From a virus, in IMG/VR virus record IMGVR_UViG_3300009034_000021, positions 1 through 64,000 of that record: a stretch of DNA of 64,000 nucleotides. One strand, written 5' to 3'. Positions 1-64,000 of this stretch are shown one piece after another (the stretch's first letter is position 1; every line of letters begins with the position of its first letter). The translations under genes and the position numbers were made by a program. The notes below the pieces were generated by a model, which saw only the letters and a list, made by a program, of their open reading frames with translations, was not told where the DNA came from and searched no databases.

Positions 1-110
1 CTAAGATCAACGTAACGAATCATATACGGAAAGGAGTCTATAATGAAAAAGTCAAATCCTATTCACGGGGCGGTGGCAAGGTTCTACTGGCTGTCTTCTC
101 AGCAATCCTG

Positions 111-470
111 TTGTTGGTACTCGTCGTCTCTCCCGCCCTGGCCGACAATGGCGAGGCCATCCCATCCTTCGACGAGGCGCTGATCTACGCCAGTAGCAAA
201 GCAGGCATTCCCATCATAGCCGGTTTTGTCATCTCGCTATTGCTGGACTACTGGAAAGATTACGCCGGTCTGACCACGGCACAAAAACGTGCTTTGTATG
301 CTGGTTTTTGTCTGGTTATACCGGTCAGTGCGGCTACGTTGCGCGGTGCACTGGGTTACACGCCGTGGACATTTGATCCGCTGTATTGGCACGCGCTGTG
401 GTGTGGTGTGGCGGCGGCTATCGCCGGAACGCTGATGCATCTGAAAGTCAGACGTGCGGCAAATCAATAA
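111..470 (+). CDS. Small membrane protein, possible holin; 5' end frameshifted
   Basis: A 119-aa reading frame opened here from a TTG. It has hydrophobic stretches IPIIAGFVISLLLDYW, ALYAGFCLVIPVSAATL and ALWCGVAAAIAGTLM, so about three membrane spans after a signal-like N-terminus ending SPALADNG. The only good ribosome site (AAGGAG, 31-36) serves an ATG at 43 in another frame. A -1 slip or one extra A in the A-run at 46-50 joins that ATG to this frame and completes a credible signal peptide (MKKVKSYSRGGGKVLLAVF...). The holin role is inferred from size, membrane spans and a lysin-like gene 2 kb downstream; no family was recognised. The stop overlaps the next gene as TAATG. Confidence 0.5.
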   Translation: MLVLVVSPALADNGEAIPSFDEALIYASSKAGIPIIAGFVISLLLDYWKDYAGLTTAQKRALYAGFCLVIPVSAATLRGALGYTPWTFDPLYWHALWCGVAAAIAGTLMHLKVRRAANQ

Positions 471-724
471 TGACCGAAACTGTCATCACTTTTGACGGCC
501 ATGAAGGTAGTCGTCTTGCCTGTCCGGTCATCAACGTCTGGAATGATTACGATGACCGCTGGGGCAAAGGCATCGCCTTTGGCGTGAAACATGGTAGCAC
601 TGGTGTTCTATTAGAGCGAAAAGGTGATGCCTGCAAGGTGCGCGCCGGGGATAAAGTCGGCTGGCTGACGTTTTACTTCATCAAGGAGCTGAAGCAGGAA
701 TGGCAAGCCGAGAGAGAAACATAG
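470..724 (+). CDS. Hypothetical protein, 84 aa
   Basis: Starts at the ATG that shares one base with the upstream stop (TAATG), which argues for translational coupling. It is a soluble acidic/basic mix with the segment WNDYDDRWGKGIAFG and the C-terminal KVGWLTFYFIKELK. No family was recognised. It is the last protein gene before the CRISPR array, ending 69 bp upstream of the first repeat. Confidence 0.6.
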   Translation: MTETVITFDGHEGSRLACPVINVWNDYDDRWGKGIAFGVKHGSTGVLLERKGDACKVRAGDKVGWLTFYFIKELKQEWQAERET

Positions 725-793
725 TCGTGGATATTCGCCTTGGCGGATTAGCCAATGTATACGGGGAATAGGTTGAAAACTGAAGTGGAAGAA
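725..793 (+). promoter_or_regulatory. CRISPR leader-like gap
   Basis: Sixty-nine bases between the upstream stop and the first repeat. A small hairpin can form from TTGGC (740-744) and GCCAA (751-755). No convincing -35/-10 pair is seen, so the array may be read through from the upstream genes or from a weak promoter here. Confidence 0.3.
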
Positions 794-1053
794 CTTTCAA
801 TGCTAAGATCTGATTTTAGACAGTTGCAACCAAAGTTTTCTTGCGCGTTTTCGCCACCGCCATTGTCCTTTCAATGCTAAGATCTGATTTTAGACAGTTG
901 CAACCCGCAATGCAACGCGATGCACAGATAGACTGATAATCGCTTTCAATGCTAAGATCTGATTTTAGACAGTTGCAACCCGCTCGGATTTAAAACAAAG
1001 TTCGTTGACTCTTCACTTTCAATGCTAAGATCTGATTTTAGACAGTTGCAACC
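794..1053 (+). CRISPR. CRISPR array, 4 repeats and 3 spacers
   Basis: Four identical 38-bp repeats lie at 794-831, 868-905, 943-980 and 1016-1053. They begin CTTTCAATGCTAAG and end GACAGTTGCAACC. The three unrelated spacers are 36, 37 and 35 bp (832-867, 906-942, 981-1015). No cas1, cas2 or effector other than the downstream iscB is visible in the window. Orientation is spacer-then-repeat toward iscB, as in Cas9 crRNAs, so each guide would lie 5' of its repeat. No match between the spacers and the rest of this window was noticed by eye. Confidence 0.95.
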
Positions 1054-1467
1054 CGAACTCAAACCACAAGTTCTTGGCATTGACGCAACTGGAGCCGCTG
1101 GATATGGTATAACCCATATCGCGAGTGGTCGCAAATCGTTTTTTGTACAAAAATACGGCAGATTTGCGAAATCGAAATCTTAGCATTGAGAGCAGCCTCA
1201 GTCACCAGCAGAGTTTGCCGCCTGCTGATGGGACTACGTTGCGAGGTAAAGTTAAAATACATTACCAAGACCAAATGGTCGCGATATGTGACGCACTCCG
1301 GGGTGCTCCCTCAGCTCCGGACTCTGCAACTGATAGTGGCAGACAATTGCGAAAAAGCACGAAACGCGCTATCAGACGTGCTGGCCTCGTGACATTGGCG
1401 AGGGGGACCATTACGGCGCACATGCCGGTCAAGCACTCCTTGACAATTCGTGTGCAAAAGGAACGAA
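1016..1467 (+). ncRNA. Putative IscB omega-RNA, continuous with the last CRISPR repeat
   Basis: The 414 bp between the last repeat and iscB holds no convincing gene but many complementary segments. Repeat bases 1016-1031 can pair with 1177-1192 (16 bp, one G-U). CATATCGCGA at 1115-1124 pairs with TCGCGATATG at 1279-1288. Local hairpins are CAGCAG/CTGCTG (1206-1211, 1222-1227), CCTCG/CGAGG (1385-1389, 1399-1403) and CGGC/GCCG near 1414-1427. IscB proteins are known to use an omega-RNA encoded just upstream of the gene, with the guide at its 5' end. Here spacer 3 would be that guide. The exact ends are not determinable from sequence alone. Confidence 0.75.
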
Positions 1468-2760
1468 ATGGTTTATGTACTGCATCAGGACAATTCACCA
1501 TTGATGCCGACCAGTCCAGCGAAAGCAAGGCATTTACTGAGAGACAGTAAAGCAAAGTTGGTGAACGTGGAGCCATTTACAATCCAGTTGATGGTTCCGA
1601 GCAGTAAGCATGTTCAGCCTGTGATCGTTGGTGTAGATCCAGGCGCAAGTAAAGCCGGCTTTGCAGCAATCGGCAACGGAAAAGTGCTTTATCAAGGTGA
1701 GGTCGCCCTGCGTACAGATATTTGCTACAGAGGCAAGGACGGCAATTACAAGGGCAGAATGCCAACGAGGGCTATGTATCGTCGAAACCGCCGTGGTCGC
1801 AAATGTCGCTATCGTGCACCAAGATACAAAAATCGTGCAGCCAGCAGACGGAAGGGTAGACTTCCGCCGAGTATTCAAAGTCGGAGCGATACCACCGTCA
1901 AAGTTGCCAAGTATATTGCTGGTTTTTTGCCGGTGAGCGAGATAATAATGGAGGTAGCCAACTTTGACACGCAGGCGATGCGAGCGGGCCACAAATTGCC
2001 GAATTGGGCTTATCAACGTGGCGAATTATATGGCCAGGAAAATGTCAAGATGTACGTTCGGGCTAGAGACAAATACACTTGCCAATATTGTGGCGAGGTT
2101 ATGCCAAAGCGATTGGAAGTAGATCACATCATTCCTCGTGCAAAAGGCGGGACATTGACGCCTGATAATTTGGTGACATCCTGCCACGATTGCAATCAAA
2201 GAAAGGGCAATAGAACTGCTGAGGAATTCGGTTATCCTAAGATACAGCAGAAAGTCAAAAAGTCTTTAAAGGCCGCTGCTCATACACAAGCAGGCAAGAA
2301 TGCAACATTACGGGGACTTGCCAAAATAGCACCTGTAATGTTGACCTATGGATACATTACTAAACTCAATAGAATAAAAATGAGGCTACCAAAAACTCAC
2401 TTTTATGACGCGGTGGTCGTTGCAGCACGAGGGAAGCCCACGAAATCTTTGGGCTGGTATGAAAAGATGAAAGCAGTATCGCGAGGACAAAGACAGCAGT
2501 ACAAAGCCAATCCATCTAAAGGCCATGTTTTCAGAAAGGCTAGACTGCCTTACGAAGTTTTTGGCTTTCGTATGTGGGACAAAGTTCAATTGCCTAATGG
2601 TATTATTTGTTTTATAGGAGCAAGACGTCAGTCTGGTAGCTTTAGAGTTAAGGATATTGATGGGCACGGGATTGGAAATATTACGTACAAGAAACTCAAG
2701 TTAGTTGAAAGGGCTAAAACGCTGCTGAAAATCACAGAAAGGTTGGCAAATGACTACTAG
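1468..2760 (+). CDS. iscB: IscB, RNA-guided RuvC/HNH nuclease
   Basis: A 430-aa protein with full IscB architecture. The PLMP domain (PLMPTSPAKARHLL) is at 11-24 and RuvC-I (GVDPG, D57) follows. An Arg-rich bridge helix spans about 100-135 and RuvC-II (MEVANFD, E162) comes next. The HNH domain spans 205-248 with zinc cysteines C205, C208, C239 and C242 and the catalytic VDH at 218-220. RuvC-III (HFYDA, D314) precedes a C-terminal domain at about 330-430. All catalytic residues are present, so an active dual nickase/nuclease is expected. The start is the ATG at 1468 with AAGGA five bases upstream; an in-frame TGT-preceded start at 1450 is less likely. It follows the array and omega-RNA and overlaps the next gene by 11 bp, so it is part of a phage operon. 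Confidence 0.96.
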   Translation: MVYVLHQDNSPLMPTSPAKARHLLRDSKAKLVNVEPFTIQLMVPSSKHVQPVIVGVDPGASKAGFAAIGNGKVLYQGEVALRTDICYRGKDGNYKGRMPTRAMYRRNRRGRKCRYRAPRYKNRAASRRKGRLPPSIQSRSDTTVKVAKYIAGFLPVSEIIMEVANFDTQAMRAGHKLPNWAYQRGELYGQENVKMYVRARDKYTCQYCGEVMPKRLEVDHIIPRAKGGTLTPDNLVTSCHDCNQRKGNRTAEEFGYPKIQQKVKKSLKAAAHTQAGKNATLRGLAKIAPVMLTYGYITKLNRIKMRLPKTHFYDAVVVAARGKPTKSLGWYEKMKAVSRGQRQQYKANPSKGHVFRKARLPYEVFGFRMWDKVQLPNGIICFIGARRQSGSFRVKDIDGHGIGNITYKKLKLVERAKTLLKITERLANDY

Positions 2761-3904
2761 ACATAAAGTCGGCTGGCATGTCGGAAATGAAAATATCCCG
2801 TTCGCCAAAGGTCAAAAGTCGGTTGTTCGTGCCGTCCCACCGGCTGCGCTGACTTTCATCACCGGTGAAGGATTCCAGCCTGATCACATGCGCTGGGTTC
2901 TGAATGAAGTCAACCCCGACTGTCATTTTTTCTTTAGACCATATTTTGTCCCCAGCAACAAACCACTTGACTATCAGAATTATCTCAATGCAGTTGAAAG
3001 CCTCATCGCCCAGCCGACGTGGGACTTCATCCCTGAACCACAGCGCCACCTACAAATCTTCAACGAACAAAATATGCCGCGTGATTCTCAATGGGAGGGC
3101 TTTGGCGCTTTCGCAGACGATATGAGGCGGTTCAACGATTGGTTCTGTCGTGGCTATGACCAGCTCAAGGCCGTCAACCCGACTTTCAAAATAGGCTGGA
3201 CGCCTCTCACGCCTGGCAACCGTGATGTATACTTTGAGGGCGATCCTGAGGATGTACCCTACTACATGCATGGGTCCGAAGCGGCTAACCCCAATGCGAC
3301 CTCTAGAGACATTCAGCGGGCCATCAAGTCTGGCCCATGCTACGAGTCGCTGATGAAAGCCGACGAGTACCTGGCCCATATTTACGTCGTTAACGACGCC
3401 GGACACCAAATCTACCAGCCTTGGGGCGGGCTGCGATGGCACGAGTACGAAAAGTACCTGCCCAAACCGATGGACATCTGGATAACCGAACTCGGCATCC
3501 AACACGGCTCGTGGGGCGCATGGTTTAACTTACTCAATCGGTATCCGCAGGTCAAGGGTACGTCCATCTGGCGCTTGGGCCACGAAATCAAATCGGCGGC
3601 AAACCCGGCGGTGCAGGAGATACACAATTATCTGGAGGGCTCACCCCCCACTCCGGAGCCTGCACCGCCGGCCACTTCTGTTGAAGAGCAAATCAGGGAT
3701 TCAGCCTGGCGTAGAGTCGGCGTTCGTTATAACCCTGAGGCGGCCTTTGCCCTCTACGCCAGGCTAGAACAACTCGGCGCACCTCTGTCCGATGAATATG
3801 ACGAGACCATAGACGACACGACGTTTCGTATCCAACCGTTCGTCGGCGGCGTCGTCGTGGCTGAGGTGGGCCAGTGGGACAAGGTCAGTCATCTGGAATG
3901 GTAA
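2750..3904 (+). CDS. Glycoside-hydrolase-like protein, probable endolysin or cell-wall hydrolase
   Basis: A 384-aa protein whose first ~295 residues look like a TIM-barrel glycosidase. IFNEQN (E106) resembles the acid/base NEP motif and ITELG (E247) the nucleophile motif of clan GH-A enzymes. A Pro-rich linker (about 298-310) leads to a ~75-aa C-terminal domain (NPEAAFALYARLEQLGAPL), probably for binding. The ATG lies inside the end of iscB with AAAGG just upstream. Proximity to a holin-like gene and to the terminase genes suggests lysis, but the substrate is not determinable. A virion-associated glycan hydrolase is the alternative. Confidence 0.6.
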   Translation: MTTRHKVGWHVGNENIPFAKGQKSVVRAVPPAALTFITGEGFQPDHMRWVLNEVNPDCHFFFRPYFVPSNKPLDYQNYLNAVESLIAQPTWDFIPEPQRHLQIFNEQNMPRDSQWEGFGAFADDMRRFNDWFCRGYDQLKAVNPTFKIGWTPLTPGNRDVYFEGDPEDVPYYMHGSEAANPNATSRDIQRAIKSGPCYESLMKADEYLAHIYVVNDAGHQIYQPWGGLRWHEYEKYLPKPMDIWITELGIQHGSWGAWFNLLNRYPQVKGTSIWRLGHEIKSAANPAVQEIHNYLEGSPPTPEPAPPATSVEEQIRDSAWRRVGVRYNPEAAFALYARLEQLGAPLSDEYDETIDDTTFRIQPFVGGVVVAEVGQWDKVSHLEW

Positions 3905-4380
3905 ACCAAGATCTGCCAACAAATGCCAATGAAATACTGGCTAGCGCCACGCCAGATCAAATTAAGTGGGTAGTGGCTCGTTTGACTAGCAAAACGGATC
4001 GAGAGGCTGCTAAATCAATTGGTGTTCATCCATCTACTGTCAGCAAGTGGCCCAACAAAGCTAAGCTTTATGAGGCTGTTAGTATTCTACTCCGTGAGCC
4101 AGTTGAGACCGCCTTAAAAATTTTGCAAGAGGCAGCGATAGATGCAGCCAACGTTTTGGTGGATGAATTAGGGCACAAAAACAAACTACGTGCCGCTGAT
4201 AGCATCTTAGATCGAATTGGTCTGCGAGGAGTGCAAAAACAAGAAATCAGCGGGCCTGGTGGTGGACCCCTCGTGATAGGAAACGTCACCCTCAATGACA
4301 AACAACGCGCTGAGGCCGTCCAGCAACTACTCGGCCAATTTCCTGAAATCGCTGCTGGAGGCTTACCTGAAACCGAATAA
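3898..4380 (+). CDS. terS: Terminase small subunit
   Basis: A 160-aa protein with an N-terminal helix-turn-helix (DREAAKSIGVHPSTVSKW, about residues 37-55), a helical middle and an acidic tail, as in small terminases that bind the packaging site. It starts at an ATG overlapping the lysin stop by 7 bp and lies directly before the large subunit. The call rests on the HTH plus position rather than family recognition alone. Confidence 0.8.
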   Translation: MVNQDLPTNANEILASATPDQIKWVVARLTSKTDREAAKSIGVHPSTVSKWPNKAKLYEAVSILLREPVETALKILQEAAIDAANVLVDELGHKNKLRAADSILDRIGLRGVQKQEISGPGGGPLVIGNVTLNDKQRAEAVQQLLGQFPEIAAGGLPETE

Positions 4381-6910
4381 TGCATTGTGGCTTCCTTTGC
4401 CGGGACCACAATTGGATGCACTCGTTTCGCCGGCCGATGAACTATTTTTCGGCGGAAGTGCCGGCGGGGGCAAACTCCTGAGCGTCGATGCCGTGGTCTG
4501 GACCCCATTTGGCCCTAAGCGTCATGGCGAGTTAGCGGTTGGTGATCAGGTGTGTAATCCTGATGGCAGCATTGCTCGTGTAATCACAGTGAGCCATTAT
4601 CGGAATGTGCCTCTATATCGGGTGACTTGCATAGATGGTGCTTCTGTATTGGCCGGAGCCAATCATAATTGGTTGGTGAAGATTGCCAGCGTGCGATTCA
4701 AGGCTCAACGTAGGATGTTCAACAATGAATCTAATTCGTTTGATGATCCTATAATACGAGCACGGGTAATGACGACCGCTCAACTCAAAGAATGTGTTGA
4801 TCGCGCTTATGAAGCTCAGCGGCAGGGCAAGCGACCTTATTGGCCTTTGCTTCCATTGACTCAGCCGGTCACCATGACAGTGAGCCATCGTTACCCTGAT
4901 GGGGTGTGGCCGATTGATCCCTATGTGCTTGGTGTTATTTTGGGTGATGGGCATATTGTAAAAAAGGTAAGTTTGACCACGTCCGATTTGTCAATCTCGG
5001 ATGCATTTACACGGGAAATGCATCGGTTAGGCGCGAGGGTTGTGCGTGATGATAGAGAAGGCAATGCAGCTTGGCAACTCAGGGTCAATGGTGCCACTGG
5101 AGTTGTACGGGCCCTACAGAAGTTAGATTTACAAGGTTGCCGTTCAGAATCCAAGTTTGTTCCTGAATCCTATAAGCGTGCCTCGGTGGACATGCGATGG
5201 GCGATGTTACAGGGTTTAATGGATACAGATGGCACCGCCGATTTCCGTGGACATTGTTCATTCTGTAGTGTGTCAAACAAGCTCGCGCTAGATGTCCAGT
5301 GGTTGGCTCGCAGTCTTGGATTTAAGGCTACTTTGTTTGAGAAAGAACCATTTTATCTCGGCGATGATGGACGCAGAATACATTGTCAATTGGCATATCA
5401 AGTTTATATCCAAGGAAAGGATACGGCGCGTTTGTTCAGACTGGAGCGCAAAAGTTCTCGTTGTCGTCCGTATAATGGTGGTTTCAGTCAGCCAATGCGT
5501 CGTGTGGTTGGAGTGGAGCTTGAGGATGAAAGCAATGCAGTATGCATTGGAGTTGATCATCCCAATGGACTTTATCTTACCGATGATTTTATCGTCACTC
5601 ATAACACTGACCTTTTGTTAGGCACGGCGATGCTGGCCCATAAGAAATCGATCATCTTCCGTCGTGAGCACGCCCAACTTACCGGCGTGGATAGTATTAT
5701 TGAGCGCAGTCGGGAATTGCTCAATGACGTGGCACGGTTCAACGGTCAAACTAATATATGGCGGGATATTCCCGGCGGCCGGATGCTAGAGTTTGGGGGT
5801 GTTCAACGCGAGCACGACACGAACAAATACAAGGGTAAATCGCACGATCTCAAAGCCTTTGATGAGGTTTCCGAATTTACTGAGTCTCAGTACCGGTTCT
5901 TAATTGGCTGGGCCAGGACGACGGACCCAAATCAACGTGTTCGGGTCATCGCCACGGGCAATCCACCTACCCACGTTAGAGGAGAATGGGTAATAAAATA
6001 CTGGGGCCCTTGGTTAGACAGCCAACACCCTCACCCAGCACGGCCTGGTGAACTGCGCTGGTTCGCTATGATAGACGGCGCAGACGTGGAGGTTGAGAAT
6101 GGCGAGCCATTTCAGCATAATGGTGAAATCATTAAGCCCAAAAGTCGGTCGTTCATACCAGCGAAATTGAGTGATAATCCCTATCTAGCGAATACCGACT
6201 ATGCCACCGTACTTCAGAACCTGCCTGAGCCGCTGCGTTCACAGTTGCTCTATGGCGATTTCAATGTCGGGGTAACAGACGACCCATGGCAGGTGATACC
6301 GACCGAATGGGTCAGACTGGCCTTTGAGCGATGGAAACAGCGAAAAAAACCAGATGTGCCACTTGCCGCCATTGGCGCCGACATAGCACGTGGCGGAAAA
6401 GACCAACTGGTTATCAGCGAGCGATATGATAACTGGTTCGCGCCATTAAAAAAGTATCCTGGCAAATCTGTCCTGGATGGGCCAGCAGCGGCGGCCCTAG
6501 TCGTCAAAATTCCAGGCAGCGCCGGCGCGTGCATCAACGTAGACGTGATAGGCATTGGTTCATCGGCCTACGATTCGTTAGCCAGCCAAAATTCAAACGT
6601 CGTGGCTCTCAACTTTTCTGAGGCGACGACAGCCAGGGATAGAAGTGGCCGGCTGAAAATGCGCAATGTCAGGGCCGAGGCATATTGGGGGATGCGCGAG
6701 GCATTAGACCCTGAGCTAGGCGACGACTTGGCTTTGGCGCCCGACAACGAACTCTTGGCCGACTTGACGGCGCCGAGATGGAAGTTAACGACGTCAGGTA
6801 TACTAATTGAAGAGAAAAAGGCCATTGCCGAACGGTTGGGCCGTTCGCCTGATTGTGGCGACGCGGTCGTCATGGCGCGCATGGGACAGAGGGGAGTATT
6901 TTTTGGCTAA
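4295..6910 (+). CDS. terL: Terminase large subunit containing an intein
   Basis: An 871-aa precursor. The first 60 residues end in the Walker A sequence FFGGSAGGGK. A 377-aa intein follows, and the mature protein resumes with TDLLLGTAM, restoring GGGKT. The ATPase acidic motif is LKAFDEVSEF (near residue 520). The RNase-H-like nuclease has GADIARGGKD (near 693), VDVIGIGSSAYD and DCGDAV (near 852). It cuts and pumps DNA into the prohead. The ATG used overlaps terS by 86 bp; a later start such as the TTG near 4,392 is possible, since the first ~30 residues are not obviously conserved. Confidence 0.95.
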   Translation: MTNNALRPSSNYSANFLKSLLEAYLKPNNALWLPLPGPQLDALVSPADELFFGGSAGGGKLLSVDAVVWTPFGPKRHGELAVGDQVCNPDGSIARVITVSHYRNVPLYRVTCIDGASVLAGANHNWLVKIASVRFKAQRRMFNNESNSFDDPIIRARVMTTAQLKECVDRAYEAQRQGKRPYWPLLPLTQPVTMTVSHRYPDGVWPIDPYVLGVILGDGHIVKKVSLTTSDLSISDAFTREMHRLGARVVRDDREGNAAWQLRVNGATGVVRALQKLDLQGCRSESKFVPESYKRASVDMRWAMLQGLMDTDGTADFRGHCSFCSVSNKLALDVQWLARSLGFKATLFEKEPFYLGDDGRRIHCQLAYQVYIQGKDTARLFRLERKSSRCRPYNGGFSQPMRRVVGVELEDESNAVCIGVDHPNGLYLTDDFIVTHNTDLLLGTAMLAHKKSIIFRREHAQLTGVDSIIERSRELLNDVARFNGQTNIWRDIPGGRMLEFGGVQREHDTNKYKGKSHDLKAFDEVSEFTESQYRFLIGWARTTDPNQRVRVIATGNPPTHVRGEWVIKYWGPWLDSQHPHPARPGELRWFAMIDGADVEVENGEPFQHNGEIIKPKSRSFIPAKLSDNPYLANTDYATVLQNLPEPLRSQLLYGDFNVGVTDDPWQVIPTEWVRLAFERWKQRKKPDVPLAAIGADIARGGKDQLVISERYDNWFAPLKKYPGKSVLDGPAAAALVVKIPGSAGACINVDVIGIGSSAYDSLASQNSNVVALNFSEATTARDRSGRLKMRNVRAEAYWGMREALDPELGDDLALAPDNELLADLTAPRWKLTTSGILIEEKKAIAERLGRSPDCGDAVVMARMGQRGVFFG
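4475..5605 (+). mobile_element. Class-3 intein with LAGLIDADG homing endonuclease, inside terL
   Basis: It encodes 377 residues between Walker A K60 and T438 of the precursor. Residue 1 is Leu (LLSVDAVVWTPFG), not Cys/Ser/Ala. Class-3 inteins instead use a W-C-T set. Here W is in block B (GANHNWLV), C in block F (NAVCIGVDHP) and T in block G (IVTHNT), with the C-terminal HN and Thr as +1 residue. Two dodecapeptide-type motifs, YVLGVILGDGH and MLQGLMDTDGTAD, mark a LAGLIDADG endonuclease with both acidic residues kept, so homing activity is plausible. The intein sits in the most conserved residues of TerL. Confidence 0.93.
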
Positions 6911-7097
6911 GCGAATTCTGTTGTCAATCTCAGCATTGCCATTCTATAGCCTCGGCTGGCTGGTAGGACAGGTTATCAAACTGTGTCATTGGATACGTGA
7001 TGCATTTCGGGCTGGGTATATAAAGACGAAAAGGACTGGGCACATGGCCAATTTTCAGGTGGACGATGGCCACGAACAGGTAAATTATGATCGTTGA
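6903..7097 (+). CDS. Small single-span membrane protein
   Basis: Starts at a TTG inside the end of terL, preceded by GAGGGGAG. It encodes 64 aa with one hydrophobic segment (ILLSISALPFYSLGWLVGQVI) and a polar tail. Its stop overlaps the portal start by 11 bp. Function unknown. Confidence 0.55.
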   Translation: MAKRILLSISALPFYSLGWLVGQVIKLCHWIRDAFRAGYIKTKRTGHMANFQVDDGHEQVNYDR

Positions 7098-8667
7098 CGA
7101 GATTAAGGCAATTCAGAAACGCGAGTCATCTCAGCTCTGGCATGGCTACCCGGCCAAGGCCGCCCCGTTCTCTTGGCCCACCTGGAGAGAGGGTCGCCCG
7201 CAATGGAAACTCATAGACTACCAGGCCTACGTTGAGGAAGGTTTCAACCTCAACAGCCTAGTCTATGAGAGTATCATGTACAAAGTGCGGGCACTGCAAC
7301 AGGTGCTACTGCGGGCCTACAAAGGAAGCATGGAGCATCCTGAGTTGCTGGATGTCGATCATCCATTGGCGAAACTCATAGCGCGGCCTAATCCACATCA
7401 AAGTTTCGTTGAATTCCAGGGCCAATCAATCGTCTACTTGAATCTATCAGGCAACAACTATCTTTTGATGGACAGGCCGAAAAGTGGCGGTTTGCCAGAG
7501 GCGATGTACAGTTTACGACCAGATAGGGTGTTTGTTGTACCTGGGAAGCAAAAACGCGGTCAGGCCGGACTCAGAGGCTATCTATACGTCCCAGAAGGGA
7601 AATCGGCGTGGTCGGGCTGGGATGCGCGTCGGCGGGTGGACGCGTTACGAGAAGGTGAGGCCGTACCGATTGCTCCACAAGACATAATGCATACCAAGTT
7701 GCCCAACCCCGGCGATCCGCTGGAAGGCCTGGGCGACGGTTTGCCACCTCTCTCGCCCAGCGCGCGTTCGGTAGACGTGGATAACAAAGTGACACATTTT
7801 CTCAAGTTGTTCTTCGATAAAGGCGTCATCGTACCTGGCCTGTTACAATTTGAATCACCCCTGACCGATCCTATCATGTCCAGGGTTCGCGAGCGCTGGA
7901 AGGAAATTTACGGTGGCTACGAAAGCTGGGCTGAGGAGATTGGTATACTTGACCAGGGCGGAAGTTACAAACGTATTGGGTTGACTTTCGAGGAGATGGG
8001 CTTTGGACAACTGGACGAACGCAACGAATCCCGTGTGTTGGGCCCGTTCGGTATACCGCCGATTTTGGTAGGGACTCGTATTGGCCTGGCTCATGCTACT
8101 TATTCCAATTATCAGATAGCTCGTCTGGCTTGCTGGGAAGACACCCTTGTGCCAGAAGTGATGTTGTTTGAGGTGGATTATCAATATTATCTCCAGGGCG
8201 ACGATGGAGAGTTCGTGGCCTATGACTACAGCAAAGTCCCAGCGTTCAGGGAAATCCGCAACGCGGCCTGGGAGCGGGCGAGCGGTGGCGTGAGTGGTGG
8301 ATGGGTGACGGTAAACGAAGGACGTGCAGAGGCAGGCTTGCCAGCAGTAGAAGGTGGCGATGTATTCTTGCGTGGTGTGACGGTGATACCTGAGCCGGCG
8401 GAAACGCAGGAATTTGCCGAACCAACGACGGAACGAACCGAAGAAGGCGCAGCGGAAGCCGAGGCCGATGAACGTAAAGCATGGCAACAGATAAAGGCTG
8501 GGGATAATGGGTCTGACAGCCAGACAAAAGCAACGATTCCTAACGGGCTTCGACCGCCGAGCGTTGGGCTGGGAGAAGGCGTTCGCCAGAGCAATGGAGA
8601 AGGCGATGTTGGCCAACAAGCGGGCGTTGCTGAAATTGTTGCGGGCGGCCAAGTCGTTCAAAGCTGA
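7087..8667 (+). CDS. Portal protein
   Basis: A 526-aa protein with features of HK97-type portals: VYESIMYKVRALQQVLLRAY near residue 60, HPLAKLIARPNP near 97, and the QDIMHTKLPNPGDPLEGLGDG block near 200. Later comes a QLDERNESRVLGPFGIPPIL segment near 300. It forms the ring through which DNA enters. The position right after TerL is typical. The last ~53 codons overlap the next gene in another frame, and this tail (rich in G, E, Q, S) looks unconstrained. Confidence 0.88.
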   Translation: MIVDEIKAIQKRESSQLWHGYPAKAAPFSWPTWREGRPQWKLIDYQAYVEEGFNLNSLVYESIMYKVRALQQVLLRAYKGSMEHPELLDVDHPLAKLIARPNPHQSFVEFQGQSIVYLNLSGNNYLLMDRPKSGGLPEAMYSLRPDRVFVVPGKQKRGQAGLRGYLYVPEGKSAWSGWDARRRVDALREGEAVPIAPQDIMHTKLPNPGDPLEGLGDGLPPLSPSARSVDVDNKVTHFLKLFFDKGVIVPGLLQFESPLTDPIMSRVRERWKEIYGGYESWAEEIGILDQGGSYKRIGLTFEEMGFGQLDERNESRVLGPFGIPPILVGTRIGLAHATYSNYQIARLACWEDTLVPEVMLFEVDYQYYLQGDDGEFVAYDYSKVPAFREIRNAAWERASGGVSGGWVTVNEGRAEAGLPAVEGGDVFLRGVTVIPEPAETQEFAEPTTERTEEGAAEAEADERKAWQQIKAGDNGSDSQTKATIPNGLRPPSVGLGEGVRQSNGEGDVGQQAGVAEIVAGGQVVQS

Positions 8668-10285
8668 AGTCAGTTGGTCAAAAGTCGAGCGTGATTGGGA
8701 TGAATACTGGACTCAATTCGCCGGCGAGGAATGGCGAAGGGCATTCATGCCAGTGCTACGAGGGATAATCACGGCACAGGATGAAAGCATCAACACTACG
8801 TTTGGGATAGAGTTTAACGTAAGGAACCTGTTCAGCGAGGCATACCTGCACGATACCGACTTTGGCTATTGGTTTGAGAATTACGTAGATACATTTTCTA
8901 AACCAGTACTAGAGACGACAAAGAAAGACCTGCGGGACTTGCTGTTGCAAGCACAACAGAACGGCTGGACGATTGAGCAGATGCGAGAACAACTTGACCT
9001 GAATTGGGACAAGTATCTCGATCCAAAATTCACGTTGGAAGGTCGTGGGTTGACCGAAGAAGAACGGGATTGGTTCGAGGAACGCAATCCACGTTACCGT
9101 AAAGACTTGATAGCGCGTGACCAAACGATGCGGGCCAGCAACACGGGTGGGTATTATCTCTATCGCGCCTGGGGCGCGCCGATGAAAGAATGGCTGGCGA
9201 CGGGAGACGCTCGCACGAGAGATACACATTTGGCAGCATGGCAGATGTACAGCGAGGGAGGCAATCCGGGACCGATCCCGATGGAGATACCGTTCAAGGT
9301 CGGCGGGTTCAGTTTGATGTACCCTGGCGATCCGTCTGGGCCGCCGCAGGAGTCAATCCAGTGCCGGTGTACGACGCTGCCATTCTATCCTGAGTTTGCG
9401 GGGACGGAAGAGGAGGTGGCACAGGCGCGGGCGGGGATGGAGGCGGAGATTGGGCGGCGGGAGGGGGAACAAAGGAGGCACAGGAGAGGAGAACCTTGGC
9501 GTGGAGTAGCAGGACAAATACCAGTAGGGGAAGATCATACTACTGAGTTCATGGAAAAGTGGTTTACGGAAGGATTAGAAATAACACAGAATTGGCGCGA
9601 TGCCCCAATTAGCGCCCAGGGACGTGCCAAAGATGAGTTAGTCAGGGCGATTTCCGAGCGAAGCGGCATACCATATGAGAGCGTGAACAAAATTATTAGA
9701 CAGTGGGCACAGACCTCCAATGACGATGACATGCGATCCTTGGCGATGCAAAAAGCAGCAGTGGAACACTTTGGAGTTCCACTATCTGATTTTTCAAAAG
9801 GCAAAATTGATCTCATTTTACAAAAGGTGAATGATTCGTTGGGATATGGTGTTACTTTTGAAGAATTATATGAATTGGGGATTGAGCAACAACGTATACG
9901 TCCTAGATACTCTCCTTTGATGGAAAATGAGCAATTAAAAACAGTTTTGGGAGCAATGTACGAGAATACCCAAGAACGATTAGCGGCAGCGGGATTTGGG
10001 CCAGGAACTACTATCAGAATGAGGCGGGGCGTATACTTGCCAACGGAGGTTACGAAGGATTGGGAAGTAGGAGATACTGTACCTATCGAGGGCAACGCGA
10101 TTGAAAGCTGGTCAATAGGCCCAGATATTTCGGCGCGTTTTGGTGGCACGATTTTTGAAATGGACGTGCCGGTGGAGATGATCGTCGGCTCGGCGCGCTC
10201 TGGCTATGGTTGCTTAACTGAGGGGGAATTTGTCATCCTGGGCAGCACGCCGAGTGAGGCAAAATTACTGAGAGTTGGAAAATGA
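8507..10285 (+). CDS. Mu-F-like minor head protein fused to an ADP-ribosyltransferase domain
   Basis: A 592-aa protein. Residues 1-290 look like the SPP1 gp7/Mu gpF head-morphogenesis family, including RDQTMRASNTGGYYLYRAWGA near 205 and the cysteine motif ESIQCRCTTLPFYPE near 285. Residues ~450-592 resemble an R-S-E ADP-ribosyltransferase: Arg in TIRMRRGVYLP, the S-x-S element in AIESWSIG, and the E-x-E catalytic pair in CLTEGEFVIL. Such fusions could deliver an enzyme into the host with DNA. The ATG at 8507 overlaps the portal gene by 161 bp; an internal ATG at 8597 is an alternative start. Confidence 0.8.
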   Translation: MGLTARQKQRFLTGFDRRALGWEKAFARAMEKAMLANKRALLKLLRAAKSFKAEVSWSKVERDWDEYWTQFAGEEWRRAFMPVLRGIITAQDESINTTFGIEFNVRNLFSEAYLHDTDFGYWFENYVDTFSKPVLETTKKDLRDLLLQAQQNGWTIEQMREQLDLNWDKYLDPKFTLEGRGLTEEERDWFEERNPRYRKDLIARDQTMRASNTGGYYLYRAWGAPMKEWLATGDARTRDTHLAAWQMYSEGGNPGPIPMEIPFKVGGFSLMYPGDPSGPPQESIQCRCTTLPFYPEFAGTEEEVAQARAGMEAEIGRREGEQRRHRRGEPWRGVAGQIPVGEDHTTEFMEKWFTEGLEITQNWRDAPISAQGRAKDELVRAISERSGIPYESVNKIIRQWAQTSNDDDMRSLAMQKAAVEHFGVPLSDFSKGKIDLILQKVNDSLGYGVTFEELYELGIEQQRIRPRYSPLMENEQLKTVLGAMYENTQERLAAAGFGPGTTIRMRRGVYLPTEVTKDWEVGDTVPIEGNAIESWSIGPDISARFGGTIFEMDVPVEMIVGSARSGYGCLTEGEFVILGSTPSEAKLLRVGK

Positions 10286-10431
10286 CAAAACACAAAAAAG
10301 TTGTCAACATCGGCGACACAGACAAAAATGCCGATTGGATCAAAACGCCAAAAAACCGTGAAAGCGAACGGCGAATACACGAAGAATTGGAGAAGCAATA
10401 TCGTGAGCGGAAGGATAAAAAAGGGTGCTAG
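10282..10431 (+). CDS. Hypothetical small basic protein, 49 aa
   Basis: ATGA overlap with the head-ART gene. It is highly charged (IHEELEKQYRERKDKKGC), probably helical. No family recognised. The stop lies within the next candidate gene. Confidence 0.5.
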   Translation: MTKHKKVVNIGDTDKNADWIKTPKNRESERRIHEELEKQYRERKDKKGC

Positions 10432-10567
10432 CCAATGCCCTACCCACAACTCTCTGTGGATGGGGCCAAATCCAGACTTGCGCGCAGCACAGGCGGCTAT
10501 TGGGACACTTGGTGGCGATCTGATCGAATTTGACGAAATAGAATACGTCGAGGGATGGATATATTAG
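10403..10567 (+). CDS. Hypothetical small acidic protein, 54 aa
   Basis: A frame running from a GTG with GGAGAAG eight bases upstream. The C-terminal half (LRAAQAAIGTLGGDLIEFDE) looks protein-like. An ATG at 10301 in the same frame would give 88 aa but covers the whole preceding gene. The start is uncertain and the function unknown. Confidence 0.4.
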   Translation: MSGRIKKGASQCPTHNSLWMGPNPDLRAAQAAIGTLGGDLIEFDEIEYVEGWIY

Positions 10568-10568
10568 A

Positions 10569-10697
10569 ATGGAAGAGATATTGAATGAGATCGAGGATTT
10601 GATACTTTCTGTCGATCCTTTGGATGTAATTATAGTACTGTTATTCATTACATTCGCCGTCGTTCTTTCAGTCGTTTTGTTGAATTTTCTACATTAA
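10569..10697 (+). CDS. Small single-span membrane protein, 42 aa
   Basis: Starts one base after the previous stop. An acidic N-terminus (MEEILNEIEDLILSVD) precedes a hydrophobic helix (VIIVLLFITFAVVLSVVLL). Function unknown. Confidence 0.5.
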   Translation: MEEILNEIEDLILSVDPLDVIIVLLFITFAVVLSVVLLNFLH

Positions 10698-10703
10698 GCA
10701 TAA

Positions 10704-10731
10704 TTGCAAAGTAGCTATATTGTGGTAAAAT
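10704..10731 (+). promoter_or_regulatory. Putative sigma70-type promoter
   Basis: TTGCAA (10704-10709), 16 bp, TAAAAT (10726-10731). It lies in the only short gap of this gene cluster, 20 bp upstream of a gene with its own AGGAG site. Confidence 0.35.
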
Positions 10732-10751
10732 TACGTTAGGAGACGAAAGAC

Positions 10752-11066
10752 ATGGCCGAGTATAAGGATTTTTTGATCATCCTGGGAATTGCAGCCAAGA
10801 CTCAATGGCCTGAAATAAAATGGGATTCATTGCGGATTGTTGAAACCCAGCGGAGAGATGTGGATTTGCCTGTGACAAAGATAACGCCAGCGATTGGGGA
10901 ATTAGTAGATTGGTTGCCTCAAGAGAAAGAAGAATGGCCTGAATTTGAACGTGAGCGAATACATTTGAAGAGACTCAATATAGGCAAATTTTCTTGTTAT
11001 GTTGGCTACGCAGAAAAAAATAATGTCCTGTTGATAAATGAATATTGGGCTTCTATGAGGAAATGA
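10752..11066 (+). CDS. Hypothetical protein, 104 aa
   Basis: Preceded by TAGGAGACGAAAGAC. Soluble, acidic, with ITPAIGELVDWLPQEKEEWP in the middle and a beta-rich end (FSCYVGYAEKNNVLLINEYW). No family recognised; it lies between head genes and may be an accessory function. Confidence 0.6.
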   Translation: MAEYKDFLIILGIAAKTQWPEIKWDSLRIVETQRRDVDLPVTKITPAIGELVDWLPQEKEEWPEFERERIHLKRLNIGKFSCYVGYAEKNNVLLINEYWASMRK

Positions 11067-11067
11067 C

Positions 11068-11556
11068 ATGAAAAAGATTGAATATTTTTGCAATTGGTGC
11101 GGAGAACAGGTCGCAGAAGAAGAGTGTATAATCGCATCCATCACGTTTGGAAAAGCGAAGGACGCTCCCGCTTTGCGGCTATCCGAACAGAAACTTGCAT
11201 TGCATTTGCATAAAGAATGCGTGGATGAGTTCCTGCTTGCCATCCGTCGGCAGTTAGCAATATCCGTAACAGAAAAGATCACCAAACGTATAAAAGCCAT
11301 AAGCGAAGAGCATACTGTTTCTTCCCAGGTGAGGCAGCCATTGGACACGAAAGAAGTTTGGATTGTCGCTAATGGTGGTTATGACTATCTCAATCTGGAA
11401 CTTTTGCAGATATGTTCCGCCGAGGAAATAGCAAAGCAGTTCTTGACTGAATACAATGCAGCTCACCCCAAACCATTCCCCTGGAATCAGCGGGGTTATG
11501 TCAAAATAGAACTAGATAAGCCATTTAAATTCCCAGATGAGCCGGCTCAGGAGTAA
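11068..11556 (+). CDS. Hypothetical zinc-ribbon-like protein, 162 aa
   Basis: The N-terminal YFCNWCGEQVAEEEC looks like half of a zinc site. A later LHLHKECVDEFL may supply the rest. The C-terminal half shows a WIVANGGYDYLNLELLQIC segment. Function unknown. Confidence 0.55.
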   Translation: MKKIEYFCNWCGEQVAEEECIIASITFGKAKDAPALRLSEQKLALHLHKECVDEFLLAIRRQLAISVTEKITKRIKAISEEHTVSSQVRQPLDTKEVWIVANGGYDYLNLELLQICSAEEIAKQFLTEYNAAHPKPFPWNQRGYVKIELDKPFKFPDEPAQE

Positions 11557-11708
11557 TGTTGGAAGAGAAAATTGAACAGCCTACTCCACAAGTGAAACGA
11601 TTGTTGATAACCATTCGCCAGGCACTTATCATGGTGCTAGGTGCGATTGAGAATTTTCTGGGAATGGAGCGAAGCATCACGCCAAAACGAAAGCGAGACA
11701 AGCACTAA
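11556..11708 (+). CDS. Hypothetical small protein, 50 aa
   Basis: The start overlaps the previous stop (TAATG). It has a helical amphipathic or hydrophobic centre (LLITIRQALIMVLGAIENFL) and a basic tail (TPKRKRDKH). It ends 33 bp before a terminator. Confidence 0.5.
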   Translation: MLEEKIEQPTPQVKRLLITIRQALIMVLGAIENFLGMERSITPKRKRDKH

Positions 11709-11741
11709 TCTAACAACCTTATAGCAGCCACCGGTTCAGCC

Positions 11742-11793
11742 AGCGGCATTTTTCTGGACAGCGTAACACCGTCCAAAAAAGTGCCGCTTTTTT
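11742..11793 (+). terminator. Rho-independent terminator
   Basis: AGCGGCATTTTTCTGGAC at the left pairs with GTCC-AAAAAA-GTGCCGCT on the right (one C-G/T irregularity), followed by TTTTTT. It separates the small-gene cluster from the ligase-protease gene, whose start lies 6 bp further on. Confidence 0.75.
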
Positions 11794-11798
11794 ATTTT

Positions 11799-14700
11799 AT
11801 GATGGAAATTGCCAAAATTACACCGGAATCTATACGAGAGGAGAGCAACGAGGCTCTATTGAACTTGCATCGTCATTTGCATGGTTTATGGTCTCAGCAC
11901 TTCGCTGATGGCGAGAGGACTACAAACGGTCTGACGAAAGAAGACTTAGTTAATGCCCATGTATTCGTGCGTGATGATATGGCACGACGGAAGATGCAAC
12001 ATGCAAGCGAACCACGAAATGGTTTGGATAAAGCGACACGTGAATTGAGCCGTAAGGGACTGGACGACGTGCTGAGCGAATCGGCAGAGGACACAATACT
12101 TGTCCCGGCCATCGTCACCATCACCGGTTCGGTGGGCGAGGGGCGCGAGAAGGCAGAAGACCTCGATGTACTGATACGGGCTGACCGGATCGAACAGGCA
12201 GGGAATCCCGGCTTTTTGATACGGGCAGAGGATATCGAGTTGCCAGTGCGAAAGCGATTTGATCCTGAGAAGACTGGGCTTGAAGTTCATTGGAATACAA
12301 ATCCGCAGGGTCCGCACGCGGATTATCTGCACATGGCCGATCTGGTATTACGGTGGCGGAGCCCGGTGGAACAAGTTTCGGTCAAGGCTGGCCGCCGTGT
12401 GCGTCAGGTGCGATTGGCACAGATACAAGGATTATTAACACGACTCAAGGATTTAGAACAAGAGATCGAAGGTTTTCTAGAGTGGGCCGAATATCGCGAT
12501 GTGCCGTTGATTACAGTCGTAGACGGACATTACATCCAACGTGAGGGAAAGCAGACACCGCTTGTACCGACAGAGTTCAAGCCAGCGATAGACGAGAAAT
12601 GTGTCTGTCCGGAATGTAAACACGAAAGTGGGCCGGCGGAAGGCAAAACTTGCATTGAGACGAAATGTCCAGAGTGTGGAGCATTGATGAAAGCCAAGGA
12701 GCCCACAGCGGTAGAGCCGGCGAAAGCAGCCGAGATAAAAGTCGTCGCTCCCGGCAAGCGATACTCAGTAATGAAGCCAAGCATGACAGGCGTGACGGAG
12801 TATTTTTCAACGGATGAACTGTGGGGCTGGACGCAAAAGAAATTGGAAGGCGATCATGCGCTATTGGGCAGTCCGAAGATAGACGGTTTTAGGGCAGTCA
12901 TCTCAAAGGATGGCGACACCTCAGTGTGGTTTGAAGATAGCAAAGAAACGAAGACGCCGCCAGGTATGCCTGAGTTGACGGGGCCGTCGTTCGTGATCGA
13001 GGGTGAATTCACGGCAAAACGCGGCGATAAATGGTTGGCCCGGACACAACTGGCCGGCGTCGTAGCAGGAAAGACGGAAGCGAGGCCACATTTTTGGCTA
13101 TACGACCTGCTTTATCACGATGGTGAGGACGTCAGCCAACGACCTTTCACCGAACGCCTGACTCTATTGAAAAAACTCAAATTGCCAGAACGCCACTTTA
13201 CGGTACTGGCTCAGCGTTCGGTACGCGGGCAACGAGACTTAGGGGCAGTGGGTAAATGGGCTGCTGGCCGGCCGCTATCAGAAGGACTGTTTCTGCGGGT
13301 TGCTGATGCAAAGTATGCATTTGGATCCAGTGACAGTTGCGCCAAACTCAAGACGGTGGCGGAACTAAAAGTCCAAGTCATTGATTCAGAGCGCAAGAAA
13401 AACGGAATCGTGTACCACGTTGGCCTTCGCGAGCCAGGCAAGTTCAGCAATGTGGCTGGAGAACTACTGGACTTGGGTAACACGTTCGTCGGCCCAGATC
13501 AGAGAGTAAAGGCCGGCGATACACTGAACGTTGTCTGTGAGGAATTAGTCATCGGCAGCAAGGACAGTAGACCAATTCTGCTCTGGGGCAAACCGACTGT
13601 GCAGGGCCCTGATAAATCACGACCGGCGTATACGACTGAACAGGCTATCAGCCTGGCACGGCGAAAGCACATCCTCAAAGAGGAGATAGCCACATCAGAA
13701 ACAAAAGCGGCAAAGTTGGAGGAGACACGAGGAGAACGGGCTGGGCGATCCTGGAAAGATAACTGGGCTAAATTAGTGATAAAGGGTGAAGGTAAATTCA
13801 TCCTGCACGGGCATTTTCCGGCCCTGACGGAAGAAGAATCAAAGTGGGACCTTCAAAAGTTGCTGGCGGCCAACAAGCAATATCATACTGATTTGAGGAA
13901 CGAGGCGCCGAGGCCGAATGGAGCATGGGGTTTCACGAACTATGAGGGGCGTGGCAGTAAGGTAGGGCCAAAGAGTACGCGGTTGTACAAAATGCCATCA
14001 AACAAACCGATGCGCGGTAGTTTTAAATTAGAACAGCCTCGCGCCTGGTTAACACATGCCAAGAACAAGCCAGAAGTGCACGAAGACGTCGGAGTCACAG
14101 GGAAGGACTGTGCAAAATTTTTTGCTTTGGACTGGGGACGTTACAAATTGACTTTCGCACGCGAGCATGCCTTCGAGATAATTTACGACGGCGCAAAAGG
14201 CGTGATGAACGGACGATATCAGATCAATTACGTCCCCGTAGGAGATGAGCGCGCATGGATGATATCACGGCCAGAAACGCAGGATGAGATTTACGCCGAC
14301 GAACACAAACTCGACACAGTACGCGATGACGTAAGGAGAAAAGGCCAGCAATGGTTGTTCTGGCGTGAGTCGTTGGGTGCTCCGCTACAGAAAATAAATG
14401 TGCGGAGTAGCAAGGAGAGCAAAATGCATGAAATGAATTTGAACGGTGAACTCACTGAGTTGGAGCTTCTGGATTTAGGCAGAACGGTGAAAGCCGCAGC
14501 CACACTCAGGTCTGCGCTGGAGGCGGCGTTAAAACGAATCGATAAAGAAGATGCCGAAGGCGCGATTGGACGGTTGCGGGCTGCGTTAGACAAAGTTAAT
14601 GATTACGGCTATGGCTATGGCTCACCGACCGGCGAGAAGGCAGTCAGTGCGAGTGCGATCAAAAAAGAGTTGAATCGTTGCATCGCTGGACTGGAGGATG

Positions 14701-15485
14701 ACGAACCTGACTATGGTAAAGCAAAAACCGTCCTTCAGAAATTGTTGGGTCGGCTGGGTTATGGCTCGTCTGATAAGGCGACTTCAGTAGATGCACTGAA
14801 GAAACAACTTATGCAGGTCATAGGTGAACTCAATCGTGACGAGCCGGATATGGAAAAAGTGGCCAGTGCTCTGCAAGGAGCCTTGGGCAAACTTGGCAAA
14901 AGTGAAGCGAAGGCAGCCGAATTAACAGCGGTAAAGATGCTGCGTGAGGAAAATGGCGGTGCGGTAGTCGGCGGGCACCTGTTGTTGTGGGGTAGCCCAG
15001 GGCAGAAGGACCTAGACGGCGACTACTTTACGCCGGAAACCAATCTGTGGCTTGATGAATACAAGTCAGTGCCGGCGATGTTTCATCACGGGCTTGATGC
15101 GAAAATCGGCCTGACGGCCATCGGCAGACGGCTTAAGGCAGCCAAAGATGACATTGGCGTATGGGTCGAAGATTGGTTGGATAAAAGCCACAAATACTGG
15201 GCTTTCGTCGAGAAGCTGTTAAAAGCCGGAGCATTGTATTATTCACCCGGATCGGCGCCACATTTGGTAGAACGGGAAACGGATGGGCGGCTAAAATCTT
15301 TCGCCGTGGTAGACGACACCCTGACACCCATCCCGTGCCAATATCGATTACGTCCCGTATCCGAAATCCAGGCGTCCTACAAGGCGGTTGGATTGGAGTT
15401 GCCAGATGTAGCGTTGGACAAAGGTGGACTGAAAGAAGAAATCGAAAAAACCGAGTCGGAACTGAAACGACTCATGGAGGTGTAA
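11799..15485 (+). CDS. Multidomain protein: nucleotidyltransferase-like, ATP-dependent ligase-like and prohead protease
   Basis: A 1,228-aa protein counted from MMEIAKITPE. Residues ~100-190 resemble a minimal nucleotidyltransferase (TITGSVGEG, D121-x-D123). Four CxxC-type cysteines (268-293) form a zinc ribbon. Residues ~325-600 show ATP-dependent ligase motifs: PKIDGFRA (K360), FVIEGEF (E401), PHFWLYDLLY, SEGLFLR (E495), AKLKTV (K516/K518), then an OB-like stretch. Residues 696-700 (HTDLR) recall the HYDLR motif of LigD 3'-phosphoesterases. Residues ~900-1040 hold three ~45-aa repeats. Residues ~1044-1190 look like an HK97/XkdF-type prohead protease (FHHG near 1097, ALYYSPGS with S1149). 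It directly precedes the capsid gene, where the protease is expected. Ligase activity is inferred from motifs only. Confidence 0.8.
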   Translation: MMEIAKITPESIREESNEALLNLHRHLHGLWSQHFADGERTTNGLTKEDLVNAHVFVRDDMARRKMQHASEPRNGLDKATRELSRKGLDDVLSESAEDTILVPAIVTITGSVGEGREKAEDLDVLIRADRIEQAGNPGFLIRAEDIELPVRKRFDPEKTGLEVHWNTNPQGPHADYLHMADLVLRWRSPVEQVSVKAGRRVRQVRLAQIQGLLTRLKDLEQEIEGFLEWAEYRDVPLITVVDGHYIQREGKQTPLVPTEFKPAIDEKCVCPECKHESGPAEGKTCIETKCPECGALMKAKEPTAVEPAKAAEIKVVAPGKRYSVMKPSMTGVTEYFSTDELWGWTQKKLEGDHALLGSPKIDGFRAVISKDGDTSVWFEDSKETKTPPGMPELTGPSFVIEGEFTAKRGDKWLARTQLAGVVAGKTEARPHFWLYDLLYHDGEDVSQRPFTERLTLLKKLKLPERHFTVLAQRSVRGQRDLGAVGKWAAGRPLSEGLFLRVADAKYAFGSSDSCAKLKTVAELKVQVIDSERKKNGIVYHVGLREPGKFSNVAGELLDLGNTFVGPDQRVKAGDTLNVVCEELVIGSKDSRPILLWGKPTVQGPDKSRPAYTTEQAISLARRKHILKEEIATSETKAAKLEETRGERAGRSWKDNWAKLVIKGEGKFILHGHFPALTEEESKWDLQKLLAANKQYHTDLRNEAPRPNGAWGFTNYEGRGSKVGPKSTRLYKMPSNKPMRGSFKLEQPRAWLTHAKNKPEVHEDVGVTGKDCAKFFALDWGRYKLTFAREHAFEIIYDGAKGVMNGRYQINYVPVGDERAWMISRPETQDEIYADEHKLDTVRDDVRRKGQQWLFWRESLGAPLQKINVRSSKESKMHEMNLNGELTELELLDLGRTVKAAATLRSALEAALKRIDKEDAEGAIGRLRAALDKVNDYGYGYGSPTGEKAVSASAIKKELNRCIAGLEDDEPDYGKAKTVLQKLLGRLGYGSSDKATSVDALKKQLMQVIGELNRDEPDMEKVASALQGALGKLGKSEAKAAELTAVKMLREENGGAVVGGHLLLWGSPGQKDLDGDYFTPETNLWLDEYKSVPAMFHHGLDAKIGLTAIGRRLKAAKDDIGVWVEDWLDKSHKYWAFVEKLLKAGALYYSPGSAPHLVERETDGRLKSFAVVDDTLTPIPCQYRLRPVSEIQASYKAVGLELPDVALDKGGLKEEIEKTESELKRLMEV

Positions 15486-15486
15486 T

Positions 15487-16770
15487 ATGAACTGGAAAGA
15501 AATGTTGGCACAAGCCAACAAACTGATGGAGGAGGTCAAGGCAGTTGATGTGGCCGAGGCGTCCGCCGAAGAGCTAGAGCAAATCGGGGAGAAACATGCC
15601 GAGGCAAAGGCTTTGATGGCGAAAGCCGGACAGCTTAAGGAAATTGAACAGACTGCGCTTGAACTCCAGCAAACAGTAGAGGCAGAACAGCAAGGTGATT
15701 CACCGGTTGAGGGCAGCGAGTTCAAAACCTGGGGCGATTTCCTGTTTGCTACGTGGCTTTGGACGGCGCATCAGAAACGTGATCCACGTCTCAAAGTTTT
15801 CAAGGACGATGCACCGTCGAGTAAACCAGAAGTCAAAGACATGGTAGAGAGCACCGGCGCGGCGGGTGGATTCCTCGTGCCTGTGGAGTTCCTGGCCGAG
15901 CTTCAGGCGGCTATGGCTGAAAACGCTATCGTCAGACCACGAGCGACCATCCTGCCGATGCGACGCAGGCAACTTGATGTGCCGGTGCTTGACCAGACCG
16001 GGACCACGGCTGGCATACCTCATTGGTTCGGCGGAATGCAGTTTTACTGGGCTGAGGAAGCGCACGAAAAGACATTGAGCGATCCGACGTTCCGCAAAAT
16101 CTCGCTGGTGGCACACAAGATGATCGGCTACACGCGAGCCAGTGATGAATTGCTGGATGATTCGGCCATCAGCCTGGAGGCGTTTCTGAGTGGACCGCTT
16201 GGTTTTGCTGGCGGTGCGACGTGGATGGAAGACTACGCTTTCTTGCAAGGCACCGGTGCCGGGCAGCCGCTCGGCGTCATTCCCGCTACGGCCACGATCA
16301 ATGTCGCCCGTGCGACGGCGGGCACGATCACTTACGCAGACATTTGCAACATGTTAATGAATTTCCTGCCGACCGGTAAAGGTGTGTGGGTCATCAGCCA
16401 AAGTGCGCTGAGTACTGTGGTGCAAATCTCTGGCCCAGCGGGAAATCCTAGTTACGTCTGGCAGCCAAACGCACGGGAAAAGACTCCCGCTTATCTATTT
16501 GGCTATCCTGTCATCTGGTCGGAAAAGTCACCGGCTATGGGTACCGCTGGCGACATCCTGCTAGCCGACTTTCAGTATTATCTTATCGGGGATCGCCAGG
16601 CGACGACAGTAGAATCGACCAAATTCGACCGCTGGCGATATGACGAGACTAGCTGGCGCATGGTGCACCGCGTGGATGGCCAACCGTGGTTAAGCCAACC
16701 CCTAACCTATCAGGACGGCGCGACGCAAGTGAGTCCATTCGTCATTCTGGCCGGTGCCGGGGCGAGCTAA
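15487..16770 (+). CDS. Major capsid protein, HK97 fold
   Basis: A 427-aa protein. Residues 1-70 are coiled-coil-like (AEELEQIGEKHAEAKALMAK), the usual delta/scaffold region removed by the protease encoded upstream. The rest carries HK97-type signatures: STGAAGGFLVPVEF, VRPRATILPMRRRQLDVPV, DYAFLQGTGAGQPLGVIP and a late DRWRYDETSWRMVHRVDGQP. It starts one base after the protease stop region with AGGTG just upstream. Confidence 0.92.
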   Translation: MNWKEMLAQANKLMEEVKAVDVAEASAEELEQIGEKHAEAKALMAKAGQLKEIEQTALELQQTVEAEQQGDSPVEGSEFKTWGDFLFATWLWTAHQKRDPRLKVFKDDAPSSKPEVKDMVESTGAAGGFLVPVEFLAELQAAMAENAIVRPRATILPMRRRQLDVPVLDQTGTTAGIPHWFGGMQFYWAEEAHEKTLSDPTFRKISLVAHKMIGYTRASDELLDDSAISLEAFLSGPLGFAGGATWMEDYAFLQGTGAGQPLGVIPATATINVARATAGTITYADICNMLMNFLPTGKGVWVISQSALSTVVQISGPAGNPSYVWQPNAREKTPAYLFGYPVIWSEKSPAMGTAGDILLADFQYYLIGDRQATTVESTKFDRWRYDETSWRMVHRVDGQPWLSQPLTYQDGATQVSPFVILAGAGAS

Positions 16771-16782
16771 GGAGGATAAACC

Positions 16783-17214
16783 ATGAGTAGCTTTACACAG
16801 GCGTTTTATGAAGTTGAGTGGATTGGCATCGTCATCAACTTCGCCGCTCAAGGCAGCCAGAATAGCAACTGGTACGATATGGAAGAATTTCATCGTGCTA
16901 CCGCTATTCTGATGACCGGAGCAGTTGGTGCCGGTGAGGATGTGCGTATAGCCATCTACACTGCGACCGATGGCGCGGGCACGAGCCGGACGCTGGTCAA
17001 GCAGATGACAGCCGCCCAGGCGGTGAACGGCAATGACGATCTGGCGATTGTCGAGCTGCGGACTGAAGAAATGGCAGGCGCGCTGGTCAATGCTAAATTC
17101 ATACGGATCGAGGCAACTGCGACGCTGACGCCAGAGTATGGCGTGCTGTTACTGCGGCGCGTGCCGAGATTCCCACCGGTTGACGTAACGCATATCGACC
17201 GACTGATTGCGTGA
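16783..17214 (+). CDS. Putative head decoration or hypothetical virion protein, 143 aa
   Basis: Follows the capsid gene with AGGAGGATAAACC as ribosome site. Beta-rich sequence (EDVRIAIYTATDGAGTSRT, YGVLLLRRVPRF). No family recognised. A decoration role is inferred only from its place right after the capsid gene. Confidence 0.6.
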   Translation: MSSFTQAFYEVEWIGIVINFAAQGSQNSNWYDMEEFHRATAILMTGAVGAGEDVRIAIYTATDGAGTSRTLVKQMTAAQAVNGNDDLAIVELRTEEMAGALVNAKFIRIEATATLTPEYGVLLLRRVPRFPPVDVTHIDRLIA

Positions 17215-17221
17215 TAGACAT

Positions 17222-17255
17222 GGAGGGACTTGGATAACTCTATCCAAGTCCCTCC
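17222..17255 (+). promoter_or_regulatory. Perfect 15-bp hairpin between capsid genes and glycan cassette
   Basis: GGAGGGACTTGGATA (17222-17236), loop ACTC, then the exact complement TATCCAAGTCCCTCC (17241-17255). No T-run follows, so it is not a classical terminator in either direction. It ends 9 bp before the first glycosyltransferase start, which has no clear Shine-Dalgarno. It may be a transcript-stabilising stem, a partial terminator or an expression step-down. Confidence 0.7.
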
Positions 17256-17264
17256 GACCACCTA

Positions 17265-18074
17265 ATGAGTCGCTGGATACGTCTCAAGTCAATGCAATTC
17301 ATACGCCGGAAACGATACCAGGCCGGCGAGTGGATTTGCGTTGGCAATCAATTAGCTGAAAAGTTGATCAGTCAGGGAGAGGCTGATAGTGGGCCGACGA
17401 TGACGGCGGAAATCGCTGACGATGCTGGAGTCGTGTACGTGGTGTATGGAGATAGAGCAGTTAAAGAGGCCAGAGACTCAGTAAAATCGATAAAAGGATT
17501 GCATCCCAGTTTGCCTGTCGTCATCGTATCAGACGATGATCCAGGCATCAAAGAGACGCAATTTGTCTATCACGAGGACACCGATCCCGGAGCGCGGGCG
17601 GCGAAACTGGCGACATACGAACTTTCACCGTTTGAACGAACACTGTACCTCGACGCTGACACGGTGGCGATATCATCTCTGGCCGGTGGATTTAACCTGC
17701 TGCAAAACTTTGACGTGGCCTTGGCAATCGATCTCACGACAGCGGCGCAGGGTGTGTTGGCTGGAATGCTCACGTACACAGAAGAGGAAAGGTCGGCAAC
17801 GAGAGAGGTGTTGCCAACACCACATCTGACACAATATGCCTGCGGTGCGATTTTCTTTCGTAAAAGTGACGAAACGGCAAAGTTATTTCAGGCCTGGCGT
17901 GCTGAATGGTTGCGCTTTCGGTGGCGCGATCAGGGTGCCTTTCTGCGGGCACTTTATCGGACACCGATACGGCATGTAGCGTTGCCAATCGAATGGAATG
18001 TCTCAGGACGACGGCGCAAGGCGATGGTGATACATCACCGTTGGGGTACGGCACGGAGGCCGGGGCAAGGATGA
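17265..18074 (+). CDS. Glycosyltransferase with N-terminal phage adaptor module
   Basis: A 269-aa protein. Residues 1-40 (RYQAGEWICVGNQLAEKLIS) form a module also seen at 24,549 and 29,123. Residues ~55-269 resemble a GT8-like nucleotide-sugar transferase: VVYVVYGDRAVKEARDSVKS start and FERTLYLDADT with the metal-binding DxD. Donor and acceptor are unknown. First gene of a 12-kb glycan-modification cassette; the stop overlaps the next start as ATGA. Confidence 0.75.
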   Translation: MSRWIRLKSMQFIRRKRYQAGEWICVGNQLAEKLISQGEADSGPTMTAEIADDAGVVYVVYGDRAVKEARDSVKSIKGLHPSLPVVIVSDDDPGIKETQFVYHEDTDPGARAAKLATYELSPFERTLYLDADTVAISSLAGGFNLLQNFDVALAIDLTTAAQGVLAGMLTYTEEERSATREVLPTPHLTQYACGAIFFRKSDETAKLFQAWRAEWLRFRWRDQGAFLRALYRTPIRHVALPIEWNVSGRRRKAMVIHHRWGTARRPGQG

Positions 18075-18718
18075 CACGAGGTGTGGTGTACGTTGCCTAT
18101 GGCGAAAATGCGAAACGAGAGGCTAAAATATCAGCGCAATCTCTCAAGGGGCAATGTGATCTGCCGGTATTCGTAGTAGATGAAACGGTATTGCCGGGTG
18201 AATTTTTCGGCGTACCGGCCGAGGGGCATCGCGCCGGCAAGAGAGTATTCTTGCCTGGCCTGGTCAAGCCAAAGTTATGGGAACTAACACCTTTTGAACA
18301 TACGCTATATCTCGACGCCGATACACGAGTCATGGCAGACCCATCGCCGTTGTTCAAATTACTAGAAGCGGGCTGGGATATGGGACTGGCACCTGGTCAG
18401 GCAGCCAGATTCGTGAGAGAGACGAATTTTGGCCCAAGAGAACGTGGGATCACTGTTTCAGAACTCGGCACAGGACTTTTGCACTATTATAATTCTGGAG
18501 TCATCCTATGGACCAAAAACGACAAAATGAGGGCCTTCTTTGATAGATGGGGCGGGGAGTGGCAACGGTTCCGCAATTGGGACGAACAGATGGCCTTGAT
18601 GCGAGCGTTATGGAAAACCAGTGTTAAGTTCGTCACATTGGCACAATGCTGGAACCAACGAGGAGAACAGGACGGAGCATTGATATATCACCCAACAGGA
18701 AGCCACCGAACGTGGTAG
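18071..18718 (+). CDS. Glycosyltransferase, GT8-like
   Basis: A 215-aa paralogue of the preceding catalytic domain (GVVYVAYGENAKREAKISAQ, FEHTLYLDADT). It lacks the adaptor module. The ATG overlaps the upstream TGA. The DxD and a late WNQRGEQDGALIYH are intact, so activity is plausible. Substrate unknown. Confidence 0.75.
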   Translation: MTRGVVYVAYGENAKREAKISAQSLKGQCDLPVFVVDETVLPGEFFGVPAEGHRAGKRVFLPGLVKPKLWELTPFEHTLYLDADTRVMADPSPLFKLLEAGWDMGLAPGQAARFVRETNFGPRERGITVSELGTGLLHYYNSGVILWTKNDKMRAFFDRWGGEWQRFRNWDEQMALMRALWKTSVKFVTLAQCWNQRGEQDGALIYHPTGSHRTW

Positions 18719-18775
18719 AATATTGTCTCATTGTAATGCTCCAGCAACTATATCAACGTCATGCTTGGAGAGATA

Positions 18776-19402
18776 ATGGACAACGATACACCTCAGTTAT
18801 ACGATGAAGGCGAAGAGCAATGGAAGACCAAGTTGCACCTCGGCTGCGGCAATATCTATTTGATAGGCTACGAGAATATCGACGTAGTCGGTGTTCTGGC
18901 CGATGAGCGTCCTGATTTAGTAGAGGCGAACAGGACGAATATCAAGAGTTATTACGGGCGGCGGACGGCATACACCGATATTCACCATATTGTGCCAAGG
19001 GCAGGTTATGTCGTAGACCGGCGAATGTGCATGACAAATCTTGGGAATGAGATTGGTTCAGTCAACAAAATTGTGTGTATTCAGGCATTAGAACATCTAC
19101 AACCTAATGATGGTGTAAGAGCGCTGACGCATTGGCATGATCTACTCAAACAGGATGGAATATTGATGATATCTGTCCCTGACACGTCTGAGACCGTGGA
19201 AATGTTGCTCGACGAATGCACTAGGGATTTCGCTATCCAACACCTGGCTGGGACACGAACGGATCAACATAGTTATCACCGTAATCATTTTACACGGCTA
19301 TGTTTGTCCGCTCTTTTAACGTTGCATGGTTATGGAGAAATTGAATTCTTGTCAAACTTTCATCGTTATCCAGCCATTGTGGTAAGGGCGAAAAGATTAT
19401 AG
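18776..19402 (+). CDS. SAM-dependent methyltransferase, class I
   Basis: A 208-aa protein. TKLHLGCGNIYLIGYENID is motif I, and CIQALEHLQP with DGILMISVPD follows as motifs IV-V. I chose the ATG at 18776 because GGAGAG lies five bases upstream, inside the longer frame that would start at 18761. Probably a sugar or small-molecule methylase of the cassette. Confidence 0.75.
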   Translation: MDNDTPQLYDEGEEQWKTKLHLGCGNIYLIGYENIDVVGVLADERPDLVEANRTNIKSYYGRRTAYTDIHHIVPRAGYVVDRRMCMTNLGNEIGSVNKIVCIQALEHLQPNDGVRALTHWHDLLKQDGILMISVPDTSETVEMLLDECTRDFAIQHLAGTRTDQHSYHRNHFTRLCLSALLTLHGYGEIEFLSNFHRYPAIVVRAKRL

Positions 19403-19439
19403 TAGACAAGACTATTTTTGAAAGGAGTGATAAGATACA

Positions 19440-21110
19440 TTGTCCAAAATAGCCGGTTTTACGCTGACTAAGACACCTCACCAACCCCAAGCTCCACTGT
19501 GGTTGATCAAATATCCTCATGTGACGACTAAACATCTCAATTGTAACGAATGGTCATTATTTTTATGGGGTTGCGGAGACTTGACACAATTTATTTCCGA
19601 TAACACGATCATCGTCGGCTACTCAGATATTGATATGGCGACGTTGGATGTGTACCCGTTGCAAAATCGAGGATTGATCATCAGGCTAGACGAACATGCT
19701 ACAATCACGAACGATGCATTGGGAATGATGCAGGTATTCTACGGTAGCAAGGACGGTGTGCCGTGGATTTCCACGTGCGAGGAATCGGTTATTCGGGGAT
19801 TGGGCAGAGTAACATTGGGGCCAGGGCGACTGGCCGGATATCTAATGTTACAAAGCACCTCCGCTTCGTTGACACTATGGAGTGAAATCGATAAACTTTA
19901 TGCTAACTCTTTACTGAGTATTTCGCCTGATGGCAATTTCCGGCAAAGTTTTCAGGAACCACTGAATTTCACGCCGATGAAAAAGGATTACGTCACGCAA
20001 ATGGCGAGCGTGTTGCGCGAGACAGTGCATCACTACACTGATCCGCTGGACGATGTGATCCTGATGTTGTCTCATGGCCATGATTCTCGACTCATTCTGT
20101 GCAACATGCTGAGGCCAGAACGGGTGCATGCTAGAACTTTCCCCTTGTCGCATCCGGCAGGACGAGCCCACGACGTCGTCATCGCGAAAGAATCGGCGCG
20201 ACTGGCTGGAGTGACGGATCACAAGGTTATTGATCTAGGACAGAACCAACTGCGTGATTGTACACGGCCAGCGACGGAATTTTATGGTACACCGTTGGGC
20301 GCGGTGCAGATTTACCTCTACGACGTATGCGAACGAGTAGGGCGCGAAAACCCATCGTGGCCTATCATAACGGGATTGAACGGTGACGAACACGCAGGTA
20401 TCGCGTTGTTTCGTTCTCGTAACAAATTACGCCAGGAAAGTGATCCGGCCGATCGGTTCGTATCCGGCTGCTATTCTTGGGTCAAATCGTGGCTACCAAG
20501 AGACCTGGATGCCGGCCTGACGTTTGACTGGCGCGGCGCATTGAAACCGATACGCGAAATCTGGACGCATATTTGGCAAAATACTGAGGGTGATGATCTA
20601 ACGAGGCACGCACATCTGATTCATACCCGCAATAGAGGCAATCAGTATATAACCTACGCCTGGCAGGGATGTGACTTGTATGGTGGGCTTGTGGGCCCCA
20701 TCTATAACGACCGACATTATGTTGAATTCATGCTGTCCTTGCCACACGAGGTATTGAACGAGGGCACGTTCGATTTTGAGGTTCCGATGGCCGGCACGAT
20801 ACGTGAGGTACGGACGGGGCAGGTTGAACTCTTTCAACGATATTTCCCAGAACATTATCCTTATGCCGGACTACCACTCGACGCCTTCGATTGGGCGAAC
20901 CGGCTTGATCCGGACGCATTAGCGAAAGCAAAGGGAGCCGCATTGTGGCCGTTGGTTCCTAATGGATCAAAACCAAGTCATGGGTTTTTTAATGCAGCGA
21001 AGTTCAAGGAACTCTATCGCAAGGCGGTAAATGGTGACATGCGGAGTTATTATCTGCTTAACTCAGTGCAACCGTTGGCATGGGCGATTGAAAAGGGATA
21101 TGTCCAGTGA
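19440..21110 (+). CDS. Asparagine-synthetase-like ATP-pyrophosphatase protein
   Basis: A 556-aa protein resembling AsnB-family amidotransferase/synthetase proteins. The N-terminal half looks like a degenerate Ntn-type domain with the expected Cys-2 missing (MSKIAGF). The C-terminal half has a PP-loop-like ILMLSHGHDSRLIL. The usual SGGxDS is altered to SHGHDS, so ATP chemistry is uncertain. TTG start with AAGGAG twelve bases upstream. In surface-polysaccharide clusters such proteins can amidate sugars; that role is inferred. Confidence 0.6.
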   Translation: MSKIAGFTLTKTPHQPQAPLWLIKYPHVTTKHLNCNEWSLFLWGCGDLTQFISDNTIIVGYSDIDMATLDVYPLQNRGLIIRLDEHATITNDALGMMQVFYGSKDGVPWISTCEESVIRGLGRVTLGPGRLAGYLMLQSTSASLTLWSEIDKLYANSLLSISPDGNFRQSFQEPLNFTPMKKDYVTQMASVLRETVHHYTDPLDDVILMLSHGHDSRLILCNMLRPERVHARTFPLSHPAGRAHDVVIAKESARLAGVTDHKVIDLGQNQLRDCTRPATEFYGTPLGAVQIYLYDVCERVGRENPSWPIITGLNGDEHAGIALFRSRNKLRQESDPADRFVSGCYSWVKSWLPRDLDAGLTFDWRGALKPIREIWTHIWQNTEGDDLTRHAHLIHTRNRGNQYITYAWQGCDLYGGLVGPIYNDRHYVEFMLSLPHEVLNEGTFDFEVPMAGTIREVRTGQVELFQRYFPEHYPYAGLPLDAFDWANRLDPDALAKAKGAALWPLVPNGSKPSHGFFNAAKFKELYRKAVNGDMRSYYLLNSVQPLAWAIEKGYVQ

Positions 21111-21814
21111 AAGACCATCAAACGAAGGCCGAATTTGAGCGTATTTATTTCTATCACATACGTAAAGCCGGTGGACAAAGTATCTATCATGCCATCTTGG
21201 AAAAATTATGTGGAGTTGATTCGTTCACGATTGAAAATTGGTTGACACGGGCGAACATAATGTTCTGCGATGGAAAACCTATCATAGGTTGGGACGATAA
21301 ACAGATTAATCGTGGCGATTTTTATTTTGCCTTTTCGCATCACGCGATGCACGAGTTGTTGCCTATGCCTGATGATACCTTTGCCTTTACTTGCTTTAGA
21401 GATCCGGTCCCGCGAGTCGTCTCACACTATCGCATGTTGAAGAGCTTTCGGGAGATGGAAATACGGGGTGACGTGCTGAAAGCAGAAGCCCAGTGGGCAA
21501 AAGACAATTTTAGTGAGTTTTTAGACAATTTACCCCAGCGACACCTGATGAATCAATTGTGGATGTTCTCGGCAGAGTACGATCCGGAAGAAGCATTAGA
21601 AAATGCCAGCAAACTCTCGTACTTCTTTTTCCTAGACAAGTTCAGCGTTGGACTATCTAAACTATCGAATCTCATCGGAATAGAACTCGAAGAAAAGCAC
21701 ATCATGGTGTCCACGTCTGAATTCGCCATGAAGCCAGAGGAAGGCGAACGTTTACAAGAGTTGTTAATTCCTGAATACCAGTTTTACGAAGGATTGCAGG
21801 AACTATGGAAGTAA
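21107..21814 (+). CDS. Sulfotransferase-like protein
   Basis: A 235-aa protein. YFYHIRKAGGQSIYHAI corresponds to the 5'-phosphosulfate loop and FTCFRDPVPRVVSHYRM to the 3'-phosphate motif of PAPS-dependent sulfotransferases. GTG start overlapping the upstream TGA. It would add sulfate to a glycan. No PAPS-synthesis gene is visible, so the host would supply PAPS. Confidence 0.7.
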   Translation: MKDHQTKAEFERIYFYHIRKAGGQSIYHAILEKLCGVDSFTIENWLTRANIMFCDGKPIIGWDDKQINRGDFYFAFSHHAMHELLPMPDDTFAFTCFRDPVPRVVSHYRMLKSFREMEIRGDVLKAEAQWAKDNFSEFLDNLPQRHLMNQLWMFSAEYDPEEALENASKLSYFFFLDKFSVGLSKLSNLIGIELEEKHIMVSTSEFAMKPEEGERLQELLIPEYQFYEGLQELWK

Positions 21815-22449
21815 TCATCTTTGGTTCGGACAAGTACTTACGCGTCTTGATGCCAACGTTCACGACGTTCTATCGTCGTTTTTGGCCTGATAATCCGTGG
21901 CCAACGAGAGTAGTAAGCCAAACGGTGATCGTGGATGAGTTTCCGACCATCACGACTGGGCCTGATGAGAATTTTTCGCAGCAGGTACTCCGCTGGGCAG
22001 TGAAACAGAGAGACGAACCGTTTTTAATGTTACTGGACGATTACTTCTTGACTGAGCCAGTCAAAACCGACGTGTTAGTACATTGCTATAACGAGATGAT
22101 AGCTCACCCCGATATTGCACACATCAACGTCAAAGTGATCGGGAGCGCACCTTGGAATCAGCGATACGACGACTATCTAGGTGAGTTTGACAAAGAGGAG
22201 TGCAACTGGCTTTTTCAGAATCAGGCGGGCCTGTGGCGGCCTCAATTGTTGCGCAGTGTGACACGAGCAGACGAGGATGGCTGGCGCATGGAGAGAGATG
22301 GCAGCCAACGAGCAAAGACGTATCCCGGTCGGTTTTTGACAGTCTATGAAGACGCGATTGAATATGTCAACTATATGGCGCGTGCGGCGCCACGCAAGGA
22401 AGGTGTGGAGTGGCTGGAGAGGAACGGAATGGACCCGATCTATCCATAG
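21805..22449 (+). CDS. Putative glycosyltransferase, 214 aa
   Basis: Starts MEVIIFGSDKYLRVLMPTF and has FLMLLDDYFLTEPV, whose LLDD could bind metal. It is a paralogue of the gene at 23,842 (same order of FxxxF-WPDxPWP and LLDD motifs). The family is not certain. Overlaps both neighbours. Confidence 0.55.
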   Translation: MEVIIFGSDKYLRVLMPTFTTFYRRFWPDNPWPTRVVSQTVIVDEFPTITTGPDENFSQQVLRWAVKQRDEPFLMLLDDYFLTEPVKTDVLVHCYNEMIAHPDIAHINVKVIGSAPWNQRYDDYLGEFDKEECNWLFQNQAGLWRPQLLRSVTRADEDGWRMERDGSQRAKTYPGRFLTVYEDAIEYVNYMARAAPRKEGVEWLERNGMDPIYP

Positions 22450-23126
22450 TATTCGGAACATACAATCGAGTAAAGGTATTAGAGCAAGCCATAGAGATGG
22501 CCCGCAGTTCAGCGCATCCATTGAAAGTAGAGTTTATCATCGCTGATGGCGGGAGCACTGACGGAACGTTGGAATACCTACGCCGACAGCCTGACGTAAT
22601 TCTCATCGAGCAAGGCGGATTGTATGGAGCTTGCCAAGCAATGAACGAATGTTGCCGTTTGCCAAGTGCCGAGTTTGTGTGTCATCTGAATGACGACGCG
22701 CTGTGCATGGGAGACTGCCTCTACCAGGCACACAAATATCTAGTTGAACATCACGATGTAGGCCAGGTGGCATTGGCATTTAGAGACGTAGGCGCAAGCG
22801 ATCCGCGCTATCGGACGGGAATGATTTTAGATCGATATTACGCTAACTTTGGCATCACGCGACGTTGGTTGGGTGATTACGTCCAGTGGTTCAGCGGAGG
22901 TTATCTGACATACTCATGCGACCAGGAATTGTCCTTCAAAATCTGGGAATTGGGCTACGAGGTCGTGTTCTTGGGCGGTTGTCGAGTAGAACATCTGCGG
23001 GTGCAAGATAAACTGAGGGAGACGTGGAGAGACGATCACGGCGAACCTACGAAATTTCTAAATCGGTGGCGGGATAAAACGAAACATTTTCCCTGTTCGC
23101 CGACGGTGAGAGAGAAGGATCTGTGA
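22410..23126 (+). CDS. Family-2-like glycosyltransferase
   Basis: A 238-aa protein with a GT-A fold start (LSIVFGTYNRVKVLEQAIE), IADGGSTDGT and the metal site HLNDDALCMGD, then GDYVQWFSGGYLTYSCDQEL near the acceptor region. GTG start, overlapping the previous gene by 40 bp. Sugar donor unknown. Confidence 0.8.
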   Translation: MAGEERNGPDLSIVFGTYNRVKVLEQAIEMARSSAHPLKVEFIIADGGSTDGTLEYLRRQPDVILIEQGGLYGACQAMNECCRLPSAEFVCHLNDDALCMGDCLYQAHKYLVEHHDVGQVALAFRDVGASDPRYRTGMILDRYYANFGITRRWLGDYVQWFSGGYLTYSCDQELSFKIWELGYEVVFLGGCRVEHLRVQDKLRETWRDDHGEPTKFLNRWRDKTKHFPCSPTVREKDL

Positions 23127-23842
23127 TGCATCCCGATCGGGCAGAGTTCAAATTTTATGCGATGTATATTCAAAAGAATATGGTAGTCATCGACGCCGGC
23201 GCGTTCACGGGGCAAATGACTCACTTTTTCACTAGGTTGGCCAGTCACGTTCACGCGTTTGAGCCAGACCCGCGCTCGTTCAAACAACTGAAAGCCACAT
23301 TTGAATTGCATCCCCGTGGTAACGCGCACCTGCATCAGAAAGCGTTGGGCGATAAAATCGGAGAGGCAGAATTGCATCTGTTCGATGATCGCCATGCGGC
23401 ATGGTCTACACTGGCCAATCGACCAATAGAACCTGGAGGCGTAGACGTCGCCGTAGAGCGAACACTAGTTGTGCCCACAACGACAGTAGATGAATACTGC
23501 AAAGAACAAGGTATCAATTGTGTGGGGCTACTCAAAGTGGACGCCGAAGGTGCAGAGTTGCCGATATTGTATGGAGCACGAGGACTGATGGAAAAGAGCC
23601 AAGTCTTGTGCTGTGTTTTTGAGTATGGACGAACGTGGTGGGATATGGGATACACGCCTGACGAGATGGAAAAGTATTTGATAGAACAAAAGTTTGAGAT
23701 CATGAACATTTTGCACGATCAGCCAGTATTTCCAGGTCGTGAGGGGCCCAAACAATCAAAGTATGCTATCATGGTTGCGGCACACGAGAGTGTGGCCGAT
23801 AGAGTAAAAGGTATCATTCAAGCCGTGGCGAGGTGGGGCTGA
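23126..23842 (+). CDS. FkbM-family methyltransferase
   Basis: A 238-aa protein with VVIDAGAFTGQMTHFF (SAM motif I), HAFEPDPRSFKQLKA and GLLKVDAEGAELPILYGA, all typical of FkbM enzymes that O-methylate glycans or polyketides. The ATG at 23126 is six bases after AAGGA; a GTG at 23123 is adjacent. Confidence 0.85.
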   Translation: MHPDRAEFKFYAMYIQKNMVVIDAGAFTGQMTHFFTRLASHVHAFEPDPRSFKQLKATFELHPRGNAHLHQKALGDKIGEAELHLFDDRHAAWSTLANRPIEPGGVDVAVERTLVVPTTTVDEYCKEQGINCVGLLKVDAEGAELPILYGARGLMEKSQVLCCVFEYGRTWWDMGYTPDEMEKYLIEQKFEIMNILHDQPVFPGREGPKQSKYAIMVAAHESVADRVKGIIQAVARWG

Positions 23843-24552
23843 TGCAAATTGTGGTGATGACTAGCGATCAATGTGCAGCTAATGTATTCCTTATTTTTGC
23901 CAAGGCGTTCCACCACCATTGGCCTGATTGTCCTTGGCCGATCGTAGCCGTAGGCGAAACGGTCTCAGCGACTGATTTTCCAACGACGTTGCAGGGCATA
24001 AGTCCTCCAGAGTTGACAGTTGTGGATAGATTGGGTCGATATCTTGGCACATACGGTGGCGAGACGATCATGGTGTTGTTAGACGATCAAATATTTTATG
24101 CTCACCCAATAAATACCCCAGTTCTGAAGCGCGCACATCAGGTTTTGCTCGACGATAAAAGCATTGGTGCGACGTTGCTCAGCAGCAACCGCGAACCAGA
24201 TAAATTTTATGATGGTTTTCTGGGTGAGTTTGTCGGCGTGAGTAGACTGTCAATTTTTGACGTGGGTTTATGGCGCACGCCAGCCCTACGCCGATGGATA
24301 GAAAAACGGACGTGGCCTCGTGTACTGGGCACGTATCATTCACCGTTAGTCTATGTCGATTTAATAACGAGCGGGATGGTATCTGGGGCAGGCATCGTCG
24401 GCCTGGAGGCACATCATTCCGTAGTGTTAGAATTGATGGACGAACTAGTCCATTTGTTTGGCATCAAAGAGATAGCAGATCTGAAAATCCAGGATTCGCC
24501 CGATGTTAGGCGGACACTGGCCGATTTAATAGAAAGGTATGGGACAACGTGA
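23842..24552 (+). CDS. Putative glycosyltransferase, paralogue of the 21,805 gene
   Basis: A 236-aa protein starting MQIVVMTSDQCAANVFLIFA, with WPDCPWPIVAVGE and MVLLDDQIFYAHP. TGATG junction with the upstream gene and GAGGTGGGG as ribosome site. Same unusual family as its paralogue; substrate unknown. Confidence 0.55.
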   Translation: MQIVVMTSDQCAANVFLIFAKAFHHHWPDCPWPIVAVGETVSATDFPTTLQGISPPELTVVDRLGRYLGTYGGETIMVLLDDQIFYAHPINTPVLKRAHQVLLDDKSIGATLLSSNREPDKFYDGFLGEFVGVSRLSIFDVGLWRTPALRRWIEKRTWPRVLGTYHSPLVYVDLITSGMVSGAGIVGLEAHHSVVLELMDELVHLFGIKEIADLKIQDSPDVRRTLADLIERYGTT

Positions 24553-25709
24553 GTGAATGGATTCAACTGTTGGCCCCTAAATGGGTGGGCCGGAAACGAC
24601 ACGAGAAAGGCGAGTGGATTAAGGTGGGTAATCAAATAGCCGAGAAATGGATAGCTGAGGGTGCAGCGCGTTATGGTAGACTGGCACAGGTTCAATCAAC
24701 CCCTGCCCAACTGAGGACATCGAGAATGATGGGTATGCCATCTGTGCCTCTGTTCGGGACCAAAACACGAAAACTTGTCGAACGAGCTAAATCGGCGTCA
24801 ATACATGCAGGACTCAAAGTGGCGTTTGGGATGATAGTGTTCAATGGAGACCACATCCTATCGGGCATACTAGAATCAGTATATCCCTGGGCGTCACAGA
24901 TATGCATCGCCGAGGGGCCGACCAAATTTCATGCTGACCGGTTGAAAGTTTCAACCTCGACCGATAAGACAGTGGAAATCATCCGGAACTTTCCCGACCC
25001 AGAAGAGAAAATTTCGTTGGTACAGGGTGCGTGGCCTAATAAACTGGCGATGTGCAATGCATGGATTAAATCAGTGAGGCCGGATACAGATTACGTGTGG
25101 CAGATCGATAGTGACGAAATGTACAAACAAGAAAATATCCAGCAGGTGTTGTCATTGTTAGGACCGGAGGGTTATGACTCAGTGGCATTTCGATTCCGTT
25201 CGTTCTATGGCGGTTTCGAACGGCACATGATAGGTTGGGAAGAGGCACAGGAAACACACAGAATTCAGCGATTTTATCCAGGTGCGGTATGGGCTAGCCA
25301 TCGGCCCCCAACTATCAATGCGCCTGACGGTAAACCGTGGCGGACTAAGAATCACCTTACCCATTGGGAAATAGACGCGGCGGTGGGAATCAGAATATTC
25401 CACTATTCGTTCGTATTCCCCAGTCAAGTAAAGATGAAGTATTTGTATTACAATGACTTGACTAAAGGCAACATGATTAGCGATGGATATAAGTCCATCT
25501 ATCTTCCCTGGACACGTGGTGACGACCAGAAAAAGGCTGAGATCGAGCGAAAGTTTAAAGGCGTCCATCACCTGACGCGCGGCCCAGGCGGGCAGTGTGT
25601 GTGTCACACAGTAAAATATTATGGTAAACATCCACAATGGATTGAACAACACCGTCAAGAACTGGAAGTACGGATAAAGGATGAACTCAGGGCAGCAAAT
25701 GGTAACTAA
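24549..25709 (+). CDS. Family-2-like glycosyltransferase with N-terminal phage adaptor module
   Basis: A 386-aa protein. Residues 1-43 repeat the adaptor (KRHEKGEWIKVGNQIAEKWI). Residues ~90-330 are glycosyltransferase-like (KVAFGMIVFNGDHILSGILE, then YVWQIDSDEMYKQENI with DxD). GTG start within the previous stop. The module could tether the enzyme or mark a former fusion to a virion protein. Confidence 0.7.
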   Translation: MSEWIQLLAPKWVGRKRHEKGEWIKVGNQIAEKWIAEGAARYGRLAQVQSTPAQLRTSRMMGMPSVPLFGTKTRKLVERAKSASIHAGLKVAFGMIVFNGDHILSGILESVYPWASQICIAEGPTKFHADRLKVSTSTDKTVEIIRNFPDPEEKISLVQGAWPNKLAMCNAWIKSVRPDTDYVWQIDSDEMYKQENIQQVLSLLGPEGYDSVAFRFRSFYGGFERHMIGWEEAQETHRIQRFYPGAVWASHRPPTINAPDGKPWRTKNHLTHWEIDAAVGIRIFHYSFVFPSQVKMKYLYYNDLTKGNMISDGYKSIYLPWTRGDDQKKAEIERKFKGVHHLTRGPGGQCVCHTVKYYGKHPQWIEQHRQELEVRIKDELRAANGN

Positions 25710-26349
25710 TGGTTATCGAAACGCCAGGCTCGGGCAGCGTATGGCAAACGCTGTAATCCGGGAGATAACGAGCATCAAACAAGCCGGCGTCCAGCGAACA
25801 CATCAAATAGTGCTAGAAGCAATCAAAATGATACTAAATTGCGATCATCTGAGCTTGCTGGACGTAGGCTGTGGAGTAGGGTTGTACCGTGAGGTACTGA
25901 GACAATACGACTCGTTCGTTGATTACGAAGGCGCAGACTTTAATGAGACTATGATCGCTCGTGCACAAGGGCTATTTCCTGAGACAAAGTTTCATCTCGC
26001 CGATGCCCGTCTTTTGCCTTTTGACGATGACAGTTATGACGTGGTTTTGGCTGGCGCGATTTTAGAACATATCAAGGAATGGCGGCGGGCGTTGGACGAA
26101 ATCTGCCGAGTGGCAGAGAAACATTTAATCTTGCATCGGACGCTATTAATAGCGCCCGACGAACCAACGAGAACGGAAAGGCAGATAGCGTTCGGTGAGG
26201 CAATATGGCGTGTATACATCGACAAGCGAGAATTAATTCATTGCCTGGCGCGCCGCAATTTCGTTGTCAGCGATGAGTGGTTCGTTGCCAAAGACGGGAA
26301 CAAAGGCGCACAATGGACATTTCTATGTAGGAGAACCAATGCAACATAA
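25681..26349 (+). CDS. SAM-dependent methyltransferase, class I
   Basis: A 222-aa protein with LSLLDVGCGVGLYREVL (motif I), FHLADARLLPFDDDSYDVVL (motifs II-IV) and LEHIKEWRRALDEICRV. An ATG at 25699 is an alternative start. Overlaps the previous gene by 29 bp. Confidence 0.8.
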   Translation: MNSGQQMVTNGYRNARLGQRMANAVIREITSIKQAGVQRTHQIVLEAIKMILNCDHLSLLDVGCGVGLYREVLRQYDSFVDYEGADFNETMIARAQGLFPETKFHLADARLLPFDDDSYDVVLAGAILEHIKEWRRALDEICRVAEKHLILHRTLLIAPDEPTRTERQIAFGEAIWRVYIDKRELIHCLARRNFVVSDEWFVAKDGNKGAQWTFLCRRTNAT

Positions 26350-27232
26350 TATCGCCATGATAAGTGATTACGGATATCTCACACGGACCTTGTTACTCTA
26401 TGAGTCTATTTGTCGTCACGAACCAACAGCCCACGTACACTTGTTAGCATTAGACGATAAAACCTTTCATGTTGGCCAATCAATAGGGCAGAGCAATCTG
26501 ACGGTTACTCCACTCAGTAAAGTGGAAACGGCTGAATTGACGGCCGCGCGTCAGGGCCGGAATTGGGTCGAATGGGTGTGGCTATTTCAACCGGCGTTTC
26601 CCTTACATCTGATGAAAAAGTATGATATCGGCCATATTTTCTGGATGGATGGCGATATGTGGTTGTTTGACAGCCTCAAAGAGATGTTCGACGAGATAGG
26701 CAGTGCTGACGTGGCAGTCTCGCCGCACAGGTTCCCGCCACTCCGCGCAGGTAGCGTCAACACGGTAAGCATCTACAATGGCGGAGCGACATATTTTCGC
26801 AACACTGAACGGGGGCGTGCGTGCTGCCAGAAGTGGTTAGCTGATTGTATCGAGTGGGACTATTGGTGGAGTCAGCCTAAACCAGGGCCGAAACGAGGGC
26901 AGAAAGGCGGCACACAAGGATATTTAGATTCCTGGCCAGAAGAATGGGGCGCACACGTGGTGCAACATCTAGGATGCAACTTGGCACCGTGGAATCAGGA
27001 TCATCCCAATTATCACTATGAATTCAACAATGGAAAAATTACGGTAAATGGTCAGCCACTCCTTTTCTATCATTTTCAGGATTTCAAACCTGAACGAGAT
27101 ATGTTAGCTGGACCAGGGATCGTTCCCTTCGTGGTGGAGTATATTTATAGACCTTACGTCGTAGCCTATACGTTGAAACAAAAATTATGGCGACCGACAG
27201 AGAAGGCCAAGGATGTTAAACGGAAAGCGTGA
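26339..27232 (+). CDS. Glycosyltransferase, GT8-like
   Basis: A 297-aa protein with DYGYLTRTLLLYESICRHEP, the metal site HIFWMDGDMWLF (DxD), and later YNGGATYFRN and WGAHVVQHLGCNLAPWNQ acceptor-type segments. Start set by TAGGAGAACCA just before the ATG at 26339; an upstream in-frame ATG at 26264 lacks such a site. Confidence 0.75.
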   Translation: MQHNIAMISDYGYLTRTLLLYESICRHEPTAHVHLLALDDKTFHVGQSIGQSNLTVTPLSKVETAELTAARQGRNWVEWVWLFQPAFPLHLMKKYDIGHIFWMDGDMWLFDSLKEMFDEIGSADVAVSPHRFPPLRAGSVNTVSIYNGGATYFRNTERGRACCQKWLADCIEWDYWWSQPKPGPKRGQKGGTQGYLDSWPEEWGAHVVQHLGCNLAPWNQDHPNYHYEFNNGKITVNGQPLLFYHFQDFKPERDMLAGPGIVPFVVEYIYRPYVVAYTLKQKLWRPTEKAKDVKRKA

Positions 27233-27364
27233 ATTGCGACTGATTTAGAGAGGGAATCAGATTTTTGATCTTCAGGGATACGGCCCGTATTGAGTCGTGT
27301 CCCTTCAAATTCATGACATCAGATGAGGCAAAGTTATGTCATCAATTACTGAGTAAGGAAAATA

Positions 27365-28393
27365 ATGACAATGAATGATTGGCGAGATAAATCTGTCTTA
27401 GTAACCGGTGGTTGTTCGTTTATCGGATCGCATCTGGTGGATGCGCTAGTAGATCGGGGCGCGCGGGTGCGCATCGTAGATAATCTATCCAGTGGCCGGC
27501 TGGAAAATATCTCGCGTCATCTGACGGGAGAGACAGTCGAGTTTATCCAGGCTGACCTACGCGAGCCAGGGATAGCATGGGATGCAGCGCATGGAATTGA
27601 GTTGGTATTTCATCTCGCAGCGATTCATGGCGGGCGGGGATATGTAGATTTGCATCAGGCGGGGCCGGCTATGAACTTGCTTATAGGCGGTTTAGTTTTT
27701 CGGGAAGCCTGCTTAGCGGGGATAGATAAGATAGTTTTCGCTTCGTCGGGATGTGTCTATCCGAATTTTTTACAGAGTAATCCCAATGAAGAAATTTATC
27801 TTACTGAGGATTTAGTAAAACCACCTTATGATGCCGACAATATGTATGGTTGGGCGAAATTGATGAACGAGCTAACACTAAGAGCTTATTGTAAAGAATA
27901 TGGGATAAAAGGTGCATCGTGTCGGTTGTTCACAGTCTATGGTCAGCGCGGAGTAGAGAACCATGCAGTAACCGCGTTCATCGCCCGCGCCTTCGTCAAA
28001 CAAGACCCATTCGAAGTGTGGGGCGATGGTACACAGGTGCGCAATTGGACACACGTATCTGATATCGTGCGCGGAATGATCCTGGCAGCAGAGAGAATAG
28101 ACGACGGATCGGCAGTAAATCTGGGCACGACAGAACGGATCACAGTGCGCGCCGCAGTGGAAGAGGTATTGCGGTACACTGGGCATAAGGCAGAGTTAAA
28201 ATTCTTGCCTAATATGCCGGTGGGTCCGGTCAATCGGGTGGCCGACAACCGACTGGCAGAAGATCTGCTGGGTTGGGAACCCAGAGTACAGTTTGTTGAT
28301 GGACTTCACGACATGATCGACTGGTACTTTACCACAAAGGATCGCGAACAGGTCAAAATGGTGCTGAAGAGTGGAAGACTGACAGAGAGATAA
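27365..28393 (+). CDS. NAD-dependent nucleotide-sugar epimerase/dehydratase
   Basis: A 342-aa extended SDR enzyme: VLVTGGCSFIGSHLVDAL (Rossmann GxxGxxG), VFHLAAIHGGRGY, FASSGCVYPN and the catalytic YGWAK pair. It would make or invert a nucleotide sugar used by the neighbouring transferases. AAGGA precedes the ATG. A 132-bp gap before it, with the palindrome ATACGGCCCGTAT, is the largest in the cassette, so a separate transcript start is possible. Confidence 0.85.
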   Translation: MTMNDWRDKSVLVTGGCSFIGSHLVDALVDRGARVRIVDNLSSGRLENISRHLTGETVEFIQADLREPGIAWDAAHGIELVFHLAAIHGGRGYVDLHQAGPAMNLLIGGLVFREACLAGIDKIVFASSGCVYPNFLQSNPNEEIYLTEDLVKPPYDADNMYGWAKLMNELTLRAYCKEYGIKGASCRLFTVYGQRGVENHAVTAFIARAFVKQDPFEVWGDGTQVRNWTHVSDIVRGMILAAERIDDGSAVNLGTTERITVRAAVEEVLRYTGHKAELKFLPNMPVGPVNRVADNRLAEDLLGWEPRVQFVDGLHDMIDWYFTTKDREQVKMVLKSGRLTER

Positions 28394-29145
28394 TGAAGCT
28401 GGTTCTCATCTGCACACCAACGTGGAATAAGGCTCACTTTCTACGAAATACGTTATATAGCCTCCAGGTGACGGCTGATAAAGAATTATACCGGCACGTC
28501 GTGGTCATCAATGGTGGCAACGATGATACCAAACGAGTATGCCGTGATTATGGCCTAGAGTGGATTCATAACCTGGATAATGTCGGCATAGCACAATCGT
28601 TGAATCAGTGCCTGGCATTACTCATGCCAGGGCAACGGTTCATGAAATTGGACGACGATCTGACATTTTTTGACACAGGTTGGCTTGAGGCAATGTTACA
28701 AATACTGGACAATAACGAGGGTATTGGTGGCGTGGCCGTGCCGAGACTGGGACGTGAGGCCGATCAGTTGTGCAAGTCAATTGATGCAAAGTCAGAGCCA
28801 TGGGTTGTAGATTCAGGAGAACTATGGTGGACGAATTGCGCATTATATCGCTGGAAGGCAATACAGGCATTGGGAAGCTTTTGGCAGCCAGGACTGTACG
28901 GCTACGAGGACATACTGACCGGAGTGCGACTGCGAAAGTTGGGCTGGCGAACGGTGTACCTGGCATCATACCGTGTGCGGCATGAAGGAAGCTGGAAAGG
29001 AAAGCGCGAGACTAGGGAATATAGGGAATGGAAAGCAACGACGCGAACGAGAAACATCCAGCCGATCATAGCACAATTCAAGAGTGGGGCGCGTAAGGCA
29101 TATATACCACTGGAGACAACGAATGTGGGTACGGTTCAAAGATAA
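28393..29145 (+). CDS. Family-2 glycosyltransferase
   Basis: A 250-aa protein: LVLICTPTWNKAHFLRNTLY, VINGGNDDTKRVC, MKLDDDLTFFDTGWLEAM with the acidic metal triplet, and PGLYGYEDILTGVRLRKLG. Shares one base with the epimerase stop (TAATG). Confidence 0.85.
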   Translation: MKLVLICTPTWNKAHFLRNTLYSLQVTADKELYRHVVVINGGNDDTKRVCRDYGLEWIHNLDNVGIAQSLNQCLALLMPGQRFMKLDDDLTFFDTGWLEAMLQILDNNEGIGGVAVPRLGREADQLCKSIDAKSEPWVVDSGELWWTNCALYRWKAIQALGSFWQPGLYGYEDILTGVRLRKLGWRTVYLASYRVRHEGSWKGKRETREYREWKATTRTRNIQPIIAQFKSGARKAYIPLETTNVGTVQR

Positions 29146-29683
29146 AAAGATGATAGACGGCAGAACTTATTATGCTGGAGATTGGGCGGACGTTGAGAAC
29201 GCATTGGCCCGACAGTGGATCGTCTCAGGACTGGTGGTGGTGGCTAATCTAGAGAAGGCAATGCCAATTGGTGGAGAAGCGGGGATAGTAGTAATAGGGA
29301 ATATAGATAAAGCAAAACAGTTACGAAAATTCTATCCCAAACTAAAGATTACGACCAGCGAATGGTTGGCATTGTCCTATGAGCGAACTTTGATATGGAG
29401 ACCAAACTTTCACTTCAAAACCGAATTATTGGCAACAGGATTTGATTTACTGGAAAGGTGGTCTGTGGCGGCACCTCTCGCCACCGGTGATGACCCTACA
29501 GTTATAACCTACGATACAAACCTAATGTTCATTGACCGCAAACCAGACACATTGAGACTAATTGAGGAAACATTATCGAAAATGGAAAATGAAATGGATG
29601 AACGAACAGCGTTCAATAAAACATTGCGAGAAATTGGAATCACGGCACTGGGGCTGCCTGAGGTCTGGATTCGCGGCCCGTGA
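29123..29683 (+). CDS. Hypothetical protein with the phage adaptor module, 186 aa
   Basis: Residues 1-40 (RTYYAGDWADVENALARQWI) match the adaptor of the two transferases. The remainder (EAGIVVIGNIDKAKQLRKFY) is not recognised. GGAG lies seven bases before the ATG. It closes the cassette and overlaps the preceding transferase by 23 bp. Confidence 0.6.
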   Translation: MWVRFKDKKMIDGRTYYAGDWADVENALARQWIVSGLVVVANLEKAMPIGGEAGIVVIGNIDKAKQLRKFYPKLKITTSEWLALSYERTLIWRPNFHFKTELLATGFDLLERWSVAAPLATGDDPTVITYDTNLMFIDRKPDTLRLIEETLSKMENEMDERTAFNKTLREIGITALGLPEVWIRGP

Positions 29684-29695
29684 AAGGAGAGTAAC

Positions 29696-31144
29696 ATGAC
29701 CGATCTGGTGTTGACACAAGGTGAAGGCGTGCCGGCTTCAATGCGGACAAGATATAAGGATATGGAAGACGGAACACACGCGATCGTGATTTTTGACGGC
29801 AGCGTTGAACTCGCAGGTGGCACTGAAAGTGTGGTCGTCGTCTCTGTGCCGACCGACCCGTTCGGGACTAACGCCGACGATATGGTCGATGCTGGAGACG
29901 CTGGCAGTATCCAGGCCAAATTGCGCCGGCTGACTGCTGATTTAGGAATCGCTACGGTCACACTCGGCGATGTCAAGACCATACTGGAAGTCCTCGGAGA
30001 CGTGACCGAGGATAACGAGATACGAGTGGACATTATCGCGCCTCTACCTGCCGGAGATAACACCTTGGGTGAGATCGGCATAACCGATCTAGACAGTGGG
30101 CATGATTTGTATATCGGTCGCGATGGCTCGGCCCAAGTCGGCTTGAAGGAAACCATATTGGACAAGTGTGAGTCCCTCGCAGGCTGGACGGGCTCAACTG
30201 ACGTAACCAATTTGACACTCAGCACAGATCATAGAGGTTGTGGTGAATATAGCATCCAATTCGATAAATCTGGCACCACGCAGGCGTTCGCGCTGTTGCA
30301 AAAGGTGCCAGACGACCTGTCTGTTGATGCGAGAGGTCATTTGACACACAGTTACATAAACTATTACTTGTATTTGTCGAAGCTGACCGGTATAACAACA
30401 GTGTATTTCGCGCTGGGCACGGATCCGAATAATTATTGGTATTGGCAGACACCGGTGGATGAGTTGCAGGTTGGTTGGAATCATCTACACCATCCACTCA
30501 GTGGCATAGATGGGGTAGAGGGAGACGGGTGTAATCTTTCCAATGTTGAATGGATCGCACTCTACGTTGGGTTTTGGGGACCGAACACTACATTGAGTAA
30601 CATTCGATTGGACGACGTGCGACTGATCCGGACGATGGGTGTCAACGTAAGTGACCCTCACGCCAAGGGATACGCGACTGTGGTCAGGGTATCCGACGAC
30701 GTGCGGCGAATACCAGTCGTACCAGTTATCTCGGCTGGGACTGCCTATGCCAGCGGCGATGCTCTTGGGGGAAAGCTAATGTTCGGCGACGCCGTCCGGC
30801 AAGACATAAAAACAGGCAGGATAACCAAAGTTGTCGTGATAGATAATGCCAAGCAATTAGCACCTCTTGATTTAGTGTTGTTTGATCGAACGTTCACATC
30901 GGCGGCGGATAATGCGCCATTCGATCCAACTGACGCCGACATGCAAAACTGCATAGGGCATCTGAGTGTGGCGGCTGCCGATTATGCCAGTTTCGTGAAT
31001 AATAGTATAGCAACTGTGGATAACATCAGTTTTGGATACACACTGGACGGAACGACACTCTACGGCCAGATGGTAGTTAGAGGAACGCCAACTTATGTGG
31101 CGACGGATGACCTGACGATCATCCTCACAGTAGAACGAGATTAG
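29696..31144 (+). CDS. Putative virion structural protein with carbohydrate-binding-like domain
   Basis: A 482-aa protein with AAAGGAG before the ATG. Residues ~160-310 look like a beta-sandwich glycan-binding module (CGEYSIQFDKSGTTQAF, YYLYLSKLTGITTVYFALG, LSNIRLDDVRLIR). The end resembles a virion beta-rich domain. A head-fibre or decoration role is possible; not certain. Confidence 0.55.
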   Translation: MTDLVLTQGEGVPASMRTRYKDMEDGTHAIVIFDGSVELAGGTESVVVVSVPTDPFGTNADDMVDAGDAGSIQAKLRRLTADLGIATVTLGDVKTILEVLGDVTEDNEIRVDIIAPLPAGDNTLGEIGITDLDSGHDLYIGRDGSAQVGLKETILDKCESLAGWTGSTDVTNLTLSTDHRGCGEYSIQFDKSGTTQAFALLQKVPDDLSVDARGHLTHSYINYYLYLSKLTGITTVYFALGTDPNNYWYWQTPVDELQVGWNHLHHPLSGIDGVEGDGCNLSNVEWIALYVGFWGPNTTLSNIRLDDVRLIRTMGVNVSDPHAKGYATVVRVSDDVRRIPVVPVISAGTAYASGDALGGKLMFGDAVRQDIKTGRITKVVVIDNAKQLAPLDLVLFDRTFTSAADNAPFDPTDADMQNCIGHLSVAAADYASFVNNSIATVDNISFGYTLDGTTLYGQMVVRGTPTYVATDDLTIILTVERD

Positions 31145-31148
31145 CCCA

Positions 31149-31847
31149 ATGGCGTATGCAACCTTAGCTCAAGTCAAAGCAGCGATGCAAAAAACGAACA
31201 CAGATGGTGATGTAGTAATAACACGGATACTCGACGCTGCAACGCGGTCAATTGACCGATTCTGCAATCGGCTTGATGATGGATTTATAGCGGATTTGAC
31301 GGCAAGCGCAAGATACTACAGCGGCGATGGACGGTCGTTTTTACTGATTGACGAGTGCGTAGCGATCACGGAAGTAGCCGTGAAGGACTCAGCAAGTGAC
31401 ACAGATTACACCGCCTGGACCACACCGACTACAATGATGGCCGGTGACGGGGACTGGTTGCCTTTCAGTGGCGATCCTAAAGCGCCGAACTTTAACGATC
31501 TGCCTTACGATTCGCTGATGATAGACCCCAACGGGGACTATGCCACTTTCACGAGTGGTTTATACGCTGGCCGGCGGGGATTCAGGCCAACGCAAAGCTA
31601 CGGGCGCAGTGTGCCGACGGTGAGGACCACCGCAAGATGGGGATTTAGCATAGCCGTACCAGACGACATCCAGGAAGCGTGCATCATGCAGAGTATAATC
31701 TGGTACAAAAGGCAACAAGGTGCCATGGCGAGCGCATTGGCAAGTCCAGAGTTGGGGGTGATTGAGTTATATAGAACACTTGACCCGGCGGTAGAGTTGA
31801 TTTTACGAATGGGACGATATATCAAGCCGGCGACGGGACGGAGATAA
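31149..31847 (+). CDS. Head-tail connector, gp6-like
   Basis: A 232-aa protein starting MAYATLAQVKAAMQKTNTDG, with VITRILDAATRSIDRFCNR, ARYYSGDGRSFLLID and a helical end (PDDIQEACIMQSIIWYKRQQ). This is the usual pattern of the adaptor that docks under the portal. Confidence 0.8.
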   Translation: MAYATLAQVKAAMQKTNTDGDVVITRILDAATRSIDRFCNRLDDGFIADLTASARYYSGDGRSFLLIDECVAITEVAVKDSASDTDYTAWTTPTTMMAGDGDWLPFSGDPKAPNFNDLPYDSLMIDPNGDYATFTSGLYAGRRGFRPTQSYGRSVPTVRTTARWGFSIAVPDDIQEACIMQSIIWYKRQQGAMASALASPELGVIELYRTLDPAVELILRMGRYIKPATGRR

Positions 31848-32321
31848 ATGGCTGATGTAGAGGGACTAAAAGAAGTACAAATCAAGATGGAACAAGTCGC
31901 CAGGGACATACAGGGAAATATCTTCCGTGGGGGCATGGCAAAGGCGACTTTGCTGGTACAACGCGATGCTAAGAGAAATGCGCCGGTGGACCGCGGGCCG
32001 CTGCGGGCCTCAATCACGCCAGAGATAATATCAGGACCAACTGTGGTACAGGGGATCGTGGGAAGCAATTTGAAATATGCGCCGTATCAGGAATTAGGCA
32101 CGAGACCATTTTGGCCACCCTGGCGTCCGATATATGAGTGGGCATTGCGGAAAGTGAGAGGAAACAGACAAGCAGCCGGGGCACTAGCGCACCGGGCACG
32201 AATCAGCATTGCCACACGAGGAATTCAAGCAAAGCGGTTCCTGCAGCGGGCATTAGAAGACAATGCAGAAAAGGTTTATCAAATTTTGGGCGATGTGGTA
32301 GGAAAGATCGTAGAGAAATAA
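31848..32321 (+). CDS. HK97 gp10-like head-tail joining protein
   Basis: A 157-aa protein with LVQRDAKRNAPVDRGPLRAS and GIVGSNLKYAPYQELGTRPF, both hallmark segments of gp10-family tail-completion proteins. Starts directly after the connector stop. Confidence 0.85.
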   Translation: MADVEGLKEVQIKMEQVARDIQGNIFRGGMAKATLLVQRDAKRNAPVDRGPLRASITPEIISGPTVVQGIVGSNLKYAPYQELGTRPFWPPWRPIYEWALRKVRGNRQAAGALAHRARISIATRGIQAKRFLQRALEDNAEKVYQILGDVVGKIVEK

Positions 32322-32322
32322 C

Positions 32323-32787
32323 ATGGCAATCGTAACAGTCGGTACAATCTGTGATGCAGTAGCAGCCACGCTCTCGACGACGACAGGGCTAGAGCGAACG
32401 CAAAGCTACGATCAACTGACAGAGGGAATGAACACGCTGCCGACGCTACAGGTTTATCCTGAGCGATGGGAAGTTGACACGGCGACTGAGACGGACCGGA
32501 CGACGTTCATAGACATAACGACGGGTATACCGGGAGTGCGACAGACAGAATTGGTGTTGCATCTCGATCTATATGTCAGGCAACGATCACAGTTGGAAGA
32601 AGATTGGGGCGAGGCAGTAGACCTGGCAAGTAGATTGGGCGACAAGTTGGATGAGGAAGGACCCTGCCCACATCTAGGAAATGCAGCAATCCGGTCATTT
32701 CATTGGGTGGCACAGAGGGTAGTGTTCGCATACGCCCAGACAGAGTACACGGGGTTTCGGTTCACGTTAACCCTGCGAATATTCTAA
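32323..32787 (+). CDS. Tail terminator-like protein
   Basis: A 154-aa protein in the tail-completion position, with LPTLQVYPERWEVDTATETD and beta-strands LVLHLDLYVRQRSQLEEDWG typical of gpU/gp17-type proteins. Assigned mainly by order and size. Confidence 0.65.
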   Translation: MAIVTVGTICDAVAATLSTTTGLERTQSYDQLTEGMNTLPTLQVYPERWEVDTATETDRTTFIDITTGIPGVRQTELVLHLDLYVRQRSQLEEDWGEAVDLASRLGDKLDEEGPCPHLGNAAIRSFHWVAQRVVFAYAQTEYTGFRFTLTLRIF

Positions 32788-32799
32788 GGAGGTTGAAGA

Positions 32800-33141
32800 A
32801 TGATTTACAGAGTACTGAAGGCCCTAGACACAGGCCATGAACCAGGCGACGTCGTTCCAGGCGATCTCTTCTATTCAGATCAGATCAGGCAAATTCTAAT
32901 GAATAAGAAAGCTATCGCGCCTGTCAGTGCGCCACCGATGGAGGAACTCCCTGGCTGGAGCTTGCGGGCTGAACGATTTGGCAGGGTAAACATAGACACT
33001 ATCAAATTCCTTGAAATGGATGATCAGTCATTAGCCGAAGCGATTGGAAGCAAACCTCGCGTGGTCGCTAAATGGCGCGAGGAGTTAAAGGGTTGGCTTG
33101 GGATCGATAGTCAAGTTAAACCGTGTAATGGATGCAGATAA
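32800..33141 (+). CDS. Hypothetical protein with adaptor-like N-terminus and HhH-like C-terminus
   Basis: A 113-aa protein. The first 45 residues (VLKALDTGHEPGDVVPGDLF) resemble, more distantly, the adaptor of the glycan cassette. The end (FLEMDDQSLAEAIGSKPRVV) looks like a helix-hairpin-helix. AAGGAGG before the ATG. Confidence 0.55.
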   Translation: MIYRVLKALDTGHEPGDVVPGDLFYSDQIRQILMNKKAIAPVSAPPMEELPGWSLRAERFGRVNIDTIKFLEMDDQSLAEAIGSKPRVVAKWREELKGWLGIDSQVKPCNGCR

Positions 33142-33153
33142 GGAGGGCAGAAA

Positions 33154-33618
33154 ATGCCACAAACAACGGGCAGCGTACCATTAGCATGTGGACTGCTGGA
33201 GGTATCTAGCGGTGCTTGCACGTCATGGACGGACATCGGCGGATCGAGTAGCGTTCTGGGCCCACCATCTCAGACGCGGATGAGCGGTGAGGCGTACACG
33301 TTCGACGGTGACATCGCGATCATCCAGGGCGGAAAGAAAGAACCGCTCGAATTGGTATTCAGCATCGTCTATACTGAGACGGCTGGTGAGGCGTTTGAAT
33401 ACGTGCGGGCACTGTTTGATGCCGTAGGGTGTGGGGCACACATGTGCGTCCGGTGGTCACCGGACGGTGGCGATGTAGGCGACTTTCGATTCAGCACGAA
33501 TCTGGGCATATTAACGAGTTTCACCTACCCGCCGATGGATGCAGGCGCGGGCGGGCCGATCATGGCCGGATTCACGCTGAAAGTGGCCGAGATCGTGATA
33601 ACGACTATCACATCATAG
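33154..33618 (+). CDS. Major tail (tube) protein
   Basis: A 154-aa beta-rich protein preceded by AAGGAGG. It lies between the tail terminator and the tail-assembly chaperones, where siphoviruses encode the tail tube. TFDGDIAIIQGGKKEPLELV and FTYPPMDAGAGGPIMAGFTL fit a tube subunit. Family not proven. Confidence 0.65.
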   Translation: MPQTTGSVPLACGLLEVSSGACTSWTDIGGSSSVLGPPSQTRMSGEAYTFDGDIAIIQGGKKEPLELVFSIVYTETAGEAFEYVRALFDAVGCGAHMCVRWSPDGGDVGDFRFSTNLGILTSFTYPPMDAGAGGPIMAGFTLKVAEIVITTITS

Positions 33619-33632
33619 TAAAGGAAAAAAGT

Positions 33633-34019
33633 ATGCCAGAACGCAAAGCCGGGCGGCGAGTGCCGACGCCGGACACTCAAGGGCCAAACTCGTGGATTCT
33701 GTTGCGATCAATGACGGTGGGCGAAGTGATCGGATTGCAAAAGGAACGTGAGCAAACGCTGGCCAAAGAAAAGTGGTGGCAGCGGTTGTTCAATCGGTTC
33801 AAGAGACGAGAGACTAGATCGCAATCTGAAATCTATCAGGCGTTCACTCGCCGTGTGATAGGATATGTCGCCGATTGGAATTGGGTAGATGACACTGGGC
33901 AATCGTTGCCCAATCCGCGAGAGCATCCTGAAGTCGTGGAACTGCTGACGGATACTGAGCTAAACGAATTACTTGGTATCATCTATGGCGGCGGCGAAAC
34001 CGACGACGTAAAAAACTGA
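33633..34019 (+). CDS. Tail assembly chaperone, gpG-like
   Basis: A 128-aa protein preceding the tape-measure gene, containing SWILLRSMTVGEVIGLQKER and EHPEVVELLTDTELNELLGI. Its last codons carry the frameshift signal that yields the longer product. Chaperone role follows from lambda G/GT organisation. Confidence 0.75.
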   Translation: MPERKAGRRVPTPDTQGPNSWILLRSMTVGEVIGLQKEREQTLAKEKWWQRLFNRFKRRETRSQSEIYQAFTRRVIGYVADWNWVDDTGQSLPNPREHPEVVELLTDTELNELLGIIYGGGETDDVKN

Positions 34020-34207
34020 GAGAGCGGCTGGCCGTTTACCTGCATGTGGGAACCGGTCAGCCGCCGTGGGAATACGTGGTATTGAGGTTATGTCGGGACA
34101 TATACCACTGCCGGCCATCAGAGTTATATGAAGAAAACTGGGCAGAGGTGCTGACTCATTTGGCGTGTCTGGATATTGAGGCGCAAGCGCGACAATTTCC
34201 AAGGTAG
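33633..34207 (+). CDS. Tail assembly chaperone, gpGT-like -1 frameshift product
   Basis: Slipping -1 at A-AAA-AAC (34010-34016) continues translation for 63 residues past the shift (LRERLAVYLHVGTGQPPWEY to the TAG at 34205-34207). The downstream frame has no start with a ribosome site of its own and ends 3 bp before the tape-measure gene. This matches the conserved G/GT arrangement of long-tailed phages. Confidence 0.85.
34010..34064 (+). promoter_or_regulatory. Programmed -1 ribosomal frameshift signal
   Basis: Slippery heptamer A-AAA-AAC at 34010-34016, seven-base spacer, then a 10-bp stem GCGGCTGGCC (34024-34033) with GGTCAGCCGC (34055-34064), one G-U pair, 21-base loop. The zero-frame stop TGA sits in the spacer. 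Confidence 0.85.
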
Positions 34208-34210
34208 AAT

Positions 34211-36859
34211 ATGGCTAAACGGTATTTAGTCGAAGTCGTGATCGGTGCTAAGGACAAATTATCGTCCGTGCTGGAAAGCGCGCGCAAAGGCGCGCTAGAA
34301 CGCTTTGGGCACAAGATAACCGACTTGGTTCAACAATTGCCACAGATGGCAGTTGAAATGGTCAAACTCGGCGCTGCTGTGGAACGGCAACAAGGCGCGC
34401 TTGATAGTCTGGCTGCGTCGGTTGGAACGTCAGGCTCGGCGATAGTCAGTGCGATTCAAAACGCGAGTAGTTTCACCATAGATCGCATGACGGCGATGGG
34501 TGCGGCGAGTAAGGCAATGATGCTGGACGTTGCGAAATCGCCGGAAGAGTTTGAGCGGCTGACAAAGGTCGCAGTGCGACTGGGTCAGGCGATGGGCCTG
34601 AACGCAGCGCGGTCAATAGATGACTTTGTGACAGCCGCCGGTCGCCAGAGCGTCATGATCGCTGACAACCTAGGTCTGACAGTCAAAGCCGGAGAAGCCT
34701 ACGATACATATGCGCTAAAACTAGGCAAGACAGCCGAGGCATTGACCGCAGCAGAGAAAAAACAGGCGTTCCTGACCGCTATGTTGGATGCAGGCGAAAT
34801 CAAGACGGCAGCTATGGGTAAGGCGACGGATAGCCTGGCGATGGATATTGAGAGGCTGGAGGCGAAATTCAAGGACGCCAAAGTTGCCTTGGGACTGTGG
34901 ATGGCAGAGATAGCCATAGCCATCGTTCGCATGAACGAACTAGCTCCACTGACCGAAGAACTCCACGAGCAAATAATTGGAACCAGCGATTCATACGCCG
35001 AATATCGGAGGCAGATGGCGGAAACCAATGTACATCTTGAGAAAATGAACCGTGGCACTGAGACCTTTAGTGATTTGTTGCCTGGGACTATAGAGAAAAT
35101 TGAAGAGGAATCTGAAGCTCTAACCGAATTAGAGTTCGTGACACGTAAGCAAAACGAGATAACCCAGGATACGATCCGGGTGATGGAGGAAATGCGAGCC
35201 GGGACCTGGAGACAAATGCAGGCACTGGAGGATGCAAAGACGGCGACGTATGAACTAACGGTGCCGCTGGAAGAGCTGCTGCAAATATCGCCGACCCTGG
35301 CTCAGGCCATGGATATGGTGGGCGAGGCTGCGGAACATGAGCGTGGTGAGATGACACAGTTAGCGAGGGAGACGGAAGCAGCGGCACTGGCACAGGTAAA
35401 TCTGGCAGAGAAGATGACCGACGTAACGGCCACGGAAGTTGCCAAAATTGCCATAGGCGAACTGCGCGAGGCGAGGGACGCAGACAGAATATCGACTGAC
35501 GAGTATGTGGCAGCGGTGACGCGAATACAACTAGCCTATGGACTCGCGACCGAGGAGGGCATCAGATTAGCCGGCAGCTTGAGCAGAATAACTGAGGAAT
35601 TCGCCGAAGGGACATTAGGTGAATACGCGTTTGATGCATCGTTACAAGCGATCATGGCCGACCTGCCACCGACGACCGCTGAGTTAGACGAAATGGCGAG
35701 GGCGGAGGACGAAGCGGCGAGGGAAGCCAATCGATTAGCAGAAGAAGCCTATAACGCAGCGGCGGCCACAGGTGATGAATTCGCAGCTATGGTGGGTGAT
35801 GCCACGGCAGAGACCGACATATTCGCATTGGCACTGTTTGAATCGGCCGATGCAGCAGGAGCAGATGCTGAAATGCTAGCAAGCCTAGCAGGGACATTAG
35901 GTATCTACACTGATACTGAGATAGAAGCAGCATTGGCGACAATGGCCCTCCAAAATGCCATCGCAGCGTTGGGCGACGCGATAGTTGCTGGCGAGATGAC
36001 GATGGAAGAAGCAATAGCCGGCATGAGAGAATTGATAGACACAATGCCCCAGGGCGCGGCTGCCTTTGAGCATACCGCTGGGGCAGTGCATCACGGCTCA
36101 CAGGTAGATAGAGAAGCAGCCAAGGCCAAACGTGAGATGGAAAAAGCAATGCGTGACGCGGCCAGGGCAGCCGAGGCTGAGGCCAGAGAATTGGAGCGGC
36201 TGGCAGCGTTGACGGGTGACTACCTCGTCAAGGCATTAGGAGATGCAGAAGAAGGCACAGACAAATGGAGTCTGGCATTATTTGAGGCGGCGGACGCGAT
36301 AGGCATGGAAGCTGAACAGCTTGCGTTATTGGCCGGCGCCTTAGACCTGTACACAGAAGAACAGGTGGAGGCAGCCTTAGCAGCAGCAGCCCTCGAGGTC
36401 AGAATAGACGAACTGGCAACTCTAATGGCCGAGGGAATGGGCATAGATGAAGCGATAGAGAAATTCAATGAATTTCGTGAGACGCTGGGTTTGTTTGAAG
36501 CAGAAGCAGCATTGGACATAGCTGGAATCACGGCGGAGATCGCCGCCCTAACCACCCAGTACAATACCCTGTTGGCTGGCGGAGCTGCCCCCGGTACACT
36601 GGCTGCGTTGATGGCACAAATTGCAGCATTACAAGCAATGATTACACCGGCGCAGTTCGGATTCAGCGGTATGGTAGGGCCAGGATTCGGAGGGGCGCGA
36701 ATGTTTCTGGCAGGTGAGAGAGGGCCAGAATTTGTGCAGATAATGCCAACTGGAGGTGGGCGGGCGACGCACAACAATTTCAACATGACCGTGAACACGC
36801 GGGCAACGACCGCGAGCGTGAGAAGGGACTTTGAGACGATGCGGGCGTTGGTAGGATGA
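34211..36859 (+). CDS. Tape measure protein
   Basis: An 882-aa helical, Ala-rich protein. Many coiled-coil stretches (MEKAMRDAARAAEAEARELE) and hydrophobic patches are present. The C-terminal LAGERGPEFVQIMPTGGG is a recurring tape-measure end motif. A repeated segment (about residues 525-600 and 675-745: SLALFEAADAIGMEAEQLAL) shows internal duplication. It sets tail length; 882 aa predicts a tail of roughly 130 nm by the usual ratio. Confidence 0.88.
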   Translation: MAKRYLVEVVIGAKDKLSSVLESARKGALERFGHKITDLVQQLPQMAVEMVKLGAAVERQQGALDSLAASVGTSGSAIVSAIQNASSFTIDRMTAMGAASKAMMLDVAKSPEEFERLTKVAVRLGQAMGLNAARSIDDFVTAAGRQSVMIADNLGLTVKAGEAYDTYALKLGKTAEALTAAEKKQAFLTAMLDAGEIKTAAMGKATDSLAMDIERLEAKFKDAKVALGLWMAEIAIAIVRMNELAPLTEELHEQIIGTSDSYAEYRRQMAETNVHLEKMNRGTETFSDLLPGTIEKIEEESEALTELEFVTRKQNEITQDTIRVMEEMRAGTWRQMQALEDAKTATYELTVPLEELLQISPTLAQAMDMVGEAAEHERGEMTQLARETEAAALAQVNLAEKMTDVTATEVAKIAIGELREARDADRISTDEYVAAVTRIQLAYGLATEEGIRLAGSLSRITEEFAEGTLGEYAFDASLQAIMADLPPTTAELDEMARAEDEAAREANRLAEEAYNAAAATGDEFAAMVGDATAETDIFALALFESADAAGADAEMLASLAGTLGIYTDTEIEAALATMALQNAIAALGDAIVAGEMTMEEAIAGMRELIDTMPQGAAAFEHTAGAVHHGSQVDREAAKAKREMEKAMRDAARAAEAEARELERLAALTGDYLVKALGDAEEGTDKWSLALFEAADAIGMEAEQLALLAGALDLYTEEQVEAALAAAALEVRIDELATLMAEGMGIDEAIEKFNEFRETLGLFEAEAALDIAGITAEIAALTTQYNTLLAGGAAPGTLAALMAQIAALQAMITPAQFGFSGMVGPGFGGARMFLAGERGPEFVQIMPTGGGRATHNNFNMTVNTRATTASVRRDFETMRALVG

Positions 36860-36892
36860 CAAATTTCCTCAATTTCCTTTCTTCCTCTGTTA

Positions 36893-36901
36893 TGCTATAA
36901 T
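36893..36901 (+). promoter_or_regulatory. Extended -10 promoter
   Basis: TGCTATAAT, a full extended -10, sits in the 71-bp gap after the tape measure. No good -35 (TTTCCT at 36873). It would drive the distal-tail genes, whose first gene has AAAGGAGATAAAGGAA. Confidence 0.55.
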
Positions 36902-36930
36902 AGATAAAATACTGAAAGGAGATAAAGGAA

Positions 36931-39483
36931 ATGAAAACACGAAAAGTTTTGATGATCGTCGTTTTGCTGCTGACGGTGACAGGGTTGGCAGCAGGACAAA
37001 GCACGGACAGTATAAGCGAATGGCGAACCTATCTCCCGTTCGTAGCGAGGGAAAGAAGTATGAGTGATTGGAAAATCATAGTCCCAGAAGGGGCACAAAA
37101 CTACGTAGAGAATCCGAGTGGTGAGACCACAGGTAACTTTACCCAGTTGCCCGGAACTGTGGTAGCGAGGTCAACTACGTACAGTTTCTTCGGTCTGTAT
37201 TCATATCGAGTGCAATGCAATGCGAATAACGAGGGCATTTCTCTCACATTGTCGGCATTGCCCAACGATATTGCCTATGTGACCATGCGCGTTCGTGGCA
37301 CATTGCCCGCAGCCTGGGACTGGAGTTTGGACAATGCTACGTATCGGACGCCGACGCTAATTGAGAGCATTGACGCTGATTGGGATCTGTACGGCGTGGC
37401 GTTTCCAGCGATAGAGGCGGTTGGCTCCGTAGCATTGTATATCCGGCAGAACGGCGCGGGGAGTGGTGACTTTTATGTCGATGCTATCCAGGTCGAGTCA
37501 GGAAACGCATACTGGACGACGTATGTTGATGGCGATCAGGATGGCTGCGAATGGTTAGGCGCAGAACATGCTAGCGCAAGCCAACGTTCGGCACAGAGTA
37601 GGGCCGGTGGACGGGTGCGGGATTTGCAGGATGATTATGGTTTTCAAATTGGCTACATGATTGATACTGGCTTGCCACCGATCAATCTGGCGGTTGACTC
37701 CTATGCACTTTTGCCTGGCGGCGAACTAAACGCTATCAAAGTACAAAGCCGCACCTTCACTCTGACCGGCATCCTGCAAGGATCGAGTGTGGCGAACTTA
37801 CACGCCAATCGTCAAGCACTTTTAGACGTACTCAAGCCCGGCGCGGTACCAGGCGATCAGCCAGTGCGCTTCCGTTATACCGGCGCGGCGGTACAAAAGC
37901 AAATAGCGGCGCATTACGAAGGCGGGCTAGAGACCTCCATTGACGCACGGCTAATGTGCTGGGAAAGATTGGCGATTCGGTTCTTGGCGGACGATCCGTT
38001 CTGGTATGAGATCGGCGAATCGGCAATAGAACTTGACGTTCAAGATGCCATAGCCAATACAGATTATCTCCTAGGCCGCAGAAATGGCGCATGGTCTAAT
38101 CTAGGAGCAGTCGGCGGTGGCACTGTCTATGCACTAGCCTGGGGGCCGGATAAGAACCTATATATTGGCGGAAGTTTTACAGCGGTTGGTGCCTGGGGAA
38201 GCAGAATTGTTGGCTGGAATCCTCGAACCGGAGCATGGTTTACGTTGAACAGCGGGGCGACGGGCGGCACTGTATACGCATTGGCTTTCTTGCCTGATGG
38301 CACGCTGGTAGCTGGCGGTTCATTTGCTGCGATGGATAATGGCGCAGGGGCAGTGCCGAACACAGATGGCATCGCAGCCTGGGACGGCACGAACTGGAGT
38401 GCGATGGGTACCGGTACTGATGGCGGCGGTACGGTTCATGCGCTGGCCGTCGAACCGACAGGCGATCTCCTGGCTGGCGGCGATTTTCCAACGATGTCTG
38501 GCGTGGCTAACACGATACGCGTCGCCCGGTGGAATGGAGCAGTCTGGGCACCATTGGCAACCGGAGTAGACAATACTGTACGGACTATCGCTGTCCGCAA
38601 TTTTGATGGGATGATCTATATCGGCGGTGACTTTAATGTGACGGCCAGTTATATCGCGTACTGGGACACCGTAGGTCTGGCATGGACTACATTGGGCAGC
38701 AGCGGCGCGAACAATACAGTGATGGCGCTGGAAGTTGATCAGGCAACCGGCGATCTCTATGTCGGCGGTGGTTTCACCACATTAGACGGCGTGGCGAATC
38801 TCAGAATTGCTAGATGGAACGAAACAGCCTACGAACAACTTGGCGCAAATGGATTAGAAGCAAATGTGCGGGCACTGAAGATGGCACCTGATGGTTTGCT
38901 GTACATCGGCGGCGAATTCCGAGACGCAGGTGATATGGTAGCGTGCGACTCGTGGGTCAAGTGGAATAGTAGTAGTTGGGCACCGTTAGATGTATACCGG
39001 GCTGCGTGGCCATTGATTTGTTATGCCATCGAGATTTGCGAACAGGATCCGGTAGTCTCCCAAAATTATGATGTATACCTGGGCTTTGATGTGGGTGGCG
39101 TGGTCACGACCGAACATGCTGGAGATGTAACGGCAACGAACGACGGCACACAGAGCGCATTTCCACGCCTCGTAGTCGAACGAGATGGCGTGGCTGGCGC
39201 CAGACTGATTTCGTTGCGAAATGAACGGGCAGGTACAGAATTGCTGTTTGATTACGCACTCAAGGACGGCGAAAAGCTAACCGTCGATCTGACACCAAGC
39301 GCAAAGTCTATTGAGTCTAATTTCTACGGCGCATTTATGAGCATGATTCTGCCTGACTCAGACTTTGGTCAGTTTGCACTTCTGCCAGGAACTAACGTGA
39401 TCAGTTGTTTTGCACTACAGACGGCCGGTACATCCACGACAGGATTTCTGATCTGGAAAGATACCTTTTGGTCAAGTGACTAA
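36931..39483 (+). CDS. Distal-tail-like protein with signal peptide and inserted beta-propeller
   Basis: An 850-aa protein. Residues 1-23 form a Sec-type signal (RKVLMIVVLLLTVTGLAAGQ), followed by RTYLPFVARE. Residues ~45-190 resemble a glycan-binding beta-sandwich. Residues ~235-340 look like a Dit core (YALLPGGELNAIKVQSRTFT, LLDVLKPG). Residues ~385-680 are six or so repeats of the type VYALAWGPDKNLYIGGSF, a propeller. The remainder is Dit-like. A signal peptide on a tail protein is odd; an internal ATG at 37051 (MSDWKIIVPEG) would remove it, but the upstream promoter and ribosome site favour 36931. Confidence 0.65.
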   Translation: MKTRKVLMIVVLLLTVTGLAAGQSTDSISEWRTYLPFVARERSMSDWKIIVPEGAQNYVENPSGETTGNFTQLPGTVVARSTTYSFFGLYSYRVQCNANNEGISLTLSALPNDIAYVTMRVRGTLPAAWDWSLDNATYRTPTLIESIDADWDLYGVAFPAIEAVGSVALYIRQNGAGSGDFYVDAIQVESGNAYWTTYVDGDQDGCEWLGAEHASASQRSAQSRAGGRVRDLQDDYGFQIGYMIDTGLPPINLAVDSYALLPGGELNAIKVQSRTFTLTGILQGSSVANLHANRQALLDVLKPGAVPGDQPVRFRYTGAAVQKQIAAHYEGGLETSIDARLMCWERLAIRFLADDPFWYEIGESAIELDVQDAIANTDYLLGRRNGAWSNLGAVGGGTVYALAWGPDKNLYIGGSFTAVGAWGSRIVGWNPRTGAWFTLNSGATGGTVYALAFLPDGTLVAGGSFAAMDNGAGAVPNTDGIAAWDGTNWSAMGTGTDGGGTVHALAVEPTGDLLAGGDFPTMSGVANTIRVARWNGAVWAPLATGVDNTVRTIAVRNFDGMIYIGGDFNVTASYIAYWDTVGLAWTTLGSSGANNTVMALEVDQATGDLYVGGGFTTLDGVANLRIARWNETAYEQLGANGLEANVRALKMAPDGLLYIGGEFRDAGDMVACDSWVKWNSSSWAPLDVYRAAWPLICYAIEICEQDPVVSQNYDVYLGFDVGGVVTTEHAGDVTATNDGTQSAFPRLVVERDGVAGARLISLRNERAGTELLFDYALKDGEKLTVDLTPSAKSIESNFYGAFMSMILPDSDFGQFALLPGTNVISCFALQTAGTSTTGFLIWKDTFWSSD

Positions 39484-40607
39484 TGGCAGGAACTTACGAA
39501 CTTTGGCTAACAACCGATGCAGGAGCAAGAATCGCATTGTTGGACAATGCATTATGGTTCACGGCGACGCGGGTAGTAAATGACGCAGGATGGTTTCAGC
39601 TAGGGCTGCCTGAGTCATTTGATATGACGCTAATCAAACCAGATCGAATGGTACAGATCTGGCGTGCATCAAAAGGTGGCCGCCTAAGTCTATGGCGGTC
39701 CTATTTTGTCCGTAAATGGCATTGGGAGACTTTGGGCAGCACAGAACTGCTGACACTATCCGGGCCCGACGCGAACGATCTGCTGCGTCGGCGGATTGTG
39801 GCGAACTATGCAAGTTTGGCACAGTCACGAAAAGTGACTATGGCCGCCGATGATATGATGAAGGAGATCGTTGACGAGCAGATGGTCAACGACGCCTCCA
39901 ACCCAGCATCGACTTATGGCTCGCGCGATTACGCGAACCTGACGGTGCAAGCAGATCTGACACTCGGGCCACTTCTCACAAAGTCATTCTCGTGGCAGAA
40001 AGTCAACACGTTGTTAAAAAGCATCTCTGAGGCAGCGAGAGAGGCAGGAACAGAGATATTCTTTGATATCGCAGTATCATCAGTCGGTTCAGACAGTATC
40101 AATTTCGAGTTTCGGACGTATACGGGACAACCAGGGCGGGATAGGACTGAGCTAGGCATAGTATTCGATCAAGCACGGGGGAATTTAGAAAATCCGTCCT
40201 TAGAATATGACTATAGCGAAGAAGTTAATTATGTTTACGCCGCAGGGCAGGGTCAACAAGATCAGCGAGAGACGACGCAGGTCTACGATACGGCGCGCAT
40301 CGGAACGAGCATCTGGAATCGTTGTGAGGGATTCGCCGATGCGCGCCAGCAGGGTGAATTAGGTTTAACAAATGGTGTACGCGAAGAAGGGCGGGCGAGA
40401 CTGGAAGAAGGCCGGCCACAACGTAGATTTGGCGGACAGCCGGTGGACACAGAAGGAACACGGTTCGGGCGCGATTGGGATCATGGGGACAAAGTACGAG
40501 CACGCTATCGAGGAGAGGAATTTGACTGTATCATCCGGACGACGAACATCCACGTAGACGAAATGGGGCATGAAACAATCACGGCCCGATTGGAGTACAG
40601 GGAATGA
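39483..40607 (+). CDS. Tail hub protein, Gp37-like (ReqiPepy6 type)
   Basis: A 374-aa protein with a hub-like start (YELWLTTDAGARIALLDNAL), GPDANDLLRRRIVANYASLA, and a late GDKVRARYRGEEFDCIIR. This order is typical of the Siphovirus ReqiPepy6 Gp37-like family, which corresponds to the Tal/hub. Overlaps the Dit gene by one base. Confidence 0.75.
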   Translation: MAGTYELWLTTDAGARIALLDNALWFTATRVVNDAGWFQLGLPESFDMTLIKPDRMVQIWRASKGGRLSLWRSYFVRKWHWETLGSTELLTLSGPDANDLLRRRIVANYASLAQSRKVTMAADDMMKEIVDEQMVNDASNPASTYGSRDYANLTVQADLTLGPLLTKSFSWQKVNTLLKSISEAAREAGTEIFFDIAVSSVGSDSINFEFRTYTGQPGRDRTELGIVFDQARGNLENPSLEYDYSEEVNYVYAAGQGQQDQRETTQVYDTARIGTSIWNRCEGFADARQQGELGLTNGVREEGRARLEEGRPQRRFGGQPVDTEGTRFGRDWDHGDKVRARYRGEEFDCIIRTTNIHVDEMGHETITARLEYRE

Positions 40608-43423
40608 GCGATGTCGAAACAGGATTGATCCTAGAAGTTGAAAAACTAAAAACGTTCGTCGAGATCATGCGCACGCAGGAATTCACCATCCTACAAATGG
40701 CCGCCGGCGCGCCGGTGCATATAGCGGGCGAGGGTACATTATATTGGGACATAACACTAGATAATCTGTGGATCAACAACTGCGGTGCTGGCGGTGCAGG
40801 TTCGTGGACATTGATCGGTGGCGGTGCCCCTCCAGTGTTTCACAACATTCTGTCGGCGACACATACCGATACCATAGCTGCCGTGGTCGTGCGGGGTGAC
40901 GTGATAACGGGTCAGGCCGGACCTGCCTGGGCGAGGGTGGCCCATCCTGGAGTCGCAGGACAATATCTCAGAGCTAACGCGGCTGACCCTGGCTGGTCGG
41001 CTATACAACTGGCTGATCTGCCTGCACATAATTTGCTAAGCGCAACTCATGGTGATACTGTGGTACAGGCGCCATCTGTGGGTAGCCTCGTCTATGGCGA
41101 CAATACTCCAAACTGGAATGAACTTGTCCATCCTGGAGCGGCCGGATATGCTTTCACAACGACCTTAACTCAGGTAGTGTGGGATCAAACACCTGCCTGG
41201 ACGGGATTGCACACGTTCGGCGCAGGCTGGGACCTGACCGGTGGCACAGGCGATCTCAATGGACTGGATTTGATAATAGACGCTGACGGCGATACGTATT
41301 TGCACGCAGCGGGTGACGATCATGTTGAGTTTGTCTTGGCGACAGCATCTGGGCAATTGGACATCAACATCAACGGTGCCGATGATTTTACCTTTACAGC
41401 CAACGACTTTGGTGTGTTGGCTGGTAGCCACATTACTATGGCAGACGACACGTGGATTGGCCTGGGTGCAGGTGCGGGCAGAATAGCCTTTGATTCCACG
41501 CCGGCACCAGATACGCTATTTGTCTACGATGCGAACCTAGATGTGCAACATCACGGCGCGATTGGCGCAGCAGCAGCGATTGCAGCGAACGAGGTATTGG
41601 AGGTAGGTGAGGTTTTCACAGATACGGCAGGTGACGTCTACGGCATCTATACCTTGCTGGAGGCCGAACCTGGCTCTTACTTTACGTCTAACTTCCACGC
41701 AATCTTTGGTCATGCGCGGATGGATACCGCCCAAGGCGGACTGGGGATTCTAGTCGGTGTAGAAGGTTTTGCCAGTGTAGATAATGCCATAAACGGCTCG
41801 CCAGACAGCATCATAGGTGGTTATTTTTATACCGATGCAGAGGACGGCGGGCCAGTCTCGGGTATCGGTGTTTGGATTTACACGCCAGCGGTTGACAATG
41901 GTTCGTTGGGTGGTGGTTATGGTATTCGCATCGACGAAGGTACGGTCGGCGCAGGTTTCATCACTACGCTTTATGGAATTTACATTGATTCAATAACCGC
42001 CGGCAATACTAACTGGTCTATCTATACCAACGCTGGCGACATACATTTTGGCGACGACGTGGAACTGGATGACGGCGTAGGCGATAGTCCACAACTCAGG
42101 TTCATAGGTGGTAGCAACAACGATACAGTCTATGTGTTCTTAGACGATAACGCCGTGGCCAACGACAGCGACTTGGTGATAAGATTGTGTGCTGCCGATA
42201 CCGGCTCGCAAATGCAGATTCAAGACAGTGGCAGTAACGTCGTGGCTTATGTAGACGCCGACGGTAACGCCGATTTTGACGGACATGGCGCCGTTGGCGG
42301 GGCAGCAGGCGTTTTGGCTGACACGATACTAAACGTCCGAGAGGTTACAGTCGTCAACGCCGGCACATTTTACGGCACTATTTCGGCTGTTGAAGCAGAG
42401 CCTACCGATACTTTCACTACCACGTATTACGGCGTCTGGGGACAGGCCAGGCTTGACACAGCAGAGACGCAAACCTCAGGAGCATTGATCGGTGTGGCGG
42501 GCGTGGCCAACGTAGGCAATACTATCGCTGCCTCTCCAAGTGCATTACGCGGAGGTCTTTTTTACGCCGACGCAGAGGATTCTACTCTATGCACAACTGC
42601 CGAAGGCATTCTCGCTTATACGCCTTACGTAGACGCGGGCGCTCTCACGACAGGATATGGTGTTCGTATTCTTGAAGGCACCATCGGTGGCGGCTCGGCG
42701 GCTAACTTGTACGGACTTTACGTTGGCACGATAGACGCGGCCACGACGCTGAATTATTCTATCTTTACCAATGGTGGCGAGGTTTATCACAGGAATAGCG
42801 TGGCTGACGGCGGGGCGATAGTATACCTTTATCGCGATCAAGGTACAGTAAATCAGCCAGCGTTCTATCTGCTTCTGGATAATGCAAGTGATGACGAGGC
42901 GGCGGTGTACATAAGACACGACGGCACGGGCGACCTGATGCAATTGTACGACGGCGCCGTCCAGGTGGTAGACATAGACAACACCGGTCATGTTTTATTG
43001 AACTCTAGCACCGGCACAACGGGCAACACATTATACGTCTATCGTAACCTGGCGTCTGGTTCAACGAACGCGGCAGTCGTGTACTTCTACAATGACAATG
43101 CTGGAGACGATCAGCGAGTGCTGCAGATCGTCCAGGACGCCGTAGCAATTGCACTCGACGTGAACACGAACAGCACAGAGGAAGCAGCGTATTTCAATCG
43201 AGATGTGGACGCCTCTCTGCGGCCGGTGGTGACGATAGTCCAAGATCACACAAGCGGAGCACAACCCTGTTTACTCTTACAACAAGACGACATAAGTGAA
43301 GGCTTTATTGAATTCGGTGGGAGCGATAGAGGAGTGATAACGGAAAGTACCGACTCATTGGCCAGCGTCAGAGTTGAACTCAACGGCACGATTTATCGGC
43401 TGGCCCTTTACGTAGACGCGTGA
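40604..43423 (+). CDS. Tail fibre with duplicated domain
   Basis: A 939-aa beta-rich protein. Two ~170-aa copies of one domain (starting near HGAIGAAAAIAANEVLEVGE, residue ~312, and HGAVGGAAGVLADTILNVRE, ~560) are separated by another repeat family (DNAVANDSDLVIRLCA / DNASDDEAAVYIRHDGTGDL). N-terminal HNILSATHTDT and HNLLSATHGDT repeats are typical of fibre shafts. Presumed receptor binding. Overlaps the hub gene by 4 bp. Confidence 0.75.
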   Translation: MSDVETGLILEVEKLKTFVEIMRTQEFTILQMAAGAPVHIAGEGTLYWDITLDNLWINNCGAGGAGSWTLIGGGAPPVFHNILSATHTDTIAAVVVRGDVITGQAGPAWARVAHPGVAGQYLRANAADPGWSAIQLADLPAHNLLSATHGDTVVQAPSVGSLVYGDNTPNWNELVHPGAAGYAFTTTLTQVVWDQTPAWTGLHTFGAGWDLTGGTGDLNGLDLIIDADGDTYLHAAGDDHVEFVLATASGQLDININGADDFTFTANDFGVLAGSHITMADDTWIGLGAGAGRIAFDSTPAPDTLFVYDANLDVQHHGAIGAAAAIAANEVLEVGEVFTDTAGDVYGIYTLLEAEPGSYFTSNFHAIFGHARMDTAQGGLGILVGVEGFASVDNAINGSPDSIIGGYFYTDAEDGGPVSGIGVWIYTPAVDNGSLGGGYGIRIDEGTVGAGFITTLYGIYIDSITAGNTNWSIYTNAGDIHFGDDVELDDGVGDSPQLRFIGGSNNDTVYVFLDDNAVANDSDLVIRLCAADTGSQMQIQDSGSNVVAYVDADGNADFDGHGAVGGAAGVLADTILNVREVTVVNAGTFYGTISAVEAEPTDTFTTTYYGVWGQARLDTAETQTSGALIGVAGVANVGNTIAASPSALRGGLFYADAEDSTLCTTAEGILAYTPYVDAGALTTGYGVRILEGTIGGGSAANLYGLYVGTIDAATTLNYSIFTNGGEVYHRNSVADGGAIVYLYRDQGTVNQPAFYLLLDNASDDEAAVYIRHDGTGDLMQLYDGAVQVVDIDNTGHVLLNSSTGTTGNTLYVYRNLASGSTNAAVVYFYNDNAGDDQRVLQIVQDAVAIALDVNTNSTEEAAYFNRDVDASLRPVVTIVQDHTSGAQPCLLLQQDDISEGFIEFGGSDRGVITESTDSLASVRVELNGTIYRLALYVDA

Positions 43424-43659
43424 GAAAGAACGATATGAAGGACTTGGAGATACCAGATACAATTAAGGTACAAATATTACAAAATAAACTTCAGGTATGG
43501 CATAACACCTACGTCTCGGCGGAGATTGACGCCAAGATCGCACAGGCGTTAGGTGATAATAAAATGCTGAATCAAGCGAAGGACAACATGAAACGTGCAC
43601 TACAAGCAGCAAACGTAGTATCGGATATGCTGGAGCAATTAGACCAATGTCCAGACTGA
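43420..43659 (+). CDS. Hypothetical helical protein, 79 aa
   Basis: GTGA overlap with the fibre; an ATG at 43435 is an alternative. Helical throughout (AEIDAKIAQALGDNKMLNQA). Possibly a fibre chaperone by position; unproven. Confidence 0.55.
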   Translation: MRKNDMKDLEIPDTIKVQILQNKLQVWHNTYVSAEIDAKIAQALGDNKMLNQAKDNMKRALQAANVVSDMLEQLDQCPD

Positions 43660-44903
43660 TATTCTGTATCGCGTTGTTGCTCGCGGCATGTACCCCGACA
43701 CCTATTCCGCCTCCAGTGCCAATTCCACCAGTGACTTATTATGTAGACGCCATCAACGGTGATGATAGCAATGCCGGACTTAGTGAGACTCAGGCATGGC
43801 AAACGCTTGCCAAGGTGTCGGCGGAATTTCTCGCTGGGACGTTCGGGCCAGGTGACTCAATTCTGTTCAAGCGCGATGAGACTTGGATTCTGAACGAGAC
43901 CGGCGATCAATTACGCATCAGAGGTTCATCAGGTGCGGAAGGCGAGCATATTTATCTAGGTGTTTATGGCATAGGGGCAGACCCCATCATTGACGCTAAT
44001 GGCAATAGTTTTCAATGTATCCGTCATGAATCGTGGGATGCAATAGCCGATTATATCACCGTAGAAAATATCGAGGTGACTGGATCGCACAACACACCGG
44101 CTATACGTATCGCCAACGTGCATCACTGGACATTACATGGTTTGTATGTACACGACGTAACCAGGGACCCGGCTAACCACACCGCTGGAATTCGCATCAA
44201 GAACGATTGCGAATGGATTTGGATAGACTGGTGTATGATAGACGAGATAGAAGGTGAAGGTATCTATATTGGCACGTCCAACATCGGCGATAGTACAAGT
44301 CAAGTGATAGTGAGTAATTGTAGTATCACAAATTGTGATTACGAAGGCATTGACATAAAGGCAGTGACTTCGAACGTCACGGTGCGCGACTGCACTGTAG
44401 AGAATACAGGCAGAACCACCGGCGATCCGACTCAAATATCAGTGGGTGGACGGTACAATACTATATATCAATGTCAGGTGCTCGGCGCGACGGGAAAACA
44501 GGCCATCTATCTCGGCCGGTATACTGAACTACCAGCCAGCGGTGGGAGTTATTGTCGGGTTGAACGATGTCTTATCAAGGGTGCGACAGGAATACATGGT
44601 GGGATTTTTATCAATGGTGTAGATAATGAGATTATCGACAATACAATCACAGACTGTTCTTATGCGATCTATGGCGCATCTGACCCTGGCGGCGGGCACG
44701 TGATTGAAAACAACACCTTTTACAACTATGACAACGAGGCAATCCACATATACTTGGCTTCCAGGTACATGTTTGACTACAACGAATATCGCGACGGTGC
44801 AGCGGGTGTGTGGTTTGAGAACGGAGCAATCAGAAATTTTGACTACGTGCAAGAGGTATTAGGTCAAGAACAACATGGACTTGTGCTAGAACGGAAGGAC
44901 TAG
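43647..44903 (+). CDS. Lipoprotein with right-handed beta-helix (DUF1565-like)
   Basis: A 418-aa protein. Lipobox LLLAAC at 10-15, Pro-rich spacer, then YYVDAINGDDSNAGLSETQA, the common entry motif of DUF1565/pectate-lyase-like beta-helices, and repeated coils (VSNCSITNCDYEGIDIKAV). It may be a host-surface polysaccharide-active protein or a lipid-anchored receptor-blocking protein. A beta-helix tailspike would not normally need a lipobox. Confidence 0.7.
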   Translation: MSRLIFCIALLLAACTPTPIPPPVPIPPVTYYVDAINGDDSNAGLSETQAWQTLAKVSAEFLAGTFGPGDSILFKRDETWILNETGDQLRIRGSSGAEGEHIYLGVYGIGADPIIDANGNSFQCIRHESWDAIADYITVENIEVTGSHNTPAIRIANVHHWTLHGLYVHDVTRDPANHTAGIRIKNDCEWIWIDWCMIDEIEGEGIYIGTSNIGDSTSQVIVSNCSITNCDYEGIDIKAVTSNVTVRDCTVENTGRTTGDPTQISVGGRYNTIYQCQVLGATGKQAIYLGRYTELPASGGSYCRVERCLIKGATGIHGGIFINGVDNEIIDNTITDCSYAIYGASDPGGGHVIENNTFYNYDNEAIHIYLASRYMFDYNEYRDGAAGVWFENGAIRNFDYVQEVLGQEQHGLVLERKD

Positions 44904-44908
44904 ATTAG

Positions 44909-45226
44909 ATGGAAGTGAACGCGGTAACACTGAAATCCATTACCGATATCGGCGCACTGGTTCTACTGTTCTTGGTGTTGGTTGGTGGATGGAAAATACT
45001 CAAGCCGGCCATTGATGGCTGGCTGGAGCAGTATCAGCAATTATTGAATGTGGTCTTTGAATTGACGACGGCACTGGCGCTGATCAATACCAATCTAGAA
45101 CAAACTATCAAAGCACAAGAGGAAATGACAAATAGACTGAACAACCATGAGGAAAAGGCAGTAAGCCGACACAAAGAAGTCATGCGCGGGTTAAAAGGGA
45201 AGTTAGGTTATGATATTGCTGATTGA
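44909..45226 (+). CDS. Holin-like membrane protein with coiled coil
   Basis: A 105-aa protein. One membrane span (IGALVLLFLVLVGGWKIL), then a coiled coil (TNLEQTIKAQEEMTNRLNNH), resembling XhlA-type holin partners. Overlaps the next membrane gene by 17 bp. Lysis role inferred. Confidence 0.55.
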   Translation: MEVNAVTLKSITDIGALVLLFLVLVGGWKILKPAIDGWLEQYQQLLNVVFELTTALALINTNLEQTIKAQEEMTNRLNNHEEKAVSRHKEVMRGLKGKLGYDIAD

Positions 45227-45473
45227 ATTGACATTGGCTTTTGCCACTGGCCTGCTGGGGCACGAATTGAGACCGGTGTTGAAGAGAGACTTTGAAGCAG
45301 GCTGGTTCGCTATCGCTTGTTATGTGACTGGCGTGATGATAGCGTTGCCGTTCGTGCTGCTGCTGTTCAGAGATTCCCGTCGTGGTTCGACGGACGTGAT
45401 CGTGTCCTATTTGTTGGCTTTTTTAGGTGTAGGCGGAGGGGTAGTTGTAGGGCATTATTTGAAGCCGGATTAG
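45210..45473 (+). CDS. Holin-like membrane protein, 87 aa
   Basis: About three membrane spans (LIELTLAFATGLLGHEL, WFAIACYVTGVMIALPFVLL, YLLAFLGVGGGVVVGHYL) and a charged C-terminus. Last gene of the rightward block. Size and topology fit a holin; no family recognised. Confidence 0.55.
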   Translation: MILLIELTLAFATGLLGHELRPVLKRDFEAGWFAIACYVTGVMIALPFVLLLFRDSRRGSTDVIVSYLLAFLGVGGGVVVGHYLKPD

Positions 45474-45499
45474 ATGGGTGAGAGGACTCAGTAAAAAGA

Positions 45500-45530
45500 A
45501 AAACCGCCCGCGATGGATTGAGGCGGTTTT
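45500..45530 (+). terminator. Convergent terminator between late and early blocks
   Basis: AAAACCGCC (45500-45508) and GGCGGTTTT (45522-45530) form a 9-bp stem with A-run and T-run flanks, so it can end transcription from both sides. It lies between the last rightward gene and the end of the leftward block. Confidence 0.85.
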
Positions 45531-45575
45531 CGCTTTGGCAAATTGATTATAACGAATATGACCGGTATCAGGGCT

Positions 45576-45833
45576 TTATAGTATGGGCAGGTCTTCTCCT
45601 TCTGCTCTGGCCCACCCGTGTGGGACGTGGGCCAGAGCTCTCAGAGCGTCAATGTGTTCAGCGGTTAACTCCGAGATATAGAACGGGATGCCCTTTTCTA
45701 GAGCAACGTTTTTGTAAACGATGCCCCCCCCTGTTCCGGCTACGGTGAAATAGGCTCTGTTCAACCAATGGCCGGGATTCGTATTTCCCTGGCCGATCCC
45801 TTCCCTGTCTCCTAAACTATCGTATCGCGTCAT
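45576..45833 (-). CDS. Hypothetical protein, 85 aa
   Basis: Ends the leftward block. Preceded by AAAGGAAG. Contains NLNRAYFTVAGTGG-like beta segments and LTAEHIDALRALAHVPHGW. No family recognised. Confidence 0.55.
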   Translation of the reverse strand: MTRYDSLGDREGIGQGNTNPGHWLNRAYFTVAGTGGGIVYKNVALEKGIPFYISELTAEHIDALRALAHVPHGWARAEGEDLPIL

Positions 45834-45864
45834 TGTCTTCTTCTTCCTTTCGTTGTATAGTTAG

Positions 45865-46218
45865 TTAGTCCCAATATACCTCAAGGCCAGCGGCCTCAAG
45901 GACTTCCTTTGCCTCTGCCCATTTCCCACCGTTGCGTTCGTCGGCAAGCAGCTTCGCCCGCCGGTAGGCATCAAACTGCTCTTGCGTCAGATTTTGAGCA
46001 CTGCCACCAATGCTGATGGCGTACTGGACGAGGCGGACGGCTCCGCCTGTCTCGGTGAAGCCGCGCAAGCCCTTACCATGCTTGGCTTGCGGAACCTCAC
46101 CAACTTCGGCTATCTCGGCCAGCGCGCGCCGCAGGAATTCCTCACGGCTGAGTGAGCCTTTGATGGCATCGATCTGTGCTAAGACTTCTTCAGGGATGTT
46201 GCGAATTGTGATGTTCAT
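45865..46218 (-). CDS. Ribbon-helix-helix protein, 117 aa
   Basis: The N-terminus NITIRNIPEEVLAQIDAIKG, followed by SREEFLRRALAEIAEVGE, is the Arc/CopG/FitA-type ribbon-helix-helix fold, so it probably binds DNA as a dimer. The C-terminal part is an additional helical domain. ATGA overlap with the upstream gene. A transcriptional regulator of the early block is likely. Confidence 0.7.
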   Translation of the reverse strand: MNITIRNIPEEVLAQIDAIKGSLSREEFLRRALAEIAEVGEVPQAKHGKGLRGFTETGGAVRLVQYAISIGGSAQNLTQEQFDAYRRAKLLADERNGGKWAEAKEVLEAAGLEVYWD

Positions 46219-46442
46219 TCTATTATCACCTCCGATTGTTTCCGTTTCACCTTCGCCTTGCCTGCGTCGGTGGTGAAGACGCCATATTCTTGAACATAGT
46301 TGGATGCCGGTCCAGTTCGCCTGACCTCCACCTGGCTCTCTCTAAGGCCCATCTCTCTGGCCCATCGTGCGCAGGCTAGGGCATTATTTACTGCTCCATG
46401 ACCATCGCAAGTGTAAACCAGATGTTTCTTTTTCTCTGTCAT
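46215..46442 (-). CDS. Hypothetical protein, 75 aa
   Basis: Small alpha/beta protein (HLVYTCDGHGAVNNALACAR). Coupled to neighbours by short overlaps on both sides. Function unknown. Confidence 0.6.
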   Translation of the reverse strand: MTEKKKHLVYTCDGHGAVNNALACARWAREMGLRESQVEVRRTGPASNYVQEYGVFTTDAGKAKVKRKQSEVIIE

Positions 46443-46708
46443 TACACATGCCTCCCTATGACTAGTCCTGCAAAGTCGTCGCCGTCAACTGCCTGGTCCA
46501 CAAGCAACTGGGCGTACTTTATCCCAGCCGCGCCAGACAGTTCCAACTCATCAGCGATTCTGAGCATGGCGCCGGCCACACAGTTTGCAGCCTCTTCCCT
46601 AGTCAGCAAACCTTCGCGAACGTGGTTGGCGGCCCTGTCAACCGCGTCTTGCTTTGCTGCTTCTGCTTGCTTGAGTTTTGCTGCGTGCTGCTTCATTTTG
46701 CTGTTCAT
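46442..46708 (-). CDS. Hypothetical helical protein, 88 aa
   Basis: Charged N-terminal helix (KLKQAEAAKQDAVDRAANHV) and AAGIKYAQLLVDQAVDGDDF. The ATG overlaps the stop of the 32-aa gene upstream (ATGA). Function unknown. Confidence 0.6.
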   Translation of the reverse strand: MNSKMKQHAAKLKQAEAAKQDAVDRAANHVREGLLTREEAANCVAGAMLRIADELELSGAAGIKYAQLLVDQAVDGDDFAGLVIGRHV

Positions 46709-46803
46709 CGCTTCTCCTTTAGGTATTGCTCAATATCTTTTTCGGTAACTTTCTTGCCGATTAAGTCACAAATTCGTTTAATTTCCTTCACCGTGAGTGC
46801 CAT
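46705..46803 (-). CDS. Very small protein, 32 aa
   Basis: ATG at 46803-46801 with AAAGGAG upstream. Sequence MALTVKEIKRICDLIGKKV then TEKDIEQYLKEKR. The strong ribosome site and ATGA overlap downstream support translation. Function unknown. Confidence 0.6.
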   Translation of the reverse strand: MALTVKEIKRICDLIGKKVTEKDIEQYLKEKR

Positions 46804-46813
46804 GATTTCTCCT

Positions 46814-47029
46814 TTATGCTGCTGCTAAAATCTCACCCAATCGGTCGGGCAGGATGCCTTTTTCAAAAGCCTGTTTCGCTAGTGGCAGAATCGCTTCTCT
46901 GTTTGTGATTTCCTCTCCTAGAAGCGATTCGGCCTTGGCGAAGACTTGTCGTGCGTAGGCCCTAAAACTAGCTTCTGCTTCTGACTCTGCTATATTTTCC
47001 AGTCTGTCTGCAACTTGCTTGAGTGCCAT
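46814..47029 (-). CDS. Hypothetical helical protein, 71 aa
   Basis: Start at ATG 47029 after GAGAGGA. Helical (ADRLENIAESEAEASFRAYA). A longer frame upstream to 47167 is not supported by a ribosome site. Confidence 0.6.
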   Translation of the reverse strand: MALKQVADRLENIAESEAEASFRAYARQVFAKAESLLGEEITNREAILPLAKQAFEKGILPDRLGEILAAA

Positions 47030-47039
47030 CTTGTCCTCT

Positions 47040-47345
47040 CTAAATTGATGTTGGCCCACCAGTCGCCGTCTCCCGCAACGAGCGGGCGCGAGCCAGTCTT
47101 TGTTGTGCATCAGAACTTTGTTCTTCCTTCGCGGCCAGCCGAGCAAAAAGTTGAGCTTCCTTGTCACGACTCGGTTGGAGCTTTCTCAACTCTTTCATCG
47201 CTTCCACGTGACTCTGGCCTTCCTTGCGAGCCACCACGTAGTCAATATATGCATTCATTTCGCGCTTGCTGTCAAAATTGGCTGCCAGTGCAAATGCTGG
47301 AGATTCTGGATTTTCCTGGTAAAGTTTTTCAAATTTGTCGTTCAT
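47040..47345 (-). CDS. Hypothetical helical protein, 101 aa
   Basis: Starts after AAGGAGAGAG. Highly charged, coiled-coil-like (KEAQLFARLAAKEEQSSDAQ). First gene downstream of a strong promoter at 47,389-47,417. Confidence 0.6.
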   Translation of the reverse strand: MNDKFEKLYQENPESPAFALAANFDSKREMNAYIDYVVARKEGQSHVEAMKELRKLQPSRDKEAQLFARLAAKEEQSSDAQQRLARARSLRETATGGPTSI

Positions 47346-47388
47346 TTCTCTCTCCTTGTGCTATCATCTGTGCTATCAAACTAACACC

Positions 47389-47428
47389 ATGATACCACAT
47401 TTGCTATCGCCTGTCAAGCAAACAGGCG
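47389..47428 (-). promoter_or_regulatory. Sigma70 promoter with overlapping inverted repeat
   Basis: On the minus strand: TTGACA (47417-47412), 17 bp, TATCAT (47394-47389). An inverted repeat TCGCCTG (47406-47412) / CAGGCGA (47422-47428) straddles the -35, and a third CAGGCGA half-site lies at 47488-47494. It looks like a repressor-controlled promoter for the seven genes to its left. Confidence 0.75.
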
Positions 47429-47507
47429 AAAATTGTCAAAATTACATGGTATTATTGTCAATATAAACAGGGTAAATGTTACGTCAACAGGCGAGGGTTT
47501 TTACTTT

Positions 47508-47660
47508 TTACTGAGTTTTCGGTTCGCCATCGCTGTGGCTATAATACCAATATTTACCACATTTGTCACAGCGTAGCGCGTGGGTGTTGCCGTCGGCATT
47601 TACCATAATGCCTTTAGGGCAGTACGGGCAGGCGTCGCCTTGCTTAAGTGAGGTTGACAT
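47508..47660 (-). CDS. Zinc-ribbon protein, 50 aa
   Basis: ATG at 47660 with AAGGAA upstream. CPYC at 11-14 and CDKC at 31-34 form a classic zinc ribbon (CPYCPKGIM, LRCDKCGKYWYYS). Function unknown. Confidence 0.65.
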   Translation of the reverse strand: MSTSLKQGDACPYCPKGIMVNADGNTHALRCDKCGKYWYYSHSDGEPKTQ

Positions 47661-47670
47661 TTATATTTCC

Positions 47671-48708
47671 TTAGAATTCCCTTTTCAAGATCGCTGACCT
47701 AAAATCCTTGTTATCCAGTCGCTTAAATAGGTAAGGTGATAGTTCAGCGTAGTTTTTGTTTACCCACAGGGCAAACTTTTTTCTTGGCTCTTTTGGCGCG
47801 TCAGCGAAGGCCAGTTCAACCTTATCGGTGATGTTGGTGATTCTTGCCTCTATTTCGTCACGCCACGTGTAAATCTGCTCCAAGAATTCATCTGGTATAC
47901 TTGCTATCACTTCATCAAATGAATTCAGAGCAATTGCCTCAAGTACTCGTTTAAAGCTAGCGTTTGTGACAAGTCTATGTATTTCTGTATACCTGTCGCC
48001 TTTGATCTTGAACCGTTGTCCGTCTGCAAAGTATAATACCCATCCTTCTTTGGATGCGTCTAAGTTCTGAGCCAGCGACAAGCAATCATTAGTGTTCAGT
48101 TGATAGATTTTGGGAAGGAGAAAGTCATGTCTCACAGCGACTTCTTCAAGTTCGCCATACGGCAGATATGCGCCAGATTCAATGTGTCTGACTGCAAGCA
48201 AGATCAGTTCTTGCATATCGCCATAATCAACTACAATTCTATTATCAGGGTAGACAATTTCCCACAATGGGGTATAACCAATCGGAAAGTCGCCAAGGTT
48301 ATGCCAAGACAACTGTTTAGTCGCCCACAATGCCTGCTCGCTCGTGAAACTTCCACGAGTAGCGACTTTCCAGGTGCCGTTGTGAAAGAAGCCGATACCC
48401 AAGCTGCCGTCTAGCTTCTCTGTCACTTCTCGTAATTGGGCATCAGTCGTTCTATCCCTTTCGCCCCAATTAAAGAACTTATCAAAGGGACGCGCAACCA
48501 CGCTCCCGTTCTCAGAATTGAGAATCAGGCCACGACTGACACGCTCAAACCAGTTCCACCGATTCTCAAATTGGGCATGTTGGCTGTAATTGAACAATAC
48601 AAGCCCGTCGTGATATACGGTACGCACGTCACCGTATTGTTTCCAGTTGGTAAACTTTTGCCTTACTAGTTTTGACAATTGTGATATGTTTTCAATCATT
48701 TCTGCCAT
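47671..48708 (-). CDS. RNA ligase, T4 Rnl1-like
   Basis: A 345-aa protein with nucleotidyltransferase motifs: EKLDGS with nucleophile K98, SRGLIL and NGSVVARPFDKFFNWGE before it, PLWEIVYP (E150) as motif III, KEGWVLYF (E221) as IV and RFKIKGDRY (K234/K236) as V. The motif spacing matches the Rnl1 family. It seals RNA breaks, classically tRNAs cut by host anticodon nucleases. No polynucleotide kinase was seen in the window, so end-healing would come from elsewhere. Confidence 0.88.
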   Translation of the reverse strand: MAEMIENISQLSKLVRQKFTNWKQYGDVRTVYHDGLVLFNYSQHAQFENRWNWFERVSRGLILNSENGSVVARPFDKFFNWGERDRTTDAQLREVTEKLDGSLGIGFFHNGTWKVATRGSFTSEQALWATKQLSWHNLGDFPIGYTPLWEIVYPDNRIVVDYGDMQELILLAVRHIESGAYLPYGELEEVAVRHDFLLPKIYQLNTNDCLSLAQNLDASKEGWVLYFADGQRFKIKGDRYTEIHRLVTNASFKRVLEAIALNSFDEVIASIPDEFLEQIYTWRDEIEARITNITDKVELAFADAPKEPRKKFALWVNKNYAELSPYLFKRLDNKDFRSAILKREF

Positions 48709-48729
48709 GACTGTACCCCTATTCTCATA

Positions 48730-48930
48730 TTATATCCCTGCATCAGTATAACATCGCATCTCAACACCGGCCTGATACTCGTCTGGATAGTTCTCTTTAA
48801 GCCATGCCTCGGCCTCGTCATCGTCTGTAAAATACAATGTCCTGGTCAGACGACGGCCGTCCTGGTAGAACCTATAGGCGTGATGGAATGGCCCTATGAC
48901 TGTGCCACGAACGTATTCTATCACTGCCAT
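48730..48930 (-). CDS. Hypothetical protein, 66 aa
   Basis: Start at ATG 48930 (MAVIEYVRGTVIGPFHHAYR) with GGAAAG just upstream. Acidic middle (FTDDDEAEAWLKENYPDEYQ). The tail resembles part of the 59,068 gene product (YPDELKAAY), perhaps a shared short fold. Confidence 0.5.
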   Translation of the reverse strand: MAVIEYVRGTVIGPFHHAYRFYQDGRRLTRTLYFTDDDEAEAWLKENYPDEYQAGVEMRCYTDAGI

Positions 48931-49031
48931 ATCTTTCCACAATTACTGCATTTCCAACCCCAGACTTTGAGGCCGTTGACTTCAACTTTGGTCTGTACAA
49001 TTCTCGTGCTTTTACATTCTGGACATCTCAT
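48921..49031 (-). CDS. Zinc-ribbon mini-protein, 36 aa
   Basis: MRCPECKSTRIV then GWKCSNCGKIWQ gives two CxxC knuckles 26 residues apart. Overlaps both neighbours by a few bases. One of at least seven tiny zinc ribbons in this block. Confidence 0.6.
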   Translation of the reverse strand: MRCPECKSTRIVQTKVEVNGLKVWGWKCSNCGKIWQ

Positions 49032-49291
49032 CCTTCACAAACCTCTCCAAATTGCAATTCCTCTGGTGCAACAGCCGTCACTTTGCCGCTGGCCAGGCGA
49101 ACGGCCATCGTATTGAAAAAATTGAACGGCACGAAACCAAGTATCTGGACGTGCTCTCCGGTGAATAAAGTAGCCTGTCGGCCAGCGTCACAATGAGTAG
49201 TATCGACTCTGATTCGTAAACCTGATAGTCCTTTGAAATCGGTCAGATTTATGTCAGATTTTTGCTCTAATGGTACAACTTTCCTACGCAT
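49028..49291 (-). CDS. Hypothetical beta-rich protein, 87 aa
   Basis: Preceded by AAGGAGAG. Segments SGLRIRVDTTHCDAGRQATL and MAVRLASGKVTAVAPEELQ suggest an OB/SH3-like barrel. ATGA overlap downstream. Confidence 0.55.
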   Translation of the reverse strand: MRRKVVPLEQKSDINLTDFKGLSGLRIRVDTTHCDAGRQATLFTGEHVQILGFVPFNFFNTMAVRLASGKVTAVAPEELQFGEVCEG

Positions 49292-49303
49292 GGTTTTCTC
49301 TCC

Positions 49304-49576
49304 TTATTCTATTGAATCACATTCTACTTCTTCGACATAACACCAAGGACACGGTTCATCAAAATTTTCTAATTCGCACCCACAATGTTCACAGAGATGC
49401 ATCAAGCCTTCTCCTATATCAGCCTGAGCCCAAAAGCCTGGATTCTTCTTTTCCCATTCTTGGGCCATATCGAGTTGTCCCATGGCGTACATCCAGCAAG
49501 GCGCGGTTGCGCAGTATCCCTGCCCGACTTCCATGTCGTCTATCATAAATTGTCCGCAAACCTTGCAGCGGCTCAT
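49304..49576 (-). CDS. Zinc-binding protein with several CxxC motifs, 90 aa
   Basis: CKVCG at the N-terminus, a CATAPC turn, CEHCGC and CPWC further on: at least two zinc sites. The first 15 residues are nearly repeated in the 23-aa frame at 50,000. Confidence 0.6.
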   Translation of the reverse strand: MSRCKVCGQFMIDDMEVGQGYCATAPCWMYAMGQLDMAQEWEKKNPGFWAQADIGEGLMHLCEHCGCELENFDEPCPWCYVEEVECDSIE

Positions 49577-49945
49577 TTAATCCTTCTCCTTTTTGATAAA
49601 GTCTTCCAATATATCCTTCGATACACAACCTAATTCAGTCACCCAGCCATCTGGTGTAATCATATAAACACAACTTTTGCCGAAATCATGTAGAATGGCT
49701 ATTCTGACAGGATGACATGGTGCATTATCCTCATCAAAGAGTTCCATTAGGGTGATGAATTCCCCACTTGGTCCCATGCTGCCAATCTTCCCTGCGATAA
49801 TTGGGAGATGACAGTCATCGTTGAGCCAAGTCGGAATTTGTACACCTGTGAGGTATTTATCCTTGAGAAGCAATACCGATTTGAGTTTCTCTAGACACTT
49901 TTTGCAGTGGATATACTCTGTTATAAAAGAACTCCGTTCGCTCAT
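49577..49945 (-). CDS. Hypothetical protein, 122 aa
   Basis: N-terminal CKKC and single later cysteines. ILHDFGKSCVYMITPDGWVT and a helical end. Abuts the gene downstream with no gap. No family recognised. Confidence 0.6.
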   Translation of the reverse strand: MSERSSFITEYIHCKKCLEKLKSVLLLKDKYLTGVQIPTWLNDDCHLPIIAGKIGSMGPSGEFITLMELFDEDNAPCHPVRIAILHDFGKSCVYMITPDGWVTELGCVSKDILEDFIKKEKD

Positions 49946-49999
49946 TATGCCTTTCCTACCTTTCTTTTTCTGCGGCTGATAATTTTATATCTGCCAACG

Positions 50000-50071
50000 T
50001 TACAGCGGGCCCGTAGCTTTCTTCTCATAGTCGTCGATCATGATCTGCCCGCAGATTTTACAGCGGCTCAT
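50000..50071 (-). pseudogene. Truncated copy of the 49,304 zinc-protein start
   Basis: A 23-aa frame, MSRCKICGQIMIDDYEKK, matching MSRCKVCGQFMIDDMEVG of the gene 0.5 kb downstream, then a stop. It looks like a partial duplication or a decayed paralogue, unless the short peptide is itself used. Confidence 0.5.
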
Positions 50072-50501
50072 AGTCCCTCCTATACATTTTTCCATTTACT
50101 GAGTTCTCAGTAATGACCTCTATTTTTATACCTTTGCCGACCGCATTCCATTCTTTTGCCGTTTCGTGCCCGACTTCTATAAGCACATTATTTGCCTTCA
50201 TCCATTCTATCGTCTCAGTATCGCCGGCGCAATCCGCTACTAGGAATTGCTCCCACTTGCCGCCTTCCGGCCTGACGAACCATACCTTGCCGATAGCATC
50301 GCAACTCAAAACGGCGATATAACCACTCACACCATCGGGCAGGTCGGCGGGCAACTGGCCCCAGCCCTGACGGTTCGCGACGACGTGCTCCATGACATTA
50401 GGCGCGTACTGGGAGGCGATGCCGAACTGGATTGGCACGATACCGGATTGTATTACTGCAATAGCGACGATAGCAATTTTAGCTATGTTAATCAACTCCA
50501 T
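50058..50501 (-). CDS. Membrane-anchored or exported hypothetical protein, 147 aa
   Basis: N-terminal hydrophobic stretch (IAKIAIVAIAVIQSGIVPIQ), then soluble (SGYIAVLSCDAIGKVWFVRP) with two cysteines. The ribosome site is weak. Function unknown. Confidence 0.5.
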   Translation of the reverse strand: MELINIAKIAIVAIAVIQSGIVPIQFGIASQYAPNVMEHVVANRQGWGQLPADLPDGVSGYIAVLSCDAIGKVWFVRPEGGKWEQFLVADCAGDTETIEWMKANNVLIEVGHETAKEWNAVGKGIKIEVITENSVNGKMYRRDYEPL

Positions 50502-50535
50502 TTCCAGTATAGGAATAATCTCAGTTTTTCACGTA

Positions 50536-50844
50536 CTAGCACACCAACCTCCATTCTAGTTCAGTTCCTTCCTCGATCCGCCTTACAAACCCGTCCCTAT
50601 TCAGACTATTGAGCAAATAAAACGTCTCGCCTGCCCTCCAGCCAAATCGCTCGGCGATTATCCGAGACGGCGCACCGCCGTTTTCGGCCAGGAAAGCCAA
50701 AATGCGACATTTGTCCTCTCGTCGGCCATTGCTGCCCAGTGCCAGCCGATACGGACAGCGTGGGTCGTGTTCGTTACAACCGTGCGGCACGGGACAGCTA
50801 AAACAGAGACGTTCGAGATCGGTTAGTTCAGTGTTTATGTCCAT
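50536..50844 (-). CDS. Cys-rich winged-helix-like protein, 102 aa
   Basis: CFSCPVPHGCNEHDPRC near residues 14-30 could bind zinc or an iron-sulfur cluster. The rest (ILAFLAENGGAPSRIIAERF, FYLLNSLNRDGFVRRIEEG) reads as a winged helix. A regulator is plausible, comparable in outline to WhiB-like or Rrf2-like Cys-HTH combinations but not the same family. Confidence 0.6.
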   Translation of the reverse strand: MDINTELTDLERLCFSCPVPHGCNEHDPRCPYRLALGSNGRREDKCRILAFLAENGGAPSRIIAERFGWRAGETFYLLNSLNRDGFVRRIEEGTELEWRLVC

Positions 50845-50851
50845 ATCGTAT

Positions 50852-51046
50852 TTAGACGATCCTCGTGTCGCCCTTGGTCACACGATATGTCACCCATCCA
50901 TCGGTGATGGTCACATGTGCCTTTGGCCCAAAAGTTAACGTTCGGGCTACTCGGGCGGCCCTCGCGGTCAGTTTGTCGAATTTTTCTAATTTGATGTGCT
51001 TCGTCTGGCGTCGTCTTTCGTTAGTCACTTTTACTATGATTGCCAC
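50852..51046 (-). CDS. Small basic protein, 64 aa
   Basis: Very basic start (VTNERRRQTKHIKLEKFDKL) and beta-rich end. Possibly nucleic-acid-binding. Function unknown. Confidence 0.5.
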   Translation of the reverse strand: MAIIVKVTNERRRQTKHIKLEKFDKLTARAARVARTLTFGPKAHVTITDGWVTYRVTKGDTRIV

Positions 51047-51049
51047 CCA

Positions 51050-51202
51050 TTATGCTCCTTCATACCTGCTATTGTAAGCTATCCTGGCCTTACCGGTGAT
51101 GACTTGCACAGTTTCCTTCAAAGTGAACTGTCGTCTGGCAAACCAGTACAGAGCCTCGCAGATTTCTATGATTCTCAAGAATCCAACTAATATCTTTTTC
51201 AT
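51050..51202 (-). CDS. Hypothetical small protein, 50 aa
   Basis: Frame MKKILVGFLRIIEICEALYW, then FARRQFTLKETVQVITGKAR. Ribosome site weak (GAGAAAG). Ends just before the next gene. Function unknown. Confidence 0.45.
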   Translation of the reverse strand: MKKILVGFLRIIEICEALYWFARRQFTLKETVQVITGKARIAYNSRYEGA

Positions 51203-51214
51203 TTCGTCGCTTTC

Positions 51215-53065
51215 TCAATTCACAAAATATAATTCCGACTTGCTCCTCGTCAGTGCAACATACTCAATATTACGTTCCTGCTGCCGTTCCCAGGTCGCTC
51301 TCGCCTTCGGGTGCGGCATCAGGTCGGGCCGCAGGACAAACACACGATCCGCCTCGCCGCCCTTCGCCTTATGCACGCTGGAGAACGTCACGCCCTCGGC
51401 GTCATCGCTGAAAACTTGACTGACTTTGCGCTCCAGTTGGGCGACAGTGCTGCAACCGTCTGACAAGGCGACAATGGTTTCAACCCTATCTCGCAGCGAT
51501 TGTGCTCTCATGCTCTTGCCCAGCCGGTTGAGCTTGCGGACTTCTTTCTTACTATATTCCATCAGGGCGTCAAGCGTATCGGCCAGGCTGTAGACACGTC
51601 GTTTCTTTTGCACTTTCTTGACCAGGTCCATCAAGCCCTTGCCGATGTCTCTGCCGAGGATGACGGCCTTGACGCCACGTCGGATAAGACTAAAGGCTGG
51701 CTCAATTAACGGTGCGTTGCATCGGCAGAGCACCAAGTCATTGACCTGCACTATATTCAGGAATTCATAGCTGGAGATGTCCTTGATTGTGCCTTCTTGT
51801 GCCCAGTCAGCCGCCTCAATGTGCGGCACGAGCCGCTGGGCTAGTGCAACATGAGACGTTGGGCAACGGTAGGATATACTGAGTGGTAACACTGTGGCGT
51901 CTAGCGCCGCAATGATATTCGGCATCGCGTCCACGTCGGCACCACGAAAGCCGTAAATTGACTGGAATTCATCACCCACGGCGATTATCCTGCCGTCATC
52001 TTTGATAGACCTTAGTGCCATTGCAATCTGTGCCTTGTTTAAGTCTTGGCACTCATCAACGAATAAAAAGTCAAATTTTTCACAAGGCGCGATGCCTGTC
52101 GCCGAGAAGAATATCATGTCGTCGTAGTCTATGACTTCAGTCTGTTCAATGGACTTTTCGTAGACTAGTTTGACTAAGTGGTGGATCGTATCAGTATTGC
52201 CGTTAGTCTCAATATTCCACCGGTCGGCGATCCACTCCAAGTTCTCTGGCATCGGCTTTCGCAGGGTCGCCTTGCATAAGCTAACCAGATGTGAGATTGA
52301 CTGGCCGTTCGTCTGCAAGGTGTCATAAACCTGATAGTCTCCTCCCGCAATTTCTGCGGCGGTATCGGCGATGATATGCCACAGTTTGCGTGGTTCAACC
52401 TCAACTTTGCCGAGCGCGCTGCGGATGTTGCCATATCCCAGGCTGTGCAAAGTTGAAACATGCACATGCTCTGGCGCACGCTTCGCGAGCTCTTTGGCAA
52501 TGTGGCGATTGAAAGCCACGAATGCTACCTTGTCGTCTGGCGAAGTGAACTTGAGTCCTTCAACGAGAGCAGTGGTTTTTCCAGACCCAGCAACGGCTTT
52601 GATGACACCATGTCCTGTGCCAGACTTGATGAATTCAAAGATAGCCTTTTGGTATTTTGAGGGCGTGAACACTTTCGATGCTGCCGGCGCAACTTGAGTC
52701 TTGCTACCATTCTTGCCATCTTCCAGCGCCAGTCGCCACAATTTCCTCAACTTGCCGGTCATCCTGTCCTGCCAGCCTGGCTTGCGTGTCGTCCAGGCAT
52801 CCAGCTTGCCCAAGGCGAACCACTTATCAACCTTGCGATAGTGATACTCCACCCACAGCCTGATGCTGTCCTTGCCAGTGCTGGCGGACTTGTCATTGCG
52901 CCTGACTGAACTGCGGATCATGATCCGCTTGTTCGTCTCAGGTATTGGGATGCGATAGGCATGCTCGCCTTGCACAAGACCAGTATATTTCCATAATGGC
53001 TCGCCGGTCTCTTTGTGGGTGGGTAGTGCTTGTTCAAACTGTTCTCTCGTAAAAGTTTCTATCAT
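51215..53065 (-). CDS. Superfamily 1 DNA helicase, UvrD/Rep-like
   Basis: A 616-aa protein. Walker A VAGSGKTTAL (159-168), FVDECQDLN (II), GDEFQSIYGFRGAD (III), LSISYRCP (IV), SSVHKAKGGEADRVFVL (V) and EYVALTRSKSELYFV (VI) are all intact. The first ~150 residues are an added domain of unknown function. It unwinds DNA 3'-5' in replication or recombination. Start chosen at ATG 53065 behind GAGGAGAAG; the frame is open 23 codons further upstream. Confidence 0.9.
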   Translation of the reverse strand: MIETFTREQFEQALPTHKETGEPLWKYTGLVQGEHAYRIPIPETNKRIMIRSSVRRNDKSASTGKDSIRLWVEYHYRKVDKWFALGKLDAWTTRKPGWQDRMTGKLRKLWRLALEDGKNGSKTQVAPAASKVFTPSKYQKAIFEFIKSGTGHGVIKAVAGSGKTTALVEGLKFTSPDDKVAFVAFNRHIAKELAKRAPEHVHVSTLHSLGYGNIRSALGKVEVEPRKLWHIIADTAAEIAGGDYQVYDTLQTNGQSISHLVSLCKATLRKPMPENLEWIADRWNIETNGNTDTIHHLVKLVYEKSIEQTEVIDYDDMIFFSATGIAPCEKFDFLFVDECQDLNKAQIAMALRSIKDDGRIIAVGDEFQSIYGFRGADVDAMPNIIAALDATVLPLSISYRCPTSHVALAQRLVPHIEAADWAQEGTIKDISSYEFLNIVQVNDLVLCRCNAPLIEPAFSLIRRGVKAVILGRDIGKGLMDLVKKVQKKRRVYSLADTLDALMEYSKKEVRKLNRLGKSMRAQSLRDRVETIVALSDGCSTVAQLERKVSQVFSDDAEGVTFSSVHKAKGGEADRVFVLRPDLMPHPKARATWERQQERNIEYVALTRSKSELYFVN

Positions 53066-53246
53066 GGCTTCTCCTCTGGTCGGCGGCCCCGATCCGTCGG
53101 CGGGCGAGGTCTGCCAGCTCTGGCACAATCTCAAAGAAAGGCAGATGGGGATGACTCAATATTTTGCAGACAATAGCGATTGCGCTATCGTTGTGGATAA
53201 TCAAATTTATAAGCCTTTGCTGAGCTTTTGAGTTTTTTGAGTTCAT
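53034..53246 (-). CDS. Hypothetical protein, 70 aa
   Basis: A frame (QQRLINLIIHNDSAIAIVCK, PELADLARRRIGAADQRRSH) ending 31 bp inside the helicase start. Otherwise an unexplained gap of 190 bp, so it is probably real. Function unknown. Confidence 0.45.
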   Translation of the reverse strand: MNSKNSKAQQRLINLIIHNDSAIAIVCKILSHPHLPFFEIVPELADLARRRIGAADQRRSHDRNFYERTV

Positions 53247-53255
53247 TGTAGTCCT

Positions 53256-53447
53256 TCAATCGATCTTTGTTGAGCCAGAAATATACTTGTCCTTCAGCCG
53301 TCGCTGTTCAGCCGACTTCTCGGCATTACTAGCGTCTGGATTCTGTAAGTACCACAAACTCCACTCTCGCCAGGCGTCTGGATGCTGGCTGATACACCAT
53401 GGCCTCTCGTGCGATTCGTGTTTTGGCGTGTATTTCATTACTGCCAT
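53256..53447 (-). CDS. Hypothetical protein, 63 aa
   Basis: Trp-rich small protein (HERPWCISQHPDAWREWSLW). Preceded by GAAAGGG. Function unknown. Confidence 0.5.
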   Translation of the reverse strand: MAVMKYTPKHESHERPWCISQHPDAWREWSLWYLQNPDASNAEKSAEQRRLKDKYISGSTKID

Positions 53448-53509
53448 TTGAATTGAAACCCTTTCTAACAGTCTGCCAGCCAGTTCCGAAGGCAGGCGAG
53501 GTTATAACA

Positions 53510-53581
53510 TCACCTCAACCAGTCCGCGATCTTTATTCCCAGAGAAATGCTCAGTATGATCACTAATATCAAGGACAGCAT
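53510..53581 (-). CDS. Single-span membrane micro-protein, 23 aa
   Basis: MLSLILVIILSISLGIKIAD then WLR. It resembles the preceding micro-gene in its LGxKIA...L..R end, so the pair may be paralogues. AGGGAG upstream lies inside the end of the first one. Confidence 0.45.
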   Translation of the reverse strand: MLSLILVIILSISLGIKIADWLR

Positions 53582-53586
53582 TGCTT

Positions 53587-53679
53587 TTATCTCCCTTCTA
53601 GTTGGGCTACGATTTTTAACCCCAGAAAGATACCCAGAACAAGTACTGCTGTTATTGTGGCTAATCCGGCGATTTGCAT
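53587..53679 (-). CDS. Single-span membrane micro-protein, 30 aa
   Basis: MQIAGLATITAVLVLGIFLG followed by LKIVAQLEGR, with AAAGGAG seven bases before the ATG. It is the first frame after a consensus promoter, so expression is likely. Function unknown; small phage membrane peptides often modify host envelope functions. Confidence 0.55.
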   Translation of the reverse strand: MQIAGLATITAVLVLGIFLGLKIVAQLEGR

Positions 53680-53706
53680 TGTCTAACTCCTTTCTTGTTC
53701 TTGACT

Positions 53707-53748
53707 ATGGTGTATATAGATTATACACCATTTTCACAGTTTTGTCAA
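53707..53748 (-). promoter_or_regulatory. Consensus sigma70 promoter with operator
   Basis: On the minus strand: TTGACA (53748-53743), 17 bp, TATAAT (53725-53720). A perfect inverted repeat ATGGTGTATA (53707-53716) / TATACACCAT (53722-53731) with a 5-bp centre covers the -10. Both the perfect promoter and the operator suggest a strong repressible early promoter. Confidence 0.85.
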
Positions 53749-53775
53749 GGGTGAGTTTTGGAATTCAGATACTCT

Positions 53776-54051
53776 CTAGTCCAGAATACAGTCGTTAAAA
53801 ATCAATGTAATATAGCCGCCTTCGTCCTCGCCGGCGAAAGGCGATCCGCTCAAACGCAGTAATCTACATAGTTTATATCCTTCGACTCTAAAGTGACACC
53901 CTGCCAAATCTGAGAGTAACTTTACTAAGAGAAAACTGTCTATTACGCCAGAAATTTTATAGTGTCCACTATCCAGTATCTCCGGTGGCCAATGGACCCG
54001 ACAAACGTATTTTCCATTGTAGGTGGTCAAGTCTTTTAATTCAATTGTCAT
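53776..54051 (-). CDS. Hypothetical protein, 91 aa
   Basis: Start at ATG 54051 after GGAGATC. Beta-rich (YVCRVHWPPEILDSGHYKIS) and acidic near the end. Overlaps the ThyX-like gene by 11 bp. Confidence 0.55.
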   Translation of the reverse strand: MTIELKDLTTYNGKYVCRVHWPPEILDSGHYKISGVIDSFLLVKLLSDLAGCHFRVEGYKLCRLLRLSGSPFAGEDEGGYITLIFNDCILD

Positions 54052-54598
54052 TGACGATCTCCAATAACGGATACTTTCCACACGGCCTAAACACCTCTGG
54101 ACACCTCTTGCCACGCCACTCACAACTCGCCTGACAAAACTGGCCGACGATCTTGAGAAAGGGGTCGTCACTACTCATCAATTCGGTCTTGATCGCCAGA
54201 ACAACTTCTCTGGTCTCCGGTGTAGCGCACTCGCACAACCGCACTTCCATCATACTGAGTAATGCTTCAAGGTTGAGCCTGTCGCGCGCATTGATGAGCG
54301 CGTCTTGAGGTGTTTTGCGCCTGTCGTATCCCACCGGACTGATGCTATCAGGTCTCTGCGAACGGATGAACCAGTTGTGTCCTATATGGTGACGCACGAG
54401 TTGCACGTGGACATAATAAGGCAGTCCTATCACGTCTATTTGCAACCTTACTGATCGGATTATACTGTGACGGCTGGTGAGAGCTTTTATCAGGAACGTC
54501 TCAGTTAAAGGAAATGGAGCTATTCCTTGTGTAAAAGCAGCGTCGCTGGAGATGTTGTCCCAGTCGTCTAAAAGTTGGATGTGGATTTTAGGTGACAT
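54041..54598 (-). CDS. ThyX-like (flavin-dependent thymidylate synthase fold) protein
   Basis: A 185-aa protein. YYVHVQLVRHHIGHNWFIRS corresponds to the ThyX RHR-x7-S region but is altered, and PQDALINARDRLNLEALLSM follows. The C-terminal CEWRGKRCPEVFRPCG is a cysteine cluster seen in phage members of this group and not in canonical ThyX. It may or may not make dTMP. Start at ATG 54598 behind AAGGAG; 9 codons upstream are also open. Confidence 0.6.
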   Translation of the reverse strand: MSPKIHIQLLDDWDNISSDAAFTQGIAPFPLTETFLIKALTSRHSIIRSVRLQIDVIGLPYYVHVQLVRHHIGHNWFIRSQRPDSISPVGYDRRKTPQDALINARDRLNLEALLSMMEVRLCECATPETREVVLAIKTELMSSDDPFLKIVGQFCQASCEWRGKRCPEVFRPCGKYPLLEIVNDN

Positions 54599-54657
54599 TA
54601 TGCTCCTTGGTTTCGCTGTTTGCAAGGGTGGATTTTGGGCTAGTTATTTGATTTGTC

Positions 54658-55431
54658 TTATTCTTGTTCAGTTTCTCGCTCACACCACAAGCTAACTCCT
54701 CCCTTATCAAACCATTTTACATCCACTACTGTGGTATACTTTTCTTCATATAGACTTTTAAGGTACAAAGCAAATTTGTCAAAAGCAACAACCTCTGTGA
54801 AAATCTGTCTATCCCTGGCCCGTCTTGAGAGCCAGGCTTTTAACTGAGGTTGCCAGTTCCCTATATCGGAATTGCTGTACAATAACATTTCCTTGAATGG
54901 TATGTGGCAAATTGCTCTTTTGTCGTCGCCAGATTCTTCTACTCGATAGTTTCTTACTATTGCCTTTAATCTTTCAGTTTTGATTATGATTCCAACCTCG
55001 CCCCTGAATTCTTGACCGTCAAGCCAAATTATCCACCAGTCTGATTCTGTAGTAGCGAGACCCGATGGTTTTCCGCTACAACTTATTTCGATAGCCAACC
55101 TTCCAGTTTTACTAACTTCGTAATCTCGTTTAAATTCATATTTCCCTTTTGGAAAACTTTCGGCCTCTTGGCCATTTAGCAAATCTAAGTCCCATTCTTT
55201 GCCTGTGTCTTTGTGCCCAAAGAGTTCGGCTGTTTTGATTTCTGGCCTTGGTCGGGAATCATAGGCATACTTTAATATTTCTTCTTTAGCTAAAAGGTTT
55301 CGTTCTGTGCCAGGCTCTTTGTCAAGAGAATCAAAAATATACTTGAGCAAGACTAATTTAGCTTTTGAGGAGAGGTCATTAGTCAGTTTCTTGATAGAGC
55401 GAATAGCGACGATTTCAGGAACTTTACTCAA
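54658..55431 (-). CDS. PD-(D/E)XK-like nuclease
   Basis: A 257-aa protein. KEWDLDLLNG, KGKYEFKRDYEV and RLAIEISCSGKPSGLATTES fit a PD-(D/E)XK core (D, ExK, then the GKPSG-TT-DWW segment of phage resolvase/endonuclease-like families). It overlaps the methyltransferase by 8 bp, so the two are co-translated; they could form a restriction-modification-type pair, or the nuclease may degrade host DNA that lacks the phage mark. Confidence 0.6.
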   Translation of the reverse strand: MSKVPEIVAIRSIKKLTNDLSSKAKLVLLKYIFDSLDKEPGTERNLLAKEEILKYAYDSRPRPEIKTAELFGHKDTGKEWDLDLLNGQEAESFPKGKYEFKRDYEVSKTGRLAIEISCSGKPSGLATTESDWWIIWLDGQEFRGEVGIIIKTERLKAIVRNYRVEESGDDKRAICHIPFKEMLLYSNSDIGNWQPQLKAWLSRRARDRQIFTEVVAFDKFALYLKSLYEEKYTTVVDVKWFDKGGVSLWCERETEQE

Positions 55432-56791
55432 TTGATACTCTTTTCATGGTGATAGCGCAAGCCTTAGATTGTAAATCAAAACCAATCCAACTTCTATTAG
55501 CTTCTATGGCTGCCTCAGCGGTCGTGCCGCTGCCGATAAAAGGGTCACAAACTATACCGTCCGGCGAACACGACGTTACAATTATTCGCTTAATGAGGTC
55601 AAGTGGCAGTTGGTTAGGCCAAGATGTTTTACTTTCGGAAACGTTCTTGACTAAGTTGTATTCCCACCAATCGTATGGGGTTGTTCCCTCTTTGCCCAGA
55701 TGCGCAACCCTCTTATCATTGGGATTTTTGTAAGGTTGTAAGTCCGCTTCGCCTTCAAAGAAAGCAGGCTTGTTGCCTCGTATGTAATAAAGAATAGTTC
55801 TATGCGAACGTCGCCAATTATCATTGGTTTGCCCGGTGTTTGACGGGTAGACCCATGAAAGCCAACGCTGGAAAGTGAAAAGTCCGTCGAGTTGCTGTTT
55901 CCACTGTGCTGCTACCTCTGGGTAGTGCATCAGGTAAAACGCACCACCAGGTTTTAGAACGCGGTATGCTCCCCAGAACCAATGCACGCACCAAGAAAGA
56001 TATTCGCTTTCTTCTTTTTTGTCCTTGAATCCCTCGCCGTAGTTCTTGCTTAGATTGTATGGTGGGTCAGCGAACACCAAATCAATGCTTGCCTCTGGCA
56101 GACCCATGAATCCTTCGAGGCAATCGACTTGATGAACTTTATTTAGTTCATAGACGCCAAGCGTGGGAATAGGTGGTGTCTTTGACTCGTCACTGGAAAT
56201 TTCTTGATTTTCTTCCTCGTCGATTTTTTGTTTTTCTTCTTCGTCACTGTCGGCTTCTGCTTCTTCGGCTTTCTCAGTTTCTTGGATTTCTTTTTTGGGT
56301 CGTTCTATGGTGCGAGGATATTCTCTGCCATCCTTTCCGATAAAGATTTTAACGATTCTAATTTGAAGACGTTCCTCAAGTTTTCTTCTGATTCTTTTGA
56401 CTGTATCCTGATGAACTCCTAAATCTACAGAAATCCAGTTATTAGTCCTTTCAAAATGCAGTTTCAGGAATTTTTCTATAACGCCTTGTCTCTCCTTGCG
56501 TGTGAGAGGCAGGCCATGTTTCAAATTGGCAAGCAAAGCGTACTCCTCGGCTTGCTCCAGAGTACCAAACCTGGCTTCAACTTCTATCTCCTCCAACTTC
56601 AGAATCTCGGCAGCACGATAGCGATGCCAGCCATCTACTAACAAGTAATTACTTTTGTCTGGTATCTTAAAGACTACGATTGGTGGTAGTTGGTCAAAGC
56701 AATCTGCATAACCTTTCGCAATTTCAACATCGGTTTTAGTTCTTGGGCTTAGTTTACTATCTCTTTCAATCTGCTTCAATCTCAGCTTCAT
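55424..56791 (-). CDS. ParB-like domain fused to DNA methyltransferase
   Basis: A 455-aa protein. Residues 1-100 are ParB/Srx-like (YLLVDGWHRYRAAEILKL). Residues ~165-205 are an acidic linker. Residues ~215-455 are an amino-methyltransferase: FADPPYNLS (242-248, motif IV) and CDPFIGSGTTAEAA (motif I) in beta-class order. It methylates A-N6 or C-N4. The HTH-like LGVHQDTVKRIRRKL follows the ParB domain. Phages use such enzymes to evade restriction or regulate packaging. Confidence 0.88.
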   Translation of the reverse strand: MKLRLKQIERDSKLSPRTKTDVEIAKGYADCFDQLPPIVVFKIPDKSNYLLVDGWHRYRAAEILKLEEIEVEARFGTLEQAEEYALLANLKHGLPLTRKERQGVIEKFLKLHFERTNNWISVDLGVHQDTVKRIRRKLEERLQIRIVKIFIGKDGREYPRTIERPKKEIQETEKAEEAEADSDEEEKQKIDEEENQEISSDESKTPPIPTLGVYELNKVHQVDCLEGFMGLPEASIDLVFADPPYNLSKNYGEGFKDKKEESEYLSWCVHWFWGAYRVLKPGGAFYLMHYPEVAAQWKQQLDGLFTFQRWLSWVYPSNTGQTNDNWRRSHRTILYYIRGNKPAFFEGEADLQPYKNPNDKRVAHLGKEGTTPYDWWEYNLVKNVSESKTSWPNQLPLDLIKRIIVTSCSPDGIVCDPFIGSGTTAEAAIEANRSWIGFDLQSKACAITMKRVSIE

Positions 56792-56827
56792 TACAATCTC
56801 CTAGTCTGTGTTGTGCTTCTCTTAGTT

Positions 56828-56902
56828 AATAGTTAATTAATTAATCACTAGATATATAGTCTTTGGCTCCTATATAATCAGGTTTCTAATTAATTAACTA
56901 TT
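56828..56902. repeat. AT-rich 16-bp inverted repeat
   Basis: AATAGTTAATTAATTA (56828-56843) is exactly complementary to TAATTAATTAACTATT (56887-56902), spaced 43 bp. The right arm runs into the end of the 56,894 gene. The interval is AT-rich. Candidate regulator-binding site, cruciform or replication-origin element. Confidence 0.7.
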
Positions 56903-57469
56903 AATTAACTTCCAGTAGCCGCGTCTCGCGTTGCCGGAATATCCTTTCCGGCTGGCTATATTTTTCATCAAATTCCAGTCGTCTTCACTGGTCACAATGC
57001 CTTTGACTTCTGCTGCCTGTCTGATACTGTCCACTTCAACTTCCATGCCGCCGGCCAGTGTATAGCCGATCCAGTCCTCCATAACCTTGCTTTTTGCTCT
57101 GGGTGTGGGTAGCTGAAGCTGATAATTCTCAAGAAAGCTTTCGTGGTCTATCTCGTTTTCTTCACAGAACTGTTTGAATTCTTCTAGGGTGCTTTGTTCG
57201 TAGATGTACTCAAGTTGTCCCTTTTCAATGACTCTGGCTTGCTTCTCCAGCCATTTTCTAGATATTGCAAAAGCTCGTTTATCTATCTTGCCCTCTAATT
57301 CTTTGGAGTTGGCAAGTAAATTCAAACCCTCCCTGAAGATGCGGTTTATTGCTTTTGTCCTGGAGTCTCCTAGTGCCGCCCAAACTTTGATGAATTTTTC
57401 ATCAGTTGCAAGTACTTCTTCTGGGCCGCCTTTGATGTAAGCAGGATAGACACGCAGCATCTCGGCCAT
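56894..57469 (-). CDS. Hypothetical protein, 191 aa
   Basis: AGGAGA precedes the ATG. Predominantly helical (AFAISRKWLEKQARVIEKGQ, FKQFCEENEIDHESFLENYQ), C-terminal ASRKGYSGNARRGYWKL basic. It is translated behind the complex leader at 57,491-57,575. Function unknown; a regulator is possible. Confidence 0.6.
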   Translation of the reverse strand: MAEMLRVYPAYIKGGPEEVLATDEKFIKVWAALGDSRTKAINRIFREGLNLLANSKELEGKIDKRAFAISRKWLEKQARVIEKGQLEYIYEQSTLEEFKQFCEENEIDHESFLENYQLQLPTPRAKSKVMEDWIGYTLAGGMEVEVDSIRQAAEVKGIVTSEDDWNLMKNIASRKGYSGNARRGYWKLINS

Positions 57470-57490
57470 ACTAGTCTCCTAAAACGCAAA

Positions 57491-57575
57491 ACGTCTCTTG
57501 GTGACGGCCCCTCCGGTTGGCAAGAAGGGGGCTGGCGAACCCCTGACGAGAAAAGGGGTCGTCACCAAGAGACGT
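57491..57575 (-). promoter_or_regulatory. Three-way-junction leader structure
   Basis: A 16-bp perfect stem (ACGTCTCTTGGTGACG, 57491-57506, with 57560-57575) encloses two hairpins: GCCCC (57507-57511) with 57528-57532, and ACCCCT (57539-57544) with AGGGGT (57554-57559). Read on the minus strand it lies 22 bp upstream of the 57,469 start, followed by T-runs and AGGAGA. It resembles a structured 5' leader or attenuator. Confidence 0.8.
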
Positions 57576-57602
57576 CTTTTAATAAAGTGAGTATTGTGCT
57601 GT

Positions 57603-57631
57603 GTTATCAATTTGCCAACCTTTCTCGTCAA
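57603..57631 (-). promoter_or_regulatory. Putative sigma70 promoter
   Basis: Minus strand TTGACG (57631-57626), 17 bp, GATAAC (57608-57603). It would start a transcript about 20 bp before the structured leader. Confidence 0.45.
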
Positions 57632-57693
57632 TCTTATTTATTAAGCAACGGGTGCGCCATTCCCGCCGCCACGGGCCTGGGCCCGCCGAGGTT

Positions 57694-57722
57694 ATTCTAT
57701 CACGAATCGCCTATCCTGTCAA
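57694..57722 (-). promoter_or_regulatory. Sigma70 promoter at the end of the 57,700 gene
   Basis: Minus strand TTGACA (57722-57717), 17 bp, TAGAAT (57699-57694). It overlaps the end of the exported-peptide gene and precedes a GC-rich palindrome (CGGGCC/GGCCCG, 57672-57685). Together with the site at 57,603-57,631 it gives tandem promoters. Confidence 0.6.
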
Positions 57723-57984
57723 CCTGGCCGTCATACCCTGAGCTCGCCTGGTCTCTCACGACAATCGGCAGATATATGCTTAATCTCACCGGTGGCATCA
57801 ATGTTCTCACAGGCACAACCGTCACCGGAACCGTAGGCATCGCCGTAGGCCAAACTCTCGTCTCGCCTGTGGGCCAAGTTTTCGTCGGCCAAGGTGTGGG
57901 TTCGTTTGCTAACACATTGCTAAGACCTAAGATACACGTTACAAACGTAATTAACAACAGCAACCTAAATTTCTTACACAGCAT
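57700..57984 (-). CDS. Exported Pro/Thr-rich protein with YLPIV motif
   Basis: A 94-aa protein. Signal peptide LLLLITFVTCILGLSNVLAN, then PTPWPTKTWPTGETRVWP-type repeats and SIYLPIVVRDQ. Such Y-L-P-x-V-x-R segments recur in Chloroflexota exported proteins. AGAGGAT precedes the ATG. Function unknown. Confidence 0.6.
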   Translation of the reverse strand: MLCKKFRLLLLITFVTCILGLSNVLANEPTPWPTKTWPTGETRVWPTAMPTVPVTVVPVRTLMPPVRLSIYLPIVVRDQASSGYDGQVDRIGDS

Positions 57985-58003
57985 TTTTATCCTCTACTTA
58001 AAT

Positions 58004-58213
58004 TCAATCTAGTGCAGCCGCTTCGCCGAATTCCTTGACGAATTTCTCTACCATCTTGGTTAGCTCTGCATACGATACATCCTTGCTGTTGCGCGAAACA
58101 GGAAAGTGAAAGTCCCAATCACAAAATGACGCCAGGATCGCGTTTAGGCTGCCCTTTGCGCGCTCCCATTCCATGTAGCGTGTTGCTAAAATTATCTGTC
58201 TGTTCGTCGTCAT
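58004..58213 (-). CDS. Hypothetical protein, 69 aa
   Basis: Start at ATG 58213 after AAAGGAATAACG. Helical protein (TRYMEWERAKGSLNAILASF). The longer open frame to 58,255 has no site. Confidence 0.5.
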   Translation of the reverse strand: MTTNRQIILATRYMEWERAKGSLNAILASFCDWDFHFPVSRNSKDVSYAELTKMVEKFVKEFGEAAALD

Positions 58214-58227
58214 CGTTATTCCTTTGT

Positions 58228-58386
58228 CTAGTCGTCTTCGGACGGTATCGGCCATTCGTGTCCTGCTAAGCTCGCCACTTCAACTCCGCATTCTGGGCAA
58301 ACATGCTTAAACACCTTGCCGGTGGTCGAGCTTTCAACAGGATTCATCTTCGTGCCACATTTCGGACAAATCTCGTCTTTAGACAT
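58228..58386 (-). CDS. Zinc-ribbon protein, 52 aa
   Basis: CPKCG at 7-11 and CPECG at 30-34 around a short loop, then an acidic tail (IPSEDD). GGAAAGG before the ATG. Confidence 0.6.
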   Translation of the reverse strand: MSKDEICPKCGTKMNPVESSTTGKVFKHVCPECGVEVASLAGHEWPIPSEDD

Positions 58387-58404
58387 TTTTGCGACCTTTC
58401 CAAG

Positions 58405-58488
58405 TCATTTTGGCTTTTTCCCGTAGCCGCCCTTCGGCGTCGTCTGTTTGATTGGTTTTGACCCACCCTTCGGTTTTCTTTTCGTCAC
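58405..58488 (-). CDS. Very small basic protein, 27 aa
   Basis: GTG start behind AAAGGAG; lysine/glycine-rich (KGGSKPIKQTTPKGGYGKK). Possibly nucleic-acid binding. Low certainty. Confidence 0.4.
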   Translation of the reverse strand: MTKRKPKGGSKPIKQTTPKGGYGKKPK

Positions 58489-58504
58489 GTTGCCTTCTCC
58501 TTTC

Positions 58505-58720
58505 TCAATGATGCGCCGAGTGCGCATGCCGTTTTGATCTCACGACATGACGGCGCGAATGTTTTGGCCTGGTGCGCTTGAATTTGCTAGAATGTCGCCG
58601 TTGCTTCGCTCGCTTGCGCCGAGCTATAGCCGTCCTGACTGCAAATTTGATTGCTGGCTTGTCAATACTTCGCCCGTGTCGTCCGGTCGCGCCCGGAAAC
58701 TCACTATATGCCATGCTCAT
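58505..58720 (-). CDS. Arg/His-rich small protein, 71 aa
   Basis: An exceptionally good ribosome site, AAGGAGGT, lies six bases before the ATG. The second half is a run of basic residues (RRKRAKQRRHSSKFKRTR). Probably binds DNA or RNA; highly expressed if translated. Confidence 0.6.
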   Translation of the reverse strand: MSMAYSEFPGATGRHGRSIDKPAIKFAVRTAIARRKRAKQRRHSSKFKRTRPKHSRRHVVRSKRHAHSAHH

Positions 58721-58899
58721 CTGGACCTCCTTCGCTTGAATAGGCTATCAAGGTTGGGCAAGATGTGTTCCTCCCGTTTGAGTGCTCCACATTTCGTACA
58801 TATGTACTGCCGCTTTTGTATGGCACTAGAGGCGGATACCTTTCGTATTACAGTATCAGTCTCAGCCTTGCAATTTCTACAGTACATGATTTTCCTCAT
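58717..58899 (-). CDS. Zinc-ribbon protein, 60 aa
   Basis: YCRNCKAETD and ICTKCGALKR knuckles, basic C-terminus (LFKRRRSR). ATGA overlap with the basic protein downstream. Confidence 0.6.
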   Translation of the reverse strand: MRKIMYCRNCKAETDTVIRKVSASSAIQKRQYICTKCGALKREEHILPNLDSLFKRRRSR

Positions 58900-59071
58900 G
58901 ACTTAAAGCCGCCAGGCGGTCTGCAAGTTGGTAAAAATAGTGTTCGTACAGCACAATCGTTGCTTCGGATATCGTACCCTTTTCATTGCTTTCTAATCTG
59001 TCAGCCAATGCATTGAAACTCAGTTGGCGCAGTCTGTCACTGGCCTCCAGGACGACGTTACTATTACTCAT
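58877..59071 (-). CDS. Hypothetical helical protein, 64 aa
   Basis: LEASDRLRQLSFNALADRLE. ATGA overlap with the upstream gene. Function unknown. Confidence 0.5.
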   Translation of the reverse strand: MSNSNVVLEASDRLRQLSFNALADRLESNEKGTISEATIVLYEHYFYQLADRLAALSHEENHVL

Positions 59072-59427
59072 GGCTTACCTTTTCCTCCCTGTGCCATACA
59101 CGTTTCATTGTACTCCTCCGTAATATGACGTGATAGGTATGCTGCCTTCAACTCATCAGGATAGTTAGCATTAAACTCTTCTAATGAATATTCATCGCAA
59201 TCTGTTTCAATAATTAAAATACGCCTAGCGCCGTAACAGTACGATTGCCATTCCTCGATCTCTGGATAATCTTCTCTCATTGCTCTATCAAGTTCTTCAT
59301 CGCAACCCATTTTTATTGCACGATTGCAATCGCAGGCACCGTTACCTTCCGCCCACCAAAATGGCGAAAAACTTGAATCAAACATTCTTTTATTTCCTGT
59401 TTGTGTATCAAGTAATGTGACTTTCAT
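59068..59427 (-). CDS. Hypothetical protein, 119 aa
   Basis: Start at ATG 59427 (MKVTLLDTQTGNKRMFDSSF). FWWAEGNGACDCNRAIKMGC then IEEWQSYCYGARRILIIETD. The cysteines could bind a metal. No family recognised. Confidence 0.55.
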   Translation of the reverse strand: MKVTLLDTQTGNKRMFDSSFSPFWWAEGNGACDCNRAIKMGCDEELDRAMREDYPEIEEWQSYCYGARRILIIETDCDEYSLEEFNANYPDELKAAYLSRHITEEYNETCMAQGGKGKP

Positions 59428-59695
59428 TTTGCCTTTCAAGGTTTCGTGTGTCCATTAGGCAGTTAATCCTCCTCCACGCCACCGCAGCCCATTTTGCTTT
59501 CCCAGACTACCGTCAAGCTGGCTATCCCACCCTTGCTTTACTCCAGCCCCGTGAGTATCCCGTCACGAGTAGTCCAGGAGTTTCTTGTTTAAGAAACAGG
59601 GCTGAGGAGTAGAAGACCACAGCCAAGTACACATATTGTCAATAGCAGAAGTATTAGAAATGTTTTCATTGAGCTTGCGCCTTCTAGTAATTATG
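59428..59695. other. Gene-poor stretch
   Basis: Contains a sequence (59453-59492) similar to the segment at 61,771-61,810, a 7-bp hairpin GTTTCTT/AAGAAAC (59580-59597), and only one marginal micro-ORF. No promoter consensus was seen. Confidence 0.5.
59589..59669 (-). CDS. Possible membrane micro-protein, 26 aa
   Basis: MKTFLILLLLTICVLGCGLL, then LLSPVS. The LGCG could be a minimal lipobox. The ribosome site is poor (AGAAGG twelve bases away). Confidence 0.3.
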   Translation of the reverse strand: MKTFLILLLLTICVLGCGLLLLSPVS

Positions 59696-59824
59696 TCAGA
59701 ACTGCGGGCCGGCTACCCCACCCTGCCGGCTCCCTTTCGCTACTCGTGAGATTATTCGCCAGGTCGGCAGTTCCTGGCGCGCCCACACCCTGGCGTCTGC
59801 CAACGCCACCGCAGTCTGTCTCAC
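59696..59824 (-). CDS. Possible small basic protein, 42 aa
   Basis: GTG overlapping the upstream TGA (GTGA). ALADARVWARQELPTWRIIS, then a basic tail. No ribosome site of its own; would depend on coupling. Confidence 0.35.
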   Translation of the reverse strand: MRQTAVALADARVWARQELPTWRIISRVAKGSRQGGVAGPQF

Positions 59825-60030
59825 TTTTTCTTGCTGCCAGTATCCTGCCGTGTTCCCAACACTTGCTCCACGGCTGACAAGGCTGTCAAAAAACCCTTCC
59901 TGAAGATGGCAACGCCAGGATGGTCAGGGAAATTATCCGCCAAGTCTTTGTTGGCTTTATCAATACCATTGAGCACACTTTGTATGTCTTCCCGTGAGTG
60001 AACTTCGGATCGAACCTTGGTCCGTTTCAT
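59821..60030 (-). CDS. Hypothetical protein, 69 aa
   Basis: AAAAGGAGAAAGACAGCC before the ATG. Helical (VHSREDIQSVLNGIDKANKD), basic tail (GSKKK). Function unknown. Confidence 0.55.
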   Translation of the reverse strand: MKRTKVRSEVHSREDIQSVLNGIDKANKDLADNFPDHPGVAIFRKGFLTALSAVEQVLGTRQDTGSKKK

Positions 60031-60054
60031 GGCTGTCTTTCTCCTTTTCTAGTA

Positions 60055-60315
60055 TTATTTGAATGGGCAACTCTTGATGTACACGTCGGCAGAATCAACG
60101 CCCCATTCTGTCACGGTCCCCGAGTGGCCCGAACACCCGTGCATCCGCAAGTCGGAGGGAGTGACCCACTCGTATCTATCGCAATAGAACCACGACTTGC
60201 GAATTTTGATGTGGTAGCACTTCTCTTGTGGGTCACCACATCCAAGTAGTAGGAATGCTAAAATTAAGATCAATAGCAAGATGAACCATGGAGAACGTAG
60301 AGTTTGCTTGGTCAT
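60055..60315 (-). CDS. Lipoprotein, 86 aa
   Basis: Signal WFILLLILILAFLLLGCGD with lipobox LLLGC; mature part has four cysteines. AAAGGAG before the ATG. It could act at the cell surface, for example in superinfection exclusion; this is inference from position and lipobox only. Confidence 0.65.
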   Translation of the reverse strand: MTKQTLRSPWFILLLILILAFLLLGCGDPQEKCYHIKIRKSWFYCDRYEWVTPSDLRMHGCSGHSGTVTEWGVDSADVYIKSCPFK

Positions 60316-60326
60316 ATCATCTCCTT

Positions 60327-61631
60327 TCAGTTTATGGAGCCGCGGGCGGGCGGCGTCGGGGCAAGATCACCACAGCGGTCAATCTCGTAGCTGTCAAAGA
60401 TATTGTCATCAGTATCTACTGCGTCCAGACGCAGCCGGCAGTCATCAATTTTTATCTCTAAGAAGTGATTGAGGTCGTCATTGAAAAAGAGTGTAAACCA
60501 ATCACCGAAGGCTGAGAGCAGAGGACCTCCGCCTCCGCCCGTGACATAATAAACTACACCTCCGTCCTGGAGGGTGGTGCAGGTGTTGTTGAGGATAGGA
60601 CAGGTTCGCTCATAATGGTGATCGTGTCCATTGAAAACGACATCCACACTATAAGTTTCGAAGATTGGCACCAGGTGGGTCTGTATCTCACTCGTGCTGC
60701 CACTATGGCTGCCGGAACTGTAGGCTGGATGATGGAAGAGGACAAACTTCCAGGGCTGTGTGCTGGCTTGCAGATCGTTCACCAGCCAGTTGTACTGAGT
60801 GCTGCCGGTGCCATAGTCCTGGTTTGTGTCTAATGCCACAAAATGAGCGTTCCCCCAGTCGAAGGAATAGTACTCCTCTTTGTGGCCAAAAGGCGCATTA
60901 CCCGGCAGGTAGTAGACGTCAGTGTAGCCCTGGTATCCACAGCTACCGCCACCCAATTCATGGTTCCCCACGCTGGGATAGAAGGCGGTATCGCCCATGA
61001 TTTGCTGGTAAAGCTGAAAATAAGCCCAGGTATATTGATCCCATGAACTGTCGCTACCAGAGCAATTGCCGCCCTTGTCTACGATGTCGCCGGTATGAAG
61101 AGCCAGGTCAAAACTGTGTTGTTCTATCTCGGCCGCCATGTTCTGGGCACCTGGGCTTGGTGGCAAGCTGACATCATAAGGCCGGCTATCACCCAGGACG
61201 ACAAAGGCGAGCTGTGTTGCTGTGGAATCAGATGCGGTGGTAAAGGCGATCTCCGGCCAAGGCGTTACATCGTTATCATCAATGTGTACCCTGTAATAAT
61301 AAGTGGTCTCTGCCATCAGACCACTGATAGTGGCCGAGTGCCAATGCTTGCCATCGTAGGTGTTGCCAGTGGCGATGGCTACATTACTATAGCTTCGGTC
61401 GAGGCCGTAGTGTATTTTACCAGTCCCTATGTTTTCTGTGGCCCAAGAGATAACCACCGAAGTAGTGGTAGTTTCGCCGATGTACGGATGGACTAGCAGG
61501 CTAGATGAAATTGAATCTTGCTGTACTAAAGGCAAGAACGTTGAATATTCGAATTCGGATTCCTGAGCATAGATCAGAGTCACACATATCAGGACCCCAA
61601 CTAATGATACAAACAGCAATATGTATTTCAT
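60327..61631 (-). CDS. Secreted metallophosphatase, purple-acid-phosphatase-like
   Basis: A 434-aa protein. Signal peptide 1-22 (ILLFVSLVGVLICVTLIYA), then STFLPLVQQ. An Fn3-like domain (about 45-132) precedes a calcineurin-type core: GDSRPYD (147-153), GDIVDKG (181-187), GNHE (222-225), HHP (300-302) and GHDHHYER (335-342). All metal ligands are present. It would release phosphate outside the cell. Phage-carried secreted phosphatases are auxiliary-metabolism candidates; the YLPLV-like motif points to transfer from a Chloroflexota host. Confidence 0.85.
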   Translation of the reverse strand: MKYILLFVSLVGVLICVTLIYAQESEFEYSTFLPLVQQDSISSSLLVHPYIGETTTTSVVISWATENIGTGKIHYGLDRSYSNVAIATGNTYDGKHWHSATISGLMAETTYYYRVHIDDNDVTPWPEIAFTTASDSTATQLAFVVLGDSRPYDVSLPPSPGAQNMAAEIEQHSFDLALHTGDIVDKGGNCSGSDSSWDQYTWAYFQLYQQIMGDTAFYPSVGNHELGGGSCGYQGYTDVYYLPGNAPFGHKEEYYSFDWGNAHFVALDTNQDYGTGSTQYNWLVNDLQASTQPWKFVLFHHPAYSSGSHSGSTSEIQTHLVPIFETYSVDVVFNGHDHHYERTCPILNNTCTTLQDGGVVYYVTGGGGGPLLSAFGDWFTLFFNDDLNHFLEIKIDDCRLRLDAVDTDDNIFDSYEIDRCGDLAPTPPARGSIN

Positions 61632-61770
61632 TACTACTTCTTTCTATCAATCAAGACTGCGGGCAGGTCTCTCACCTGCTCCCACGTTGGCCCTTCGTGG
61701 CGTCATGGCCATGACGCCACCATGGGGTTTGACGGACAGCGCGAGGCATATCCGTAGTGGGTCTACCAGT

Positions 61771-61810
61771 CCAGCGTGTCCATTAAGCGGTTAATCCACT
61801 CCGCGCCGCC
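61771..61810. repeat. Diverged copy of the 59,453-59,492 segment
   Basis: GCGTGTCCATTAAGCGGTTA here versus GTGTGTCCATTAGGCAGTTA there; the similarity continues through CGCCACCGCAG / CGCCGCCGCAG. The two copies bracket the phosphatase-lipoprotein genes. On the minus strand this one could encode the end of a short frame (CGGAEWINRLMDTLDW) from a TTG. Confidence 0.5.
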
Positions 61811-61820
61811 GCAGTCCTGT

Positions 61821-62165
61821 TTATCCTTGTTCTTCAACGCGCCCTCTTGCCCATCTGACCCACCGTTTGCGCTCCATCGGCTCCTCTTCTATGTCAAATG
61901 AACAGAGCCAACAGAAAAGTATACCATCGATTTCTCTCGTCATTATGGGCCAATCCTCTTTGCATCGAGGACAAAAGCCTAAGTCAATTACCTCTGTCTC
62001 TGTCACAATATCCTCCATATTGTCGTAGTCCTGCTTATGTGGTCGGTGTACCGGTCGCCGCCAGCCCCACCTGCCGTACCACCCGTTACCGATCATCCAG
62101 TGGCTCAGGAATTGTGTCCATCCCGGACGACGCCACGTCAATTCGTGGCCTGGCTTGAACCACAC
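61821..62165 (-). CDS. Hypothetical zinc-binding protein, 114 aa
   Basis: GTG start at TAGTG junction with the HNH gene. Trp-rich N-terminus (HWMIGNGWYGRWGWRRPVHR) and GFCPRCKEDW ... LFCWLCSF zinc knuckle. Function unknown. Confidence 0.5.
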   Translation of the reverse strand: MWFKPGHELTWRRPGWTQFLSHWMIGNGWYGRWGWRRPVHRPHKQDYDNMEDIVTETEVIDLGFCPRCKEDWPIMTREIDGILFCWLCSFDIEEEPMERKRWVRWARGRVEEQG

Positions 62166-62704
62166 TATATTTTTCTCAAAACCATTCCTGCCTCTTCTGG
62201 CGTTCTTGGTCCTTTTTTTCTATTACAGAGAGCACAAGCTGGTACAATATTATCGGCAGTATACCCGCCGCCTTGTGTAACGGGTATCACGTGTTCTTGT
62301 TGTAATGAGCTTACTGTTCCACAATAAGCGCATCTATAGTTATATTGTCGGAGAATCTTTTGCCACTCTATATCCGTCAGGGTTGCTGGCAGGGCTGCTT
62401 TCCGCGCACGGCGGCGTTCGGCCCTGGCCCGATCTGCAGCCTTATATCTTTCTGGATCCCGATCTTTATACCTATAATATTTTTCCCTACGCCGAACTAG
62501 AGAAAGTGGGTGTGCAGCATCATAGGTTTTTTGGTAAGTCCTTCTTTCCTCCCGATGTGTTTCTCTGTATATCCGCCAAGTCGTAGGATAAGTGTAATGT
62601 TTCCTGCATTTCTTGCAAGCATACTGCAATCCATCTCTGCGAGTTTTATCTTTATGAAATTCACTTTCGTCCAGAACTCTTTTACATTTTGTGCACTGCT
62701 TCAT
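62165..62704 (-). CDS. HNH endonuclease
   Basis: A 179-aa protein. CTKC and CKKC zinc sites at the N-terminus, a basic helical linker, then HNH: CAYCG, EHVIPVTQGGGYTADNIVPA and CALCNRKKG. A free-standing HNH could be a homing endonuclease or replication/packaging nicking enzyme. It is translated from the structured leader at 62,712-62,848. Confidence 0.85.
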   Translation of the reverse strand: MKQCTKCKRVLDESEFHKDKTRRDGLQYACKKCRKHYTYPTTWRIYRETHREERRTYQKTYDAAHPLSLVRRREKYYRYKDRDPERYKAADRARAERRRARKAALPATLTDIEWQKILRQYNYRCAYCGTVSSLQQEHVIPVTQGGGYTADNIVPACALCNRKKGPRTPEEAGMVLRKI

Positions 62705-62711
62705 GACAAAA

Positions 62712-62848
62712 CGCCCCTATCATGGCTGCTAAGGTGTCAGACTAAGCAGGGCGATCCTTTCTCGACCGCACATGATAAGGGCGCTTCGTCCACAATATTC
62801 ATTGTGATCCTATAAAAACAAACCGCCCCTTTGTGCTTAGTCTGACAC
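62712..62848 (-). promoter_or_regulatory. Interleaved inverted repeats in the HNH leader
   Basis: GTGTCAGACTAAGCA (62734-62748) is exactly complementary to 62834-62848, and CGCCCCTATCATG (62712-62724) to 62771-62783 (one wobble). The pairs interleave, so as RNA they form a pseudoknot or alternative folds; as DNA they may be operators. A short hairpin CACAAT/ATTGTG lies between. Confidence 0.8.
62737..62802 (-). CDS. Possible leader peptide, 21 aa
   Basis: MNIVDEAPLSCAVEKGSPCL then V and stop, starting 12 bases after AGGA. Its translation would run through two of the pairing arms, so ribosome movement could change the fold ahead of the HNH gene. Confidence 0.35.
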   Translation of the reverse strand: MNIVDEAPLSCAVEKGSPCLV

Positions 62849-62852
62849 TCCA

Positions 62853-62880
62853 ATTATAGCGGTTTTCGCAGCTTTGTCAA
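62853..62880 (-). promoter_or_regulatory. Consensus sigma70 promoter
   Basis: Minus strand TTGACA (62880-62875), 16 bp, TATAAT (62858-62853). Transcription would begin at the first inverted-repeat arm. Confidence 0.8.
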
Positions 62881-62906
62881 TTCAGCACCTTGACACACAT
62901 CGGCTG

Positions 62907-63116
62907 TTAAGTTATTTTGCGCCAATGTGTAACTCCGTCTTTGGTCGTGAACCACTTGGCAAAGAGAGGTTGCACTTTCCAGCGCCAGCCTGTGAATATT
63001 GCCAGTGCTGGCACTGTAGAACCGGTGACCAGCACCAAAAATAGGCCGGTAGGCTTCGGTAATTTTTCTTTTACGGAAATCCACTTCGTTTCTTCAGGCA
63101 TGTTGATTTTTCTCAT
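62907..63116 (-). CDS. DUF551-like protein, 69 aa
   Basis: KWISVKEKLPKPTGLFLVLV and a late VTHWRKI match the small WISV...VTHW family found in many phages. Start at ATG 63116 overlapping the upstream stop (ATGA); ATG 63101 is an alternative. Confidence 0.7.
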   Translation of the reverse strand: MRKINMPEETKWISVKEKLPKPTGLFLVLVTGSTVPALAIFTGWRWKVQPLFAKWFTTKDGVTHWRKIT

Positions 63117-63316
63117 TCCGTGAGTTGTGGCCTGGCTTGAGAATCTGACTTGCCAGTAAACCATCCATCATAGGAAATCCACTTACCACGAAACCACCAG
63201 CCGCGCTCGGTTGCATAGTCCCCGTGGCCCAGATATGTTCTCAGTTCATCTCGAATGGCTATTTTGTCCAATAACCAAAGATGGAATCGCTGCCACCTAT
63301 TCATAACCATGTCCAT
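63113..63316 (-). CDS. Hypothetical protein, 67 aa
   Basis: Trp-rich (FHLWLLDKIAIRDELRTYLG, RGWWFRGKWISYDGW). Coupled to neighbours at both ends. Function unknown. Confidence 0.5.
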   Translation of the reverse strand: MDMVMNRWQRFHLWLLDKIAIRDELRTYLGHGDYATERGWWFRGKWISYDGWFTGKSDSQARPQLTE

Positions 63317-63429
63317 CTCTCATCCCACCAGGCAGGATGACTGAAAAGTGCATATGCCTGGGTGGTAACGATTGGTTTTCGTCTAAGTCTCTGCAATAGA
63401 CGTTTGATAGCTTTAATTACGTTAGCCAT
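63301..63429 (-). CDS. Hypothetical small protein, 42 aa
   Basis: ATG at 63429; basic amphipathic start (NVIKAIKRLLQRLRRKPIVT) and Trp-rich end. Overlaps both neighbours by 8-16 bp. Confidence 0.5.
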   Translation of the reverse strand: MANVIKAIKRLLQRLRRKPIVTTQAYALFSHPAWWDERWTWL

Positions 63430-63577
63430 CGTTTTGTGCAGTCCGATAGGTTAACAAAACCTTATCGCAATGAGGGCACTTGAATTCAATTCGGTAGTCG
63501 CCGTCTTCGGTCTTCGTGGACGACCGAACAGCGCTCACTACCTTTTCGCACTGCCTACAAACACAAAAGTGTTTCAT
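63422..63577 (-). CDS. Zinc-ribbon protein, 51 aa
   Basis: Start at ATG 63577 (MKHFCVCRQCEKVV) behind GGAG; CPHC later. Another of the block's small zinc ribbons. Confidence 0.6.
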   Translation of the reverse strand: MKHFCVCRQCEKVVSAVRSSTKTEDGDYRIEFKCPHCDKVLLTYRTAQNDG

Positions 63578-63579
63578 TT

Positions 63580-63699
63580 CTACTCCGCCGCCATCTCGTG
63601 GCCACAGTCGAGACATACGTATTTCGCCGTGCGTTTACCTGCGCTTACGACGGTTCGCTTGTTGATGTTCGTTGACTTGCACTTCGTGCACTTTACCAT
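63580..63699 (-). CDS. Zinc-ribbon protein, 39 aa
   Basis: Start at ATG 63699 (MVKCTKCKSTNINKRTVV) and CLDCG at the end. AGACGAGAG upstream. Confidence 0.55.
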   Translation of the reverse strand: MVKCTKCKSTNINKRTVVSAGKRTAKYVCLDCGHEMAAE

Positions 63700-63959
63700 C
63701 TCTCGTCTTTCTCCGATTCTGTCACAAGGCGTTTGTAGACAACCCAGAAAGACGAGAGATTGACTTCTGTCGTCCAAACGGAAATCCGCCCTGGCACGAC
63801 ACGATCACGAGCATCGGTTGCCGTGTCTTTGATCCGGACAGATGCGCCCGTTTCCCTGATCGCCTGCTCAAGTAAAGGACGTTTTGCAGAAGGATAATTG
63901 CCGACACAGTGGTCTTTCGTGAGTAGGTATTCGTTCTTCTTAGCTTTTTCCTTATCCAT
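63693..63959 (-). CDS. Hypothetical protein, 88 aa
   Basis: First complete gene of the leftward block at this end. NYPSAKRPLLEQAIRETGAS and a beta-rich C-terminus. The remaining 41 bases of the window hold no feature. Confidence 0.55.
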   Translation of the reverse strand: MDKEKAKKNEYLLTKDHCVGNYPSAKRPLLEQAIRETGASVRIKDTATDARDRVVPGRISVWTTEVNLSSFWVVYKRLVTESEKDERW

Positions 63960-64000
63960 CTTCTACTTATCACCTTTCCATTTTTACTGAGCTTAGGGCG

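Follow-up and report, generated by a model that had tools for sequence, protein, structure and literature searches.

A viral polyprotein that joins candidate DNA-repair domains to a head maturation protease

Why should a DNA ligase share one polypeptide chain with the protease that matures a viral head? The question is raised by a gene in a stretch of 64,000 nucleotides (the window) from the IMG/VR contig IMGVR_UViG_3300009034_000021, whose full length is 71,298 bases. The original prediction described a single chain of 1,228 residues at this locus, and the reading frame and its coordinates were borne out (Table 1). In the alignment, the closest relative, L197 (IMGVR_UViG_3300005096_000526), begins at the residue that is aligned with the start of the window protein. 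Judged from its sequence, the chain is a DNA-repair toolkit, with polymerase β-like, ligase and 3′-end-cleaning parts, joined to a head maturation protease. The gene order in the window is terminase, portal, MuF, small genes, polyprotein and HK97-type capsid. The capsid start codon lies one base past the stop of the polyprotein, and the Shine-Dalgarno-like GGAGG of the capsid gene is found within the polyprotein gene. This position is the spot expected for a head maturation protease.

Table 1. Features of the polyprotein and of the surrounding head genes
Feature	Residues	Window positions	Strand	Key residues or evidence
Polyprotein gene		11799..15485	+	Intact ORF: ATG 11799, stop 15485, 1,228 aa; start codon backed by relative L197
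Helical N-terminal domain	1-79	11799..12035	+	Common to the family
Pol-β-type nucleotidyltransferase	80-190	12036..12368	+	G110-S111, D121, D123, D181
Zinc-ribbon-like insert	265-296	12591..12686	+	Two CPEC knuckles; sequence
ATP-dependent DNA ligase catalytic domain	318-520	12750..13358	+	K360, R365, E403, R415, E495, K516, K518
OB-fold domain of ligase	521-612	13359..13634	+	Strands at high pLDDT; family HMM covers aa 521-612
LigD-type 3′-phosphoesterase (PE)	629-880	13683..14438	+	H672, H696, D698, R700
Helical repeats linking cargo to protease	898-1036	14490..14906	+	Sequence comparison
S78-like head maturation protease	1041-1203	14919..15407	+	Conserved H1097 and S1149
Terminase large subunit		4295..6910	+	Pfam/PHROG searches; homing-endonuclease/intein-like insert
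Portal protein		7087..8667	+	PF04860 1.3e-43
MuF head morphogenesis protein		8507..10285	+	PF04233 4.6e-7; phrog_2468 1.2e-31
HK97-type major capsid protein		15487..16770	+	PF05065 2.4e-46

The ligase was recognized by profiles, predicted fold and catalytic residues. PF01068 matched residues 359-518 (1.4e-9, 38.4 bits against a cut-off of 26.2), the ligase family PHROG 114 matched residues 352-536 (4e-14), and the same stretch was matched by the NHEJ ligase models of NCBIfam. An HMM built from the window's own subfamily of relatives scored 335 bits, compared with 6.7 bits for the best of 1,000 shuffles. Fold prediction by segment, for which the original prediction had asked, matched residues 80-640 to ATP-dependent DNA ligases (Lig1, archaeal and T4 ligase) with E values from about 1e-12 to 5e-16, and the matches span about 380-400 columns, as fits the nucleotidyltransferase fold of a ligase plus the OB fold. 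Ligase motifs I, III, IV and V were located at K360, E403, E495-G496 and K516/K518, in agreement with the full set of ATP-ligase-like motifs that had been proposed. Among the aligned relatives K360, E495, G496 and K516 show little or no variation, and all four are retained in the window protein. K360 had been named correctly; the conserved motif III acid, first placed at E401, lies at E403, a column with E in 17 of 21 relatives, and the E401 column holds D in 15 of 21. An RNA ligase or a capping enzyme was ruled out, as the fold matches are predominantly to DNA ligases and the score with the capping profile, 15.1, lies below its cut-off of 29.6.

Upstream of the ligase, the N-terminus and nucleotidyltransferase together gave 162 bits with the HMM of the window's own subfamily (9.2 for the best of 1,000 shuffles), and the GS...DxD...D motif of the DNA polymerase β superfamily is present. 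In the alignment G110, S111, D121 and D123 are kept in 20/20 relatives and D181 in 15/21. With this score and the conserved GS-DxD, the nucleotidyltransferase identity suggested from motifs in the original prediction holds. When the nucleotidyltransferase profile was compared with the PDB, almost all matches were to DNA polymerase β, but at E values of 0.27-0.55, which are not significant. The domain is a small one and is not necessarily a polymerase. At the very N-terminus, PF03013 (Pyr_excise) weakly matches the equivalent of residues 1-79 in some relatives. The zinc ribbon that had been proposed was seen as two CPEC knuckles; its cysteines sit in a window-specific insert, which is missing from 22 of 24 relatives in the alignment.

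An HTDLR segment had been noted as reminiscent of the LigD 3′-phosphoesterase, and this resemblance extends to the whole domain. The PE HMM of the window's own subfamily scored 215 bits, compared with 5.1 for the best of 1,000 shuffles, and the residues of the His, His-x-Asp-x-Arg active site (H672, H696, D698 and R700) are conserved in 24/24 relatives. A model was calculated with AlphaFold2 from window residues 644-880 and 51 relatives (mean pLDDT 72.6, >90 in core parts). In Foldseek its only significant PDB matches were five LigD 3′-PE structures (3p43, 3n9b, 3n9d, 3p4h and 5dmp), with a TM-score of up to 0.79 on the target; the alignment for this model was drawn from the other of two subfamilies of relatives, which could bias the fold, but the subfamily HMM score does not depend on that alignment. 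PF13298 (LigD_N) gave no match to the window protein at E ≤ 1 and matched 3 of 23 scanned proteins, all from the other subfamily (best 1.4e-5). The PE profile of that subfamily does not detect the window PE, whereas the profile of the window's own subfamily does. If the enzyme domains had decayed and acted as a scaffold or spacer, large chains in the scaffold position and a variable set of additional domains would be understandable. However, ligase residues K360, E495 and K516, the four PE residues and the GS-DxD of the nucleotidyltransferase are almost invariant and are kept in the window, and we regard a purely structural role as very improbable. The repair module, three putative enzymes conserved together in the head gene block, is probably active.

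The cargo is followed by helical repeats and the protease. Three internal repeats had been described; repeats 2 and 3 are clearly alike, with 17 of about 37 residues identical and none of 5,000 shuffles as good, and repeat 1 did not reach significance in that test. Between the linker repeats and the N-terminus of the L197 protease-capsid protein a borderline similarity was found (1/2,000 shuffles). The repeats were also considered as copies of the capsid delta domain; this was dropped because 703 of 2,000 shuffles scored as high. No targeting sequence was found, the linker repeats being unlike capsid delta domains, and this counts against the capsid loading proposed below. The protease had been called XkdF-type and is here reassigned as S78-like. 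XkdF (PF14550) matched neither the window protease nor any of its 26 aligned homologues, and hhalign against the XkdF domains of the relatives gave a probability of 11%. Peptidase_S78 (PF04586) matched 17 of the 26 (best 7.9e-9), the window protease itself reaching 17.3 bits, below the cut-off of 21. H1097 and S1149 are invariant across the 26 aligned members.

Many homologues of residues 1041-1228 occur in viral contigs. The nearest stand alone directly before capsid genes and begin with N-termini that are short and variable; those further removed are long chains running on into what reads as capsid protein. ORFs of about 500-900 aa with homologues of the window protease (L023-L085) are consistent with protease-capsid fusions. 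A homologue of the S78-like protease also occurs in 183 Salinibacter phage records; in Salinibacter phage 5_12 (L007, positions 4057-6861) it forms part of a 934-aa protein annotated as hypothetical, with a long, unrelated N-terminus that is perhaps another cargo.

No ligase was present with the close protease homologues in 47 records, which at first suggested a one-off fusion, and the original prediction had likewise treated the fusion as a single oddity. Single-sequence searches with the ligase-PE part returned nothing from viral contigs and elsewhere only a weak phage ligase. Motif scans overturned this picture. Two scans for a pattern of H-x-D-L-R with W-G-F-T after it yielded 44 ORFs of the window's own subfamily, 30 of them distinct. 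For the other subfamily, a degenerate DNA pattern for the PE motif H.[WYF]RGK[ST].H.D[LF]R identified 30 viral contigs; with a profile search the set grew to 63 distinct proteins, the longest of 2,241 aa. The resulting counts, 93 distinct relatives in all, are lower bounds, with sampling limited to contigs that contain the motif. An XkdF protease lies in the same frame in 23 of the 30 and in 21 of the 63. Because the scan patterns contained no protease, this co-occurrence is not a selection effect. Most of the remaining seven ORFs of the window's subfamily are cut off by the end of a contig or seem to be truncated.

Members of the other subfamily consist of a GG/GS-DxD nucleotidyltransferase, ligase, OB and PE, often with a second PE domain. 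In a Pfam scan of 23 sequences (22 relatives and the window), the ligase was found in 18, XkdF in 5, a D12 methylase in 4 and Pyr_excise in 3; C5 methylase, ChaB and others were each seen once. Dam/Dcm-type methylases and Pyr_excise-like segments in the cargo of relatives are as expected of cargo that acts on DNA. Among L098, L089, L097, L107, L115, L095 and L106, the chain was seen to include further domains: C5 methylase, D12 methylase, metallo-β-lactamase fold, phosphoribosyltransferase and ChaB.

The surroundings of the relatives are equally regular. Among 48 records of the other subfamily, a portal was recognizable in 32, XkdF in 34 and a capsid match in 17; XkdF was in the same frame as the repair protein in 18, and in about 13 others its match started no more than about 600 bp downstream. 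Wherever it is visible, the order on one strand is portal, repair protein, protease, capsid, the exception being circularly permuted contigs. The same order is seen in the window's subfamily in L205, L237 and L257, with gaps of 0.8 to 2.2 kb. Together with L252 and L256 (all IMG/VR), these three resemble the window protein in domain order, size, gene position and a C-terminal protease; they differ from it in that their protease is XkdF (PF14550) and that the zinc-ribbon-like insert is missing in nearly all. A quick tree on the ligase-PE sequences, with several long branches outside the window's group, placed the window in a group of eight (SH-aLRT 97) that includes six XkdF fusions and the unfused L197. 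Since the window has an S78-like protease yet sits among XkdF-fused relatives, the sequences indicate at least two origins for the pairing of repair protein and protease, involving different protease families.

L197 is 48% identical to the window protein over residues 307-855 and 42% identical over the N-terminal 185 residues. Unlike the fused chain of the window, its repair protein is a separate gene of 737 aa, the start of which overlaps the preceding gene, in the portal position, by 14 bases. The next gene combines a PF25209 capsid with a region to which no fold was assigned and which is probably the protease. Gene boundaries thus move while the gene order stays. Fusion is therefore not required, as this separate gene and the many unfused members of the other subfamily demonstrate. 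The same mobility could mean that adjacent late genes readily join and separate and that the fusion as such is functionless: the repair gene is separate in L197, fused in L205 and L237 and joined to a different protease in the window, and in other cases the fusion partner of the protease is the capsid protein. Against such an operon accident, fusion is the rule among the distinct members of the window's subfamily, several of the others being truncated, across deep divergence, and the same pairing occurs with two protease families. We consider an accident quite unlikely.

When 84,980 prokaryotic genomes were scanned for the other subfamily, one contig was found, in a Dehalococcoidia MAG, and this subfamily therefore looks essentially viral. 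That contig and the archaeal virus ANMV-1 are the only host clues for the relatives. ANMV-1 is the one named virus found with such a protein (AJP62006, annotated as "ATP-dependent DNA ligase"). By the family HMMs, it shares the nucleotidyltransferase, ligase and PE domains with the window; it differs in belonging to the other subfamily, in having a second PE domain and in an ORF without protease. The word "ligase" is absent from the text of the ANMV-1 paper (PMC4372165). Directly before the ligase gene of ANMV-1 lies a gene annotated as "MutT-like phage hydrolase" (L194, KP703175.1, 1913-3193), which by eye is portal-like (DUF1073-like).

Other known proteins with related modules are bacterial LigD and the archaeal LigD-type 3′-PE (3n9b, 3p43), which have ATP ligase and 3′-PE modules as in the window. 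The window protein differs from LigD in its LIG-PE order, in a pol-β-type nucleotidyltransferase that replaces the primase-type polymerase, in the lack of Ku and in the attached head protease. Some mycobacteriophages use their own Ku together with host LigD for circularisation. As ligase and PE are LigD modules, a virion-borne ligase-PE-nucleotidyltransferase could join the ends of the injected linear genome in an NHEJ-like manner, replacing host LigD. Ku was found neither in the window's record nor in 48 related records (49 records in all), which speaks against classical NHEJ; no primase-type polymerase domain of LigD was among the window matches or the best family matches, and the nucleotidyltransferase is of the pol-β kind. 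This role is improbable enough to be given little weight.

The reading that we prefer, with a probability of roughly 45%, is that the product of the gene is a head-assembly polyprotein: its C-terminal protease would place the N-terminal repair enzyme in the prohead, where the enzyme would be cut free for delivery with the genome. With nucleotidyltransferase, ligase and 3′-PE in one chain, the enzyme could remove blocks from 3′ ends, attach a nucleotide and close nicks or short gaps. The protease part would carry it into the prohead. At maturation the targets of the protease would be the protease itself, the capsid protein and probably the linker, at about residues 880-1040. The repair part would then stay inside the capsid, be delivered with the genome and act on the viral DNA at the start of infection. 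A precedent is offered by the internal proteins of T4 and the ejection proteins of SPN3US, which are cut by the prohead protease, packaged in the head and ejected with the DNA (PMC7411985). These are separate proteins with targeting propeptides, whereas the proposed cargo of the window is fused to the protease. The recurrence of the pairing with two protease families, the placement between portal and capsid and the conserved catalytic residues strengthen the idea of capsid loading.

A repair enzyme in this place might instead serve before packaging. In the infected cell, at the portal or prohead, it would repair nicks, gaps and blocked ends of the replicated DNA that could otherwise stall packaging; the protease would only bring the enzyme to the assembly site and later free or destroy it. 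The gene adjoins the portal and terminase genes, ligation and 3′-end cleaning fit such a step, and delivery would be unnecessary. However, a cytoplasmic late ligase would do for this purpose and the protease fusion would be unneeded, and we hold this explanation to be unlikely. Capsid loading as preferred for the window would apply more widely: dozens of uncultured viruses with the fusion at the same genome place suggest that repair enzymes are loaded into particles. In its broadest form, which we put forward tentatively and with less confidence than the reading of the window itself, the idea would cover a large group of uncultured tailed viruses that infect bacteria and archaea. Their capsids would contain a DNA repair machine made as a single chain, able to clean 3′ ends, add nucleotides and ligate, and in some of these viruses supplemented by glycosylase-like or methylase modules. 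Synthesis as part of the head maturation protease, or next to it, would load the machine, which would be delivered along with the genome.

The domains are known singly; their combination appears to be new and the architecture, although widespread, undescribed. No description of a fusion between a repair enzyme and a head protease was found in the open-licence literature. Some large eukaryotic viruses are said to bring their own DNA repair into the cell; if the cargo is present in the virion, phages would do so too, and fusion to the protease would offer a general way of getting enzymes into capsids. A testable role is also provided for proteins that in many metagenomic viruses are annotated only as "ATP-dependent DNA ligase" or as unknown.

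Several other features of the window were recorded. Neither tRNA genes nor Rfam RNAs were found in it. The terminase insert, with Hom_end and LAGLIDADG_3 matches at residues 297-378 of that protein, is probably an intein. The MuF protein has a weak DRAT ADP-ribosyltransferase-like match at residues 471-563 (E 0.0019, under the cut-off), perhaps a MuF-linked effector. Positions 1450-2760 on the plus strand encode an IscB-like protein with RRXRR and HNH. Between the capsid and tail genes (17265-26349, plus strand), glycosyltransferase-, methyltransferase- and asparagine-synthase-like ORFs were identified by eye. On the minus strand, positions 55424-56791 encode an N4/N6 DNA methylase with a weak ParB-like N-terminus, and positions 60327-61631 a calcineurin phosphoesterase that is purple-acid-phosphatase-like.
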